A stretch of 64,000 nt of DNA, taken from positions 163,551 to 227,550 of the forward strand of contig JAPJBO010000322.1 in NCBI GenBank assembly GCA_030068145.1, written 5' to 3'. Positions 1 through 64,000 of this stretch are shown piece by piece. The DNA is from Diplonema papillatum. Lineage: Eukaryota > Euglenozoa > Diplonemea > Diplonemida > Diplonemidae. A program made the translations under genes and the position numbers. The stretch's first letter is position 1. Every line of letters starts with the position of its first letter. The notes beneath the pieces were generated by a model. That model did no database searches and was not told where the DNA came from. It saw nothing but the letters and a program-made list of their open reading frames with translations.

Positions 1-336
1 CACCCGGGGGAGCGGGGCGAGGGTCACACAGATGGCAAACAGTGCCACCAGGACGTTGGTCGTATGTTTTACGCAACAAACGGACGGAGAAGTGCAAACT
101 GTTTCTCCACCTGAATGTACTGTACCGTTTGCCGGGGGGCGGAGCCCCCTGGACCCCCTTTTGGAAAGTTCGGTGGCCTAAACACAGGCGTCTCGATTTC
201 AGAGCGGGAAAAGCAAATTGGCTATTGAGACGGAATTTGGGAAACTGAGGAAAAATGAAGCTAATAGCCTGAACAGAACAGCAAAAAAAAAAAAAAAAAA
301 AACTCCCCGAGAAGCCGAAAACAAAGGCACAAGAGA
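1..336. other. Upstream flank of the E4-E2 gene, no gene seen
   Basis: No convincing coding sequence is visible. The stretch ends in a run of about 20 A residues (near 283-301) shortly before the ATG at 337, so the promoter and 5' UTR of the downstream gene probably lie here. No TATA-like element is obvious. Confidence 0.4.
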
Positions 337-3300
337 ATGTCCGGCGGCGACAGCTCGAAAGACAAAGATGTCGACAGCGACGAGGAGCCGCAACGACGAG
401 CAGCTGTGCTTGAGTTCGTCCGAGAAGGTAAAGTGGAAGCGGTTCTGAGGCGGAGCGACCTCGCGGATGAAGACGAAGCGGATGAAGGCGCGCAGTCGCC
501 TTCTGTGCAGCAACCAGCAGTCCCTGCAGGCAGAGCCTTGGGGGGGGTGTCACACCCGGAGCTGTCCGAAGAAGACGCGAGGAGCAAACGGCTCGCAATG
601 CTGCAGCAAAAGGTAAAGAAGCCGCCGTCCGCATCCAACAGCCCAATCCGAACTGTGGGCACGTCGTCACCTTCCAAGCTACCATCTACCCCTGCTTCAC
701 CCTCCCCCCCACCGTCTGTCCCGCTAGCTGCTCAAAAGCCATCCACCCCCTCTTCGAACGACACCGCGAAGCAAATGTTCATGACATCGTTAGCCAAAGA
801 AAACAACCTTGGGTACCTGGTCCGGCACGTTTTGCAAATAAAGCGAAGCGACGCGGACTTCGACGACGACAGGATCCCGTCCCTCCTCTCCGGGATCTTC
901 CAAGGGCACACGGAAGGCCACGTTCTGATACAAAACGACAGCCTCTGGGCTGAATTGGATGGCACTGCTTCGTCGTTGAGCGAGGCTCTCGTCGAAAAAA
1001 TTCTGCGTGTGCACCCGTTGGAGGCCGACGATGCCTTTTTGATCTCCGCGTTCGGGAGGGCTGGACAAGCCATGAAGGACATGTTCGTCCGCGAATCGTT
1101 CTCGCCGGTGTGCACGACCCTGAGACGTGCTATCCGGCTGCATTACCTGAGCTCGTTCATCCCAGCGATGCTGGACGAAGACTCGCCGGAGCGGGCGAAA
1201 ACGCTGAAGCTCCTGCTAAACCACCCAGAGCAACACGCGGCGACGGACATGCTTTCCGAAGTTGCCGACCACCTCTCCGGGGACGAGGACATGGGGTTCG
1301 ACGTTTCCCGGTCGATCCTGGCCTTCCTCTTGGGCTCTCACCACCAATCTGCGCTCGAAGCACCCGCGTCAACCTCCCTCACGGAGCTGACCCGAATTTT
1401 GGGCTACGTTTTACGGCTTTGCCGGTCGAACGTCGGGTCCCAAGTGCTGTCGTCAACGATCAAACAAGAAACCATTCAATCGGCCCGGAAACTGGGAACC
1501 GTGGTGGCCATGCAATCCTGGGCCCGCCGGTTCCTGCTGACCCCGTCGCCGGAGGAGATCAAGTCGCTATTGACCGAAAACGTCCGAAACTACCCGAAGG
1601 CGCACCCCAGCGAGTCCGAAACGCTGCTGTCGCGCCCAAGAGAAATCGTGATGGGTATCACTCGAGACCTGGCGAGCCTGCTAAAGGACGCTTTGCTCAA
1701 AAAGGGCGCGGAGGGACGGAAGGTGACCGTCGACTGGATAGTCGTGGTCCTGCGCGCGTTCCAACCTCGGGCCGACCTATCGAAGGCGAACCAGGCGCGG
1801 ATGCGGCAAGAGAGGGGGCCCGACGTGTTTTGCCTGAATTTCGCGCGCGTCGCCCTTGAACTTGCCCAGCCGGTGTGCCAAAAATTCGGCGAGAAAGCGT
1901 CTCTGCGGTACGCCTCGAGCGCCGCTGCGGCGCAGGCGTTCCCCTCGTGGCTGCAAGCCACGCGACTGGACAAGCGCGAGGCGCTGGCCCCCGTGCACAC
2001 GGAGGAGTCATTCAACTTCGCGACGGAAATCTTATTTATCGCGGTGGAAGCCATGCACTGCCTGATCATGCCGTCCGTCAAAGTCGCCCGCTGGTCGCAC
2101 GAGGCGTACATGCGAGGTCTCGGAGAAGTGCAATCGCAAGGCGGGCACGTCAACCCCGTGGCGGAAGCGCGCCTGACCAACATTGCAGTGCAGTGGGACT
2201 ACTTGCGGATGCTGTTGCTGAACCCGAGCTTCGTGGACTTGGCGACAAAGCTGGCGGTGACGGCTTGCAGCGTTGTGCAAAGGGAGCTGCAGCAGGCCGG
2301 TGCGGGAGCTGATGTGCCTGATGTGGTCCTGGCCATGCCAGCGTTCATTATCGAAGATGCTCTTGACTGGGCTGTGTTCGTGTGCCAGGTGTGCGTCGTT
2401 CTCGCGAAAGGGAACCTGAAGCTCTACACTGTGAAGAATTCTCCGGCGTGCTGGTGCGGGGGTGTCAAAATGTCAACCGAATCAACCGAAACGACCGTGG
2501 GAATTTGCATGAAATCTGCTATCCGGTCCCTACTGAAAAGGGCATGGGCTTCCATTTTCATCGCTCATGGAAGAGCATTGGAGAGTTAGTGCAACAAGAG
2601 TTTTATAGACGAGGACCTTCACGATCTTCTCTTCAGGTAACGAACTCAGCGGGCGAGCCGCTGCGAAGTGGACATGGTTTTGCTCTTCTTGCCCGTTTCA
2701 ACAGCAACAAACCAACCAGAGACCACCGTCAGGTGTATGTACTTCATGAATTGAGTCTTGGACCTCCGGAACACCACAATCCAGTCGAACCCACGTTGCT
2801 CCAGCCAACAAACCTTAGTTTTGAACCCCACTCTAAACCCAAACAGTATGCGCCAAACCTGGTGCAGGGTGCGGAAGGTATGCCGCAACTTCTCGCGTTT
2901 GCTATCACCGCATGTACACACCCGACGCTGCTGACACGACAACCGATGCTGCAAACGAGAGTCGTCGCCCTGATCGCGGCCATGCAAGAGGGGAGCCAGC
3001 ACCAAAAGCAGCACGACGACGTTTGGGCCGCGTCGCAGTGGAGTGCTCACCGCAGCAGCACTTCACTGTTCAACATCGTCGAAAGTAGCCCCGCCTGCGC
3101 CATGCTCCCACAAGTCCTCTTCCGGGTGTATTCTACTGCCTCTTCTGAGGTATGCCTTTTCCCTTCGTCAAAAACCCTACTCCTATGAACAGAGAAGCAC
3201 CAGCAGACACTTCAAAAAACCCGAACGTGCAGAGTCTGGCACCGACAAACGTACAAATGCTTAATCCTTCGGGGGGGTTGAGGCTGCGCAGGAGGAGCGG

Positions 3301-5118
3301 AAGTCGATTGCCTTTCGCCCTGACGCCGTGCGAAAGCAACACAAAAACAAAAAGGGCTTCGACATGGACAAGGACGACCACTTGTCGCACTCGCGAGACC
3401 ACGTCCTCCCGCTTTTCGTGCAGCTGATCGTTGTGGACAGGTTCAAAGCTGGGCTGATTGAAGGCTTGAGCAAAGACCGAGGCGGCATAGAAGGGGAAGA
3501 AGACGAGTTCGCCATGTTCGTACACAAACTCGCGACAGAGGCGACACACTGCCTCGACGACGCTTTGAACCGTATGACGGAAGTCAACGATATCGCAAAG
3601 ACCATGGCCAACAAACCCCAGTGGACTGCCCTCTCAAAGGAGCAGCAATCTGTAAAAGAGCACCACTTCCAAGCCCAAGGACGGAGCGCTCGAGGCTTCA
3701 TGTCGTCGGCCATGCGTTGTTTGCAAGTCGTCCAAATGCTCCTCAACCCCACCCGTAACGAGAACCCGCAAACGGTCCCGAGGGCAATAGCGTCGGATCC
3801 AGTCCTGCGCTCAATCGCTCACTTGGTGCGATATTTCTGGGCCCAGCTACACGGCGCAAGGGGCCGGCAGCTCCGCACTCTGCCCACGCCTCAAAAGTAC
3901 GACTACGACCGCCTCAAGATCATCGGGACCCTGGCGCAGGTGGTCGCCTTGCTGTCGCACTCGGAGAGCTTCCTGCGCATCTTTTCCGCAAATGACGACT
4001 ACGAGCGCTGGGTGGTCCTCGCGACCGTCCAAGAGCTACAGCAGACGCAAATAGGCGGGTTGCCCCTCCTCCGCAAGATGACCGCCTTCGCCGAGGATCT
4101 GCAGCGACTGAACCCTCAATCCGGGACTGCTCCCAGTGCTGAATTGTCCGAAGCTGCTTGGAACCCGCCATCCGGTCAGGTCGTCGTGAACGACTGTGAC
4201 GCGTTCCGTGAAGAGTTCGAAGACATCCATTTCGAGGCGGTGGACCTCGCGGGGGAAAACAATAGCTACACTGGCTTCAGTTACAAGGAGCAGCTCGCCA
4301 GCTCGAGCCACTCGTCGGCAGCGGCGAAACAGCTTCTCAACGCCAGGAAACGGGAGTGGAAGCTTTTCGGCGACCTCCCGTTGTACCCGCAGGCCTCGAT
4401 CTTCATCCGGGCGGACGAAACGCGCATGGACGTGGTGAAAATGATTCTCACCGGCCCCGAGGATTCACCGTACGCCTACGGCATGTTCCTCTTCGACGTG
4501 TATCTACCACCCAGCTACCCGGACGTCCCCCCTCTGGTTACCTTAAAGACCACCGGAGGCGGCACTGTCCGGTTCAATCCAAACTTATACGAGTCCGGAA
4601 AGGTCTGCCTGAGCTTGTTGGGAACGTGGTATGGCGACGGGGCGGAGACAAAATGGCAGCCCGGGGTGAGTTCGCTGTACCAAATCGGAACGTCGATGCA
4701 GAGCATGATTTTGGTCCCGGATCCGTACTTCAACGAGCCTGGAAATGAGCGCCAGCAGGGCACAGAGGAAGGCGAAAAGTGGTCGGCAGATTACAATGAG
4801 GGCCTTCGCCTCGGAACATTGAGGTATGCCGTGCTGCAGACGGTAAAGACGCCGCCCGCAGGTTGTGAAGAACTTGTCCAGAAGTACTACAGTGTAATGG
4901 CGCCAGCTGTGCTGGCCACCGCGCACAAGTGGTGCTCTGAAGCTTCCGAAGCGCGGCGCCCGAAGTTCTTGAAGGTTCTCGAGCAGCTGCGAGAGGCTCT
5001 GGGCGACGGCTCCGACACCAGTGTTTGTATGCCACCTGTTTTTGTGCCTCACATTGCAATAGCAGAAAGATTCATGCCCAATTCTCCGAATGTCTCCGGA
5101 GTTAATCAAGATGGTTGA
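337..5118 (+). CDS. Ufd2/UBE4-like E4 core fused to a BIRC6/UBE2O-type E2 (UBC) domain, no U-box
   Basis: I read three exons: 337-2388, 2847-3149 and 3292-5118, all joined in phase 0 (donors GTGTGC and GTATGC, acceptors AAACAG and GCGCAG). The product is about 1390 residues. Residues 1-150 are low complexity, rich in Ser and Pro. Residues of roughly 300-1080 match the Ufd2 core: the GPDVFCLNFARVALELAQP block near 495, the FNFATEILFIAVEAMHCLIMP block, MPAFIIEDALDWAVFVCQ running across the first splice into YAPNLVQ, and in exon 3 the helices around LDDALNRMTEVNDIAKTM and PQWTALSKEQQ. A U-box should follow; none is present. Instead residues of about 1129-1300 form a large-type UBC domain with FNPNLY at 1213-1218 and the catalytic Cys1224 in GKVCLSLLGTW, then PYFNEPG, as in BIRC6 and UBE2O. 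Exon 3 has an in-frame stop at 5118, but a phase-1 GTATGC donor at 5027 may splice to later exons. The ATG at 337 is the first in frame. The inferred role is ubiquitin chain elongation with a built-in E2. Confidence 0.85.
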
Positions 5119-5982
5119 CCTACACTAGTTTATGCCCGGGAAGTTCAGCACGTTCTCACTGTTTTCACTAATCTTCTGGGGGATGCTGGGCAGGAATCGA
5201 CACCTCCACTTTTTTTGCAGAAGGCTTCGTGCTCACCCTTTCAAGTGTTTCCGGAGTTGATGTTAATGGTTGACCCACGTGCCGGTGTCTGACAGGACAA
5301 GGTCGACATTTTTTTATGTTGCGTTTTTAACGGTTTTACAGTTTCACTGCGGCATCCGCTTTTGGACCTCTGACAAGTGTCCATGTTATTGGTCACAAGT
5401 ACTTGGTGACGGCCCCCGACTTTCACTGTGGCATCCGCTTCTACTTTGGAGAGCTTGGAGAACTTTCTACCGCTGTTACATCTGCCGAAAGCTCGTAGTG
5501 GTATTTCTCTCTGGCGGCTCCCTCTATACTGCATAAAGGGGACCTGATGTATTATGCTAGGATGTGACCAAAATAATAGGGGAAAACGCCGAGGTGCCCG
5601 CAAGGGGTTTATTGAACCAGGGACAAATCCGCTACAACAGCAACAGTTTTGTTGAGAATGGTCGGCCGGAACCGCAGAAAGTTCTGCTGAAGGGAAATCT
5701 GGTGGCGGATCACCCAGTCATCTTCCAAAATGGTGCTGGACTCTTATGATGATGGGTAGGGCAGGAATCGACACCGTCGTTTAGAGACGAGGTGACACCT
5801 CAGCAACACCGGTGGTCCGTCTTGGCGGCTGTACAACTTATCAAGCTTCCATGTTCACCACAGCGGGTATCCCAACGCCCCGTGCCCCCCGCTGGGGAAA
5901 CGAGCCGTTTGCTTCGGTGGGTGAACACATGAAGAAAACAACACAGGCAAATGGCAAACAGCCGGACGGGCGCAGCTTTCAG
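5119..5982. other. Non-coding stretch with internal duplicated motifs
   Basis: No gene is convincing here; it is likely 3' UTR or intron of the upstream gene. Short motifs occur twice: GGGCAGGAATCGACACC at 5188-5204 and 5759-5775, a TCCGGAGTT...ATGGTTGACC block near 5095 and 5252, and CACTG(C/T)GGCATCCGCTT near 5345 and 5425. These look like local duplications inside non-coding DNA. Confidence 0.5.
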
Positions 5983-6530
5983 GCAGGAAAAGACCGGCAG
6001 GCACTCCTGAGGTATGCGAACAAAATGCATTCAGAACTGCATTTTTAGCACCTGTAATTGTGCTGAAGGAAGAGATTCGAGTTCACTAGCACTTGCCTAG
6101 TGTATTGGGAAGCGGCCACATGAGGTGTTTCTGAGCGAACCCCCCGTGTCGCCAAAAGCGAAGTTGGAGGGATAAAGCAAAAACTGACAAATGTAGGCCC
6201 ACCGTTTGCCCCCTTGTTTGTACTCCCCCCTTGAGGACCCAGCGTGTCGGAAACTCAAAACCGGCTGGTGAACGTGACAAGTTGGCTATACTTCCCCCGG
6301 ACGCCCACATTAAGCTATGAACGCGCAGACCACACACACACATACAGCGCCGACCGCCGTACAATCCACCGCATCTTCAGCACCACCAAGATGCTGAGTC
6401 ATCGCTTGGTACAAGCATTCTTGCAGCTTTGCAACAACAAGGTGAAGCGGTCTCGAACATGGACGAAGAGGGCCTGTCCGAAGATGAACAGCTGGCTCGT
6501 GCTCTTGCCAGGTCACTTGAGGACATGTGA
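5983..6530 (+). CDS. Candidate 3' exons of the E4-E2 gene ending in a ubiquitin-interacting motif
   Basis: The segment 6348-6530 is open from a CATACAG acceptor to a TGA at 6528-6530. It encodes a 60-residue tail whose end reads SEDEQLARALARSLEDM, a good ubiquitin-interacting motif: an acidic run, then the invariant Ala and Ser spaced A-x3-S. A 29-bp exon at 5983-6011 (acceptor TTTCAG, donor GAG|GTATGC) would link it in phase to the GTATGC donor at 5027 of the upstream gene (phase 1 into 5983, phase 0 out of 6011). The joined model gives an E4-E2-UIM protein. The motif and the phases are visible; the splicing is inferred, and the UIM exon might belong to a separate small gene. Confidence 0.5.
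6241..6347 (+). repeat. Dispersed repeat ending at a 3' splice site, copy 1
   Basis: About 107 bp starting AGCGTGTCGGAAACTCAA and ending in a short (CA)n tract and CAG, directly before the predicted UIM exon at 6348. A diverged copy lies at 19792-19913, again ending at an exon boundary. By eye, roughly four in five positions of the first 60 agree. Confidence 0.6.
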
Positions 6531-7030
6531 CACACATGCCCACTGACAACCAGTGGACAGGCACAGGTGCAAATGGCCACCAGACAACGAAGCCGTCTGT
6601 ATTCAAGTTCAGTGCAAACGCGACAGAAAGGAAGCTGAGCACACACCGGTCAAATTCGAGACGAAAATGCAACCGCGGCTTTTTTTTCTTTTTTATCGCC
6701 TGCCCAGTGGAGAGAATTCGCTCTGTTGTCCTGACTGTCTCAATCATCGATCGAGCCGCAGGCGGTACGTTTTTTTGCAATCGCTGAGATGGACAAGGCC
6801 TGCTGCAGGTTCTAGATCTGCGAAGAACCTCGAGTCCATCTGCCGATGAAAGTTAGTAAGTTCCTAACTCGTGTCCTGACAGCTTGTGCTGAGCTTCAAA
6901 GGACTAACCTACCGGCTTCACGCGCTTTTGTGGCTGTTGCGACCTCCTTGGCCCCTTGGCAGTGTTTTTGCACGGCGGATGCCCTGGCGCGTTTGTTTTT
7001 GGGCCGTGCATTCTGCTGTCTTTTTGTTTG

Positions 7031-7062
<32 letters not shown>

Positions 7063-7177
7063 TATAAGCACCTGCTTTGTAGGAAATACTTGAGGAGGCT
7101 GCCAGCTGCAAAAGATCAAAGGAGGTAAATGTGCTGTAGCCCACACGAAACACAGGTGAATCTGGGTTTAGTGGCGG
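6531..7177. other. Intergenic, poly-T tract before the retrotransposon
   Basis: No gene is seen. There is a long T run at about 7031-7061, followed by TTTGTATAAGCACCTGCTTT, a 20-mer that recurs near 41826 inside another intergenic or intronic stretch. Confidence 0.4.
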
Positions 7178-7197
7178 GCGTAAGCGTTCAACAAAAA
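7178..7197 (+). repeat. Left 20-bp direct repeat of the YR retrotransposon
   Basis: GCGTAAGCGTTCAACAAAAA overlaps the first base of the gag ATG (7197). It is identical to 11408-11427. YR retroelements carry such short repeats as recombination targets. Confidence 0.75.
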
Positions 7198-8672
7198 TGC
7201 CGAAGCAACTCGACAGGTCGGGCGCGGTGAGTTGGGTGAAGAGGGTGGTCGGGACTGATGTCCCGTCCCTTCTTTCATTCACCGCAAACAACCGCCGACT
7301 CGCGGCGGTACTCAAGGTCGCGCGCGACGTCGAGGGGACCGCGGAGGCGGGGCTGAGGCGCCTTCTGGGCGCCTTGGGGTACACGGACGAGGAGGCCCCC
7401 CCCGAAGGCGTGGCCCAGTGGGTCCTCGCGTGGCTGGCGGTCGCGTCGGCTCCGTCCGCCACCGCGGACGAGTTCGCGGACCTGCTCCGCTCGTCTCCGA
7501 AGGCCACGCCCCCGCCGCAGACGCCGGGGCACATGCCGCTCCCCGCGACCGTTTCTCCCGCTGACGACTCGACCACCGCTGCATTGTTCGGCCCATCTCC
7601 CCCAGCCGCGCGACGTGTCTCTTTCGCCGAGAGCGACGATCCCCTCAGCCCAGATGACGACGATCTGAGGGAATGCAACTCCGCCGGGGGCGGCCGGGAC
7701 GACCACGCGTCGGACATAGGCCGGCTGCAGCGTCAGATCGACCGCCTCACCGAGTTGGTGATGGCGGCCCTCCCAACGCGCACCTCGCCACCCGTCCGGC
7801 CTTCGCCCGCCCCTGAGGCAGCACCTGAGGCGGCACCCGCGGGCTCCCGTCCCGTTCCGCCCACGTCGGTGGGCACATGCCCCGGTCCAGTGCTGCATCA
7901 GCTTCCGGCGTTCACGAGACCACTCCCGCCGCCTCCGCCCCTCGTTGACGTTTCTCGCCTTCCGCGGGCTGTCCTGTTGCCGGACAATCCTCGCAACCTT
8001 CCGCAAGCCGTCGTGGGCGGTCCTCTGCCAGTGGGCTATCGCTGCCCGCCAGCCGCATCCTGCCACCAGCCGTACGCCGAGCCCCGCCAGCCCTACGCCA
8101 GCCATCCACTTCCGGATTTTCCGGAGGACCCGTCTTCGCTGGGGGGAGGCGGGTCGGTCCAGGGCTCCCACACGCTTCTCTCTCCCGGACCAGAGCTACT
8201 CGACCCCGAGCTCTGGGTGAGCCTCTCTCCCGTCGAGAGGTCTCTCGCGCTCGTCCACATCCGCGGCTTCTTCGCGGATATACTCGACGCCGTCCCGAGC
8301 ATCGCCAACGACGCAGGACACCTGCTCAGCCACGCAACGTCCATCATGCGTCTGATGGACGACTCCTCCGACCCCGACGCCCTGGTAGAGCTGGGGAGGG
8401 ACACCATCCACCGCATGATGGTCCTCAAGACGGCCTTGAAGGCCGGCTGGTCGTTGGCCGCCGGCCTCCAACACCGCCACCAGCACGAGGCCGGGTTCCC
8501 TCCGTATCTTCGGAACGCCTTTCAGGCCCTGCAGAAAGCCGAGGAACAGCCCGCCCCCAAGCCGTCCAGGAAGCGCAGCCCGAAGTCCCGCACCCAACAC
8601 CCGGGCGAAGCTCACCCCGACTCCCAGCACCCTCAGCGAGCAACCTCAGCCAAGGGGAGGGCCAGGCAGTAG
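7197..8672 (+). CDS. Gag-like ORF of the YR retrotransposon
   Basis: A 491-residue open frame starting at the ATG that touches the left direct repeat. It has an N-terminal helical region, a long Pro-rich centre (about residues 180-350) interrupted by a short coiled-coil-like stretch (IGRLQRQIDRLTELVMAAL), a helical block around residues 340-440 and a basic Arg/Lys-rich tail. I see no CCHC zinc knuckle. The assignment as gag rests on position and composition, not on a recognised domain. The next ORF continues in the -1 frame with no stop in between, so a -1 frameshift near the end would give a gag-recombinase fusion. Confidence 0.6.
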   Translation: MPKQLDRSGAVSWVKRVVGTDVPSLLSFTANNRRLAAVLKVARDVEGTAEAGLRRLLGALGYTDEEAPPEGVAQWVLAWLAVASAPSATADEFADLLRSSPKATPPPQTPGHMPLPATVSPADDSTTAALFGPSPPAARRVSFAESDDPLSPDDDDLRECNSAGGGRDDHASDIGRLQRQIDRLTELVMAALPTRTSPPVRPSPAPEAAPEAAPAGSRPVPPTSVGTCPGPVLHQLPAFTRPLPPPPPLVDVSRLPRAVLLPDNPRNLPQAVVGGPLPVGYRCPPAASCHQPYAEPRQPYASHPLPDFPEDPSSLGGGGSVQGSHTLLSPGPELLDPELWVSLSPVERSLALVHIRGFFADILDAVPSIANDAGHLLSHATSIMRLMDDSSDPDALVELGRDTIHRMMVLKTALKAGWSLAAGLQHRHQHEAGFPPYLRNAFQALQKAEEQPAPKPSRKRSPKSRTQHPGEAHPDSQHPQRATSAKGRARQ

Positions 8673-8677
8673 GTGCC

Positions 8678-9613
8678 TTGGACCGTTTCCCACCTCCTGT
8701 GGCGGGGCGACGCGGACGTCCTCTCCTGTCGGAGCCCCCGCTCTCCCCCGGCGAGCGGGAACGTCTTGTCCGGTCCGCGAACACGTACATTGGGGATGCC
8801 CTGGCGCTGTCCACGCGTCGCGGGATCCACTCCGTGTATCGCCGTTTTCTGGAGTTCCGGCGCCACTGGGAAGCGGTGTCCGACGATCCCCTCGACGTCC
8901 CGACGGCGCTGGTCCTGTTTGTGACTCGGCTGCTGGCCCGCGGGGATATCTGCGCAGCTTCTGCGGTGCAGTACGTCGTGAACGTTCAGTCGGCCGAGAA
9001 GCGTTTGGGGCGACCTGTCGACAGCCAGCTCGTCAGGGATTTTGTCAGGTCTCTGAAGCGGGCGGGCGCGATGAAGCCATCGAAGCAGGCCGTCCCGGTG
9101 ACGAAGGACGAACTGCATCATGCTGTTCGTTTGGAGTCGGATCCCGGCGTGCGGGTTGCGTTGGCCTTGGCATGGCAGGGGGCTGCGCGCGTGGACGACG
9201 TCCTGACGAGGAAGGCCGAGCACATCACCGAGGGTGCCGGTTTCTGGGCGGTAAACTGGGTGGGCTCGAAGTCGGATCCTTTCCGCCTAGGTCAGGTTAC
9301 GGGCGTGATTCTTCCGCCAGCTCAGGACCAGGAACTTCGCTCGCTGCTGTCTCAGACGCCGCCCGGCCGCCTCCTGTTTCCAGACATCCCTTTTCGGCGA
9401 GTTGTGTCCGCGCTGAAGCGCGCCAACCTCTCCCTCACGGGCCATTCCCTCCGGCGGGGTGCCCTGTTCCACCTGTTGAGAAGCGGGGTCGACCTGCGAG
9501 TGATTCAGAGCGTGTCGCGTCACACGACGCTGAGTGCTCTGATGCGGTACCTTCCGGAAGCGGAGGTTCCGCTCGTCCGGAACACCGCGGAGGCGTCGGC
9601 GAGTCTCCTATAG
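8678..9613 (+). CDS. Tyrosine recombinase of the YR retrotransposon
   Basis: About 310 residues with the full catalytic set of a tyrosine recombinase: the first Arg in GAARVDDVLTRK, a Lys-containing beta-hairpin stretch (WVGSKSDPF), the H-x-x-R box in GHSLRRGALFHLL, a second His in SRHTTLSALMRY and the nucleophilic Tyr in MRYLP. The N-terminal part (NTYIGDALALSTRRGIHSVY) resembles the SAM-like core-binding domain. There is no early ATG in this frame, which stays open back into the gag ORF, so expression by -1 frameshift or reinitiation is likely. The enzyme would join a circular cDNA to the target without a typical target-site duplication. It appears intact. Confidence 0.85.
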   Translation: MDRFPPPVAGRRGRPLLSEPPLSPGERERLVRSANTYIGDALALSTRRGIHSVYRRFLEFRRHWEAVSDDPLDVPTALVLFVTRLLARGDICAASAVQYVVNVQSAEKRLGRPVDSQLVRDFVRSLKRAGAMKPSKQAVPVTKDELHHAVRLESDPGVRVALALAWQGAARVDDVLTRKAEHITEGAGFWAVNWVGSKSDPFRLGQVTGVILPPAQDQELRSLLSQTPPGRLLFPDIPFRRVVSALKRANLSLTGHSLRRGALFHLLRSGVDLRVIQSVSRHTTLSALMRYLPEAEVPLVRNTAEASASLL

Positions 9614-11379
9614 CCTTTCGCCTCGAACCCCCCTTCCCGTTCAAGCTACCGAAGAGGAAAGTCCCCGACCCGCTGGCGGCGATTTATCCAGGGCCGGGGA
9701 GGATCCCTGACGTGGAGCTACCGCCCTCTACGTTCACCCCGTTTGTTGGTGTCGCGTACGGAGGCGATCTCCTTGTCAACAACTCTACGCCCCCCCCGTC
9801 GCAAAGCAGAAGAGGAGAGGACCTCGCGCCCATCTCGTCGTCATTCATGAACCTTGACAGGTTGTCAGCTTTGGACAGCCAGGGTTTGCTGCGTGGCGTG
9901 CTGGATGTGATTCGCTCTTGGGAGTCCTTCCGTTCTGCCCTACTCCCGGGAGCGGAGGAAGCGCTGACAGAAAGAGGGTTCACGCGGACGACGTCAAGGC
10001 GCATGCTTCGTCATCTCCCGGATCTGGTTAAGTATGGAGTGACGGAGCTTGCTTCGAGCCCGTCAAAGGTCGTCCTCCCTGCCTTCACTGTCGACAAGAA
10101 GAGCGGGGGGCAACGATTCGTATGTGACGGGCGGAAGCTCAACGCGATCATGGCGCGTCCGCCTCCGATGCTGCTTCCTTCCGTGCACGAAGTCATCGAC
10201 CGCGTCCTGGCCTCGTCCGTGGTTTTTCTCGCAGACGCCAGGAGCTATTTCTATCAGTTCCGGCTGGACGCGAGAATCCGCCCATTTTTTGGCATGCACT
10301 TGGCCGGACCGCGGGGCCATTTCGTGAAGGCTCAGCTCGTGGCCATGTGCATGGGCTGGAGCTGGGCTCCGGCGATAGCGCAGAGGGCCTCTCGAGTACT
10401 CCTGCCGGAGTCTGACGGTCTGCCCTGGGTCGACAACTTCGTCGTCGTTGGGGATTCGTTGGGAGAAGCAACTTCGCGGTTTGACTCTTTTTTGCAGCGC
10501 TGCAAGAGCGTCAACTGCGAGCTCAACGAAAACGACGAGCAGTTTGGAATACCGCTCAGGGAGTTCGACCTTCTGGGCCTCCACTTTGACCTTTCCCATT
10601 CGAACCGCCCCGCTCGATACAGAATGGCGGACGCATGGGTGACGAAGTTACTTGGCTCTGCCGAACTCACCAGAGTTAAACGCGGAGGGGCGTCACCCCG
10701 CGAGTTTTACCGGGTGTTTGGGGCTTTGGTCTGGTTTGCCTACACCACGCATTTCCAGCTGGCCTACGCCCGGTGTTCACTGTCCTTCCTGCAGAGGCTG
10801 GCCTCATCCCTGGTGGAGCCAGCTGACTGGGACATCTCCAGGACGGTTCCGCCCTCGACCGTGCGTGAGGTGGAGCACCTCACCTCCCTCGTCGAAGACA
10901 ACCGCTGGGTCAGTCGTTCGAAGTCGATCTCCTCATCGGTGACTCTCTGGACAGACGCCTCATCATCATGGTGGGCCGCAGTCCTGGAGGGCGAACCTGA
11001 GCGGATATCGCAGGGCCCGTTCTTGAAGTTGAGACACACTCACATCTTTTTAAAGGAGTTGTTTGCGGTCCTTAGGGGCATAAACCTGACCGCAAGGTTT
11101 CACACGAATACGCGCATGAGACTCATGGTTGACAACCTTCCGGCTGTCCAGTGTCTCGTCAAGGGGCACTCGAAGAACTTTGCAGCAAATGTCCTTTTGG
11201 CGAGGATTTTTGATGCTGCGCGGGCGGCCGGCCTTGTCATCAGTGCCGAGTGGGTACCGACTGATAAACAGAGAGCCGACCCGTACACCCGCGGGGTGCT
11301 AGCCAGAGAGGACGACACGCCAGAGGGCGTCTGGTCGCCTCAAGCGGAGGACCTTGCTCCGCCTTCAGATTTGGTGTAG
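9614..11379 (+). CDS. Reverse transcriptase/RNase H of the YR retrotransposon
   Basis: The frame is open from 9172 (overlapping the recombinase in the -1 frame) to a TAG at 11379; the recognisable protein begins after the recombinase stop. RT motifs include KSGGQRFVCDGRKLNAIM, VVFLADARSYFYQFRLD and LPWVDNFVVVGD, followed by an RNase H domain with LWTDASSSWWAAVL, LKELFAVLRGI, LMVDNLPAVQCL and DKQRADPYTRG. The order and spacing fit the DIRS-like RT-RH module. In the catalytic box the second Asp of the usual (Y/F)xDD is Asn (W-V-D-N), so the element may be inactive or belong to a lineage that tolerates this change. Coding ends 28 bp before the right direct repeat. Confidence 0.85.
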
Positions 11380-11407
11380 CCACTGCGTGGTCCCTGGGGG
11401 TCCTGAT

Positions 11408-11427
11408 GCGTAAGCGTTCAACAAAAA
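11408..11427 (+). repeat. Right 20-bp direct repeat of the YR retrotransposon
   Basis: Identical to 7178-7197, 28 bp after the RT/RNase H stop codon. Confidence 0.75.
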
Positions 11428-11682
11428 AAACCCATTTTGTAGTTGTATTGTTTCTCCCCCTCTAGCCTCCTTCGAAGTAAGCACAAGGCAGCCCCTCGAG
11501 TATTTTTTAGTTTTAGATTCCTCGAGCGCCGTGGCTAGCTTTGCGGGGCTTCATCTGAGCCCTCTGTCCTCCTCTTTGGCTCTGCGTTTAAAGGTTTAAA
11601 GCAAATAAGTTAATACACAGAAGATGACAAAAAAAAACATAAAGAAATGACACAAACGCGGAGCTTCGGCAGACAATAAGAC

Positions 11683-11719
<37 letters not shown>

Positions 11720-12776
11720 GCACAAAACGAAGTGCAGCTCAAGACGGCCACTGATGCACACAGACTCCTACTCATCATAGAGTATTGCACAACATTGAAC
11801 CGTGAAAAGCGCAAATGTTTTACAAACAGACGTGTCCGCCCACCCACCAATCCACCACACACACTTGGGCGATACTTCGCTTCAGGGTTCCCCGTGATTG
11901 AATTCCAACACAAACACACACACTCACACCGTTGCACTTGTTTTCCATATTCTCTATATTCCTTCTTCTGTATTTCTTTTCTTCAAGCGCCTCAAAAGAA
12001 GAGAACTTCTCTTACTGCCTTTCGCCTGGTCGTTGTGTGACTTCTGCATTGAGCTTCTTAAGCGACAGAGTTTACGGTTTAAGAATGCAAGAGTTGAATG
12101 ATTGGCCGCAGGAAGCGGGTGGAAGAGTGAGGACATGCAACCACCACTGCACATCCTTGGGGATCAGGCATGTTCGTCGTCTTCTTTTTTCCTTTCCCAT
12201 TCGACGACGCCATTCGCCGAGAAAAGAGGAGATGAAGTAGCGTGTTTTGAACCCGAAGGAGTGCTACTTGTTGTTTGCATTTTGTCCTGGTCACCATGCC
12301 CTGCCACTCTAAAGTTTGGTTGTACCACCAGCGGGTTACTCTCTTCAACGTTGTTTCGAAGAGAGTCTTCCTAACCTGTACCAAGCTGCACCGGGATGAT
12401 GGCCCACCTTGTGTGTCCGTGACTACAAGAAAACACAGAGCAATAGGATGCGGGGCGCCGTTGAAATGCATGCAGGCGCCAGCGGCTGGGCGCCCTGAGT
12501 TAGTTACTGCTTGCTAAAACACGGTTGTACTCTCGAAGGTAGATCTGTGCTCTTGTAGCATGGGTAGCTCTGGCTAACGAGCTCCGAAGCCACCTGCTGG
12601 CCGACCGTGAGTCTGCCTGGCTTACATGGCCAAAATACGAAACTCGCATGGCATCTGGGAAACCAAGTGCCTGTCCACTTTCGGAGCATGCGGTCATTAT
12701 TCAAGTCAGACGTACCAGGAACCCCTCCCTTGGAATAAAGGAAGACAAACGAACAAGAAATAGGGGACAAAGTGCA
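11428..12776. other. Intergenic, CA microsatellite, putative UXS promoter
   Basis: No gene is seen. A (CA)n microsatellite lies at about 11684-11718 and other CA-rich patches lie near 11890-11935. The end should contain the promoter and 5' UTR of the UXS gene that starts at 12777. Confidence 0.5.
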
Positions 12777-15700
12777 ATGGAGCGCCGTCGGGCGGAGGTG
12801 CGGACTGTGGTGCTCACAAGTGTCATAACAGCCCTCACATGTTACATCATGATGAGTTCGAAGGAAGAAAGGATAAAGACTTCTCCGAAGACAGACGAGC
12901 TGATATCGAAAGTGTACCAGCTGAGGAACGATGTACGAGACACACTGACGAAGAATCGTGAGTTTCCAGGCGTAGCTGACCTGCCTTCCAGCATGAAGAA
13001 GCGAATTCTTGTGACAGGTGGTGCTGGGTTTGTAGGCTCAAACCTGGTGGATGTGCTCATGCAGGAAGGTCACCAGGTAACCGTCATGGACAATTTCTTC
13101 ACTGGGCGAATGGAGAACATCGTGCACTGGGTCGGGCACCCGAACTTCAATCTCATCGAGCACGATGTCGTCGACCGTTTCAACTTAGTCGTCGAACAGG
13201 TCTACCACCTCGCTTCGCCAGCATCTCCTCCACATTACATGTTCGACCCTCTGAAAACCATTGAAACGAACACAATCGGCACGAAAAACGTTCTCGAAAT
13301 CGGTCGGTCCGTCGGGGCACGGATCTTGTTCACCAGCACATCTGAAGTGTACGGGGATCCGAAGGTAAACCCGCAGGCAGAGACGTACTGGGGGAACGTG
13401 AACCCCATTGGGCCCCGGGCCTGCTATGACGAAGCCAAGCGCCTCGGCGAGACGATGATGTACTCGTACCGGCAGCAGTATCACGTCGATGTTCGTGTCG
13501 TGCGTATTTTTAATACTTTCGGGCCCCGAATGCATCCCAACGATGGCCGTGTGGTGAGCAACTTCATTATCCAGTCGCTACAGGGAAGATCCCTCTCGAT
13601 ATATGGCTCTGGGCAGCAAACGCGGAGCTTCCAGTTTGTCGACGACCTCGTTCGCGGGATCAAAATGGCTATGGAAGGAAACTACTCCAATCCTATAAAC
13701 CTTGGGAACCCAGACGAGTACACCGTGAAGCAGTTTGCTGAAATCATCAAGGTACCGTATCTTTTTATTATGCACGATTCTTTTCAAGCAAGTTCCAAAG
13801 CAAAAGGGGTTCAAGTGCTTCGTTTGTGTGGCGGACACTCGAATATTCTCCGGCGTCGTGATTGGGTGTAGTCCAGTCCTTCTAGCATTATTTGTGGATT
13901 AGAAGGTCGGTATTTTAAAGTCTCCGGTTGACCGTAGAGGCTGGTATGGAGGGGATTGAGAAAAGTGAGAGGGGGCAGCTCGTTTCGGGTGATGTGTCGT
14001 TCCGTTGTGAAACCTTGTGAAGTACCCTAACGCGTTTAGGGGGTGTTTGGGATTGGGTAGGGTGTGGTCGTTCTGCTACGGCGTGAAAAGCCAGGAAGTT
14101 TCGACGCTAATCTTCGACTCTTGATTAAGTTCACCGGGTTGCGTGCTCGTCAGGAAGATCCCGGTGCCTGGCTTTTCTTCTGGGTGGTTTCGTGTTGCTC
14201 GGCGGCTGTGTGTTACGCGGCACGGCAACGTTTTAGGTCATCTCCGAGGCTTCCGCGGCATATTTTGCCGCCACTGGGCCTCCGAACTTCTCAAGCTGCT
14301 GCTTTCTCTGTGTAGTGAACTTTCCTTTCCTCTGCCTTCACTGCCACAGTTTGTTTCGTGTGTTTGTGGATGCAGGCTTTCAAGCTGTTTATGAACTCGG
14401 GAACCGAATTTGCTTGTGCTTTTAGCGTTATTTGAGGATTAGGTCTCCTTGACTCGCTGTCGCTGGGCTCGCTAGATGCCAAGGGCTCACGGACGTACCT
14501 GCGGACCGTTGCCATCCAGAGAACCTAATAATGCACCTGCAAACGGCACCGAGGCCAATATTCAAAAAGCCGGTGCCTCCTAAGTCAGCGGCAACTGAAT
14601 GGTACCCGAGGTGTCCTTGTCTTGAAAGCAGGACACAATGCCAGCTACAAAACTGCAGTTGGCATAGCCTTATTTCGTTCTTTTGCTATCTTCACTTGGT
14701 ATTCCTGTCGGAGCCTCGAATACGGGTCAAATACATGGTTCTTGAGTGGTTTACACATTCTCGTATTTCACTCGTATCATTCTCGGATGCGAGAATATGC
14801 GAGAATTTACGGGGAGGAAAAAAGGAAAGAACTGGGGAGGAAAATAGGGGAGAGGGGAAGTTGGGGTTTTGAGGGCTGTCCTCGGGGTACGGGGGGGGTG
14901 GTTGGAGGGGTTGGGTGACACTTGCGCTGTTCGCATGGAGGCTCGTTGGCTCGAAGAAGTGACTTCTACTTCGGCAATTCTTTGCAGTATAGCAGAGCAA
15001 ACGGGGAAGCAACGACTGCAGGAAAGACAGCTGTGATGTTCAATACGGAACGGCGGGCTCTCGTGACAACGCTTGAGAAGTCAAGTACAGCCGTCCTACA
15101 CGGCCGGCTCACCGCCAACGTCGACGCGATGGACGGGTGCTGCAAGAGGTCTGGGACCGATCCTGAGGAGCGCGCTGGGCCGTCGAAGGTTTCATCTTAC
15201 ATAGCTAAATGAACCTGTGGGACGTCACCGTGGGCGAGGTGCTCAGGGGGCGGCAAAAGTCAACGTGTTGGGTTGGCTGTTGACGCTCGGGCGAGCGCTT
15301 TGCCCGACGAGCTGCTCGACAGGCTCGCGGACTTGTACTGTTTTGAGGAGGCGATGGCCGAAGTACCTGACGACCTTTGTCTCGCTCATCCCAAAGAGCA
15401 AGGCCCCCCCCCTCTGAACCCGACGAACCTGCGGCCCACCGTGACGAGCTGCAAAAACATGCTGTGGGATGTGGATGACAGTGAGTGTGCCCACGGGAAA
15501 GCTCTTGGGTGGGAATCAGGGGGACTAGATTTCCCCCCTGAAACCCTCCTTCCCACCTCTGCTGTATCTGTTCACTGGGCACCCTGGAACCAGTAGCACA
15601 AACGGCAAACAATTCTGACGTCCATCCATCCGTTCGCTGTACACGGACGAAGACACACAGCTTGAACATGGGACCTCAAGCATGTTTTTCTGCTGTTACT

Positions 15701-18700
15701 CACACATCTCCTATTACATGTCATCATTTCAGGAATTGACGAAGTCAACAAGCGAGATCAAGTTCTTGGAAGCGTCGATTGATGATCCGAGCCAGCGTCG
15801 CCCGAACATCGACTTGGCGTGGAAAGTGCTCGGCTGGAAGCCGCAGATTGCGGTCCGTGAGGTATGCGCGTTTTCCTGATCTTTGTTTCAGCTGCTTTGC
15901 ACCGATTATGATCGCAGCTCAAGAACACTGCAACTGTGTCATCCCTTGCAGCGCCTACACATGCATTAATGAAATACAACTCGGGTTTGTCAAGGACTTG
16001 ATCGGCAGCTACTTCTTCGTCTTCCCCTTTCTTCGCAGCTTCGGGGGCGGGATCGTGTAATGGAATCTCCGCATCGTGCTTCTGTAAAGCTGCCCGATAG
16101 TGCTTCCTCGGAGGATCAAGCTCATGTTCGGGGAGACACGCTTTCAAAAAGTCGATGTTTCTATACCCTATCGACGTCAGTAAATCTTTCTTCTGAAGGC
16201 GCCCCATTGTTGATTTTGTCCCCTGCACGACACTGCTGCAGCAACAGGACTTTCGACCACTCCTTCGTGCAGTCGAATCGGAGCGAATCGATGCGAGCAG
16301 GCCTTCTCGTTTCCTCTTTCTGCCAGCCACCAGGTCAGCTTCCTCCTGCTGGGACTTGTTCCACAACAGTCTTTCTCGACCTAGACGCACTGACAATCAG
16401 ATTCGGCAACGGTGGAACCGAAGGCAACTCTCCTTCTTTGCAGCAGACCTTTGTCGAATGAGCTCGTCCCGCACGTTTGGATGAGTAGCGATTTGGAGGA
16501 CCTTCTTCATCTTCCCGCGCATCCCTTCCAAAACAGACGGTCCAAGTGCCAGATTTCTCGTCACACTTGCTACCTCCTCATCGGGCGGGCAGGCTCGTAG
16601 TAACTTCCGGCGGCAACCCGATGAACGACGCTCCGGAGACAGTCAACATCTGACGCCGTGGAGATGTCGGGTATTAGAACGGTTCACTCCTTTCCCCACG
16701 TAGTAACGCGTGCAGGGCAGTGTGAGCCGCACCAGGCCGCGCCAGAAAACCCTGTATGGCGCGTTTGGCGCGATTGGCGCGCCCTTAGTGTTTTCACCAG
16801 GAATTGACAACTTCTTCACTTTGGGATCATCATTCGTCCATTTTCTCGGCGATCCCGGCGTGCGTTCCGACAAGTCTTTGGTCCGGTGAGAAGATCGATG
16901 ACGAAATCTTCCAGAAAACCTGTTCTCAGAGGGTGTCAACCTATTCTGGAGCCAGTGAAAACCAATGCTTTTTCCAGGGGAACGATCCCTGCAAGCAGCC
17001 TTTTTGGACCGGTTTTGACGGGTGCAATGCGGCAATGAAATGCCGACGAACCACAATAATCCGCCTACGTTTCCGGGTATATTTGGCACCGTTCTCTTCA
17101 TCCGAGAAAAGAGCGAGCTAAAAGTCGTCGGAAAATATTTGCTACGTAGACCAGCGGGAAAATATCACCACACTTTGCCAAAGCCAGAGTCCACTGTTTG
17201 TGCCCATTGAAAAATGACCCAGACTGGGTATCAATTCCGCCGAGGCACACTTTTGCCCACGTGGGAACCTAAATTTCCTTGGGGCTACAGGGTGCGCCAA
17301 ACGCGCCGCGCCGTGCCACATTGACATTTGAGTCAAAAATATACGCAAAAATGTCCATAAAATGGGTTTGGCACCTCAAATAAAACTTCAAAGTATCATG
17401 TGTTGGTGTTTGAGTGTGGGCAAAATTTTCGGGTTCCGGGCCAAAAAGTTGCTAAGTACACAAAATGTTTTTTTTTCAGAAATCCCACTGTACCAGGGGA
17501 CTTTAAAAGTTTGGGGTCCGAGCCAAAAACCCGGTTTGAGCCAAAAAACCGGTTTGGTTATGTAGGTCGGTGTATCACACTTGCATGCGGTGCTGCATCA
17601 CGAGCGGGCTACTTTCTGCACTCTGTGTGGAGTTTTCCGCACTCTAGGCACTCTCGGTTTCCATGATCCACATGAAGGAAGCAAAAAGAAGCACTGTGTT
17701 GGTCAGAAAAGCACATTTTTCTTTCAGAACAAAAGGTTGCAATAAGAAATGACAAAAAGGCGGAGACGTAAAGAAACACCAGCTTCATACACCAGCTACT
17801 CTGTTTGTGTGTGTACAGAGACAAAAGTTCGATTGTCCAAAGCGCGTACGCGCACCAAGGCCTCCTTGTATGTTTTGAACGAGCAGTAACGGGTTGTTCG
17901 TGATCTTCCGTCCTCGTCGGGGTTTGCGGAGTGAGCCCTGAATGCCTCAACAACACACTCGAGGTCCTCGTCTTCCATCCCTTTGTCGTGGGAGAACGGT
18001 ACTTCCAAGGTGGTGAACATTATGTCCTCCAATGTATCGTCGTACAGAGTGGCACGGAGACGGCTCTTGACAAGCTTCAGGAGCGAAAACAGCCTCTCTA
18101 CACCGGCAGTCCCGATGGGAACTGTTGCTGCAATCAGCAGAAACTGTGTCGAAACTGGGTACAGTGATCTGAGGTATGCGTCACCCAGAACGTTTGCAAG
18201 GACCTGATTGAAGTCGGTCCATCCCCGTGCCTGGATCAATGCAATCAGATCCTGTAGCTCGTCGTTAACGTCGTGTGCATTAGGCACGAGCGGAGACGTG
18301 GCGACGTACGCAACTTCATCCATGGAGAGACTCTGGGCTACTTTTAAGTGGTTCGCAAGCGGGGCGATCTTGTCTTTGGACTTTTCGACCTCTCCGAAAA
18401 ACTCCCAGCGTGGATCAAACACGCAAAACAAACACGCTCGGCACCATTTGCATTACTGGTGGTTCCGGTTGTTGCTGTTGCTGTTGCTGTTGCTGCACCC
18501 ATTCTGTGCCTTGTCGCACTGCTGCGTCCGTCAATGAAGACAGGAGCTGACGTTCTGCTGCAGGTTTGGCGTCGTCCTCTTCGATGAGGGTGTCGAATGC
18601 TTCGATCGCTTTCCTCAAGGTGTTGTTGGGAATGGTCTGCACGTTTTTCATCTCCCTGATCCTTGCTTGATAGCACAGGAAGTCGTGATACGAAGTTAAA

Positions 18701-20024
18701 GAACGAGGCCCCTTGGGCAAGGACTTCCACAGCTCCTTCCCCTCATCGTCCTTCTCTGCCCACTGTGCATAACCAGTGTGGTGGTTTTCGTGCAGTACAC
18801 AGGTGTCTCGCACACTAGCCCGCCGACGCTGAGCTGCTGGCAACCCGAACGCAGCCAGAATGTTTTGCGACCCCCGCCCATCTTCGACCCTGAGGCGCCT
18901 TGGGGGCATACTACCGTGATGAGCCCCCCACTCCCCCCCACTCCCCGTTTTTCCCCCTTTTTAGGTTAAGCTGTTTTTTGAGGGCTTATTTGTACGCTAT
19001 TACAGGCAGGTACGTTCATTACTACTATAGTACTACTACACAGTGAAGGTGGTAAAACTTTGAAATCGGTCTATAAGATTTTTTTTTTTTCCCCTCAAAA
19101 ACTCAAACCGGTTTATTCGGTTTGTCAAACCGATAAACCGGTATTTTAAAGTCCCCTGCACTGTACCATGGCAGTCTACCCGTCGGTAACTGGCTGTTAC
19201 TGGCAGTTACTGACAGCAGACCTGTCAAACGCACCAACAAGGCCATTTCTGTGGTATGCTTCACAGCACCATGCCAGCTACTTGCCTCGGCGCTTGCACA
19301 CGCACTTCACTTTTTGGCCGTCGTCAGCTGTGACTCGAGCACTTCCATCGTCTTCGCCCCCACCATGGAAGATCGGCCTCATCCCGTACTGAGGCACGGC
19401 AGGGCTCCTACCAGCACCCCACCGCTGCACCATGTGTTAAGAGGCGAGGTCACCCAGATACATGCTGCAGTCAAGACCACACGGGGTACGAAACAAGAAG
19501 CCTCAACCAATCGAGGCCGCACTCGTCGTCAGCATCGCACAGTGCTTGGCGAGTCTCAGAACAGGGCTCAAAAACTGACCCTAGCTTGCACAGGAATTTG
19601 GAACAGCTAGTCAGGTCAGCTCATTGCACAGAGAGAGTTTGCTATATCGGGTTAGAGATGTGCGCCTGCGTAAAGCCGAAAATGCGCAAGATGAAAGCAG
19701 AAGTCTTGAGCCGAGTGCCAGATGGAAAAGGCAACAACCCCACACTCTATCCGTCCGAAGGAACCCCCCACCCTTCACAGGATCCAAAAGCAGCGTGTCG
19801 GAAACTCAAGCCGACTGGTGAAAGTGACAAATGGGCTATACTCGTTCGAGCCGTTACCCAATTAAAGCCCTGAACTTAAGCCACACAACACACACACACA
19901 CACACACACACAGGGCCTCATCACGACCATAGCATATTTCAAGAAGCAGCTAGAGAAGAACGGAGGCCACATCAACACCATCGGACAAAAGCCGAAGAGG
20001 CCCGGGTACCTCGACGATATTTGA
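12777..20024 (+). CDS. UXS: UDP-glucuronate decarboxylase (UDP-xylose synthase), tandem copy 1
   Basis: Three exons, 12777-13751, 15733-15861 and 19914-20024, all phase 0, give about 404 residues. The protein converts UDP-glucuronate to UDP-xylose. A short N-terminus and one hydrophobic segment (VVLTSVITALTCYIMM) suggest a type II membrane protein of the Golgi or ER lumen, as for animal UXS1. The extended SDR fold shows TGGAGFVGSNL (nucleotide site), YHLASPASPPHYMFDP, TSTSEVYGDP, the Y-x3-K pair in CYDEAKRLGE and GNPDEYTVKQFAEIIK. Exon 2 supplies the SEIKFLEASIDDPSQRRPNI block and LGWKP; exon 3 starts GLITTIAYFKKQL, the usual end of the family. I chose the ATG at 12777 because it leaves a short cytosolic tail before the membrane segment and matches copy 2. 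Introns of 1,981 and 4,052 bp are swollen by transposons. The second intron ends in a (CA)n-CAG acceptor. Confidence 0.88.
15240..15470 (+). mobile_element. LINE reverse transcriptase fragment in UXS copy 1 intron 1
   Basis: The translation contains ALPDELLDRLADLYCFEEAM, then PPLNPTNLRPTVTS, matching in order the RT segments ALPDEAVDRFADLFKVVEET and MSLRPISVTS of the decayed LINE at 44.7-44.9 kb. It is short, frame-broken and clearly non-functional. Confidence 0.6.
15758..16396 (-). other. Unrecognised open frame on the antisense strand of UXS intron 2
   Basis: A 212-residue frame on the minus strand that overlaps UXS exon 2 at its 3' end. Its composition is protein-like (KKDLLTSIGYRNIDFLKACL, KHYRAALQKHDAEIPLH), and a further open segment just upstream on the same strand (to about 16600) contains HPNVRDELIRQRSAAKKE in another frame. 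I recognise no family. It may be a decayed transposon ORF; chance cannot be excluded. Confidence 0.25.
17486..17493. repeat. Left 8-bp target-site duplication of the hAT element
   Basis: CACTGTAC directly before the left terminal repeat. It is identical to 19159-19166. Eight base pairs is the hAT signature. Confidence 0.9.
17494..19158 (-). mobile_element. hAT DNA transposon, 1,665 bp, with TIRs and 8-bp TSD
   Basis: The element starts CAGGGGACTTTAAAA and ends with the exact reverse complement (TTTTAAAGTCCCCTG), a 15-bp perfect terminal inverted repeat of the hAT type. Both ends are flanked by CACTGTAC. Inside, the minus strand encodes hAT transposase pieces. At 1.67 kb it is shorter than autonomous hATs, so it is probably a deletion derivative. 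It sits in intron 2 of UXS copy 1, antisense to the gene. Confidence 0.93.
17796..18909 (-). pseudogene. hAT transposase remnant (frame-broken)
   Basis: Two overlapping minus-strand frames. The first (18909 to 18415) has 164 residues and ends soon after a run of nine Gln and VFVLRV. The second (18431 to 17796) contains FDPRWEFF and the C-terminal hAT dimerisation block: LYPVSTQFLLIAATVPIGTA, then GVERLFSLLKLVKSRLRATL and DDTLEDIMFTTLEVP. The frame break lies within about 50 bp of the CAG/CAA run (near 18465-18497), so repeat slippage is a plausible cause. The canonical central DDE region and BED finger are not recognisable, consistent with an internally deleted copy. Confidence 0.8.
19159..19166. 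repeat. Right 8-bp target-site duplication of the hAT element
   Basis: CACTGTAC, identical to 17486-17493. Confidence 0.9.
19792..19913 (+). repeat. Dispersed repeat ending at a 3' splice site, copy 2
   Basis: A diverged copy of 6241-6347. It ends in a (CA)n tract and CAG exactly at the start of UXS exon 3 (19914). Confidence 0.65.
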
Positions 20025-21540
20025 GCCAAGCTTCATATCCTGTACAAGCGCCAGGATTTGCGTTTTGGACTTGCCGATCCGAGGTTTGGCAACTGGAAGG
20101 GGCAAGTGATGTGCCAGTTCGGACACAAACAGGTTCGTGATCCACAAAACAAGGCCAAGTTCATGTTCCGCACGTGATCCACAGAACACGACAAAGCCAG
20201 AGCCCTGCGCAGCATCGGTCACATGATGAGGAGGTCTTGGACACGTGTTGACAGACCAAGTTGGGCTTTTCAACTGTTCTCCGGCCATCCGGCTCCTGTG
20301 AAGGTTCCTCCTCCCTCTCTGCAATTGTCAGTGTGCTCAAGAAGGGAGACCCGAAACGGATGTGTCACCGTCCAGCTACACTGACTCAAGAGATACGATC
20401 CATATCCCCTCGCCCATCTCCGTTACTGTGGAAATCTTGTCTCTTCCCGCATCAGTCTCTAAGAAATACTCAAGCCGGTCTACCCTTATTCCCTGGACAG
20501 TGCGAGCCTTAGCAAAAACCAGCTAGCTATAGCTAGCTAGCTATTGCTGAAAGTAGCTACAATACAGAGCATTTCCAAAATGTCAGTAGTATCCGAGAAT
20601 TTTCTCGGATTTTGTGCCATGTGCCTTGTTCCAGAGTTTTCGAGCTTCTTCTATAATGATTAGCATGGGGGCTCACACCGTGCTACCCCCATCTGCATGG
20701 GCCCATGATGGGGATTCACTCTATTGGTGGCTGATTTTCAACGAAGACGACATGAAGGTAGTCTCAGGCGTCTATTTTAGCTACGTTTGCTATTTATAGC
20801 AAAGTCTCACACTGCCTGGAACTGCTGTTGGTTGTCGCTGTCTGTCACGGTTCTAGCAGGTCCATCCCTATCCCCCGAGCTGCACAGAGGTGCCTGGTGC
20901 TGTATTTCATGGTCTTCGCGGTCTATCAGGAGGATACAGACCATCTTATGAACATGGATACCACCCCGGCTCAACATGAACAAATCGAAACCGCTCCTTC
21001 ACACTTCCGATCGAACATGCAGTTCGGGTAAGACACAAGCAGGCAGCTGCAAAGGACAAGCACAAGTAATAGCGAACCGTTCTGCATTCGCCTGCCTGTG
21101 ACCAGGGCACCGCTGTTGAGTGTATTCAGAGAACAGCCCTTAATCTCCTAACCCCTCCCCCAAAGATTTCCATCCATTCGGAACACTTTTCTTCCTTGTG
21201 GAGGGGACCGCCAGAAGTTTGTTTCTCTTGCCCGCTTACTGCGTGGTACCGATGCAGAATTTCGCAAAGCAGTTAGGTATATGGGCCTCTTCTTCAGTTT
21301 GGCTCATACCGAAAAGGATGTACACCAGCTTGTACAAGAATCGAAGTAATGGTCGTGTGCACTCGCACCCTCAAAAAGACACATGTGGTGATGCAGCTTT
21401 CAAAGTTTTCGAGCGGTATATAGACGATGTTGTCGTCTTGCTCGGTCCGTCTCGTTGAACTGAACCACTACAGAACGACACACCACTCTACCTTGAACGC
21501 GACAACAGCTTCACTCAATAGGGAGAGGGGGGAGAAGAAC
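20025..21540. other. Intergenic between the tandem UXS genes
   Basis: No complete gene is seen. There is a short AGCTAGCT-rich palindromic patch near 20520. The promoter of UXS copy 2 must lie at the right end. A frame ending near 21458 contains FERYIDDVVVLL, which looks like an RT catalytic box but has no other support. Confidence 0.4.
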
Positions 21541-23891
21541 ATGACAGCAGATGTACGCCTCATTGCGACAGCGGCGGTGACAACGGTGCTGGTGTATCTG
21601 GGGACTACAGCGATGTTGCCCAAAACACAGCAAGACGGCCCTGTTCGCGATGTTGTTGTCCAGGAGCGGTTGGAGGCAGAGATTCATACATTGAAGACAC
21701 AGTTGACCCACAAGCGAACCGCCCAGGATGTGGCGAAGCTGTTCCCAACCACCGCGAAGCTCGATTCATCCAAAAGGAGGAACATCCTGATCACAGGCGG
21801 AGCCGGGTTTGTCGGGTCAAACCTTGCCGACGTCCTCATGAAAGAAGGCCACCGAGTAACCGTTCTTGACAACTTCTTCACAGGGAGACTCGAAAACATT
21901 ATTCATTGGGTCGGGCATCCCAACTTCAACTTTATTGAACACGACGTAGTCGATCGAGTATCACTGGTGGTGGACCAGATCTACCACTTAGCCTCACCCG
22001 CATCACCGCCACACTACATGTTTGACCCGATGAAAACCATCCGAACGAACACGATCGGCACTGAAAACATGCTCGAAATTGCGAGGGCCACCGGAGCTCG
22101 TGTGTTGTTCACTAGCACATCTGAAGTGTACGGCGATCCGTTGGTCCACCCGCAAGTGGAAACATACTGGGGGAACGTGAACCCGATTGGGCCCCGGGCC
22201 TGCTATGACGAAGCCAAACGTCTTGGTGAAACGATCATGTACTCGTATCAGGCACAGTACAAAGTCGATGTTCGTGTCGTCCGTATTTTCAACACATTCG
22301 GACCCCGAATGCACCCCAACGATGGTCGTGTCGTAAGCAACTTCATTATCCAAGCCCTGCAAGGCCAGCCATTGAGTATCTATGGATCAGGCAGCAACAC
22401 TCGCAGCTTCCAATTCGTTGACGACCTCGTTCGTGGGATCAAGCTCACTATGGAGGGAAACTGTTCTACACCGATCAACATCGGGAACCCAGACGAGTAC
22501 ACCGTCAAGAGTTTCGCAGAAAAAATTCTCGTATGCAACCTCAGCTCCTTCTTCGACGTGTATGAACATACGATCAAGAAGGAGGCAAATGAGAAACGAC
22601 CTCAGGCTCTTAGCGAACGAAGTCACAGAGATGAGGCTGATTGTGGGATCACCCTCTGAAACCTTGGGTGTCCATCTTAAACACGGGGGACCAAATCACC
22701 CCCGTGTTCAAGATGGATTTGCTTTCTCGCCCATTACCCATCTTAATTAAGGGAGTTTCGCTCATCTTAAACACGGGCCAAAAAAGAGGTAGGTAGGTCT
22801 TCAAAAGTAGGATCCGCCCTCTGCAGGGAACCGCAACCAGACACGGAAACGGACCTTTGTTCGTATCCGGCCTCTTTCAACTATGCTACCTGGTGCTGCT
22901 CTCGCAAGACCTTTGAGTGCCGGTAGGTGCGGGTTTTATCCCCGTTTGAATAGTCTCTGGCCATTGGGTGCAATGCGCACTTTTCCGTTTCCACAAGTTT
23001 CCTCCCAATTGCCGAAGCTGTCCTGCCCAAACGCAAAACAGAAGACAGGACAAGATCATTAAAGCAAGAGGTGCAAGTTCTTTCATTGGAAACCGAAATG
23101 ATTGCGAAAAAGAAATGAACCAGGATATTCCGAATAATATACACCACAACATTCACACCACAGAGCTTGACGAAGTCATCGAGCGAGATCCGCTACTTAC
23201 CACCTTCAACAGACGATCCGACACAGCGCAAACCCGACGTTTCCAAAGCCCTAAAACAACTAGGTTGGAAGCCTGAGATGGGTGTCGATGAGGTATGGCA
23301 GTCATGATGATACTCGTGCCCATGTGCGGGCACTCTTCCGCCATGTTTGCGATCGGGAGGGAGGAGAGTTGCTGTGTGCTCCTGCGGTCTTTGCCAACAG
23401 GTTCACCCCCCCGCACGCCAAGTCCGCCCTTCGGTATAAGTTCGTCCAGAACTTCACTCACTTCGTTCACGAAGTTCTTGATCCCTCTCTCTCTCTCTCT
23501 CGGAAAAGGTCGCGTTGGCAGAAACGGTGAAGATGATAATTGTCACAGGGTTGGTGAAATGAAAGCGAGAATTTGGGGTAAGCCCTGATTATTAGATTCA
23601 CGGTTAAACGAAGCTAGCGCACAAGGTTTGCCTGATCTCGCACCTACTTTCCGATACCAAATAGATGCTCTATTCAAACTCTCTCTCTCTCTAAGGATGT
23701 GCACACAGGCTGAACACTACAAACAGGGCCTTCGTTTGACAATTGAGTACTTCAAGGAGCAGCTGCGGAGGAATGGAGGGCATATCGACACTGTGGGGCA
23801 AAATCCTCAGAAGCCAGGCTATCTCAAAGAGCCTGTCAGAGTTAACCCTGTCGACATAGGCGTGGATCCAGCTGTTCATGGCGGATCGTGA
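21541..23891 (+). CDS. UXS: UDP-glucuronate decarboxylase (UDP-xylose synthase), tandem copy 2
   Basis: Three exons, 21541-22530, 23164-23292 and 23727-23891, phase 0 throughout, give about 427 residues. Intron positions are the same as in copy 1, and exon 2 is 129 bp in both, so the genes are a tandem duplication. A membrane segment (LIATAAVTTVLVYLGTTAML) follows a five-residue tail. The SDR motifs TGGAGFVGSNL, TSTSEVYGDP and CYDEAKRLGE are all kept. Exon 2 reads SLTKSSSEIRYLPPSTDDPT and ends LGWKPEMGVDE; exon 3 starts GLRLTIEYF. I take the acceptor at 23726 rather than the CAG 18 bp upstream because the upstream choice inserts six residues that the family lacks. The C-terminal tail is about 18 residues longer than in copy 1. 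Introns are only 633 and 434 bp. Frames upstream of 21541 are open but unlikely to be translated. Confidence 0.9.
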
Positions 23892-25397
23892 TTCACTACA
23901 CACAGAGGCCAATTTGCCTAGGATCTAGCTCGGGAGGCAAACCATGTGCCGGTTTACACATCGTGGCATCAGCTGCACATGTTGCACTTGACTTTCCTGG
24001 GCACGGAAACCCACAAGCCGTGCTGTTCCACAGGGTTTCTTCTCAGCGGCAACCAGCGGAATCGAGGCGCGATTCCCTTGGACAAAGAATGTTGCGTTTA
24101 CTTCTGACTGCTGATAGGCAACGCGCAAAGTCAAATAGCAACATGAGGGAACACGGGGTTTTATTTGTTTCAAAAAGAGGCACATCAGAGGACGGCTCGT
24201 ACTCCCGGTACAGAACGAGCCAGCCCCGAGTGAGGCCAGACATCCAAGTCGGTGCCACCAAGCTTTCGTAATAGGCTCGACACATTTGTCTACTGCAGAA
24301 TGCAGCGGCTTCCGACCGAACCAAATCTTCAATGTGTACGTGCCACAACCTCTGGGCAGCAACAGAGCAACACCCCAATCTTTACCTTAATTATTTCATG
24401 TCGAGCGTTTTTAAAATGTTGCTGATGGCCCCATACTCCTTGTTAAAGGCCTGCACACCAAAAAATTGCTTGCAATCGACAACTGTCGATCACCTGCCCG
24501 CATCATGCCCGTGTTTTCCGCCGGCCTTTGCTGCCATGCCCTGTCAGAACATTCTCCCTGTTCTCAGAAAAGTAACCAAGCAAAACTCGTCTAACCAAAT
24601 GCACACATCGAAAACCTGGATTCGTCTCTGTGGCATGTCGGCTTGCCTGTGGTCGAAGCTTTTCGTTGCACACAGCATTTTTGGCAGGAAGTTTAAAGGC
24701 AAACGATTTTGAAGCTTGTGGTATTGACTCGTAACCCTCTGAGCCTTTCAAACGACCGCCTTCAAGATACCCCGAAACTGAAAGGCAGTTGTGACCTTTA
24801 TAGCTGCAAGTTTTGCTGCCTGTCAACTGCCGTTTCTGCATCAGAGCTACTTTTCTTGCACGCATATCAGATTTGGTTTCCAGGTGCATTCGTGGGCAAT
24901 CCATCATGTGGAAGTCATAGTGCCAAGAACAGAAATTGAGAATGTTGATACGCATGATCTGATGCAACTAAGCGAACGGAAGAATGATTTGAATGACAGG
25001 ACCAGCTCATTCGCTGGACTCGGAGCAGAAGACCGACTCTGCCATGAAAACCTGGGAAGCTGACTTCCAAAGTGCAGCGTGCATTGCGAGCCGACAGTGC
25101 TGTTGTACACGACAGTTGGATAGTAGGCTGGCGTGGCCTTCGGCGTCCTGTGCTCGGCAGAAAAGGTCAGGTGATGTCTTCTTACCTCGAGAAGTCGTTT
25201 TCTACGGGCTCTCGTGGTAATCTGGAAAACCGAGTGCAAGAACGACTTTTCTCTCGGTGAATAAATAGCTATTAAATTCTTTCTTCGGTGCGGTTAATTT
25301 AACTCTTGTTTACTTGCCTCTATGGGATGGTCATCGGGTCGACGGGGAGGATCACAAATTATCATGGGCTGTCATGTGATCTGTTGTGATTCCGTGT
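23892..25397. other. Intergenic, nothing recognised
   Basis: About 1.5 kb with no supported gene on either strand. Near 25270 a 45-bp stretch (ATTAAATTCTTTCTTCGGTG and following) recurs, interrupted, near 31745-31900. Confidence 0.5.
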
Positions 25398-25410
25398 GAT
25401 TCTTGTTGAT

Positions 25411-27143
25411 GTGGCGGCGGTGTACACTGCACGCGTGGAGGCGGAGCGAGACGCCGCCTCTCCGCAGTGCAACCGATGCACCCCTGGCACGCAGCTGCGC
25501 CGCTGCCGGCGGTGCAACACCTGTTCGACTTCGACCGCCTTCCGGATGAGCCGCCGAGATGGCCGTACGGCGGCCGTGCGATGCGGGCGCTCAAGGGCTG
25601 GCTGTCGGCACTGAGGTGGACCAACGCAGGCGAGGTGTCGTGCGTTGAGCTGGCAGTGGACTTCGAGGTCCACACCGGGGTCGACGTCCCTGCCCCCCCG
25701 GGAATACGAAGGCTCGCCGCCAACCAGAGGGGGAAGACCCTCTGGACGATGCTGTCGACATTGTGCCGCCTGTGCCAGGACCTGCAGCTGCCGTCGCCGT
25801 TGCCTGCCGAGCGGAAGGTCCGGGTGGGCTCGATGAGGACCCTGGGGGCGCCGATGCTGTGGGGGGGATTGACACCTCGCCCACGCTTCGCCGGGGGCGA
25901 GGAGACGCACGGGGTGCTGGGGACGAGCTTTCCGCGGGCAGCTGCCGGGGACGGGAAGAACTGGGGCGGGGACGTGTTCCCGCAGTACGACGCGGCGCGG
26001 CGGGCACAGCGTTCGCTGCGCTGGGACGTGCCCACCCCTCTGCCGCAACGCCCGCGCCTTCCCGTGCTTGTACCGGCTGCGCAGGCGGACCCTCTGCTCC
26101 GCACGCAGTCGGTCTGCGATGCCTGCGCGAAGCAGAAGTGCGCGGTGTGCACTGGCATGCGAAGAAACTACAGCCTTGTAGTTGACCAGTGCTGCCAGGT
26201 GCACCACCGCCCTGACGACGGCCTGCGCATTCAGTGCTGCCGGGCGCATCGGCTGACGCGATGTGGGACCTGCCCGAACGCCGACGCGTGCTGCGGACGG
26301 GGGCATCACAGGGGTGGTGCTGGCCGCGACGGCAGCAGTGGCGACGGGGGTGGCGGTGGTCGTGGCGGCCGCTGCGCGGCCGTGGCCGCGGCCGCGGCGG
26401 CCGAGGCGGCGGAGACGACAGTGACGGAGACGGTGGCGGCGGCCGCGGCACTGGTCGCGGCCGCGCACGCGGCGGCGGTCGCGGCAGCGGTCGCGGCGGG
26501 GATCGCGGCGGCGGCGGCGGTGGCGGTCGCAGCCTAGGCGAGAGCGACGGCCTCACAGGCCGGAAGCGGCGCGCGCCGTCCCCACCTGGAACACCTACCA
26601 GCCGTGGCCGGAGGAGGCGGACGACGAAGTCGCCCCCGAAGCGCGCCCCCCCGCCAGCAGGCAGGAAGCGACCCGCGCCATGCACCCCCACGGCCTCTCC
26701 CGCAGCCGCGCTGCGCGCACGACGACGACGACGCGCCGATCTCGGCGACGACGGCACTGGCCTCGCCGGCCCGAACACACCGCGCCCACCCGGCCCCGCC
26801 CGGCCCTCTTCGATGGCAGGCCCTGACTCGGGCCCTTTTACTGATTCTGGTTCCGACCCTCCACGGGTCACACAACGATCGCGCCCTCCCGCCGGCTCTT
26901 CCCGGCTACTCGCGTCCTCCGCATCGCGGCGTGCCTACCGGCGCAAACGAGAAAGCGAAGATTCCGATTCCTTTTCGGATTATGAAATCGTCAGTAATTT
27001 CCAAGAACAGCTGCAACCGACTAGAGTTGCGCCGCGCCGAAAGCGCGGAAAAAGTGACCCTTCTGGAGTCACGTAGCGAAAAGCTGGCATAGTGTGGTAC
27101 TCATTTGCTTGCAAATGACTCCCCACTAACACAACAAGACGAC
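25411..27143 (+). mobile_element. 5'-truncated LINE (non-LTR retrotransposon), copy A1
   Basis: The 13-mer GATTCTTGTTGAT occurs at 25398-25410 and 27144-27156, a clean target-site duplication around a 1,733-bp insert. The insert carries only the C-terminal end of ORF2 and a 3' UTR. The UTR ends in a hairpin (CATTTGC-TT-GCAAATG) and AACAAGACGAC. Truncation at the 5' end with a TSD is typical of target-primed reverse transcription. It shares almost its whole length with copy A2 at 41935-43896. Confidence 0.88.
25467..26537 (+). pseudogene. LINE ORF2 C-terminal fragment (VELAVDFE domain, Cys-rich, Gly/Ala/Arg-rich)
   Basis: The visible protein contains SCVELAVDFEVHTGVDVPAP, a region with RTLGAPMLWGG and RPRFAGGEETHG, then a Cys/His-rich segment (CDACAKQKCAVC, DQCCQVHH, CCRAHRLTRCGTC, ADACCGRGHH) and a very GC-rich low-complexity tail. 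The first part aligns with the C-terminus of the intact LINE at 49.7-54.0 kb (GVELALDFEAF, FGAPAMPG, RPRFAAGRKT). It lies downstream of the RT and zinc knuckle, so it is an additional C-terminal domain of these elements. No RT is left in this copy. Confidence 0.75.
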
Positions 27144-27156
27144 GATTCTTGTTGAT

Positions 27157-28285
27157 TTTTTGTGATTTAGAACGATTTTCTTGTGATTTTCTACTGATTC
27201 CTTGTGATCTAGAACGATTTTCTGTGAGGTCGTCAGCAGGCAGATGCTGTAGTGCACCTGTTTTAGCGGTTTACCTGTGGGCAGCTTTTTTTAGAGAGTG
27301 TTAACACAACCACTTTTGGAAAATAGAGGATGATTTCAGCACCATGGACCCAGCCAATGTCGCAGCCCTGCCGAACCGGTTACGCACGTCGCGGTCACGT
27401 GCAGATGAGTGTGGGGTGCATGGATTTGGCAGATCTGTTCTCCAAGCTCGAATTGTTGGGGATGGAGCTTTCTTCTGGGACTGTATTCGGTTACAACGGT
27501 GACGAGTGGGTATTGTTGGGATCCGGTATTCCCGTCTCCTGCTTCAGCCGCGTCGTATTGCAGGACCCTGTGCACTCTCGTGCAGCTTCAGCATCTACGA
27601 TTCCCGTTGTCCCCTTTCCTGCAGACGTTCTCGGTCGGAGTCTCCTCAGTGCATGTCCCCTCAGCACACGACAAGCTGTACGCGCAGCAGATTATTTGGC
27701 GCAGGAATGCGCAGACGAAGGTATCCCGATAAGAATACAAAGCCTGACGCGGCACACCGCACGAGCTCTCTGCCTGCGAGAGCTGTACCTGCGAGACGCG
27801 CTCTTCTCCCGCCTTGTCGGAACGGCAGTTCTTGGACTGGAAACAGCTGCCACTCCTCTGAGCTGGAGCAAAAGCGGGTACCGCAGTACTGCCACTTGGA
27901 CCGATGCCAAGACCGGCAAAAACATGTCGTACCCGCTCTACAGGGCTGGGGTGCGGTACGGAGGTAGACAGGGGCAGCGACAGCGACTTCGCTTCAAAGC
28001 TAAAGCAGCTGTCCGGCTACGTCCACGACAACGCGGCTTTCACGCAGTGGCTGCGTAAAAAGTCCGTTGTTCTGCAAGGTTCCTTGTTCTGGGAGAAAGT
28101 GAGCGGCATTCGCTTCGGTGGACTGACGGCTGCAGCCTACGCGCTCACGCGTGTTGTCGGGGACAAGCGCATGTTTGAATGGGCTTTGTCGTGAATTGCT
28201 GTCAGTGGCGCACGAGGTAAGTCTGTGCCTGCGCTGCAAAAGTTTTTTGCAGACCTCGTGAACCACGTTTTGAGCCTCATCTACT

Positions 28286-28319
<34 letters not shown>

Positions 28320-28429
28320 TTCTAATTAAAGACGCGCATGAATGGACCAATGAGATTCCTACATGTTCACCGACGGGCTCATGCGACGGGCCCGTCGCGT
28401 CACAGTTTTTGAGCCGAGTTGTCCTCAGA
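27157..28429. other. Decayed coding-like stretch of unknown origin
   Basis: Frames on the plus strand at 27330-28058 and 27904-28194 look partly protein-like (KLKQLSGYVHDNAAFTQWLR, SLFWEKVSGIRFGGL) but are interrupted and belong to no family I recognise. AT-rich TGTGATTT motifs dominate 27150-27230. I would treat it as an old transposon or dead gene. Confidence 0.3.
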
Positions 28430-29190
28430 CATCGAGGAACTTTTGGCTTTTCGTTGCTGCGCAGTTTGCTGCAGCTGCTTCCGCGCCAGGGGACTTCTGC
28501 AGTGAGCGGCAACTCGTGCGGGACATGTTCGGTGATGAACCGGCGAGATCTCGATGTGATGAAAGGGGCGAATAACTTGTTGCATGCTATGGCGTACAAC
28601 AACGACAATTGTGCGACAGAGCGTAGCCTCACCTGGGTTGACGAAAAAGTGTCCCTGGCAGTTATCCCCAAAGGCGAAGAAAAGACTTCGAGACGAGGCC
28701 AAAGAAGCAGGCGCCAAAAGACAGAAGTCGCCGGCCACTCAGCAGACGAGCAAAGGAACCAGCATCCGCAAGTAGCAGATACCGTAAACAGAAATAAGTT
28801 GGACCGGACAAAACGCCAACTCACCTATTTTGAGCTCTCGCGGTCCAACTTTTTTCGGGGGGTCCTGTGTACTTAGTGAAATCTCGCGGCTGGCCACTGA
28901 ACAGCACTCGCTTCACCTCCGTAGTTTGATATCGTCGCGCATGAGCCCGCCACCGGTGTTCTAGAACACTGCGCGGCACTGCGTACCCCGCCGTGTCCCA
29001 TCAAGCACCAACCATTGGTAGCCATGGCCCTGTGGTAGGTAATCACAAGCGAAAGGATGCTTGATCGCGATCGGTTGTGGTTGTCGTGCCGAGGGCCCAT
29101 TGCTTTGGTAGAGCAAACGCAAAAATGCAGAGTGTAAACGAGGTGGATCGAGGTTGGCCGACAGTGAAGGAAAAAGTATGAGCCCAGTCT
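28430..29190. repeat. Dispersed repeat, copy 1 (second copy at 47035-47600)
   Basis: The segment is nearly identical in blocks to 47035-47600. Shared anchors include CTGCTTCCGCGCCAGGGGAC, GATGAAAGGGGCGAATAACT and GATCGCGATCGGTTGTGG. The first copy carries about 200 bp (around 28590-28800) absent from the second. No protein is supported. Confidence 0.75.
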
Positions 29191-29226
29191 ACCGACAGAG
29201 TGTTTGCACTTTCTAAGCACTCCGGT

Positions 29227-29695
29227 TCAGCAGACGCCTTCACTATTCCTCATGCTGAGTTGCTGACGAAGGACGTAGTCACAGCGCCAGTCACCCGGGC
29301 AACAGTAAGCAGCATGAACAGCTGCTTTTCTGACAACAGGGCCGGACGGCCCCTTGTTTCCCGCCACTGTCTTCCCGTCATCGAGTTTGACAGAATCGTC
29401 ATAAAACCGCTTCGCGCCTCCTTTGGACAGCGGTCTCTCGTTCCCGTCCGCTGACCACTGCCTGATTGCACCGTTCAAGCCGTTCGCCCTTACGTAGTTC
29501 ACGATCTTTTCCTTGTCGGTTTCGCACCACTCCACCCCCTTCTTGCCATGGCGAAGTGCTCTTTGCCTTGTTCTTGTCGCGCACTTCTGCTTGGATCGCC
29601 AACGCCTGCTTCTTTGTCACCGCGCCGTTTCCTGCCACGGCTTGTTCGAGTGCTTCGCATCTCTCGCGTTCGGCTACCCATTTGGCAAGAGACAT
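29227..29695 (-). pseudogene. Putative DNA-transposon ORF, N-terminal part, frame-broken
   Basis: On the minus strand one frame (29695 leftwards) reads AKWVAERERCEALEQAVAGN and TKKQALAIQAEVRDKNKAKS, and a second continues with ETDKEKIVNYVRANGLNGAI and KRFYDDSVKLDDGKTVAGNK. The second part resembles a helix-turn-helix DNA-binding region such as those of pogo or CENP-B-type transposases. A one-base slip near 29480-29530 separates them. The family is a guess; the coding character is fairly clear. A 13-bp inverted repeat (GGACCGGACAAAA, 28801-28813 and 29812-29824) surrounds it. Confidence 0.4.
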
Positions 29696-29932
29696 TTCTT
29701 ATTTCACCTGATGCCCCTCGGCCCAACCCCGACTACGTGGAAACGTGCCCGGGCGGAAATAAGGTGGGCCGGACAAAATGGTCCAATTGGTTTGTCGTCG
29801 TGCGGTCCAACTTTTGTCCGGTCCGATGCTAGCATCAAGTCTTTTTGGGTGAAAGGGGCTAAAGGGAAGGTAAACCTGGGAAAATCTGCCCCGAACACAC
29901 ATCTACGACTTTTCCTCCGAGTACTAATTTCG

Positions 29933-30065
29933 GGTTTGATTGAACCAGCCGTCAGCCTGCTAGCCAGAACGCCTCCGATTGCGTCACTATCGGCGCAGTC
30001 ATCCTCTGTGACAGGGCCGCGGTTCGCGCCGCGCCTCCGACGTAGCGACTTCCGCGCCGTAGTCG
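29933..30065 (+). mobile_element. 3'-end fragment of the intact-LINE family
   Basis: The translation contains VSLLARTPPIA and SSVTGPRFAPRLRRSDFR, matching the last residues of the intact LINE ORF2 (PPVRTPPAAPP, SSLTGPRLAPRPRRNDLR). A tiny 5'-truncated copy. Confidence 0.6.
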
Positions 30066-30419
30066 CGCTTTCTTCGTGTTTACTCTGTCGTCCCTCCTGT
30101 GTCTTCACATTAAACTGCATCTTCCCTCATCTACTGAAAGAAGAAAATCCGCGATCTGTCCGGCTAGTCAAGAGTTCGAGAGTTTCGTGCCGCTTATCGC
30201 ATAGACGCCCCAGTCATGTCGTCTCGTGCCCAGAAAGTTGCGTTTCTGACGCCCACTATGCCTGCTGCGTGAGCAGTCTACACTTCTTGCAACGTCACAG
30301 TGGTAAGCCACAACTGACAGACAGCAGGGTAGCCAGGTTTGAAGGAATCCTGCATTTTGCGTTGTTTTGTGATCCTCTGCGTTATTTTCTGATTTGGATT
30401 GACCTTATGTGATATCATG

Positions 30420-30484
30420 CAAAGCTGGCATAGTGTGGTACTCATTTGCTTGCAAATGACTCCCCACTAACGCAACAAGACGAC
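30420..30484 (+). mobile_element. 65-bp LINE-A 3'-end micro-insertion with 19-bp TSD
   Basis: Contains only the end of the LINE-A 3' UTR, including the CATTTGCTTGCAAATG hairpin. GACCTTATGTGATATCATG stands at 30401-30419 and again at 30485-30503, a 19-bp target duplication. Confidence 0.85.
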
Positions 30485-30512
30485 GACCTTATGTGATATC
30501 ATGTGATTTTTC

Positions 30513-30568
30513 TATAGTGTGGAACTCATTTGCTTGCAAATGACTCCCCACTAACGCAACAAGACGAC
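30513..30568 (+). mobile_element. Second LINE-A 3'-end micro-insertion
   Basis: The same hairpin-containing 3' end, inserted just downstream of the first. The flanking 8-mer GATTTTTC at 30505-30512 and 30569-30576 is a probable target duplication. Confidence 0.75.
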
Positions 30569-30576
30569 GATTTTTC

Positions 30577-31678
30577 TTGATTTTTTGGGATCCCGAGGTG
30601 CAGCACCTGCCCACTCTTGCAGTGTGTCCCATACGCTGTTTAGTCCAGCCCAGCTCAGCCTTACTCTATCCAGCACCTCTGGCCTCAGTTCCGCAGAGAA
30701 CGCCGTGTGTGTACTCGGTGTAATTTGGCGAAAAGGGCGCAGCAGCTCGCGCCTCGCCGCGCCATTCTCTTCAGCAATGATAAGACCTTACCGGGCAGTA
30801 CCTCCTGATACGAGCCGGGGTGCCATTACAAAAGGCACCATGAAGGCGATCGGACGCGGAGACTTTGGCACGGGGCTTTGTCCACCACGACCAGTGGGCG
30901 CTGAGAAAGGAGGCTCCGATGCGGTGCAGAAAGAGCCTCCGAATCAGGAGCTTTCATGCAGCAGCGCGCGTGCTCCGCCGCGCCGCAGTTGCTCGGGGAC
31001 CGCCCAGATCCTGCAGTCGATCAGTACCGAGAATATTGGCCCAGCAAAGGTGGAGTGAAGCTCGTCTCGCACTGCTACAAGGGGAAGGGGAACGGTACAA
31101 GGGGGTCTGTTTCGACAGAATAGACCTGGTTCCCCCCTTTGCTGCCGAATGCCCCAGACAATGACGGCTCCAGGGGCACAGGCAGCCACCAAAAACCCTC
31201 CAGGCGGCGAACAGAGGTCGGATATGACTCGACCCCGTTCTCGCCGCATACTCCGCTGTACTGGAGCTGTAGGCAGCCTTCGTCCTCGCGGTTGTATTCG
31301 GGGACCCGATGTGGTCCCGTGCGCGCTCCGGAGCGTGAGTTCTGAGCGCACTCAGCGTGTGGCACCGTGCCGTCACCTTCCCTTCGCTGGTCTCCCCCGG
31401 GGTGTCCCCACGATCTCCCGGGTCTCTCGCGAAGCCTCCTCGAGATTTTTCTTCCCGCCTCCCGGAGAAGCCTTGAAGACGAAGGTACACGGCAACTTTG
31501 AAAAGGCGGGGGGCGGGGCGATAGCTATAGGGAAGATTTCTGAGCGACACCCCTGCAGCGACACGGCCAGCCGCTCTTCCATTCTTCATCGGAGAACTCA
31601 CCTTTCACGAAGGAGAGCTGCCTGATACTCCTAGACATCCTCTTTCCTTCCATATCCTGGGTGGGTGGGTGGGAAAAT
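30577..31678. other. Intergenic, nothing recognised
   Basis: About 1.1 kb of moderately GC-rich DNA. Open frames exist on both strands but overlap one another and show no motif. Confidence 0.4.
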
Positions 31679-31742
31679 CGAAGGAAGGTGCTTGGTAGAT
31701 CTCGCTCCTGCCGGCGCTTGCGCGAAATTAGCTGAAGTAAAA
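31679..31742 (+). repeat. Direct repeat of about 65 bp, copy 1
   Basis: Begins TCGAAGGAAGGTGCTTGGTA and ends GCGCGAAATTAGCTGA. It is almost identical to 34356-34420, about 2.68 kb away. Confidence 0.8.
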
Positions 31743-33179
31743 GCCCATTAAATTCTTTCAAAAAGAAAAGACGCTGAAAGTAAATAATGTTGTCGACAAC
31801 TAAAAGCAAAAGAATAAACCAAAACTACGCATTTCTTCGGTGCGGTTGCCTTCTGAGCCGTCGTCGCCGCTCCGACGTCCGAATTTAACTCTTGTTTAAT
31901 AGCCTCCCAAGCATATTTCGGCTAAATTTCACCACTGTGCCTCGGTTGTGTTCCTTAATTAGATTGCTGGCGCGTAGGGAGGAACAGCAGACTGGAATGC
32001 ATCTTCCCTCTTTCCTACGCAGAGGCCACACGCGGAAACGCTGCCGCCAAGTCGTTTCTTCCCGACCAGGGTGAGCCACTTTGTTCTCAGCCACACCTTG
32101 TTCGAGGACGCGCTCCGCGGCTTACAGAAGCCAACTTCTGACCACCTGAGCTCCAAGTGCGAGAGCAGGACGGCGCTGCCTCTTACTGGCACCCTTGAGC
32201 GTCAGCCTCTAGAAACCAGGAGTCGGTGTCGGCGAAAAGGCTGGCTGACCATCTTACTCCCACACAGCCAATGTGGCTCGTCGAGGAAATTCGAGACATT
32301 CACATAGCGCCCGCGTAGCGTCTATTGTGTTGAGCATCCGCATTCAAATGTGTCCATGAAAGCCAGCGACGACAATAAAACTGGCCGCGGCATATGTAAC
32401 TTCATCTCGTGCTCAGACGCACCATGCAACTACTTCACAGCGTCATTTCCATCGTTTGCCCAACGCGAGCGAGGCCAAAAGAGACATTCTTAAATGCGGA
32501 AGGACTTCGGAAAAATCGTTGTACCGTGTGACAGGAGCCACGAGCTGCCTCGTCCTCGACTCCGCTTGAATCAAGCTCCCAAGTACCTAAGTACATGGAT
32601 CGGCAGACTGACCCCTGCCGAAATGCATCTTGACATCCACAGGACGATCGCCTTCTAGTAGCATACAGAAAGCGCCTTATCTGGGCAAGCATCCTACCTG
32701 ACAGCGCAGCCACGCGGAGCGCTTTCCCAGCACCGATCTTAGGAGGACCTGCCGGGCCGCCTCCACCGGGGTCCTCGCACAATATACGACCGCACAGTAC
32801 AACGTGTCATCCATCTGCGCCATCTCTGTTGCCACGGCATCGCTTCCGGGGCATACTCCTTATCAACTTGCAGCTATCACGTCCTGAGCATCTGCAGGGG
32901 AGGAACGCCCTCACACAAGCCGGCCCACCCTCCGAACGTCATTACGCGTCCTATGCCACGCAGCGCAGACACCTCTTTCCACTTCGCCACTGCCGGCGCC
33001 GTGATGCTCGCCCACGTCTTGACTGCTGAGACTCCGTCCGAGTCCTCAAGGAGTTCGGCCTCGGGTCCTTTTGCCATCGGACAGCAACACCAGCCCTGCC
33101 TTTCCAAAAAAAAAAAAAAAAAGCTGTGCCCTTCAGACACTTCCCCCGTTCTTACTACACCTGTGAAACAGTAGCAGGT
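31743..33179. other. Intergenic, nothing recognised
   Basis: No supported gene. It includes a 17-bp A run at about 33106-33122. Short similarity to 25270-25320 occurs near 31830-31900 (TTTCTTCGGTGCGGTT, TTTAACTCTTGTTTA). Confidence 0.4.
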
Positions 33180-34240
33180 CTCTCGCAGGGCGGTCTTCCA
33201 AATGTCAACGCGCAGCACCACGGGACAGCCGAGGTTTTCTTACAGGGCCGCACAACCCGCTCCCGGAGAACCCGCGGAGGACAGTTTGTGGGACTCCAAG
33301 AGCATCCTTGTAGGGCAGCATGGCCCTTCACAGAAGAGGACGGTCTCTGGGACAGCAAAAACTTCTCCTGCAGAGCACCGTGGCCCTCTCTCTGAAGGGC
33401 ACCCTGGCTCTCTCAGAGAAGCAGTCGTGGAGAACAGTCTCTGGGAATGCACGGGTCCTCCTTCCAGACAGCTCGGTTCCATGTCCTCTTCCTGAGATGT
33501 CACGGAGGACAGTCAGGGGTGCACGGCCCTCTTCCGGAGTAGTCTCCGGGACAGGGCACAGCCCTCTTCCGGAGGAGTCACGGTGACAGCCTCTGGGCAG
33601 GGCGCAAGACCCTCTTGGGAAGTCACCGGTCGCGAAGGCGCGGGTCGGACCCGCGCCTTCAACGTCGTCCATTGCCGTCTTGAAGATGCGGAGCTATTCT
33701 TCGAGCTGCGAAACGATCCTCCTTTTGCCAACCTGCATTTACTTCACGCGCCGATTCGCGTCGAGTAGGGCCGCTTTCATCTCTGCCGACTCTTCTGCGT
33801 CCACCTGAGATCGACGGTGCTCTGCAGCTCTTCCTGGTCGCCTTGTAACTGAGGTCGGCTTCCAGCCTAGCAACCTGTTTTTCAAGCGGGCTTCCACTTT
33901 GCGCTGCGTTGTAAAGCGCGTCCTTCACGGCCCTCTTCCGGAGGAGTCGCAGAGACAGCCTCTGGGAAGGGCACAAGGCCCTCTTCCGGAGAAGCCACAT
34001 GGGCAGTCTCTGGGAAGGGTGCAAGGCCCTCATCCAGAGAAGGCACATGGGCAGTCTCTGGGACAGGGCGCGCGGCCCTCTTCCGGAGGAGTCACGGAGA
34101 AGGGCGCAAGGCCCTCTTCCGGAGAAGCCACATGGGACAGAAGGAGTTTTCTTGCAGAGCTCGTGGCCGTCTTCCGGAGAAGTCGCTGAGGACGTTCTGG
34201 GACAGCAAGAGCTTCGTTGCAAAAACAGCATAGTCCTCCC
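33180..34240. repeat. Degenerate minisatellite region built on GCCCTCTTCCGGAG
   Basis: The motif GCCCTCTTCCGGAG(A/G)AG, with linkers such as CACATGGGCAGTCTCTGGGA, recurs many times with irregular spacing. The best-preserved block is 33925-34200. Open frames here are by-products of the repeats. Confidence 0.7.
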
Positions 34241-34355
34241 TCGAGAACGTGTCGCCAGACGTCGACATCATACTGCAACCAAGGACTTGCTGCGCCCGTA
34301 CTCGCTCTTCGGTTCAAGTCAGTTTCGGGAAGCGACAGTCACGAGATACCAAACA

Positions 34356-34420
34356 AAATCGAAGGAAGGTGCTTGGTAGATCTCGCTCCTGCCGGCGTTT
34401 GCGCGAAATTAGCTGATTTA
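34356..34420 (+). repeat. Direct repeat of about 65 bp, copy 2
   Basis: Copy of 31679-31742. With it this flanks the degenerate minisatellite region, but I see no element ends or target duplication. Confidence 0.8.
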
Positions 34421-34709
34421 AACTCCCATTAATACTAACTCGTCAGGCTGCAATGCCTGGAAAATGCAAAGAGAAGTTGCACACAGCCATGCGCTGTTGT
34501 CCAGTTCTTCACAGAAACATGGTTTTCCCTGCCTTTGCGTTCTACTTGCTCCTCTGATCCTCACAGCAGTAAGTTGAGGCAGTCAACACAAATGCACAGC
34601 ACAACAAACGGACTCCAGCACATGTTTTAGGCCTCGGATCAACTCGGAGCAACTTTATAGGAGGTTATATCTACATGTAGCAGGTTCATCAAGGAAAGGA
34701 AATCCCCCC

Positions 34710-36470
34710 ATGGTGTTCACACTTTTTGTGGCAACAGATGTCAGAGGAGTTCATGTGAATATCGAGTTAAATTTTCCACATGTGCCCAATCTCGACGAAG
34801 TTCGAAATGTTGCTGAAAAGGAGTTCGAATCGCAAGGTTACCACCTGCCTCCTGGTAGAAAGACTCTTCAGGTGAACGACTCTGGGCATTTGCAGGAACC
34901 AGTCGCACAAGCGGATCTCAAAGAATACTGCCAACTTTTCATGGCGACCATACAAGAAAACACGAGCGGTCCACAAGGCATTTCAAACAGCTACACTGTG
35001 AAGGCAACACCGGCAGCTTCTTGGTACGGACATGGATCCGCATCTCCTATTGTGACTCCACCTGACCAGAGGGAAGGGTTTCAAAATTTGGCAGCTCAGA
35101 GACAGACTTACGGACTTGGCCGTGGGGGAGCATTGAGCAGAGGCATCCCGAGGGCACACAATCGGCTTTCCACACCCCGCCTTTGTGTCGAAAGGGGCCC
35201 CGGGTCGCTAGCCGATGCAGGGCACAAGAGGGACGAAATGGCAGAGTTCGTTTTCTCGGAAATTACAGCTGGGCAAAACATTGCTAGCACTTCACGAGTA
35301 ATTGATAGAGAGCTATTCCTGTGTATCTTCCAACGACATTTTGGCAATGGGCCACTGAGCAGAGATAGCGGAAGCATTTCCGACGTCTTCGCCAAGTGTG
35401 ACGAAAACAAAGATGGGGTCCTGGACAAACGCGAGTTTGTCCAGGTGTTCGGCGCAAAAAAGTATCCTACACTGCTGGAGTCCCTGTACAGGCGAATGCA
35501 ACACGACAAAGCGACACAGAAATCACAAGCAGCTCTAGCTCAGCAGAGAGAAGCTTTGTCCGAACTGGAAGCAAAGAGATTGGCTGCTCAAGAACAGCAC
35601 CAGGCCACTGTGCAGCAGGCTTTGGATCTGAACAACAAGCTCAATGCCCAGACCAACTGCTTGTCAGCATCGCGGGCGAGAGAGCAAGACACACGAAAAG
35701 CGTTAGAAAGGGCACAACTCGATGCTGGGAACTCCCGAGGACAGCTGCATGTGCACATGGAGCATTGCCAAGCACTTGAAGAGGATGAGGGTGCACGCCT
35801 CACCACAGTAACCGACCTGGGGAGTCGCATAGCAAAACAACAGTTTGTTGCCAACAAAGCCTCGAAGGATGCTCAATGCGAATCTGACAAGTTGGAAGAG
35901 CTTCGGAAGCTCCTTGATGAACAGCAAGCACTGGTCCACCGCATGCAAGCAGAAGCAGACCAGGCACAGCAGGACCTCAGGAGCATGCGGGACAACTTTG
36001 TATCTGCTGAAGAGGCTGTGAGTGCAGTACGGAATGAGCAATTTGCTGCCAAAAAGGCGATTGATGATCTCGAAGCAGTAGTTGCCCTTCGTGTGGAGGC
36101 AGAACATGAAGCTGCAACATCGCATCGAAATGCTGTGAACGAGGTAGCAAGAGAACAAGCAAAGCGCGATCTGCTTGAAAGAGAGTTAAACTCAGTGCAT
36201 GAGAGCGAAGCAGTTGTTCGTGCACAAGATGTTGACACACAGCGTGCAGAAGAAGCTGCTTCTGCGAAGTTGGTTGACATGCAAACAGATGTTCACGAGG
36301 CGCAGTCTCGCTTCGAAGCATTGGATTCCGAAGAGCAGAGAATGCTTCAGCAAGAGGTCGAGCTCCAGTGTAGAAAGGATGAGATAGAACAAACTGAAAC
36401 TGCCCTCCGCTCTCAACATCGTCAGCTTTCTGTTCGTTTTGCGGATCAGGCGGTAGAATACCGCTATTGA
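34710..36470 (+). CDS. EF-hand and coiled-coil protein, single exon
   Basis: An intact 586-residue frame. Residues of about 1-85 form a compact N-terminal domain (VFTLFVATDVRGVHVNIELN, PHVPNLDEVRNVAEKEF) that I do not recognise. A short linker follows. Residues of about 195-255 contain one clear EF-hand with loop DENKDGVLDKRE at 231-242 (Asp1, Asn3, Asp5, Asp9, Glu12 all present) and, before it, a helix pair that may be a degenerate partner. From about 260 to the end the protein is an almost unbroken Glu/Gln/Ala-rich coiled coil. There are no membrane segments or signal peptide. This layout is common in cytoskeletal, basal-body or flagellar proteins, but no function can be assigned. Codon use is less GC-rich than in the transposons, as expected of a host gene. 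Confidence 0.85.
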   Translation: MVFTLFVATDVRGVHVNIELNFPHVPNLDEVRNVAEKEFESQGYHLPPGRKTLQVNDSGHLQEPVAQADLKEYCQLFMATIQENTSGPQGISNSYTVKATPAASWYGHGSASPIVTPPDQREGFQNLAAQRQTYGLGRGGALSRGIPRAHNRLSTPRLCVERGPGSLADAGHKRDEMAEFVFSEITAGQNIASTSRVIDRELFLCIFQRHFGNGPLSRDSGSISDVFAKCDENKDGVLDKREFVQVFGAKKYPTLLESLYRRMQHDKATQKSQAALAQQREALSELEAKRLAAQEQHQATVQQALDLNNKLNAQTNCLSASRAREQDTRKALERAQLDAGNSRGQLHVHMEHCQALEEDEGARLTTVTDLGSRIAKQQFVANKASKDAQCESDKLEELRKLLDEQQALVHRMQAEADQAQQDLRSMRDNFVSAEEAVSAVRNEQFAAKKAIDDLEAVVALRVEAEHEAATSHRNAVNEVAREQAKRDLLERELNSVHESEAVVRAQDVDTQRAEEAASAKLVDMQTDVHEAQSRFEALDSEEQRMLQQEVELQCRKDEIEQTETALRSQHRQLSVRFADQAVEYRY

Positions 36471-37270
36471 TTACCATTGTCCAAAAGGATTATTGGTGTG
36501 ACTTACACAGGTCGAGGCCTGCCATGACAGGAAACGAGTCCCTGTGTTCTGGCAATATTCCTGGAGGTTTTGCACATCCTAACATTTTGAGCTCATGTGC
36601 GTGGGAAACATTTACTCCCGGCGCAAGGAGTGCCGAGCTGTCATTGCAGTGCTCCAAGTAATGCATTGATCTGTCAGTAAAGCATCGAGCCTTCACCTTG
36701 TGAAAAGACTTGAATTTGAGGTATAGAAATGTCCCTATGCTTCTTCTCCTGAGAACAACTCTCCGCTGCTCACACCGGGGTTGGCTATGAGCCCAGCTGT
36801 TCATATTCCTGTACAACTTGCTACGAGATCGTGTCTTTGTGAATTGAGATCGTTTGCCATTTACCTTTATCCCAGCGCTTCGGCCAATTCTTGCTTTTTG
36901 GTGCTTGGTCACCGGAGAGGCCTGGGCCTTTAGAAGCCTCGATGGGTTTGCGGGGATTCTGCAGCCATTATTCCAGCCTAAACGAGCGTCTGACCACTTT
37001 TTCCGCCGTTTCGGAGCATTTTATGAGCACCTGAGTGGTAGGTTTCGAGTTTTGGATTTCTGGTGACGCCCCCCCTGGGTTTTCTGATGTTTTCCTTAAC
37101 GAATTGCCTTGTGGGAGGTGACTCTGTCATGTTTTTGCATTCTGCAGCCATTATTTCAGCCTAAACGAGCATCCGACCACGTATTTTGCATTTCCCGAGC
37201 ATTTTAGGACCACCCAAGTGGTAGGTTTCTGGTTTTGAGCTGCTGGGGGCCCCCCTGTTTTCCGAAAAAC
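36471..37270. other. Intergenic, two diverged copies of a 90-bp motif
   Basis: A segment containing GCAGCCATTATT(C/T)CAGCCTAAACGAGC occurs near 36960 and 37144. No gene is seen. Confidence 0.45.
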
Positions 37271-37376
37271 AGGGGTCTTTCAGGGTCCTTTCAGGGTCCT
37301 TTCAGGGTCCTTTCAGGGTCCTTTCAGGGTCCTTTCAGGGTCCTTTCAGGGTCCTTTCAGGGTCCTTTCAGGGTCC
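37271..37376 (+). repeat. 11-bp tandem repeat (CTTTCAGGGTC)n
   Basis: About nine to ten near-perfect units in a row. Confidence 0.95.
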
Positions 37377-38309
37377 CCGCACTTCTCTCTTGTCACCCCC
37401 CCCTCACCATGCAACCAGCAAAAACACAAACAGGCCTCAACAGAGAAAATGAAAAAAAAAAAAAAACAAAGATGCAAGGTGGCTTGCCACCGCGGATCGA
37501 AGAGGGCAGGTGGTCCGCCACCAAAACTGAACCAGCCCTGATAAAATAGATTAAAATGGCCATGCTTATGTGTTTTTGTGGTGAATCTTTTGTCTCTTTC
37601 TGTTTTTCTTTGGTCTCTCTTTTGGTCCCCCGTTATTACAAAGGAAAAAAAAATCTCCCCATCGGTGCTGGCGTGGAGGCCCCTTTCGCAGCAAGGCCAA
37701 AGACAGGAACCACAGATGCCAGCACATGGGTACTTCACTGGCTTACCGTTAAAAAAAAAAGCCGGGGGAGGGAAACCAGGAGCGAGCGGGAGGTCAACAC
37801 GGGGGACAAAATCTGACTTGCCACCTCCTCGCGGTGTCCCCTGGAAACGTGTTTTTCGAAACGCGGCCAGATACGCAAACTCTTTCGAACGCTGCACACG
37901 GGTATCCTTCAAGTGACCTCTAACTATCTGTTGCATACGCGTATCCGGATCTGAAAGCCGAAGACTTTGTAACACTTTACCGCAACCGAAGTCGCGAACC
38001 GGGTTCGGCTTGCACTGCAAAAGCAGCATAATTGTGTCTTGCGCCCGAGCGCGGAAATCCGCCACCCGCCATTCGGCTAGAGTGCAAGAACACGATTGCG
38101 AAGCGTACTACAAACGGATAGTGTTACATAGGCGAACGAATCATGCGAGAACCTATGGAGGGGCCCCTCGACAGCTTTCAGAACACGGCATAGTAAGTCA
38201 AGAGTCGGATAAGCGAGTGTGCACATTCTACTCCCGTTTGATCTGCATTTTCCACCTTTCCCCCCTTTCTTTGTTCTGCTGTGTGTATTTGAAAAACGTT
38301 ATCGCATGC
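37377..38309. other. Intergenic, nothing recognised
   Basis: No supported gene. A-rich runs occur at about 37450-37465 and 37750-37760. Confidence 0.4.
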
Positions 38310-38562
38310 GGGTAAGCGGGGTTTGCGGGTTAGGGTATGCGGAGTTTGCAGTGTTAGGGTACGCGGGGTTGCGGGTTCGGGTATGCGGGTTTGCGAGGTT
38401 AGGGTATGCGGGTTTGCGGGTTAGGGTATGCGGGTTTGGGTATGCGGGTTTGCGGGGTTTGCGGGTTAGGGTTTGCGGGGTTAGGGTACGCGGGTTCGGG
38501 TTTGCGGGTTTGGGTATGCGGGTTTGCGGGTTCGGGTATGCGGGGGGGGTTCGGGTATGCGT
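38310..38562 (+). repeat. Degenerate TTAGGGT/GCGGGTTTGCGGG satellite
   Basis: Alternating blocks of GCGGGTTTGCGGG and (TTAGGGT or TTCGGGT)ATGCGGG. TTAGGG occurs about seven times. All G-rich words are on the plus strand. Confidence 0.85.
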
Positions 38563-38635
38563 ACCTTACACAAAAATTGTAAAAATCACACACAAATGGT
38601 GAAAATCTGGAAAATTTGGCAAACCCCAAATTTTC

Positions 38636-38732
38636 AGTTTCCGGAACAAATTTTCACTTCCCGGAACAAATTTTCACTTCCCGGAACAAATTTTCACTTC
38701 CCGGAATAAATTTTCACTTCCCGGAACAAATT
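38636..38732 (+). repeat. 20-bp tandem repeat (CAAATTTTCACTTCCCGGAA)n
   Basis: About five units, nearly perfect, the fourth with one change (TAAATTTTC). Confidence 0.95.
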
Positions 38733-40012
38733 CGTCGGAAAAAAAGCCTGAAAAAAAGCTCACCCAGGAATAAATTAGCTCGACCCGGGGGGGGGGTGGG
38801 GGGGGTCAGGTCAGATTCTGCCAACGACTCCGCAATCTGGCCGCTTAGGGCCACCCCTGGGGGGGGGCCCAGGAGGGGTAAACCAGGGCCTATGGAGGAC
38901 GTACCCATGCTGTGAAAAGTTGTGAATTGACTTGGAATTCTGTGATTTTTTCTGCTAGAAAATAGGTGGATCGCCCCCCAGGGGCCCAAGACTACACTCC
39001 ACAAGAATGTACTTGGTGTCGGTCACAAACAGTCCCGGACATGGCTAGCCATAACCCATAACGAAAGCGTGCACCAAATACACAACTCATAACCCTATAG
39101 CCCTTTCTTGCTCTGATAGAACAAAATTTAACAACGGTCACACGGAGACCCTAAACCCCCGGAATTTCTAGCGAACTCTAACTCTAAAAACTTGCACGCA
39201 GCCGCCATCGCTGCGGCTCTGCACCCGTCCTCAGTCCAGCCGAGCCGTGTACCATGGCCCGGGGGCCATGGTACGAGGGGCGATCAGGCTGGTCGACGAA
39301 AGCCCGCCAAGAACCCGGCAAGGGCACATCCCGCATCGCTCCTTGACTCCGACGCAGCCGGAGGGGAGGCGGTCGGTAGCAGGCCGGCGAGTCGAAGTGC
39401 GTTCAGTCCGTCTCCGCCGCCGATGCACCACCCGGTTACTCTGAACAACCCGCATGCTCTTTACGCGAGGGAGGTCAGTGCGTACGCGCCAAGCATGCCG
39501 CAGGAGCACCACAAAAACGTCGAGGACAGCAACGACGTGCACCGCATGGCTACTCTATTGCTGCCGCCAGCAGGGTAGCGTCAGTCTGCCGCCCCGCGAG
39601 GACTTCTAGCTTGCATCTTCGATGCGAGCCTGAGATTGGTTAGGTCGAAATGGCCAGCACCGACGGCGTGGATTTGCGGTCACACTATTCGGCGGGCACC
39701 GGGCATTGGTCGCAAGTCTGCGCAGGATGATATCGGTGGAAACGACCAGCACTGATTGCGGTAATCGTGTTTGTGCAGGCACCGGTCCAGATGAAAGTGT
39801 TGTCGTGTCCGTACCCACAAGGGTTTCTGGCGTGCGCTTTGGTCGCGCGAGTCTGAGCAGGATTTTATCCGTCAAAATGGCCAGCACTGCTTGCGGTGTA
39901 CCGTGTTCGGAAGGCCCTCAAACAGCTACTCTTCTGGGATCGTGTATGCGGCGTGCTGTTGCTCGTCCGAGCACGGGTGCTGCAGCAAAAATCATGTACC
40001 TGAATCGCGAAG
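38733..40012. other. Intergenic between satellite arrays
   Basis: No gene supported. It contains one arm of a 38-bp inverted repeat (38940-38977) and a copy of the GGTCACACGGAGACCCTAAA motif near 39136 that recurs near other arrays at 57.75 and 63.51 kb. Around 39700-39900, diverged copies of a TGCGG..GGTCGC module are visible. Confidence 0.4.
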
Positions 40013-40355
40013 ATGTGCTCCTCTGGGATTGTGCACGCGTGCTGTTGCTCTTGCGATGATGATAGGAGTGTACTCTGGTTATTACGCCGGGATGTTGTGC
40101 ACGCGTGCTGTTGCTCTTGCGATGATGATTACTCTGGTTATTACGCAGGGATGTTGTGCACGCGTGCTGTTGCTCTTGCGATGATGATAGGAGTGTACTT
40201 GCACTGGTTATTACGCAGGGATGTTGTGCACGCGTGCTGTTGCTCTTGCGATGATGATTACTCTGGTTATTACGCAGGGATGTTGTGCACGCGTGCTGTT
40301 GCTCTTGCGATGATGATAGGAGTATACTTACACTGGTTATTACGGAGGGATTGTG
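40013..40355 (+). repeat. Tandem repeat of alternating 60- and 66-70-bp units
   Basis: Five copies of GTGCACGCGTGCTGTTGCTC followed by TTGCGATGATGAT, with starts near 40031, 40097, 40157, 40227 and 40287. The linker alternates between a short form (TACTCTGGTTATTACGCAGG) and a long form containing AGGAGTGTACTTGCACTGG. Confidence 0.9.
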
Positions 40356-40410
40356 TACAATCCGACTTTCGACAAATCTGCCCGTCCAAAGTAGAAAGAT
40401 CCGACATCGA

Positions 40411-40870
40411 GAGGTCAATAGCGTGCGGTGCATGTTCTTCCTGTGGGAAGGCAATGTTGGATGTTGCTCGACGTCCTCCCAGGCCTCGCTGACGTGCTAC
40501 CTCAGTAGCTCATCACGGGGTTGCTTGCCCCTCGTTCGACAAATGTGTGTCAGGGAGAAAGTCGGTCAATAGCGTGCGGTGCACGCGGTGCATGTTCTTC
40601 CCGTGGGAAGTTGTTGGACATTGCTCGACGTCCTCCCAGGCCTCGCTGACGTGCTTCCTCAGTAGCTCATCATGGGTTTGCTTGCCCCTCGTTCGACAAG
40701 TCTGCTCTTCCAGGGAGAAAGATCGGTCAATAGCGTGCGTTGCACGCGGCGCGGGTTCTTCCCGTGGGAAGGCGTTGTTGGACATTGCTCGACGTCCTCC
40801 CAGGCCTCGCTGACGTGCTTACCTCAGCAGCTCATCACGGGTTTGCTTGTCCCCCTCGTAGAGTTCACGT
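40411..40870 (+). repeat. Tandem repeat, about 155-bp unit, three copies
   Basis: Units begin GGTCAATAGCGTGCG(G/T)TGCA (near 40412, 40564 and 40726) and contain TTGCTCGACGTCCTCCCAGG followed by CCTCGCTGACGTGCT. Copies differ by small indels. Minus-strand frames through the array are repeat artefacts. Confidence 0.9.
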
Positions 40871-41595
40871 CGTTTTGTGTCCTTTCCAGGTCCGCATCGG
40901 CGTGCATCATCAACGGGCCCTTAGAGGCTCTTTTGCTAGGCGAAATAAAAAGGCCTTTCGTGTGCCGTTTCCCTTCCAAACAGGCGTGCGGCAGCTGAAA
41001 AGCGAAGCACGTCACCCGGGAGACTCTAAGTCCCCTCTGCCAAACATTGAGCCGGATCACCAATCGAGTTGCGTTCGGTGACAGCAGCCATACTCCCCCA
41101 CCGACTTTGCAGATGGATTCACACCACCTTTCCTTCGTCGAGGAGGGGCTCAGCGCGAGAGGGAAGGCGTTGGTGGAAGAATAACGCCTTCCCTCTTGCG
41201 CCAGCTTTTTGCCGCCCCGTCGGCCGAGATCTCCTTCGGGAGCACGCGTGCGCCTAGCGCGCCGGATTGAGCAAACGCTGGGGAAAACCCCCGGAGAGTT
41301 CCAAGCTGACACTTCATTGCGGGCACAACATGCAAGAAGGCCCGGAAGAAATCAGGAGCTGCGGGTAGCACCCGAGAGCGCCACTCACAGCACCTTCAAT
41401 CTGAGCCCAGACCTAAATCCGCACTGACAATCCCGCGTGTGTCCTCAGAGCCAATCCTTTTCCCGAAGTTACGGATCCAGTTTGCCGACTTCCCTTACCT
41501 ACATTGTTCTGTCGGCTTTTTAGCCTGCGAGACGTTTCAAGCCAACTTTCACTCAACTGAAACCTCCCAAGCTGGCCAGGAGTAGCACAGGGGAC

Positions 41596-41808
41596 ATGCT
41601 CTCACGATGGACGGCCGCCCGGCTGAGCCGTGGCGTGCGCTACTGCACGGGCCAGCAGAAGAAGTTTGACGACAAGCTGACCAAGAGCCTCACCGAGTTT
41701 GCCGAGACGCCGGAGGCCCTCGACCTCATATCGACGCTCAAAGGCGTGCCTGCGGGGGCGGATGACGTTGACTTCGACTTCAAAAAGAACAAGATCAGCT
41801 CTCTGGGG
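41596..41808 (+). CDS. First exon of a probable mitochondrial protein, function unknown
   Basis: The ATG at 41596 opens 71 codons up to a phase-0 donor (GGG|GTGTGT at 41809). The N-terminus MLSRWTAARLSRGVRYCTG is rich in Arg, Ser and Ala with no acidic residue, a typical mitochondrial presequence. The following segment (KKFDDKLTKSLTEFAETPEA, LDLISTLKGVPAGADDVDFD) is charged and helical. I do not recognise the family. Downstream exons were not found; the presumed intron is invaded after 126 bp by a LINE (41935-43896). The frame itself ends in a stop at 41868, so an unspliced product would be 90 residues. Confidence 0.55.
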
Positions 41809-41934
41809 GTGTGTACCTTCTTCTTTTGTATAAGCACCTGCTTTTGGGGTGATCCACCTATTTTTTAGCACAAGAAGTCACAGCTTTTCATAATTAGGGT
41901 AGACACATTGTTCCGCAGAAGGTCTGCAAAGTTG

Positions 41935-43896
41935 ATACGACCGGCAGCTTTGACGAGCACGCCTCCGAATCCTCTTCTTCGGATCCTCAGCGTCCGCCGC
42001 TGGACCGCGGCTGCAGGGACTGCGACCGGGGCGTCCAGGACACAGCGGATCACCTATGGTGGGAGTGCCCCGCCTACGACGAGATCCGCGGCCGTTCTTG
42101 CTTCGCCGAACTCCTGCGGGCGGACCGGGCGAGGTGGCCGTCTTGCACGCGTGTGCATGGGGTGATTGTCGAAGGAATGCGGGTGGAGGTCGCGGCCCTT
42201 CACCGCCTCATGGCGGCGGTGTACACTGCACGCGTGGAGGCGGAGCGACGCCGCCTCTCCGCAGTGCAACCGATGCACCCCTGGCACGCAGCTGCGCCGC
42301 TGCCGGCGGTGCAACACCTGTTCGACTTCGACCGCCTTCCGGATGAGCCGCCGAGATGGCCGTACGGCGGCCGTGCGATGCGGGCGCTCAAGGGCTGGCT
42401 GTCGGCACTGAGGTGGACCAACGCAGGCGAGGTGTCGTGCGTTGAGCTGGCAGTGGACTTCGAGGTCCACACCGGGGTCGACGTCCCTGCCCCCCCGGGA
42501 ATACGAAGGCTCGCCGCCAACCAGAGGGGGAAGACCCTCTGGACGATGCTGTCGACATTGTGCCGCCTGTGCCAGACCTGCAGCTGCCGTCGCCGTTGCC
42601 TGCCGAGCGGAAGGTCCGGGTGGGCTCGATGAGGACCCTGGGGGCGCCGATGCTGTGGGGGGGATTGACACCTCGCCCACGCTTCGCCGGGGGCGAGGAG
42701 ACGCACGGGGTGCTGGAGACGAGCTTTCCGCGGGCAGCTGCCGGGGACGGGAAGAACTGGGGCGGCGACGTGTTCCCGCAGTACGACGCGGCGCGGCGGG
42801 CACAGCGTTCGCTGCGCTGGGACGTGCCCACCCCTCTGCCGCAACGCCCGCGCCTTCCCGTGCTTGTACCGGCTGCGCAGGCGGACCCTCTGCTCCGCAC
42901 GCAGTCTGTCTGCGATGCCTGTGCGAAGCAGAAGTGCGCGGTGTGCACTGGCATGCGAAGAAACTACAGCCTTGTAGTTGACCAGTGCTGCCAGGTGCAC
43001 CACCGCCCGGACGACGGCCTGCGCATTCAGTGCTGCCGGGCGCATCGGCTGACGCGATGTGGGACCTGCCCGAACGCCGACGCGTGCTGCGGACGGGGGC
43101 ATCACAGGGGTGGCGGCCGCGGCCGTGGCCGCGGCCGCGGCGGCCGGGGCGGCGAGGACAACAGTGGCGGAGACGGTGGCGGCGGCCGCGGCACTGGTCG
43201 CGGCCGCGCACGCGGCGGCCGTCGCGGCAGCGGCCGTCGCGGCAGCGGCCGGGGCGGAGATCGCGGCGGCGGCGGTGGCGGTCGCAGCCTAGGCGAGAGC
43301 GACGGCCTCACAGGCCGGAAGCGGCGCGCGCCGTCCCCGCCCGGGACACCTACCAGCCGTGGCCGGAGGAGGCGGACGACGAAGTCGCCCCCGAAGCGCG
43401 CCCCCCCGCCAGCAGGCAGGAAGCGACCCGCGCCATGCACCCCCACGGCCTCTCCCGCAGCCGCGCTACGCACGACGACGACGACGCGCCGATCTCGGCG
43501 ACGACGGCACTGGCCTCGCCGGCCCGAACACACCGCGCCCACCCGGCCCCGCCCGGCCCTCTTCGATGGCAGGCCCTGACTCGGGCCCTTTTACTGATTC
43601 TGGTTCCGACCCTCCACGGGTCACACAACGATCGCGCCCTCCCGCCGGCTCTTCCCGGCTACTCGCGTCCTCCGCATCGCGGCGTGCCTATCGGCGCAAA
43701 CGAGAAAGCGAAGATTCCGATTCCTTTTCGGATTATGAGATCGTGAGCAACTGCCAACAACAGTTGCAGCCGACTAGAGTTGCGCCGCGCCGAAAGCGCG
43801 GAAAAAGTGACCCTTCTGGCGTCACGTTGCGAAAAGCTGGCATAGTGTGGTACTCATTTGCATGCAAATGACTCCCCACTAACGCAACAAGAAGAC
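41935..43896 (+). mobile_element. 5'-truncated LINE, copy A2
   Basis: GCAAAGTTG at 41926-41934 and 43897-43905 is a probable 9-bp target duplication around a 1,962-bp insert. The insert starts upstream of copy A1 and keeps the zinc knuckle (CRDC, later H and C in DHLWWEC), the VELAVDFE domain, the Cys-rich segment, the low-complexity tail and the hairpin 3' UTR. The 3' end reads AACAAGAAGAC. Confidence 0.85.
41941..43292 (+). pseudogene. LINE ORF2 C-terminal fragment, copy A2
   Basis: The frame runs from a CCHC-type knuckle (GCRDCDRGVQDTADHLWWEC) through RWPYGGRAMRALKGWLSAL and SCVELAVDFEVHTGVDVPAP, then shifts frame near 42575, where CCAGACC replaces the CCAGGACC of copy A1 (a 1-bp difference). 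The Cys/His clusters and the Gly/Arg-rich tail follow in the other frame. There is no RT, so the copy is dead. Confidence 0.7.
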
Positions 43897-44652
43897 GCAA
43901 AGTTGTGAAAAGTTGTGCAAAGTTGCGTGTGTGTCACGTGCTCGCGCGCCTGACTGCCGTCAAGCCACGACGCCCGCGCGGACGGCGATGCTGCGGGAGC
44001 CCGCTTGATGCGATGTGGGGATGTGCATCCCAACCCTGGCCCCGGGCGCCGAACGCTCGCCTCGACCGCGGCGGCGGCTTTCCGCTGCGGACGTCGCCGT
44101 CGGCCGGCCGGCGCAGCTCGGTACGTTACCGCGCGTGTACTGCATCGCGCGCGGGGCGTGGGTTCCCGGGTTGCCTTGCGGCGTGAGCGTGCTGAATGTG
44201 CGTGGCTACCGTCGAAGCACTTGGGAGAAAGCGAAAAGGGTGGGAACGCATCTGATGCCAGAGGGGCCATCCGAGGAAGTATGGGGACGAGCGAGCCCGC
44301 CTGTAGGAGCAGACCTTATGCGCGTGATGGGTGATCTGATGGGTTGTCAGCGGAAACTCGCCCAGCAAGTGAGAGACGCGCGCGTACGTGAATGGCGTGA
44401 CCGCATGCAGCTTGCGGTGACGACGCGGCCAGGATGGATTTTTGCATGGCTGAAGCAGGAAGACAGAAAGCAGGTGCGGTTTCTTAAGGACGGGGATGGG
44501 AACGTCACATGGAACCCAGAAGAAATGGACAGAATCCTATGCGGGCCTAACGCGTGGGGGGCAGTTTTCCAGAGGCAATTCCGAAAGCCAGCGCCGCGAT
44601 GGGAAGATTTTAAACAACAGTAGAGGCATCCATCAAACGAACGGAACCGATC

Positions 44653-45168
44653 GTGCTGGCGCCGCTATCGAAGGAGGAGCTCCTAAAGCCCTTAACGAAA
44701 CTGAACAAAGGAACGGCCCCGGGGGCAGAAGGCTGGCGCGTCCACGAGTTGGCGGCACTGCCAGACGAAGCGGTGGACCGATTCGCAGACCTGTTCAAAG
44801 TAGTAGAAGAGACGGGAACCTGGCCACGGGCGCTCCTCACGGCGTTGATATCGCTCATACCGAAGAACGAGGAAGACGCTGGACCCATGAGTCTGCGTCC
44901 AATCTCTGTAACGAGCGCAGTCTACAGGCTCTGGGCTGCCACGCGGCTGAGGATGTTGGGGGAGTGGGTACACCAGTGGATACCCGACGGGATACGCGGC
45001 GCAGCACATCACAGAGGAGCGGACGACATCATGTACGAAGTCGCCTTGCGCATCGAGCACGCAATCGAGTGCGGGCGGCCATTGTACGGGCTGTCTGTAG
45101 ACTACGAGAAGTGCTTTGATCGCCTCCCACACGAGGTGATGTTCAAACTGGTAGAGTACATGGAATAG
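44653..45168 (+). pseudogene. LINE reverse transcriptase, N-terminal half (copy B)
   Basis: RT motifs are clear: LTKLNKGTAPGAEGWRVHEL, SLIPKNEEDAGPMSLRPISV, GADDIMYEVALRIEHAIECG and the motif-A block LSVDYEKCFDRLPHEV. A TAG at 45166-45168 interrupts it before the catalytic box. It aligns along its length with residues of about 590-750 of the intact ORF2. Confidence 0.85.
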
Positions 45169-45197
45169 ACAAAGGAGTCCTCAGGGCCCTAAGGGGT

Positions 45198-45776
45198 GTG
45201 TACGCGTCGATCAGAAGGCACTTCAAAACTGCCGGCGGGGTAGGCGAAGCATTCAGCGCCGCAAACGGAATTTTGCAAGGGTGCCCTCTGAGTGTTCTAC
45301 TATTGAATGCGCTCGTCGCAGTATGGGTCAGAGCAGTCGAGGTACTCGGCACCGAAGAAGAAGTAGTGCGCGCGTTGGCCTTCTTAGATGACACACAGGC
45401 CATGACAGACGACAAAGGACAGCTCGAGGCGGCTGCCCGAGTAACCACGGAGTTCGCAGATGCTGCGGATTTGGGAGTTGGGGCAGCGAAGTCCTACTGG
45501 TACACAACTTGTGTATCCCAAGAGAGGATGATGAAGGTGCAAAGAAAGACGATAGAAAGACAACAGACGTTCGACGTGTTAGGAACGATGCTTTCTGTGG
45601 GGCAAGGGGCGTCGAGGCCGAGTAAGCGGGTAAAGGGGCGTCACGAGAAGGCCCAAGCTATAGCCCGCCGAGCTCGCCACCTACCGGTGCCGATGGAGGA
45701 GCGAGAACGCTTCGTCGCCGCTGCAGCGACGACCAAAGCGCTGTACGGAACCGCGGTATGGCAGGCAGCCGCCTAA
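45198..45776 (+). pseudogene. LINE reverse transcriptase, C-terminal half (copy B)
   Basis: It continues the RT in another frame: FSAANGILQGCPLSVLLLNA (motif B) and ALAFLDDTQAM at motif C, where the aromatic position of (Y/F)xDD and its spacing are lost. This is a second sign of inactivity. Confidence 0.8.
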
Positions 45777-45789
45777 GAAGTATGTCCAG

Positions 45790-46600
45790 GTGCTGACGAG
45801 GGCGACGATGGCGGGAGTCTGGTCCGGAGGTCTACGGCGAAGCGACGCAGTTGTACTGAATGTGCTGTGCCGAGGCCATCGGTTGGACCCAGCATCCGTA
45901 ATTTTGCATCGACGGCTGCTGACGCTCCGGCAGCAGTTCAGTAGACAGCCGGGACTTAGGCGGTTAGCAGAGGAGGTACGGGCAGAGAGGAGAGAAAGAG
46001 AGGAACGAGGCGAGCTCCGTGTCAAAAGGAAGGGGCCGATAGCTCTGTTCCAAGAGGCTGTCGAACAGGTGGGATGGACATGGACAGAGCTTGGACTTGT
46101 ACGAGACCCGACGCACCAAGGGAACTGGAACCTCTTTTGCGACAACGACGCAAAGGACGGGAGCGCAAGGAGACGAGCGGCAGTGGCGAAAGACGAATTT
46201 CAACATGCGGTAAGGGAGGCCGTCCGCACACACAGGTACTCGAAGGTCGCGCGAGGACAGCTCGAGGGAATCGAACACGGCATAGACGGACCGGCAACCC
46301 GACGATATCTGACGGAAGGTGGGCTGACAGGGTACCAGCAAGGGCTGGTGCGAGCAGTCATCGCCAACGCAGTTTCGACGGGGAAGAGGCTCGGACACGA
46401 AATCTGCAAGTACTGCAATGCAGGAGTACCCGAAGACGAGCAGCACATGTGGTGGGAATGCACCAGATGGGCCGCAGTGAGGAGCGAGTATTCACACCTT
46501 CTCGCAAGCCGCCTGTGGCGTCGTGCCGAAGCAGACACACCAAGACGGGGAAGCAGACATGGCAGGCTCGATCCAGCTTATGTGTGCGCGCATAAGGGTC
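45790..46600 (+). pseudogene. LINE ORF2 C-terminal region with CCHC knuckle (copy B)
   Basis: Open frame with GHEICKYCNAGVPEDEQHMW followed by WEC, a C-x2-C-H-C knuckle as in the intact copy. The frame runs on past 46600 into unrelated inverted LINE-A sequence. Confidence 0.75.
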
Positions 46601-46996
46601 GGAACCAGAATGAGAAAAAGGGCCCGAGTCAGGGCCTGCCATCGAAGAGGGCCGGGTGGGGCCGGGTGGGCGCGGTGTGTTCGGGCCGGCGAGGCCAGTG
46701 CCGTCGTCGCCGAGATCGGCGCGTCGTCGTCGTCGTGCGCGCAGCGCGGCTGCGGGAGAGGTCGTGGGGGTGACAGGTGTCAGCGTCAGCCCGCTGAACA
46801 GCTCGAAGTCGATCGCAAGCTCAAAAAAAATGTCGTCGGGACATCGCCTCCTTGTTCCGCCGATCGCTTCGAAGAGCTCCACTTTGCCATCGCCAAGAGC
46901 ATCTCGTGGGAGTCGGGCCAGGCCGTAGTGCTCGGTCGGATTCTCTGCACGTCGATTGGGTACACGGCCGTCGGGGGCTTCGGGTTCCACCCCCAC
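46597..46996 (-). mobile_element. Inverted chimeric LINE fragment
   Basis: On the minus strand the fragment reads FFELAIDFELFSGLTLTPVT, a variant of the VELAxDFE domain, then continues into the low-complexity tail of LINE-A. The part at 46600-46770 is the reverse complement of about 26690-26865. The two halves come from different LINE lineages and are joined near 46775. Confidence 0.65.
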
Positions 46997-47034
46997 GGGT
47001 AGTCGTCGACACGAAATTCTTTAACGCAGTTTAC

Positions 47035-47600
47035 ACAGTGCGGAACTTTTGGCATTTCATTGCTGCGCGGTTTGCTGCACAGCTGCTTCCGCGCCAGGGG
47101 ACTTCTGCAGTGAGCGGCAACTCGTGCGGGACATGTTCGGCGATGAACCGGCGCGAGGTCTCGATGTGATGAAAGGGGCGAATAACTTGTTGCGTGCAAT
47201 GGCGGGCAAAACGGTCCAACTCACCTATTTTGGGCTCTCGCGGTCCAACTTTTTTCGGGGGGGGGTCCTGTGTACTTAGTGAAATCTCGGGCTGGCCACT
47301 GAACATCACCTCCGTAGTTTGATAGTCGCGCACCACCAGCCTGCCACCAGGTGTTCTAGAACACTGCGCGGCACAGCGTAACCCGCCGTGTCCCATCAAG
47401 CTCTCGCAACGAAGCACCCTGCCCATGGTCCAACCATTGGTAGCCATGGCCCTGTGTACAAGCGGAAGTATGCTTGATCGCGATCGGTTGTGGTTGTCGT
47501 GCCGAGGCCCATTGCTTTGGTAGAGCAAACGCAAAAATGCAGAGTGTAAACGAGGTGGATCGAGGTTGGCTGACAGTGAAGGAAAAAGTACGAGCCCAGT
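47035..47600. repeat. Dispersed repeat, copy 2 (first copy at 28430-29190)
   Basis: A shorter copy of 28430-29190 that lacks the central block of about 200 bp. It ends close to the 5' region of the intact LINE. Confidence 0.75.
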
Positions 47601-47660
47601 CGGCAGTATTACTACCGTGATTTTCGCCCATGTTCAACACTTCCACACAGGATCAAGAGG

Positions 47661-47700
47661 TCTCTATATATATATCAAGGTCTCTATATATATATCAAGG
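47661..47700 (+). repeat. 20-bp tandem repeat (TCTCTATATATATATCAAGG)x2
   Basis: Two identical units in the probable 5' flank or 5' UTR of the intact LINE. Confidence 0.85.
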
Positions 47701-47869
47701 TGGCTTGCCGTGGCTACCCTTGAAGGAAAGCGGCTCCGGGTTCTGCCCGGAAACACCTCGGGTGAAGAAAAAAGAAGTGGTGGGATATCAGATCAGAAAA
47801 AGAGAGAACGAGTATAAGTATCAGCTAAGAGAAGCGTGAAGGGGGGTCCATCCCCGCTCTCATTCGAGT

Positions 47870-49672
47870 ATGGATGACGTCGACGCACTGATCGCCAGGG
47901 CATCCGCCTTGGCTGGGAAGTGCCATGACAAAAAGACGAGGCAGCAACTGCTGTCTATCTTAGACGTCATCCTGTCCTTGGTCGAGACAGGGATGGCCGG
48001 ATCGTCGCCCGCACCGCTTGGCGCCCAGAAACCCGCGCCCCCTTCGACGCATGGCTCCGGGGCACAAGAGGCTCGACCTCCGGTATCCGAGAAGCGTTCG
48101 GTGTCCGATAAGCGACCGGTATCCGAGAAGCGACCGGACCCCTCCACCGAAGATTCATGGGCGGAAAGGATGCGCCGCTCTACATCGACGAAGCAACCGC
48201 AGGTGCCTAGCACGTGGTCGGAGAGGACGCGCCGCACCCGTCCGAAGGCCAGTATGGTCTTCCATGACTGGCAAGTGGCGAAGGTCGGGTCTACCGACGA
48301 GTTGAGGAGCGGAAAGGGCGGCCTACTCGTGGCTGCAAGTGTCGAAGATGCGGAATCCGCATGGGGTGCGGCCCTCGACACCGTCGCGGTTTACCCCGAA
48401 GCGAAGGTTGCCGTCGTCTGCAGCGTTCCGTGGGACGGTTCGGTGAGGCACCTCGTCACCTTGTCTGACGGCGGTCATCAGGACGTATGGTCGCGGTTCC
48501 AAAACCTGGCCCTGCCCACGGTGCATTGCAAAGCAGTCGACACCCTCCAGCCGACGACACAGGTTTGCCTGTTCCAGGTGCGCGCCGCCTACGTCCACGC
48601 GGCCACCTGGGATACCGCGATGAAGGCCGCACAATCTGTGCGGATTATGGCGAAGAAGGCCGCAGAAGCGGAAGGACTGCGCATGGATTGGAGCGCAGTG
48701 TTCACAAAGGTGCACCGCCGGCAGGGGGTGTGTGAGGTGAGCGTGCGCGTCCCGATCGTTGACGTGCAGAAGCTGCTGCGGAGCTCCGGCAAAGCCGGAA
48801 CATTCTGGAAGGCCTTGTCCTTCGTCAACGGGACGGACACCATGCCGGCGGTGTGGGTGAGTGACTGCACCCTTGAAGAGGCGCGACGGCTGGCGGCACT
48901 GACTCCGAATACGTTCGGGGTAATCGCGGGCACAAAGACGGGTGTCTTCGGCATTCGGACGACCCCGGAACACGTTGCCGCCACCGAATCCGCGGTCGGA
49001 AAAAAGCTGTCGAAGCGCCAACTGCGTGGCGACAAATACGTGGTCACCACCGCGTGCGCTTCGGAACACGCGACCGACCTCCTTGCCGCCTGCGCTGCTG
49101 CCGGCTGGAAGGTCGAACAAGCCGGGGCCTTCAAGCGACAAGGTAAGACCGTGTGCATCGTCATCGCCGACACGGGCCCACCTGCACCCGTGTTCTTCCG
49201 GCTCGATCGCGCGTCTATTTCGATAAGGAAATACGACCGCTCCACTGACGCGAGGCAACGGAAGGGATTCTCCACGCAGTGTCAGCGGGAGAAGGTCAAA
49301 CTCCCACCCGAGTTCTTCGCTAGCCTCAACGAACGGCCCGAGCCGTCTCCGGGCCAAAAGAGGGGACGCACAGAGGATGAGACAACTGAGTCCCAGGAAA
49401 AGCTAGCACGGGTGGACGGCAAGGACAACATGGTCACCGACTGCCGGCACACCAGCTGGCAGGAAGCACACTCGAACGCCGAAGCTTTCCTCTGCGTGGT
49501 CTGCGCCAAAGGCATGCAGGTCGGACAAGCCAAGCGGCTTTGCGCGCACGGCCCCTGCCAGGCTGCAATCTGTCACGCATGCTGGACTAAGTCGCGGGCC
49601 ACGCCGCCAACTTCATCTCCCTCGCCCGCGCAGGCGACCGCCGACGTCCCCCCCCCGGAGTCACAATGGTGA
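47870..49672 (+). CDS. LINE ORF1 protein with C-terminal Cys/His cluster
   Basis: 600 residues. Residues of about 1-45 are helical. A Ser/Pro-rich linker with imperfect repeats (PVSEKRSVSDKRPVSEKRP) follows, then a folded middle part (about 120-440) that I do not recognise. The C-terminus carries a RING- or PHD-like arrangement: CRHTSW, FLCVVCAKGM, RLCAHGPCQAAICHACWTKS. ORF1 proteins of LINEs bind the element RNA, and such a zinc cluster would suit that or protein contacts; the specific role is unknown. The stop codon lies inside the start of ORF2, so ORF2 translation is probably by termination-reinitiation. Confidence 0.75.
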   Translation: MDDVDALIARASALAGKCHDKKTRQQLLSILDVILSLVETGMAGSSPAPLGAQKPAPPSTHGSGAQEARPPVSEKRSVSDKRPVSEKRPDPSTEDSWAERMRRSTSTKQPQVPSTWSERTRRTRPKASMVFHDWQVAKVGSTDELRSGKGGLLVAASVEDAESAWGAALDTVAVYPEAKVAVVCSVPWDGSVRHLVTLSDGGHQDVWSRFQNLALPTVHCKAVDTLQPTTQVCLFQVRAAYVHAATWDTAMKAAQSVRIMAKKAAEAEGLRMDWSAVFTKVHRRQGVCEVSVRVPIVDVQKLLRSSGKAGTFWKALSFVNGTDTMPAVWVSDCTLEEARRLAALTPNTFGVIAGTKTGVFGIRTTPEHVAATESAVGKKLSKRQLRGDKYVVTTACASEHATDLLAACAAAGWKVEQAGAFKRQGKTVCIVIADTGPPAPVFFRLDRASISIRKYDRSTDARQRKGFSTQCQREKVKLPPEFFASLNERPEPSPGQKRGRTEDETTESQEKLARVDGKDNMVTDCRHTSWQEAHSNAEAFLCVVCAKGMQVGQAKRLCAHGPCQAAICHACWTKSRATPPTSSPSPAQATADVPPPESQW

Positions 49673-52600
49673 TCCACGCCAACGATTTGTCCCCCCAGCC
49701 GACGAGAGAGTTCTATCTGGCCCTCGTAGCGTACGCGCTTCTCGTGACTCAAGGTATCGAACCCAACCCTGGCCCTCCACCAATTCGAATTGTGACTATA
49801 AATGTCACGTCCTTGATGAAGAACCTGTACCTCCTCATCTGCATAGCGGCGGACATCATCTGTGTTCAAGAAACGAAGTTGACGAGTGCCGGGCAGAGAA
49901 GTATCCGGATGGCCCTGAAACAAGCCGGCGCCCTTGATGTATGGCAACCCTTCTTCGGCAGCTGCTGTGTTGGGCGGAAGTGCGGCAACAGCGTCCCATC
50001 CCAGGTTACAGGAGGTAGTGCAGGAGTCGCGATTTTCGTCAAGAAAGGCTTGCCTGCATGTATCGTCGAGCCTTTTGACGCAGCCGAGCAACGTGCCTAC
50101 GAATCGGCCCGCTTCTTGCATGTACGTGTCGCGACAGGTGTAGGTAAAGGAGCCGTACACGTGGTGTCATTGTACGGTCACTGTGGCATTTCCGAAAAAC
50201 CCGAGCGGGAAAGGTTGATCGAGGGATCCCTGTGGGGATTGCGCCAGCGCTTGGGTGCTGTGCCCCTTGTCGCCGCCGGCGATTTCAACACGACCCCCCT
50301 CGGTTCCCCGGCGCTCCGATTCGCCTTGCGCAACGGCTGGTCGGACTCTGCCGAGCTGCAAGCTGAAGCCCTGGGAAGTCCTGCAGAGTTTACATGTTAC
50401 CACGGTCAGCCGTCACGCATCGACCTTCTTCTCACCAACGAAGTCGCTTCTGCCGCTCTCGGTCGCGTGGAGACTTTCGAAGCCGGCCTCCCTACGCACA
50501 AGGCGGTCCGAGCCACCTTTAATCTTGCAGTATTCCAACAACTGAACCCGGTACTCCGGTACCCCCGGGCAATTCCAAGCACCGGGCTGAGCGGCCTGGA
50601 CGACCCGAATGCCCTCCGGAACGTCTCTGAGAAGTACCGCCTCGGGGACCCTTGCCCCCCCGGGCTCGAAGGTAGCCCCCGGGTGAACTTCCTCTGGCAA
50701 CGGACTTCGCGAGCTGCGGAAGAGTACCTCATCCTCAAATCCGGAATCGAAGGCAACCTAACCGGGTACTGTGGCCGTGGCGTACGTCGGGAATTGAACT
50801 CTCAGCGAGTATCGGCGAGGCCGTCCCCTGAAGGTGCGGGAGCCGATACAGCTTCTTTGAAGAGAGCCAGGTGTCTCCTTGGGCGCATACGGGAGTACGC
50901 AGCCGCCAGAGCCAAATGGGAAAGCACAATCGTCTCCCCTGGCCCTTTGCCCTTCCAGCTTGAGGGACAGTGGACGAAAATACGCTCCTTTCGAAGTTTC
51001 GTGTTGCTGCGCACGGATGGGAAGTGTGCTCTGCCACCCGAGCCGCCGTCAGCGAAAATCGGAAGAGGCCTCGCGTTTACCGTCTCAGGACTGTGTCGTG
51101 ACCTGGCGCATAGCACGCTAACTTCGAGATACCTGAAGAGCGCGAGGAGTCAGCGGGAGCTTCGCGACCCCCTGGGGAAGGAATCGTTCGCTTGGGTGAA
51201 GAAAGACGCGCCATCGGGGTTATCGTTTGTAACTGGGGCCGATGGGCGGCTCACTGCGAACTTGGCAGAAGTTGACGCGTTGGTGAGGAGGAGTTGGGAT
51301 CCAGTGCTCCGCATGTACGCCGAGAAGAGGGAACCCGAGTTTGCCCCTTTCTTCCAGGAGTACAAAGACTTTATCACGCAACACCCATGCAATCTAAATC
51401 CGATCACGGCCGAGCGGCTTCGTCAGGTGGCGAAAAAGAAGAGCGTACAGACGTCTTGCGGTGTCGACGGCTGGCGCATGCGTGAAATCGCCGTTCTGCC
51501 GAATGCAATCCTGGAAAGCTTTGTCGCGGTGCTCAACGAGGTAGAGGAAACCGGCTTCTGGCCCGACGGAGTCCTGGACGCAATGGTCACCTTAATTCCT
51601 AAAGGAGAAGGGAGTGATCCACTGAAGCTGCGTCCGATTACTGTCTCGAGCGTGGTATACCGACTCTGGGCTAGCGTGCGCCTACAGGATGTCATGCTCT
51701 GGCAAGAGCTATGGATTCACGGGTCGCAACATGGTTTCCGGCACGGCCACTCCTGCGACGACGTGGTCATGGATATCGCCCTATCGATAGAGGAATCACT
51801 GACAAACGGTACACCCCTGTGCGGGGTCGCACTCGACTTTGCCAAGTGCTTTGACCGCGTCCCTCAGGCCCTGGTGCTCGACTTGATGGAGGCGCTTGGG
51901 CTTCACGAGCGTGTGCTGGCACCCTTACGCCACATATACAAGCACCTGCGGCGTCGCTTCCGGTACCCCTTGGGAGTCGGCGAGATGTTCACTGTCACCA
52001 ACGGAATTCTCCAGGGCTGCCCGATATCAGTGGTCCTGATCAACGCGCTCCTCTCTGTTCTCTCGAAGGCCTTGGTCAGCCGAGCTCGGGTGAGTCCGAA
52101 GTCGTTCGCCGACGATCTGTACCTGCTGTCGCAACTTGCGAGGCTACTCCAAGAGGGAATTCGAACCACAGAGGTGTTCGACAGCCTGACAGGCTTTGCC
52201 CTCAACGAGGACAAGTCGGTCTCCTTCTCGACGTCCCCAGAGCCTCCTCGCCTCGTGATCGGTCGCAAAATAATTCGATCGAGCAAAATAGTGAAGGTTT
52301 TGGGTGTCCCCCTGGGCACAGAGGGACCCGTTGACAACCGCAGGGCCAACGCCACGGTCGAGGCCGCGGCCAGACTTGAGGCGGCGCCGCTCATGCATCG
52401 CACGAAGTTCCGCATAATGCAGACGATCGCAGCCTCCGCGTATTACGGGGCGGCCTACTGCACGAATACAACAGGTGGCTTCGTCAACAGCTCAACGCTC
52501 CGAACGGCACTCTCCGCTTGCGTGATCCCTCGATCTAACCGGGCGAAGAGCCCTCTTGCGGTTCTCTCCCTGGTTGCTAAAGCACACCTGTGTGATCCGG

Positions 52601-54045
52601 CATGCGCCTCAGGTTTCAGCTTATTCCGCACGTTCGTGAAACAATACGGGAAAGAGAGGTTTCGGGTGAGGATGGACGCTCTCCTTCGCGTGGGAGCCGA
52701 CTCGTCTATCAAGGGTCCCGTAGGTCTTATGGCTAATCTTCTGCGGGAGATAAGATTCCTACGGGCCACGCAGCACAGCTTCCAGTCCCTGTCTTTCGAC
52801 GGGACTCCCGTGTCGCTACTCGGTAAAGAAGCCCCACACCTCTTTCGTGAGGGCCTGCGTCTGCGCGCGTGGCGTTACTTGACCACACAGAGACAAGGAT
52901 TTGACGGAATCGAAGGAGGGGTGGACGTACGTGCCATGAATCGGCTTTGGCTGAACCGCGCGACGGACCACAAATTGAGTTCCGCGATCAGTCGATGTAT
53001 TGGGGGAGCGGTGTACTCACGGGAATGGTGCCGCAGGAAGTGGGGTTCGGGGAGCGGCGACTGCGAGTTCTGCGACAGCGGTGCGACGGGGACCCTGTGG
53101 CATTACTACTGGCAATGTCCGGGCCCAGGTTGTAGATGGAACGAGCTGCGATCCCGGTTTTGCATTGCTGAGGCGATGGTCCGGGACATGCCCCAGTGCT
53201 TGTGCATTAGAGGGATACCCCCCTACGGGACCCCTCCTGACCTCCTGGAGAAGATCCAGAGGCTGATCGGTACGATCTCAATCGAGATGGCGCAGGCGCA
53301 GCGGAGCCTTGCGGCAACACGCCCTTGGGAACTCGCCTCAGGTGCGTCGACGAAATACGACGTACACTTAGCAACGGACAGTCGTAAGTTGCTAACGACC
53401 AACATCGGAACCCGCTTCGCAGCGACGTTGGTCTTCTGGCTGCGGAGTCTATCATGGGTCAGCTCCAACCCTCTCCCGACGACAGGCGTGGAACTCGCGC
53501 TTGATTTTGAGGCATTTACGCGTTCGAAGCTCCCAGGGAGAACCTTCGCCGAGAAGGGGCTGCAAATTGGGTACCTTATGCGAGCTATCAACGACCTGTG
53601 CTGCGCCGACTCAGGAGTCGCCTCCTTCCCTGGGAAGTGGCGGCAGGGGGTCTGTTCCCTCCGCTGTTTTGGTGCGCCGGCTATGCCGGGTTGTACCCAC
53701 CGCCCACGCTTTGCGGCTGGACGGAAGACCGAGTGGATGTTGGGCAAGCTGGAAACAATTTGCGCCCGTAACAGCTGGAACGATGCCGTGCCTGAATATC
53801 CGCACGACGTACCCTATGTTCAGTGGGAGTTGAGATTCTCTGTCAAGATGCTAGCCGCCGCCATAGGGCGGGCTATTGCCAAAAGGAGGAGAGCCCGCGA
53901 AACAACGTGCCAACACACGCCTGCCAGGCGGTCTCGTCCGCCAGTCAGAACGCCCCCGGCTGCGCCACCATCGGTGCAACAATCATCTTTGACAGGGCCA
54001 CGGCTCGCTCCGCGCCCACGGCGCAACGACTTGCGCCCGCCGTAG
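49666..54045 (+). CDS. LINE ORF2: 2A-like motif, APE endonuclease, reverse transcriptase, CCHC knuckle, C-terminal domain
   Basis: 1,459 residues. At 30-37 stands GIEPNPGP, a 2A-like motif that would separate a 36-residue leader. The AP-like endonuclease follows (RIVTINVTSL, VQETKL, VSLYGH, AAGDFNTTPLG, PSRIDLLLTNE). After a linker comes the RT: SCGVDGWRMREIAVLP, TLIPKGEGSDPLKLRPITVS, VALDFAKCFDRVPQALV, TVTNGILQGCPISVVLINAL and the catalytic box FADDLYLL (Phe814 to Asp817). The zinc knuckle is C1133-x2-C1136-x9-H1146-x4-C1151. The C-terminal third includes GVELALDFEAF and FGAPAMPGCTHRPRFAAGRK, a domain shared with LINE-A, and a basic tail. All catalytic residues I can check are present, so the copy may be active or recent. 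Confidence 0.92.
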   Translation: MVIHANDLSPQPTREFYLALVAYALLVTQGIEPNPGPPPIRIVTINVTSLMKNLYLLICIAADIICVQETKLTSAGQRSIRMALKQAGALDVWQPFFGSCCVGRKCGNSVPSQVTGGSAGVAIFVKKGLPACIVEPFDAAEQRAYESARFLHVRVATGVGKGAVHVVSLYGHCGISEKPERERLIEGSLWGLRQRLGAVPLVAAGDFNTTPLGSPALRFALRNGWSDSAELQAEALGSPAEFTCYHGQPSRIDLLLTNEVASAALGRVETFEAGLPTHKAVRATFNLAVFQQLNPVLRYPRAIPSTGLSGLDDPNALRNVSEKYRLGDPCPPGLEGSPRVNFLWQRTSRAAEEYLILKSGIEGNLTGYCGRGVRRELNSQRVSARPSPEGAGADTASLKRARCLLGRIREYAAARAKWESTIVSPGPLPFQLEGQWTKIRSFRSFVLLRTDGKCALPPEPPSAKIGRGLAFTVSGLCRDLAHSTLTSRYLKSARSQRELRDPLGKESFAWVKKDAPSGLSFVTGADGRLTANLAEVDALVRRSWDPVLRMYAEKREPEFAPFFQEYKDFITQHPCNLNPITAERLRQVAKKKSVQTSCGVDGWRMREIAVLPNAILESFVAVLNEVEETGFWPDGVLDAMVTLIPKGEGSDPLKLRPITVSSVVYRLWASVRLQDVMLWQELWIHGSQHGFRHGHSCDDVVMDIALSIEESLTNGTPLCGVALDFAKCFDRVPQALVLDLMEALGLHERVLAPLRHIYKHLRRRFRYPLGVGEMFTVTNGILQGCPISVVLINALLSVLSKALVSRARVSPKSFADDLYLLSQLARLLQEGIRTTEVFDSLTGFALNEDKSVSFSTSPEPPRLVIGRKIIRSSKIVKVLGVPLGTEGPVDNRRANATVEAAARLEAAPLMHRTKFRIMQTIAASAYYGAAYCTNTTGGFVNSSTLRTALSACVIPRSNRAKSPLAVLSLVAKAHLCDPACASGFSLFRTFVKQYGKERFRVRMDALLRVGADSSIKGPVGLMANLLREIRFLRATQHSFQSLSFDGTPVSLLGKEAPHLFREGLRLRAWRYLTTQRQGFDGIEGGVDVRAMNRLWLNRATDHKLSSAISRCIGGAVYSREWCRRKWGSGSGDCEFCDSGATGTLWHYYWQCPGPGCRWNELRSRFCIAEAMVRDMPQCLCIRGIPPYGTPPDLLEKIQRLIGTISIEMAQAQRSLAATRPWELASGASTKYDVHLATDSRKLLTTNIGTRFAATLVFWLRSLSWVSSNPLPTTGVELALDFEAFTRSKLPGRTFAEKGLQIGYLMRAINDLCCADSGVASFPGKWRQGVCSLRCFGAPAMPGCTHRPRFAAGRKTEWMLGKLETICARNSWNDAVPEYPHDVPYVQWELRFSVKMLAAAIGRAIAKRRRARETTCQHTPARRSRPPVRTPPAAPPSVQQSSLTGPRLAPRPRRNDLRPP

Positions 54046-54131
54046 TAGTACGGGATAGTAGTGGGGCGACCGGATACTCCTCGGAGAGATGGTCCCTGCA
54101 CTCTAACTCGTCTCTCTCTCAAGATGCAGTG

Positions 54132-60024
<5,893 letters not shown>

Positions 60025-60249
60025 GCGCTCTCACCGCAGGCAGGGAAAAATATTCACTCCCCTTTGGTTTCTGATGATGAGTGGCACCACCTAGTTCTCG
60101 GACCAACCTGCGTCTGTGTACACCCGTGCACAAGGCGAAGTACAAGTTGCAATGCATCCGGATGCCGTTCAACGAGCACAAGAACGATGTCGTCTGCAGG
60201 TGGTGGATAACCGATTTGGTCCTTGATCAGGCAATTGATCAGGCACGGC

Positions 60250-60800
60250 TTTAGGAGCTGTGTCATTGTGGTCTTTGTCCAGTACCAGCAGGACCTGGAC
60301 CCCGGTGAACGCAATCCCGTTTTCATCCGCAAGAATGGCCCCCTTCAAACGAATCCAAAGCCGACTTGGACGGACGCCTGACTTACCAGTCGGGAGTCGA
60401 ATTTCTATTCCCCTACCATTGTGGAGACGAAGTCCTGTGCGGTGGCGGTCAAGTCAAATTCACAGGGCAGGATCTGGTGGATTCTACTACCTGCGAAAAG
60501 ATGAAAAAAGCACTCGATACCCTTCTTCGCCCCCAAACCGGAAGCAGCAGCAAGTTCGGGCTTATGATGTCGACTCAGCAGAGTGACAGAATGCCTGCGT
60601 GCCCTTCGCAGTTTCCCTGTGTGGTTTTTAATCACGACTCCCTGAAATCGTACACAGAACCTGTTGGACCACTGCGTCTTCACCTGGAAAAGGCTAAGAG
60701 GAAGGGAGACGAGAAAAAGCAGGCAGGCGGTAAAAAGCCACGCAAAGCTTCTCACCCGGGGGGTCGATTACTTGCAAAACGTCGTCGAAAGTTAAGTTAG
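60250..60800 (+). pseudogene. Partial nuclease-like paralogue downstream of the CR-type gene
   Basis: Two adjacent plus-strand frames, offset by one base near 60366, look coding. The first contains CVIVVFVQYQQDLDPGERNP. The second contains VEFLFPYHCGDEVLCGGGQV then KFTG, a strand-loop-strand with a Q-x-K box like the nuclease part of CR-type proteins, and ends in a Lys/Arg-rich tail. There is no NTPase nearby. It is either a truncated copy or the decayed end of a second gene. Given as description only. Confidence 0.4.
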
Positions 60801-62876
60801 TGTAACTCGTACTCCACGATTATGGCCCTACCTTCAGATCCATCGACGAAAGAATGCGTTTGGACTGCCGTTCATCCCTCTTTACCCCGCTTTTACCCCG
60901 CTGCAGGGATGAGGGATGCCAATTTTTCAGCAGATTCGGGATATCTTTTTTTTTTGTATACGATCCTTGGATCTCAGGCGATTAGTAGTATGCGACTGCT
61001 AGCCAAACACAAACCAGGAGATCTCTCCCTCGAACACAACCGCTTCGCACTCTCGCTTGCCCGCCTTTTGCTTTGTTTCTTCGGTTGCAAAACCCTTGTT
61101 GTCTTTCGTTTCACTTTCCTGTTACATCTGATGATACGTTTAGGTACCAGGGTGGGCCTGGACCTGGAGAAAAGCATGAAACGCCCTAGAGAAACTGACG
61201 AACAGGAAGAAGATGAACGACAGAGCAAAGTACCTCGCAACTAATCCTTGCCTTCCCTTATACTTGTGTGGTATCGCATTTCAGCACCGAACCGCACACA
61301 TGAACGATATGGTTGTTCTGCGTCATCCGGTCGATGTAATTGTTACTGGTTTCAGTGCTTGTGTGGTATCATGCTCGTGATCTTCTTCCAACCTTTCACA
61401 AAGAAGATCCGGGCTCCTTCGGCTACTCGGCCGTGACGGAACCATCCTTCTTCTAACCCATGGAATGACATCATTCCACCCCCCATTTCTCATCAGCCGT
61501 GCTTGCCCTTGCTCTCTTGTAGCTTGTTGAACCGGTTGTCGCGAGGACCATCTGATGCATAGCCTCTGAATCATTCGGGGAGTGCTCTTAAATAACGATT
61601 ATACAGTCGCATTCAGGAGTTCCTTCCGGTGACGATTTCTGTGGCGGTTCTTCATTCTCTCTTCCGCATCCACGTCTGACCTTCGTTGTGGATGCTTCCA
61701 GGGTTCAGAGCGACCCTACGCTGCGCCCCGCTTCCCCCTTTTTATTTTATGTCCTCTACTCCTTGCCCCTTTCTCTGCTGCTTCTGAACATCTCTTCCGT
61801 TCCCGAGTTGAAAATGTGGCCTCTTCTCCTTTTGTTACCGATTTTCAAGTTCCTTTGCTTTGGCAAAAGGGAACCGTACCGCTTGGTTAGGCTCTGGCGT
61901 CGATGATGTGTGTGTCTGTGCCCAGCGCTGGCTTTAGTTCGACGATGTTTTTATCAGTCACGACACTCGACGCAACCTTGAATGCTGCACAGGTGTCCTT
62001 GGCCTTCATGCGACCCCGGTCAGGAATTGACGAGAACTGTGTATGCATCCGCCTGACCATGTGGGGGGGGGCTTGGTGAGGTGGTGGGTAAGAGGCTGGT
62101 AACGTGGAGGGCGTTAAAGATACCCGCTACAAAGTCATGTGCTGCAAGCAGCAGTCGACTGACTGAGCGAGAGCTGTCGATAAAATGTGACGGGTGGGTG
62201 ATGAACTTGACGTAAGTTTCACCAATCGCAAGCAATCGCGTGTCTGCGCGTGTTGAGCACCCCTTCGACAACCAAGATGCGAGAGTCTTGGTGTGTTACA
62301 GCTTGGTAAGCGTGTCAAACACACGAACCGGTTCAAAGAAGGGGGCTGGAGTTCGGCGATAGGCCTCCTGGGGAACCCGCCGCATTACAAGTCCATCTCG
62401 TGGAGGTCGGCGGTCACCGACCCATCTTCCCTCTCAACGAACAGGGTGCTGTGCCTCTCGGCTGCTTGCACGAGTCGTAGACAGGCCTGGGGTTGTCGAT
62501 CGCCCCCGACGCATCTTTTCCAGCCTTTTGGCTCTCCTTGCCGCTCGCGTCCTTTCGTGCTCCTTTTTCAACAAGTGCGACTGCAGCTCAGGCAATGCAG
62601 GCGGGTTCGCCTCCCACAGGCGCGAATCGACGTGCTTGGTGAAGGCCACCAGGCAAGGACCGTGCGGGCACCGCGGAAGACGCGGAAGGTCATGAAAGCG
62701 CGAGGGACCGGATCTGGAAGACCCCGGAAGCGTTAGGCTGCGCGTCGCCTGCGGAAGGTCCCCGAATTTCCCCGAAACTCCCCGATATTTTTGTCTGGAC
62801 CAGGTGGAGCCTTGTGTCTTGCAGATCACGTGAGGTAGGTACAAACCCCAGGTTCCTTATAAAATTGCAGCCAAAC
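60801..62876. other. Intergenic, nothing firmly recognised
   Basis: About 2 kb. A minus-strand frame at 62434-62844 has a protein-like basic helix (HLLKKEHERTRAARRAKRLE), but there is no motif or partner to support a gene. Confidence 0.4.
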
Positions 62877-63010
62877 ACTTGTTATAACAAGCAATCGCTT
62901 GTTATATAACAAGCAATCACTTGTTATATAACAAGTGATCACTTGTTATATAACAAGTGGCACTTGTTATACATTTTCACTTGTTAGGTCACTTGTTATA
63001 TAACAAGTGA
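62877..63010. repeat. Array of palindromes ACTTGTTATATAACAAGT
   Basis: Five or six units of about 22 bp, each centred on the self-complementary 18-mer ACTTGTTATATAACAAGT or a one- to two-base variant (GCTTGTTATATAACAAGC; ACTTGTTATAACAAGC), separated by ATC or similar. Two units are incomplete (near 62962 and 62978). Confidence 0.9.
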
Positions 63011-63758
63011 TTGTGCATGACAAGTGCGTCGTGCATGAGCCTCATGCGTCGTTAAGCAGCGGCAGCCAGGACTTGTCGTGGCACCGCTAACGTTTGAATT
63101 GAAGACAGACCCAGCGAAGTTCTGCCTCAGAAGCTGGTCATGAGGGTGTGCCGAGTCACACCCGAAAAGCGGGTGTGCGTGAAAGTCCACACCCAAGACT
63201 CGGATGTGACTAGCCAGTGAGGAAATGTATGAATCCACCGCAACGACGACGCCACCGGGGGGCAACCGGGGTGGACAAACCACCAACCTCGCACCCGGCA
63301 CTCAGGACTTCCTCGCGAACGTGAACTCGGTGTCGGTCGCAAGAACTATGGAAATGGCAAGACACATAGGAACTAGGAGCGCGCGCTAAAATAAGCCGAA
63401 TAGTCGGCAATAGGCAACAAAGACACACGCACAAGTACACGTACTGCCACTGCAGCAGATACGATACGCACACTAACCTACGATACCTTAAAGGAACCTT
63501 TACGACAATGGTCACCCGGAGACTAATCAACCCCGGATCCCTAAGTGAACTTGCACTCTAAAACCCCCAGATTTACCTGTGTTTATTACGCGAGAGCCGC
63601 AGGCGCGCGCTGGCCCCGTTTCCTCGTTTGCACCTTCCAGCTGCCACCTTGAGTATTTTCCACGAAGCAGGTGCTCATTCAAAGAAGGGCCGGGCGGGTC
63701 GAAAAAAAGACCACGAAAAACCCGTGGCGCAGCCCCCCCCCGAGGCGCAGACGGGACC

Positions 63759-64000
63759 AGTGCGGTGTTGAGCACATACCCATTCCAAGCACGTTGTCTT
63801 GCAATCCCCCGTTGGGCTAGTGCGGTGTTGAGCACAAACCCATTCCAAGCACCTTGTCTTGCAATCCCCCGTTAGGCCACCCCCGAGGCGCAAACGAGAC
63901 CAGTGCGGTGTTGAGCACATAGCACGTTGTCTTGCAATCCCCCGTTGGGCTAGTGCGGTGTTGAGCACAAACCCATTCCAAGCACGTTGTCTTGCAATCC
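63759..64000 (+). repeat. 60-bp satellite running off the window edge
   Basis: AGTGCGGTGTTGAGCAC starts at 63759, 63819, 63902 and 63952. The unit continues AAACCCATTCCAAGCACGTT then GTCTTGCAATCCCCCGTTGG. One unit carries a 23-bp insertion copied from the upstream flank (CCCCGAGGCGCA), another a short deletion. Confidence 0.92.

What the first reader, a model, noticed from the sequence alone, without database searches (positions are those of the whole stretch)
337..6530. E4 (Ufd2/UBE4) core fused to an E2 (BIRC6/UBE2O-type UBC) in place of the U-box, possibly with a UIM tail
The Ufd2 core is recognisable across three exons and ends where the U-box should start, but the same exon continues into a UBC domain with FNPN and the catalytic Cys in GKVCLSLLGTW. 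Established: E4 enzymes recruit an E2 through the U-box to extend ubiquitin chains. Inference: this protein has replaced recruitment by a covalently attached E2, making an autonomous chain-elongation enzyme. A UIM at 6348-6530, phase-compatible through a 29-bp exon, would add a ubiquitin-binding tail. I know of no described protein with this architecture.
Basis: partly seen in the sequence, partly recalled or inferred. Interest (0 to 1): 0.88.

Follow-up and report, generated by a model that had tools for sequence, protein, structure and literature searches.

The report
Ubiquitin E4 with built-in E2
A gene of the protist Diplonema papillatum makes one protein in which the enzyme that hands over ubiquitin is built into the enzyme thought to lengthen ubiquitin chains, and the same fused design turns up, apparently unnamed, in animals, fungi and green algae.

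Summary
The fusion is real. One uninterrupted exon (3355-5026) encodes the C-terminal part of a Ufd2/UBE4 core and then a BIRC6-type E2 with its catalytic cysteine (codon 4606-4608); no U-box. The AlphaFold2 model of that exon is confident (pLDDT 91, pTM 0.91): core on yeast Ufd2 575-870, E2 on BIRC6.

It is not a one-off. Of 120 listed homologues (824 found), 67, one being this gene's annotation, carry core plus E2 and none a U-box: diplonemids, animals, chytrids, green algae. Trees of both halves, after dropping some rows, separate fused from unfused proteins by one branch, so one ancient fusion is most likely. Rhizophlyctis has a fused and an ordinary E4; in Diplonema papillatum only two Ufd2-core genes were found, both fused. 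Some relatives have a predicted membrane anchor, some animal ones also an EF-hand-like loop.

Most likely it is a self-contained ubiquitin chain-elongating enzyme, perhaps Cdc48-linked; activity is untested. Ten literature searches listed no description.

The parts
337..2388 (+). Exon 1: start codon, low-complexity N-terminus, N-terminal half of the Ufd2/UBE4 core
   Evidence: Ufd2P_core match in frame 268-2589, E 3.7e-12; start resembles that of P0003/P0004; donor agrees with P0002-P0009, while P0001 uses a later donor that none of these eight supports
571..600 (+). EDARSKRLAM: short basic N-terminal motif resembling the p97/Cdc48-binding motif (VBM) of UBE4B; two of three consensus arginines
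   Evidence: position; motif pattern in 14 of 67 fused proteins against 0.18 in shuffles and, in the first 80 residues, in 94 of 237 listed canonical E4s; consensus from PMC5559722 passages
2847..3149 (+). Exon 2: middle of the Ufd2 core
   Evidence: GT-AG introns; both junctions aligned with P0002-P0009; Pfam gives no Ufd2 match for this exon alone but the joined product is one stretch 436-1035
3355..5026 (+). Exon 3: C-terminal part of the Ufd2 core and the whole E2 module in one open frame
   Evidence: AlphaFold2 of 3355-5025: pLDDT 91.0, pTM 0.91
3364..4119 (+). C-terminal Ufd2 core, equivalent to yeast Ufd2 residues 575-870 (the yeast U-box matches start at about 872)
4189..5022 (+). BIRC6-type E2 module (UBC fold plus the flanking elements shared with BIRC6)
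4606..4608 (+). Catalytic cysteine codon of the E2 (GKVCLSLLGTW)
   Evidence: cysteine invariant in alignments A4 (35 rows) and A5 (32 rows)
5947..6011 (+). Exon 4, linker (CKWQTAGRAQLSGRKRPAGTPE)
   Evidence: AG acceptor and frame; CKW in P0002-P0004, CQW in P0005
6348..6530 (+). Exon 5: C-terminal tail with stop codon
   Evidence: homologous tails in P0002-P0004
6480..6527 (+). UIM-like motif EDEQLARALARSLEDM
   Evidence: Pfam UIM 17.2 bits, below the cut-off of 21; similar motif at the C-terminus of P0002, P0003, P0004, P0006, P0007; position

Best explanation
The gene encodes a single-polypeptide E2-E4: a Ufd2/UBE4-type helical core whose C-terminal U-box is absent and whose place is taken by a BIRC6-type ubiquitin-conjugating domain. 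It belongs to an ancient eukaryotic family, most simply formed once, kept beside the ordinary U-box E4 in at least one chytrid and, in Diplonema papillatum, apparently instead of it. Likely mechanism: E1 charges the built-in E2 cysteine with ubiquitin; the core and the ubiquitin-binding tail (UIM) hold an already ubiquitinated substrate, probably one handled by Cdc48/p97; the E2 then adds further ubiquitins without a separate E2 or U-box. Shown by computation: domain content and order, one-exon junction, lack of a detectable U-box, conserved catalytic cysteine, family distribution, fused/unfused split. Inferred: charging, chain elongation, Cdc48 link, ubiquitin binding by the tail.
For: Both domains in one exon. 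Seven transcript-derived relatives carry both (P0002-P0008). Core and E2 match by sequence and by predicted fold, the E2 beginning about 23 residues after yeast-equivalent residue 870. Ufd2P_core 67 of 67, UQ_con 67 of 67, U-box 0 of 67 in the fused set at E <= 0.01. Catalytic Cys motif in the window protein and 64 of 64 other fused rows checked. One branch separates fused from unfused: E2 96/75, 98% of 200 bootstrap trees, on 75 rows that I chose; core 100/100 on 47 rows. Rhizophlyctis has one protein on each side of the core tree. Both Ufd2-core loci found in this genome are fused. UIM-like motifs recur: C-terminal in six diplonemid-group proteins (window included), near the N-terminus in several green-algal-group ones.
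Against: No biochemical data. The E2 could start chains on substrates (BIRC6 and UBE2O act without a separate E3; recalled) rather than extend them. The Cdc48-type motif has two of three consensus arginines, and the UIM is below Pfam's cut-off. The UIM pattern is loose: 8.6 of 67 proteins have it after shuffling against 21 observed. Canonical E4s in the trees are fungal wherever named. The E2 split is not starred (96/75). In the first 120-row E2 tree the label needed four changes, two forced, before two long-branched proteins, one fragment and six near-copies were dropped and two rows were relabelled as fused. Three of six yeast Ufd2 chains align on to model residue 307 and chain residue 925, inside the U-box region.
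Confidence: 0.68

Rival explanations
1. It is an E2/E3 hybrid in the manner of BIRC6 or UBE2O: the Ufd2-like core is a substrate- or chaperone-binding scaffold, and the enzyme starts ubiquitination rather than extending chains.
For: The E2 is closest to BIRC6 and then UBE2O. Among the unfused relatives of the E2, several are named BIRC6 (trees). That BIRC6 and UBE2O work this way is recalled.
Against: The scaffold is specifically the E4 core, and UIM-like motifs recur, which fits a substrate that already bears ubiquitin. Neither point measures activity.
Confidence: 0.25
2. The two halves are two genes, or a gene-prediction or assembly artefact.
For: The annotation P0001 has an exon edge that no relative supports, so predictions here are not to be trusted blindly.
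Against: Both domains lie in one open frame of one exon; seven transcript-derived relatives and annotated proteins of many other species carry the fusion.
Confidence: 0.01
3. The fusion arose several times independently, or spread by horizontal transfer, instead of descending from one early event.
For: Patchy distribution among the listed hits (a capped list); long branches in both trees; E2 split not starred; four changes of the fused label in the 120-row E2 tree.
Against: Both halves give one split; chytrid fused cores lie on the fused side and not with the canonical E4s of chytrids, including Rhizophlyctis' own.
Confidence: 0.15
4. The E2 is an inactive or non-ubiquitin conjugating domain serving structure only.
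For: None found beyond the absence of activity data.
Against: Cysteine and surrounding motif conserved in all 65 fused rows checked, and the cysteine invariant in both alignments.
Confidence: 0.04

Closest known systems
Ufd2 / UBE4A / UBE4B (U-box E4 enzymes)
   Different: No U-box; an E2 stands in its place
BIRC6 (BRUCE/Apollon) E2 module
   Different: No BIR domain in the Pfam scan; a Ufd2 core instead of the BIRC6 scaffold
UBE2O and UBE2Z
   Same: Same subgroup of large E2s by sequence and fold
   Different: Weaker matches than BIRC6; they are not known to have a Ufd2 core (recalled)
P0009, the second fused protein of the same genome
   Same: Ufd2 core plus E2; residues 756-1279 are 38% identical to the window frame
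   Different: A predicted N-terminal membrane segment and no UIM tail

Membership tests
Ufd2/UBE4 U-box E4 ligases | Ufd2P_core domain | tested here: met
   1.9e-42, 146.0 bits, cut-off 20.4; fold match
Ufd2/UBE4 U-box E4 ligases | C-terminal U-box | tested here: not met
   No PF04564 at E <= 1 in the window protein or at E <= 0.01 in 67 fused proteins; the 23 U-box matches of the genome lie on other contigs than the two Ufd2-core loci
Ufd2/UBE4 U-box E4 ligases | N-terminal p97/Cdc48-binding motif (UBE4B type) | tested here: inconclusive
   Motif class present, two of three consensus Arg
Ufd2/UBE4 U-box E4 ligases | Ubiquitin chain elongation activity | not testable with these tools
   Needs protein
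Ubiquitin-conjugating (E2) enzymes | UBC domain with catalytic cysteine | tested here: met
   UQ_con 2.4e-18; Cys codon 4606-4608, invariant in relatives
BIRC6 | BIRC6-type UBC module | tested here: met
BIRC6 | BIR domain | tested here: not met
   Pfam at E <= 1 lists Ufd2P_core, UQ_con and weak UEV, RWD and UIM_2 only
UIM proteins | UIM above Pfam cut-off | tested here: inconclusive
   17.2 bits against cut-off 21; motif conserved in relatives
Fused Ufd2 core-E2 family (unnamed) | Core followed by E2, no U-box, falling on the fused side of both trees | tested here: met

The most novel reading that the evidence does not exclude
A whole ancient class of self-contained E2-E4 enzymes, possibly as old as the last common ancestor of eukaryotes, has gone unnamed, perhaps because the standard laboratory species lack it (none appears among the named fused hits, a capped list; Nematostella does). 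In several lineages it is anchored in a membrane, in a number of animals with an EF-hand-like loop on the predicted non-cytosolic side, faces Cdc48/p97, and extends ubiquitin chains without recruiting an E2; in Diplonema it has replaced the ordinary U-box E4 altogether.
Probability: 0.35. Interest if true: 0.88.

Novelty: new variant of a known kind. Interest (0 to 1): 0.76.

Why it matters
E4 enzymes are described as helpers that borrow an E2 through a U-box. A family in which the E2 is welded on would let chain extension be studied in one protein, would show that this scaffold can do without E2 recruitment, and would add a branch to the ubiquitin system present in molluscs, a brachiopod, lancelets, Nematostella, a sponge, chytrids and green algae. 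The predicted membrane-anchored forms suggest a link with protein quality control at a membrane, which is testable in culturable species.

Tried and rejected
Two-gene or missing-U-box-exon reading: rejected, core and E2 share one exon and 0 of 67 fused proteins has a U-box at E <= 0.01. Private fusion of this organism: rejected. Hidden canonical Ufd2 in this genome: not found. PF10408 gave four matches at two loci, both fused. U-box PF04564 gave 23 matches, none on contigs C322 or C87. For 20 of those 23, the loci held (about 3.2 kb each) gave no hit with my core profile at E <= 1; a profile of whole canonical E4s hit 18 frames there, in its U-box part, in one case (L026) starting 49 positions further upstream. 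I took 9 kb around L026 and around the best U-box (L010): no core hit better than E 1.3, and the L026 frame looks like a WW plus U-box protein by eye. A canonical chytrid E4 as query found only the window gene (5.9e-4) and the C1056 U-box (7.8e-4). Very divergent or intron-split cores could escape all of this.

Literature: ten searches of openly licensed PMC papers listed no paper that I could recognise as describing the fusion. Only passages were read: PMC5559722, PMC6548493, PMC7838096, PMC3087547, PMC11354881, PMC5303827, PMC4327156 ('Ufd2' does not occur in its main text). PMC6548493 mentions a Biomphalaria 'ufd-2' sequence that showed the Ufd2P_core only, without a U-box; whether that is a fused gene I did not check. 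Supplements could not be read, so a listing of this architecture in one is not excluded.

E2 tree on all 120 rows: the fused label needed 4 changes, 2 forced. I then found that P0071 and P0076, counted as unfused, have a divergent core, and dropped nine rows: P0016 and P0021 (long branches), P0046 (fragment), near-copies P0038, P0056, P0076, P0088, P0094, P0117; after that one branch. The trees use rows that I chose, leaving out some long-branched and near-copy rows. One of the 18 canonical rows (P0295) has no U-box in the precomputed domains. Attempts to get canonical E4s beyond fungi failed: wherever searches give an organism name, it is a fungus. Rfam and tRNA scans of the window were empty.

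Full report
What is there. The E2's best solved relatives are BIRC6 (1.7e-62), then UBE2O and UBE2Z; the core alone finds yeast Ufd2 weakly (2e-4). The catalytic Cys codon is 4606-4608.

Gene model. Relatives decide the splice edges. P0001 ends at 5022, without the tail, but P0002, P0003 and P0004 have tails that align with exon 6348-6530, and a small exon at 5947-6011 gives the CKW stretch that they share. My model is 337-2388, 2847-3149, 3355-5026, 5947-6011, 6348-6530, 1424 aa. It rests on homology and GT-AG sites, not on RNA from this organism.

Family. One search found 824 proteins at E <= 0.001 and listed 120. Of these, 65 carry PF10408 and PF00179 in the precomputed domains and two more (P0071, P0076) by my profile and Pfam: 67 of 120, P0001 being this gene. 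Named sources include Gigantopelta, Liolophura, Haliotis, Nucella and Littorina (molluscs), Lingula, Branchiostoma, Nematostella, Dysidea, Gaertneriomyces and Rhizophlyctis (chytrids), Trebouxia, Myrmecia, Scenedesmus and Sanguina (green algae), Ulva (read from the code Ulvmu1) and Diplonema. Pfam on all 67: core 67, UQ_con 67, U-box 0. The Cys motif is present in the window protein and the 64 fused rows checked with it; P0071 and P0076, then counted as unfused, were not flagged either. The cysteine is invariant in both alignments.

Trees. E2: 111 rows, 64 fused and 47 unfused, one branch, SH-aLRT 94; 75 chosen rows, careful method, 96/75, 98% of 200 bootstrap trees. Before that, on all 120 rows, four changes were needed, two of them forced (dropped rows in Tried and rejected). 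Core: 53 rows (40 fused, 13 canonical), one branch, 100; 56 rows (38 and 18), one branch, 100, with Rhizophlyctis' fused and canonical proteins on opposite sides; 47 rows (33 and 14), careful, 100/100. Canonical rows are fungal wherever named, and the unfused E2s are those nearest to the query. One early fusion is the simplest reading; vertical descent against transfer is not settled.

This genome. The window is G000:C322:163551-227550 of a 271-Mb assembly. P0009, named Diplonema papillatum, is 100% identical to contig C87 over residues 686-1296, and its longest contig and C87 are both 420,299 bases, so I take the organism to be D. papillatum (Diplonemea, Euglenozoa). Only two loci match PF10408, the window gene and P0009's, both fused. 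No canonical E4 was found, with the limits stated in Tried and rejected.

Accessory parts. UIM-like pattern: 21 of 67 fused proteins against 8.6 in shuffles; at the C-terminus of the window protein and P0002, P0003, P0004, P0006, P0007, near the N-terminus of green-algal proteins such as P0030, P0035 and P0036. Basic motif like the UBE4B VBM: 14 of 67 against 0.18 in shuffles (the P0077 hit may be chance), and 103 of 237 listed canonical proteins in the first 250 residues, 94 in the first 80 (4 of the 237 lack a precomputed U-box). Ube4b binds p97 through an N-terminal VBM of consensus PsiRXXRXXR (PMC5559722 passages); the window's copy has two of the three arginines. Hydrophobic segment (hydropathy 2.0 or more in the first 160 residues): 11 of the 47 fused proteins with at least 380 residues before the core, 0 of 112 such canonical ones; in P0015 and P0025 that peak is at the very start and looks like a signal peptide, by eye with a further hydrophobic segment downstream. 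The window protein has none. EF-hand-like loop: 9 of the 17 fused proteins of the animal group (metagenomic members placed there by the tree), by eye between a likely signal peptide and a hydrophobic segment.

Mechanism. From the families: yeast Ufd2 extends and branches chains, interacts with Cdc48 and hands substrates to Rad23 (PMC5303827 passages). BIRC6 and UBE2O act as E2/E3 hybrids (recalled). Joining the two gives an enzyme that should need E1 and ubiquitin but no separate E2. That it elongates is inference; that it initiates is the main rival.

Novelty. None of ten full-text searches listed a description that I could recognise; a survey of animal U-box ligases describes Ufd2-related proteins as having a C-terminal U-box (PMC3087547, passages). 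Several species records call these proteins uncharacterized, and one (Dysidea) E4 A-like.

Noticed in passing
G000:C87, locus L005 1561-7556: Second Ufd2 core-E2 gene of the same genome (P0009, 1296 aa) with a predicted N-terminal membrane segment; the window copy has none but has a UIM-like tail.
   Followed up: partly
L005 941-1459 and 7621-8238: Further matches to parts of P0009's core and E2 (50-96% identical in pieces) on either side of the gene, looking like partial tandem copies.
   Followed up: no
P0015, P0018, P0020, P0023, P0025, P0028, P0039, P0048, P0058, first 80 residues: Fused proteins of the animal group carry an EF-hand-like loop, by eye between a likely signal peptide and a hydrophobic segment: a possible lumenal calcium sensor on an E2-E4.
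   Followed up: partly
window 7949-11379: Retroelement: frame 8440-11379 matches reverse transcriptase weakly (3.2e-4, under the cut-off); the overlapping frame 7949-9613 looks like a tyrosine recombinase by eye (recalled motif), so perhaps DIRS-like.
   Followed up: no
window 12543-13871 and 21424-22659: Two frames of NAD-dependent epimerase/dehydratase type (4.5e-50 and 1e-52), possibly duplicates.
   Followed up: no
window 49591-54045: Long frame with endonuclease/exonuclease and reverse transcriptase domains (1.6e-12, 7.2e-19): looks like a non-LTR retrotransposon.
   Followed up: no
window 34578-36470: 630-residue frame with weak EF-hand matches (1.9e-4, under the cut-off).
   Followed up: no
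P0111 (Crassostrea, annotated as origin recognition complex subunit 1): A BIRC6-like E2 joined to ORC1-type domains in one annotated protein; may be a gene-prediction artefact.
   Followed up: no
PMC7838096 (passages): A Chlamydomonas gene called Ufd2 on the strength of PF10408 (Cre09.g398350) rises under lead stress together with ERAD genes; whether it is a fused or an ordinary E4 was not checked.
   Followed up: no
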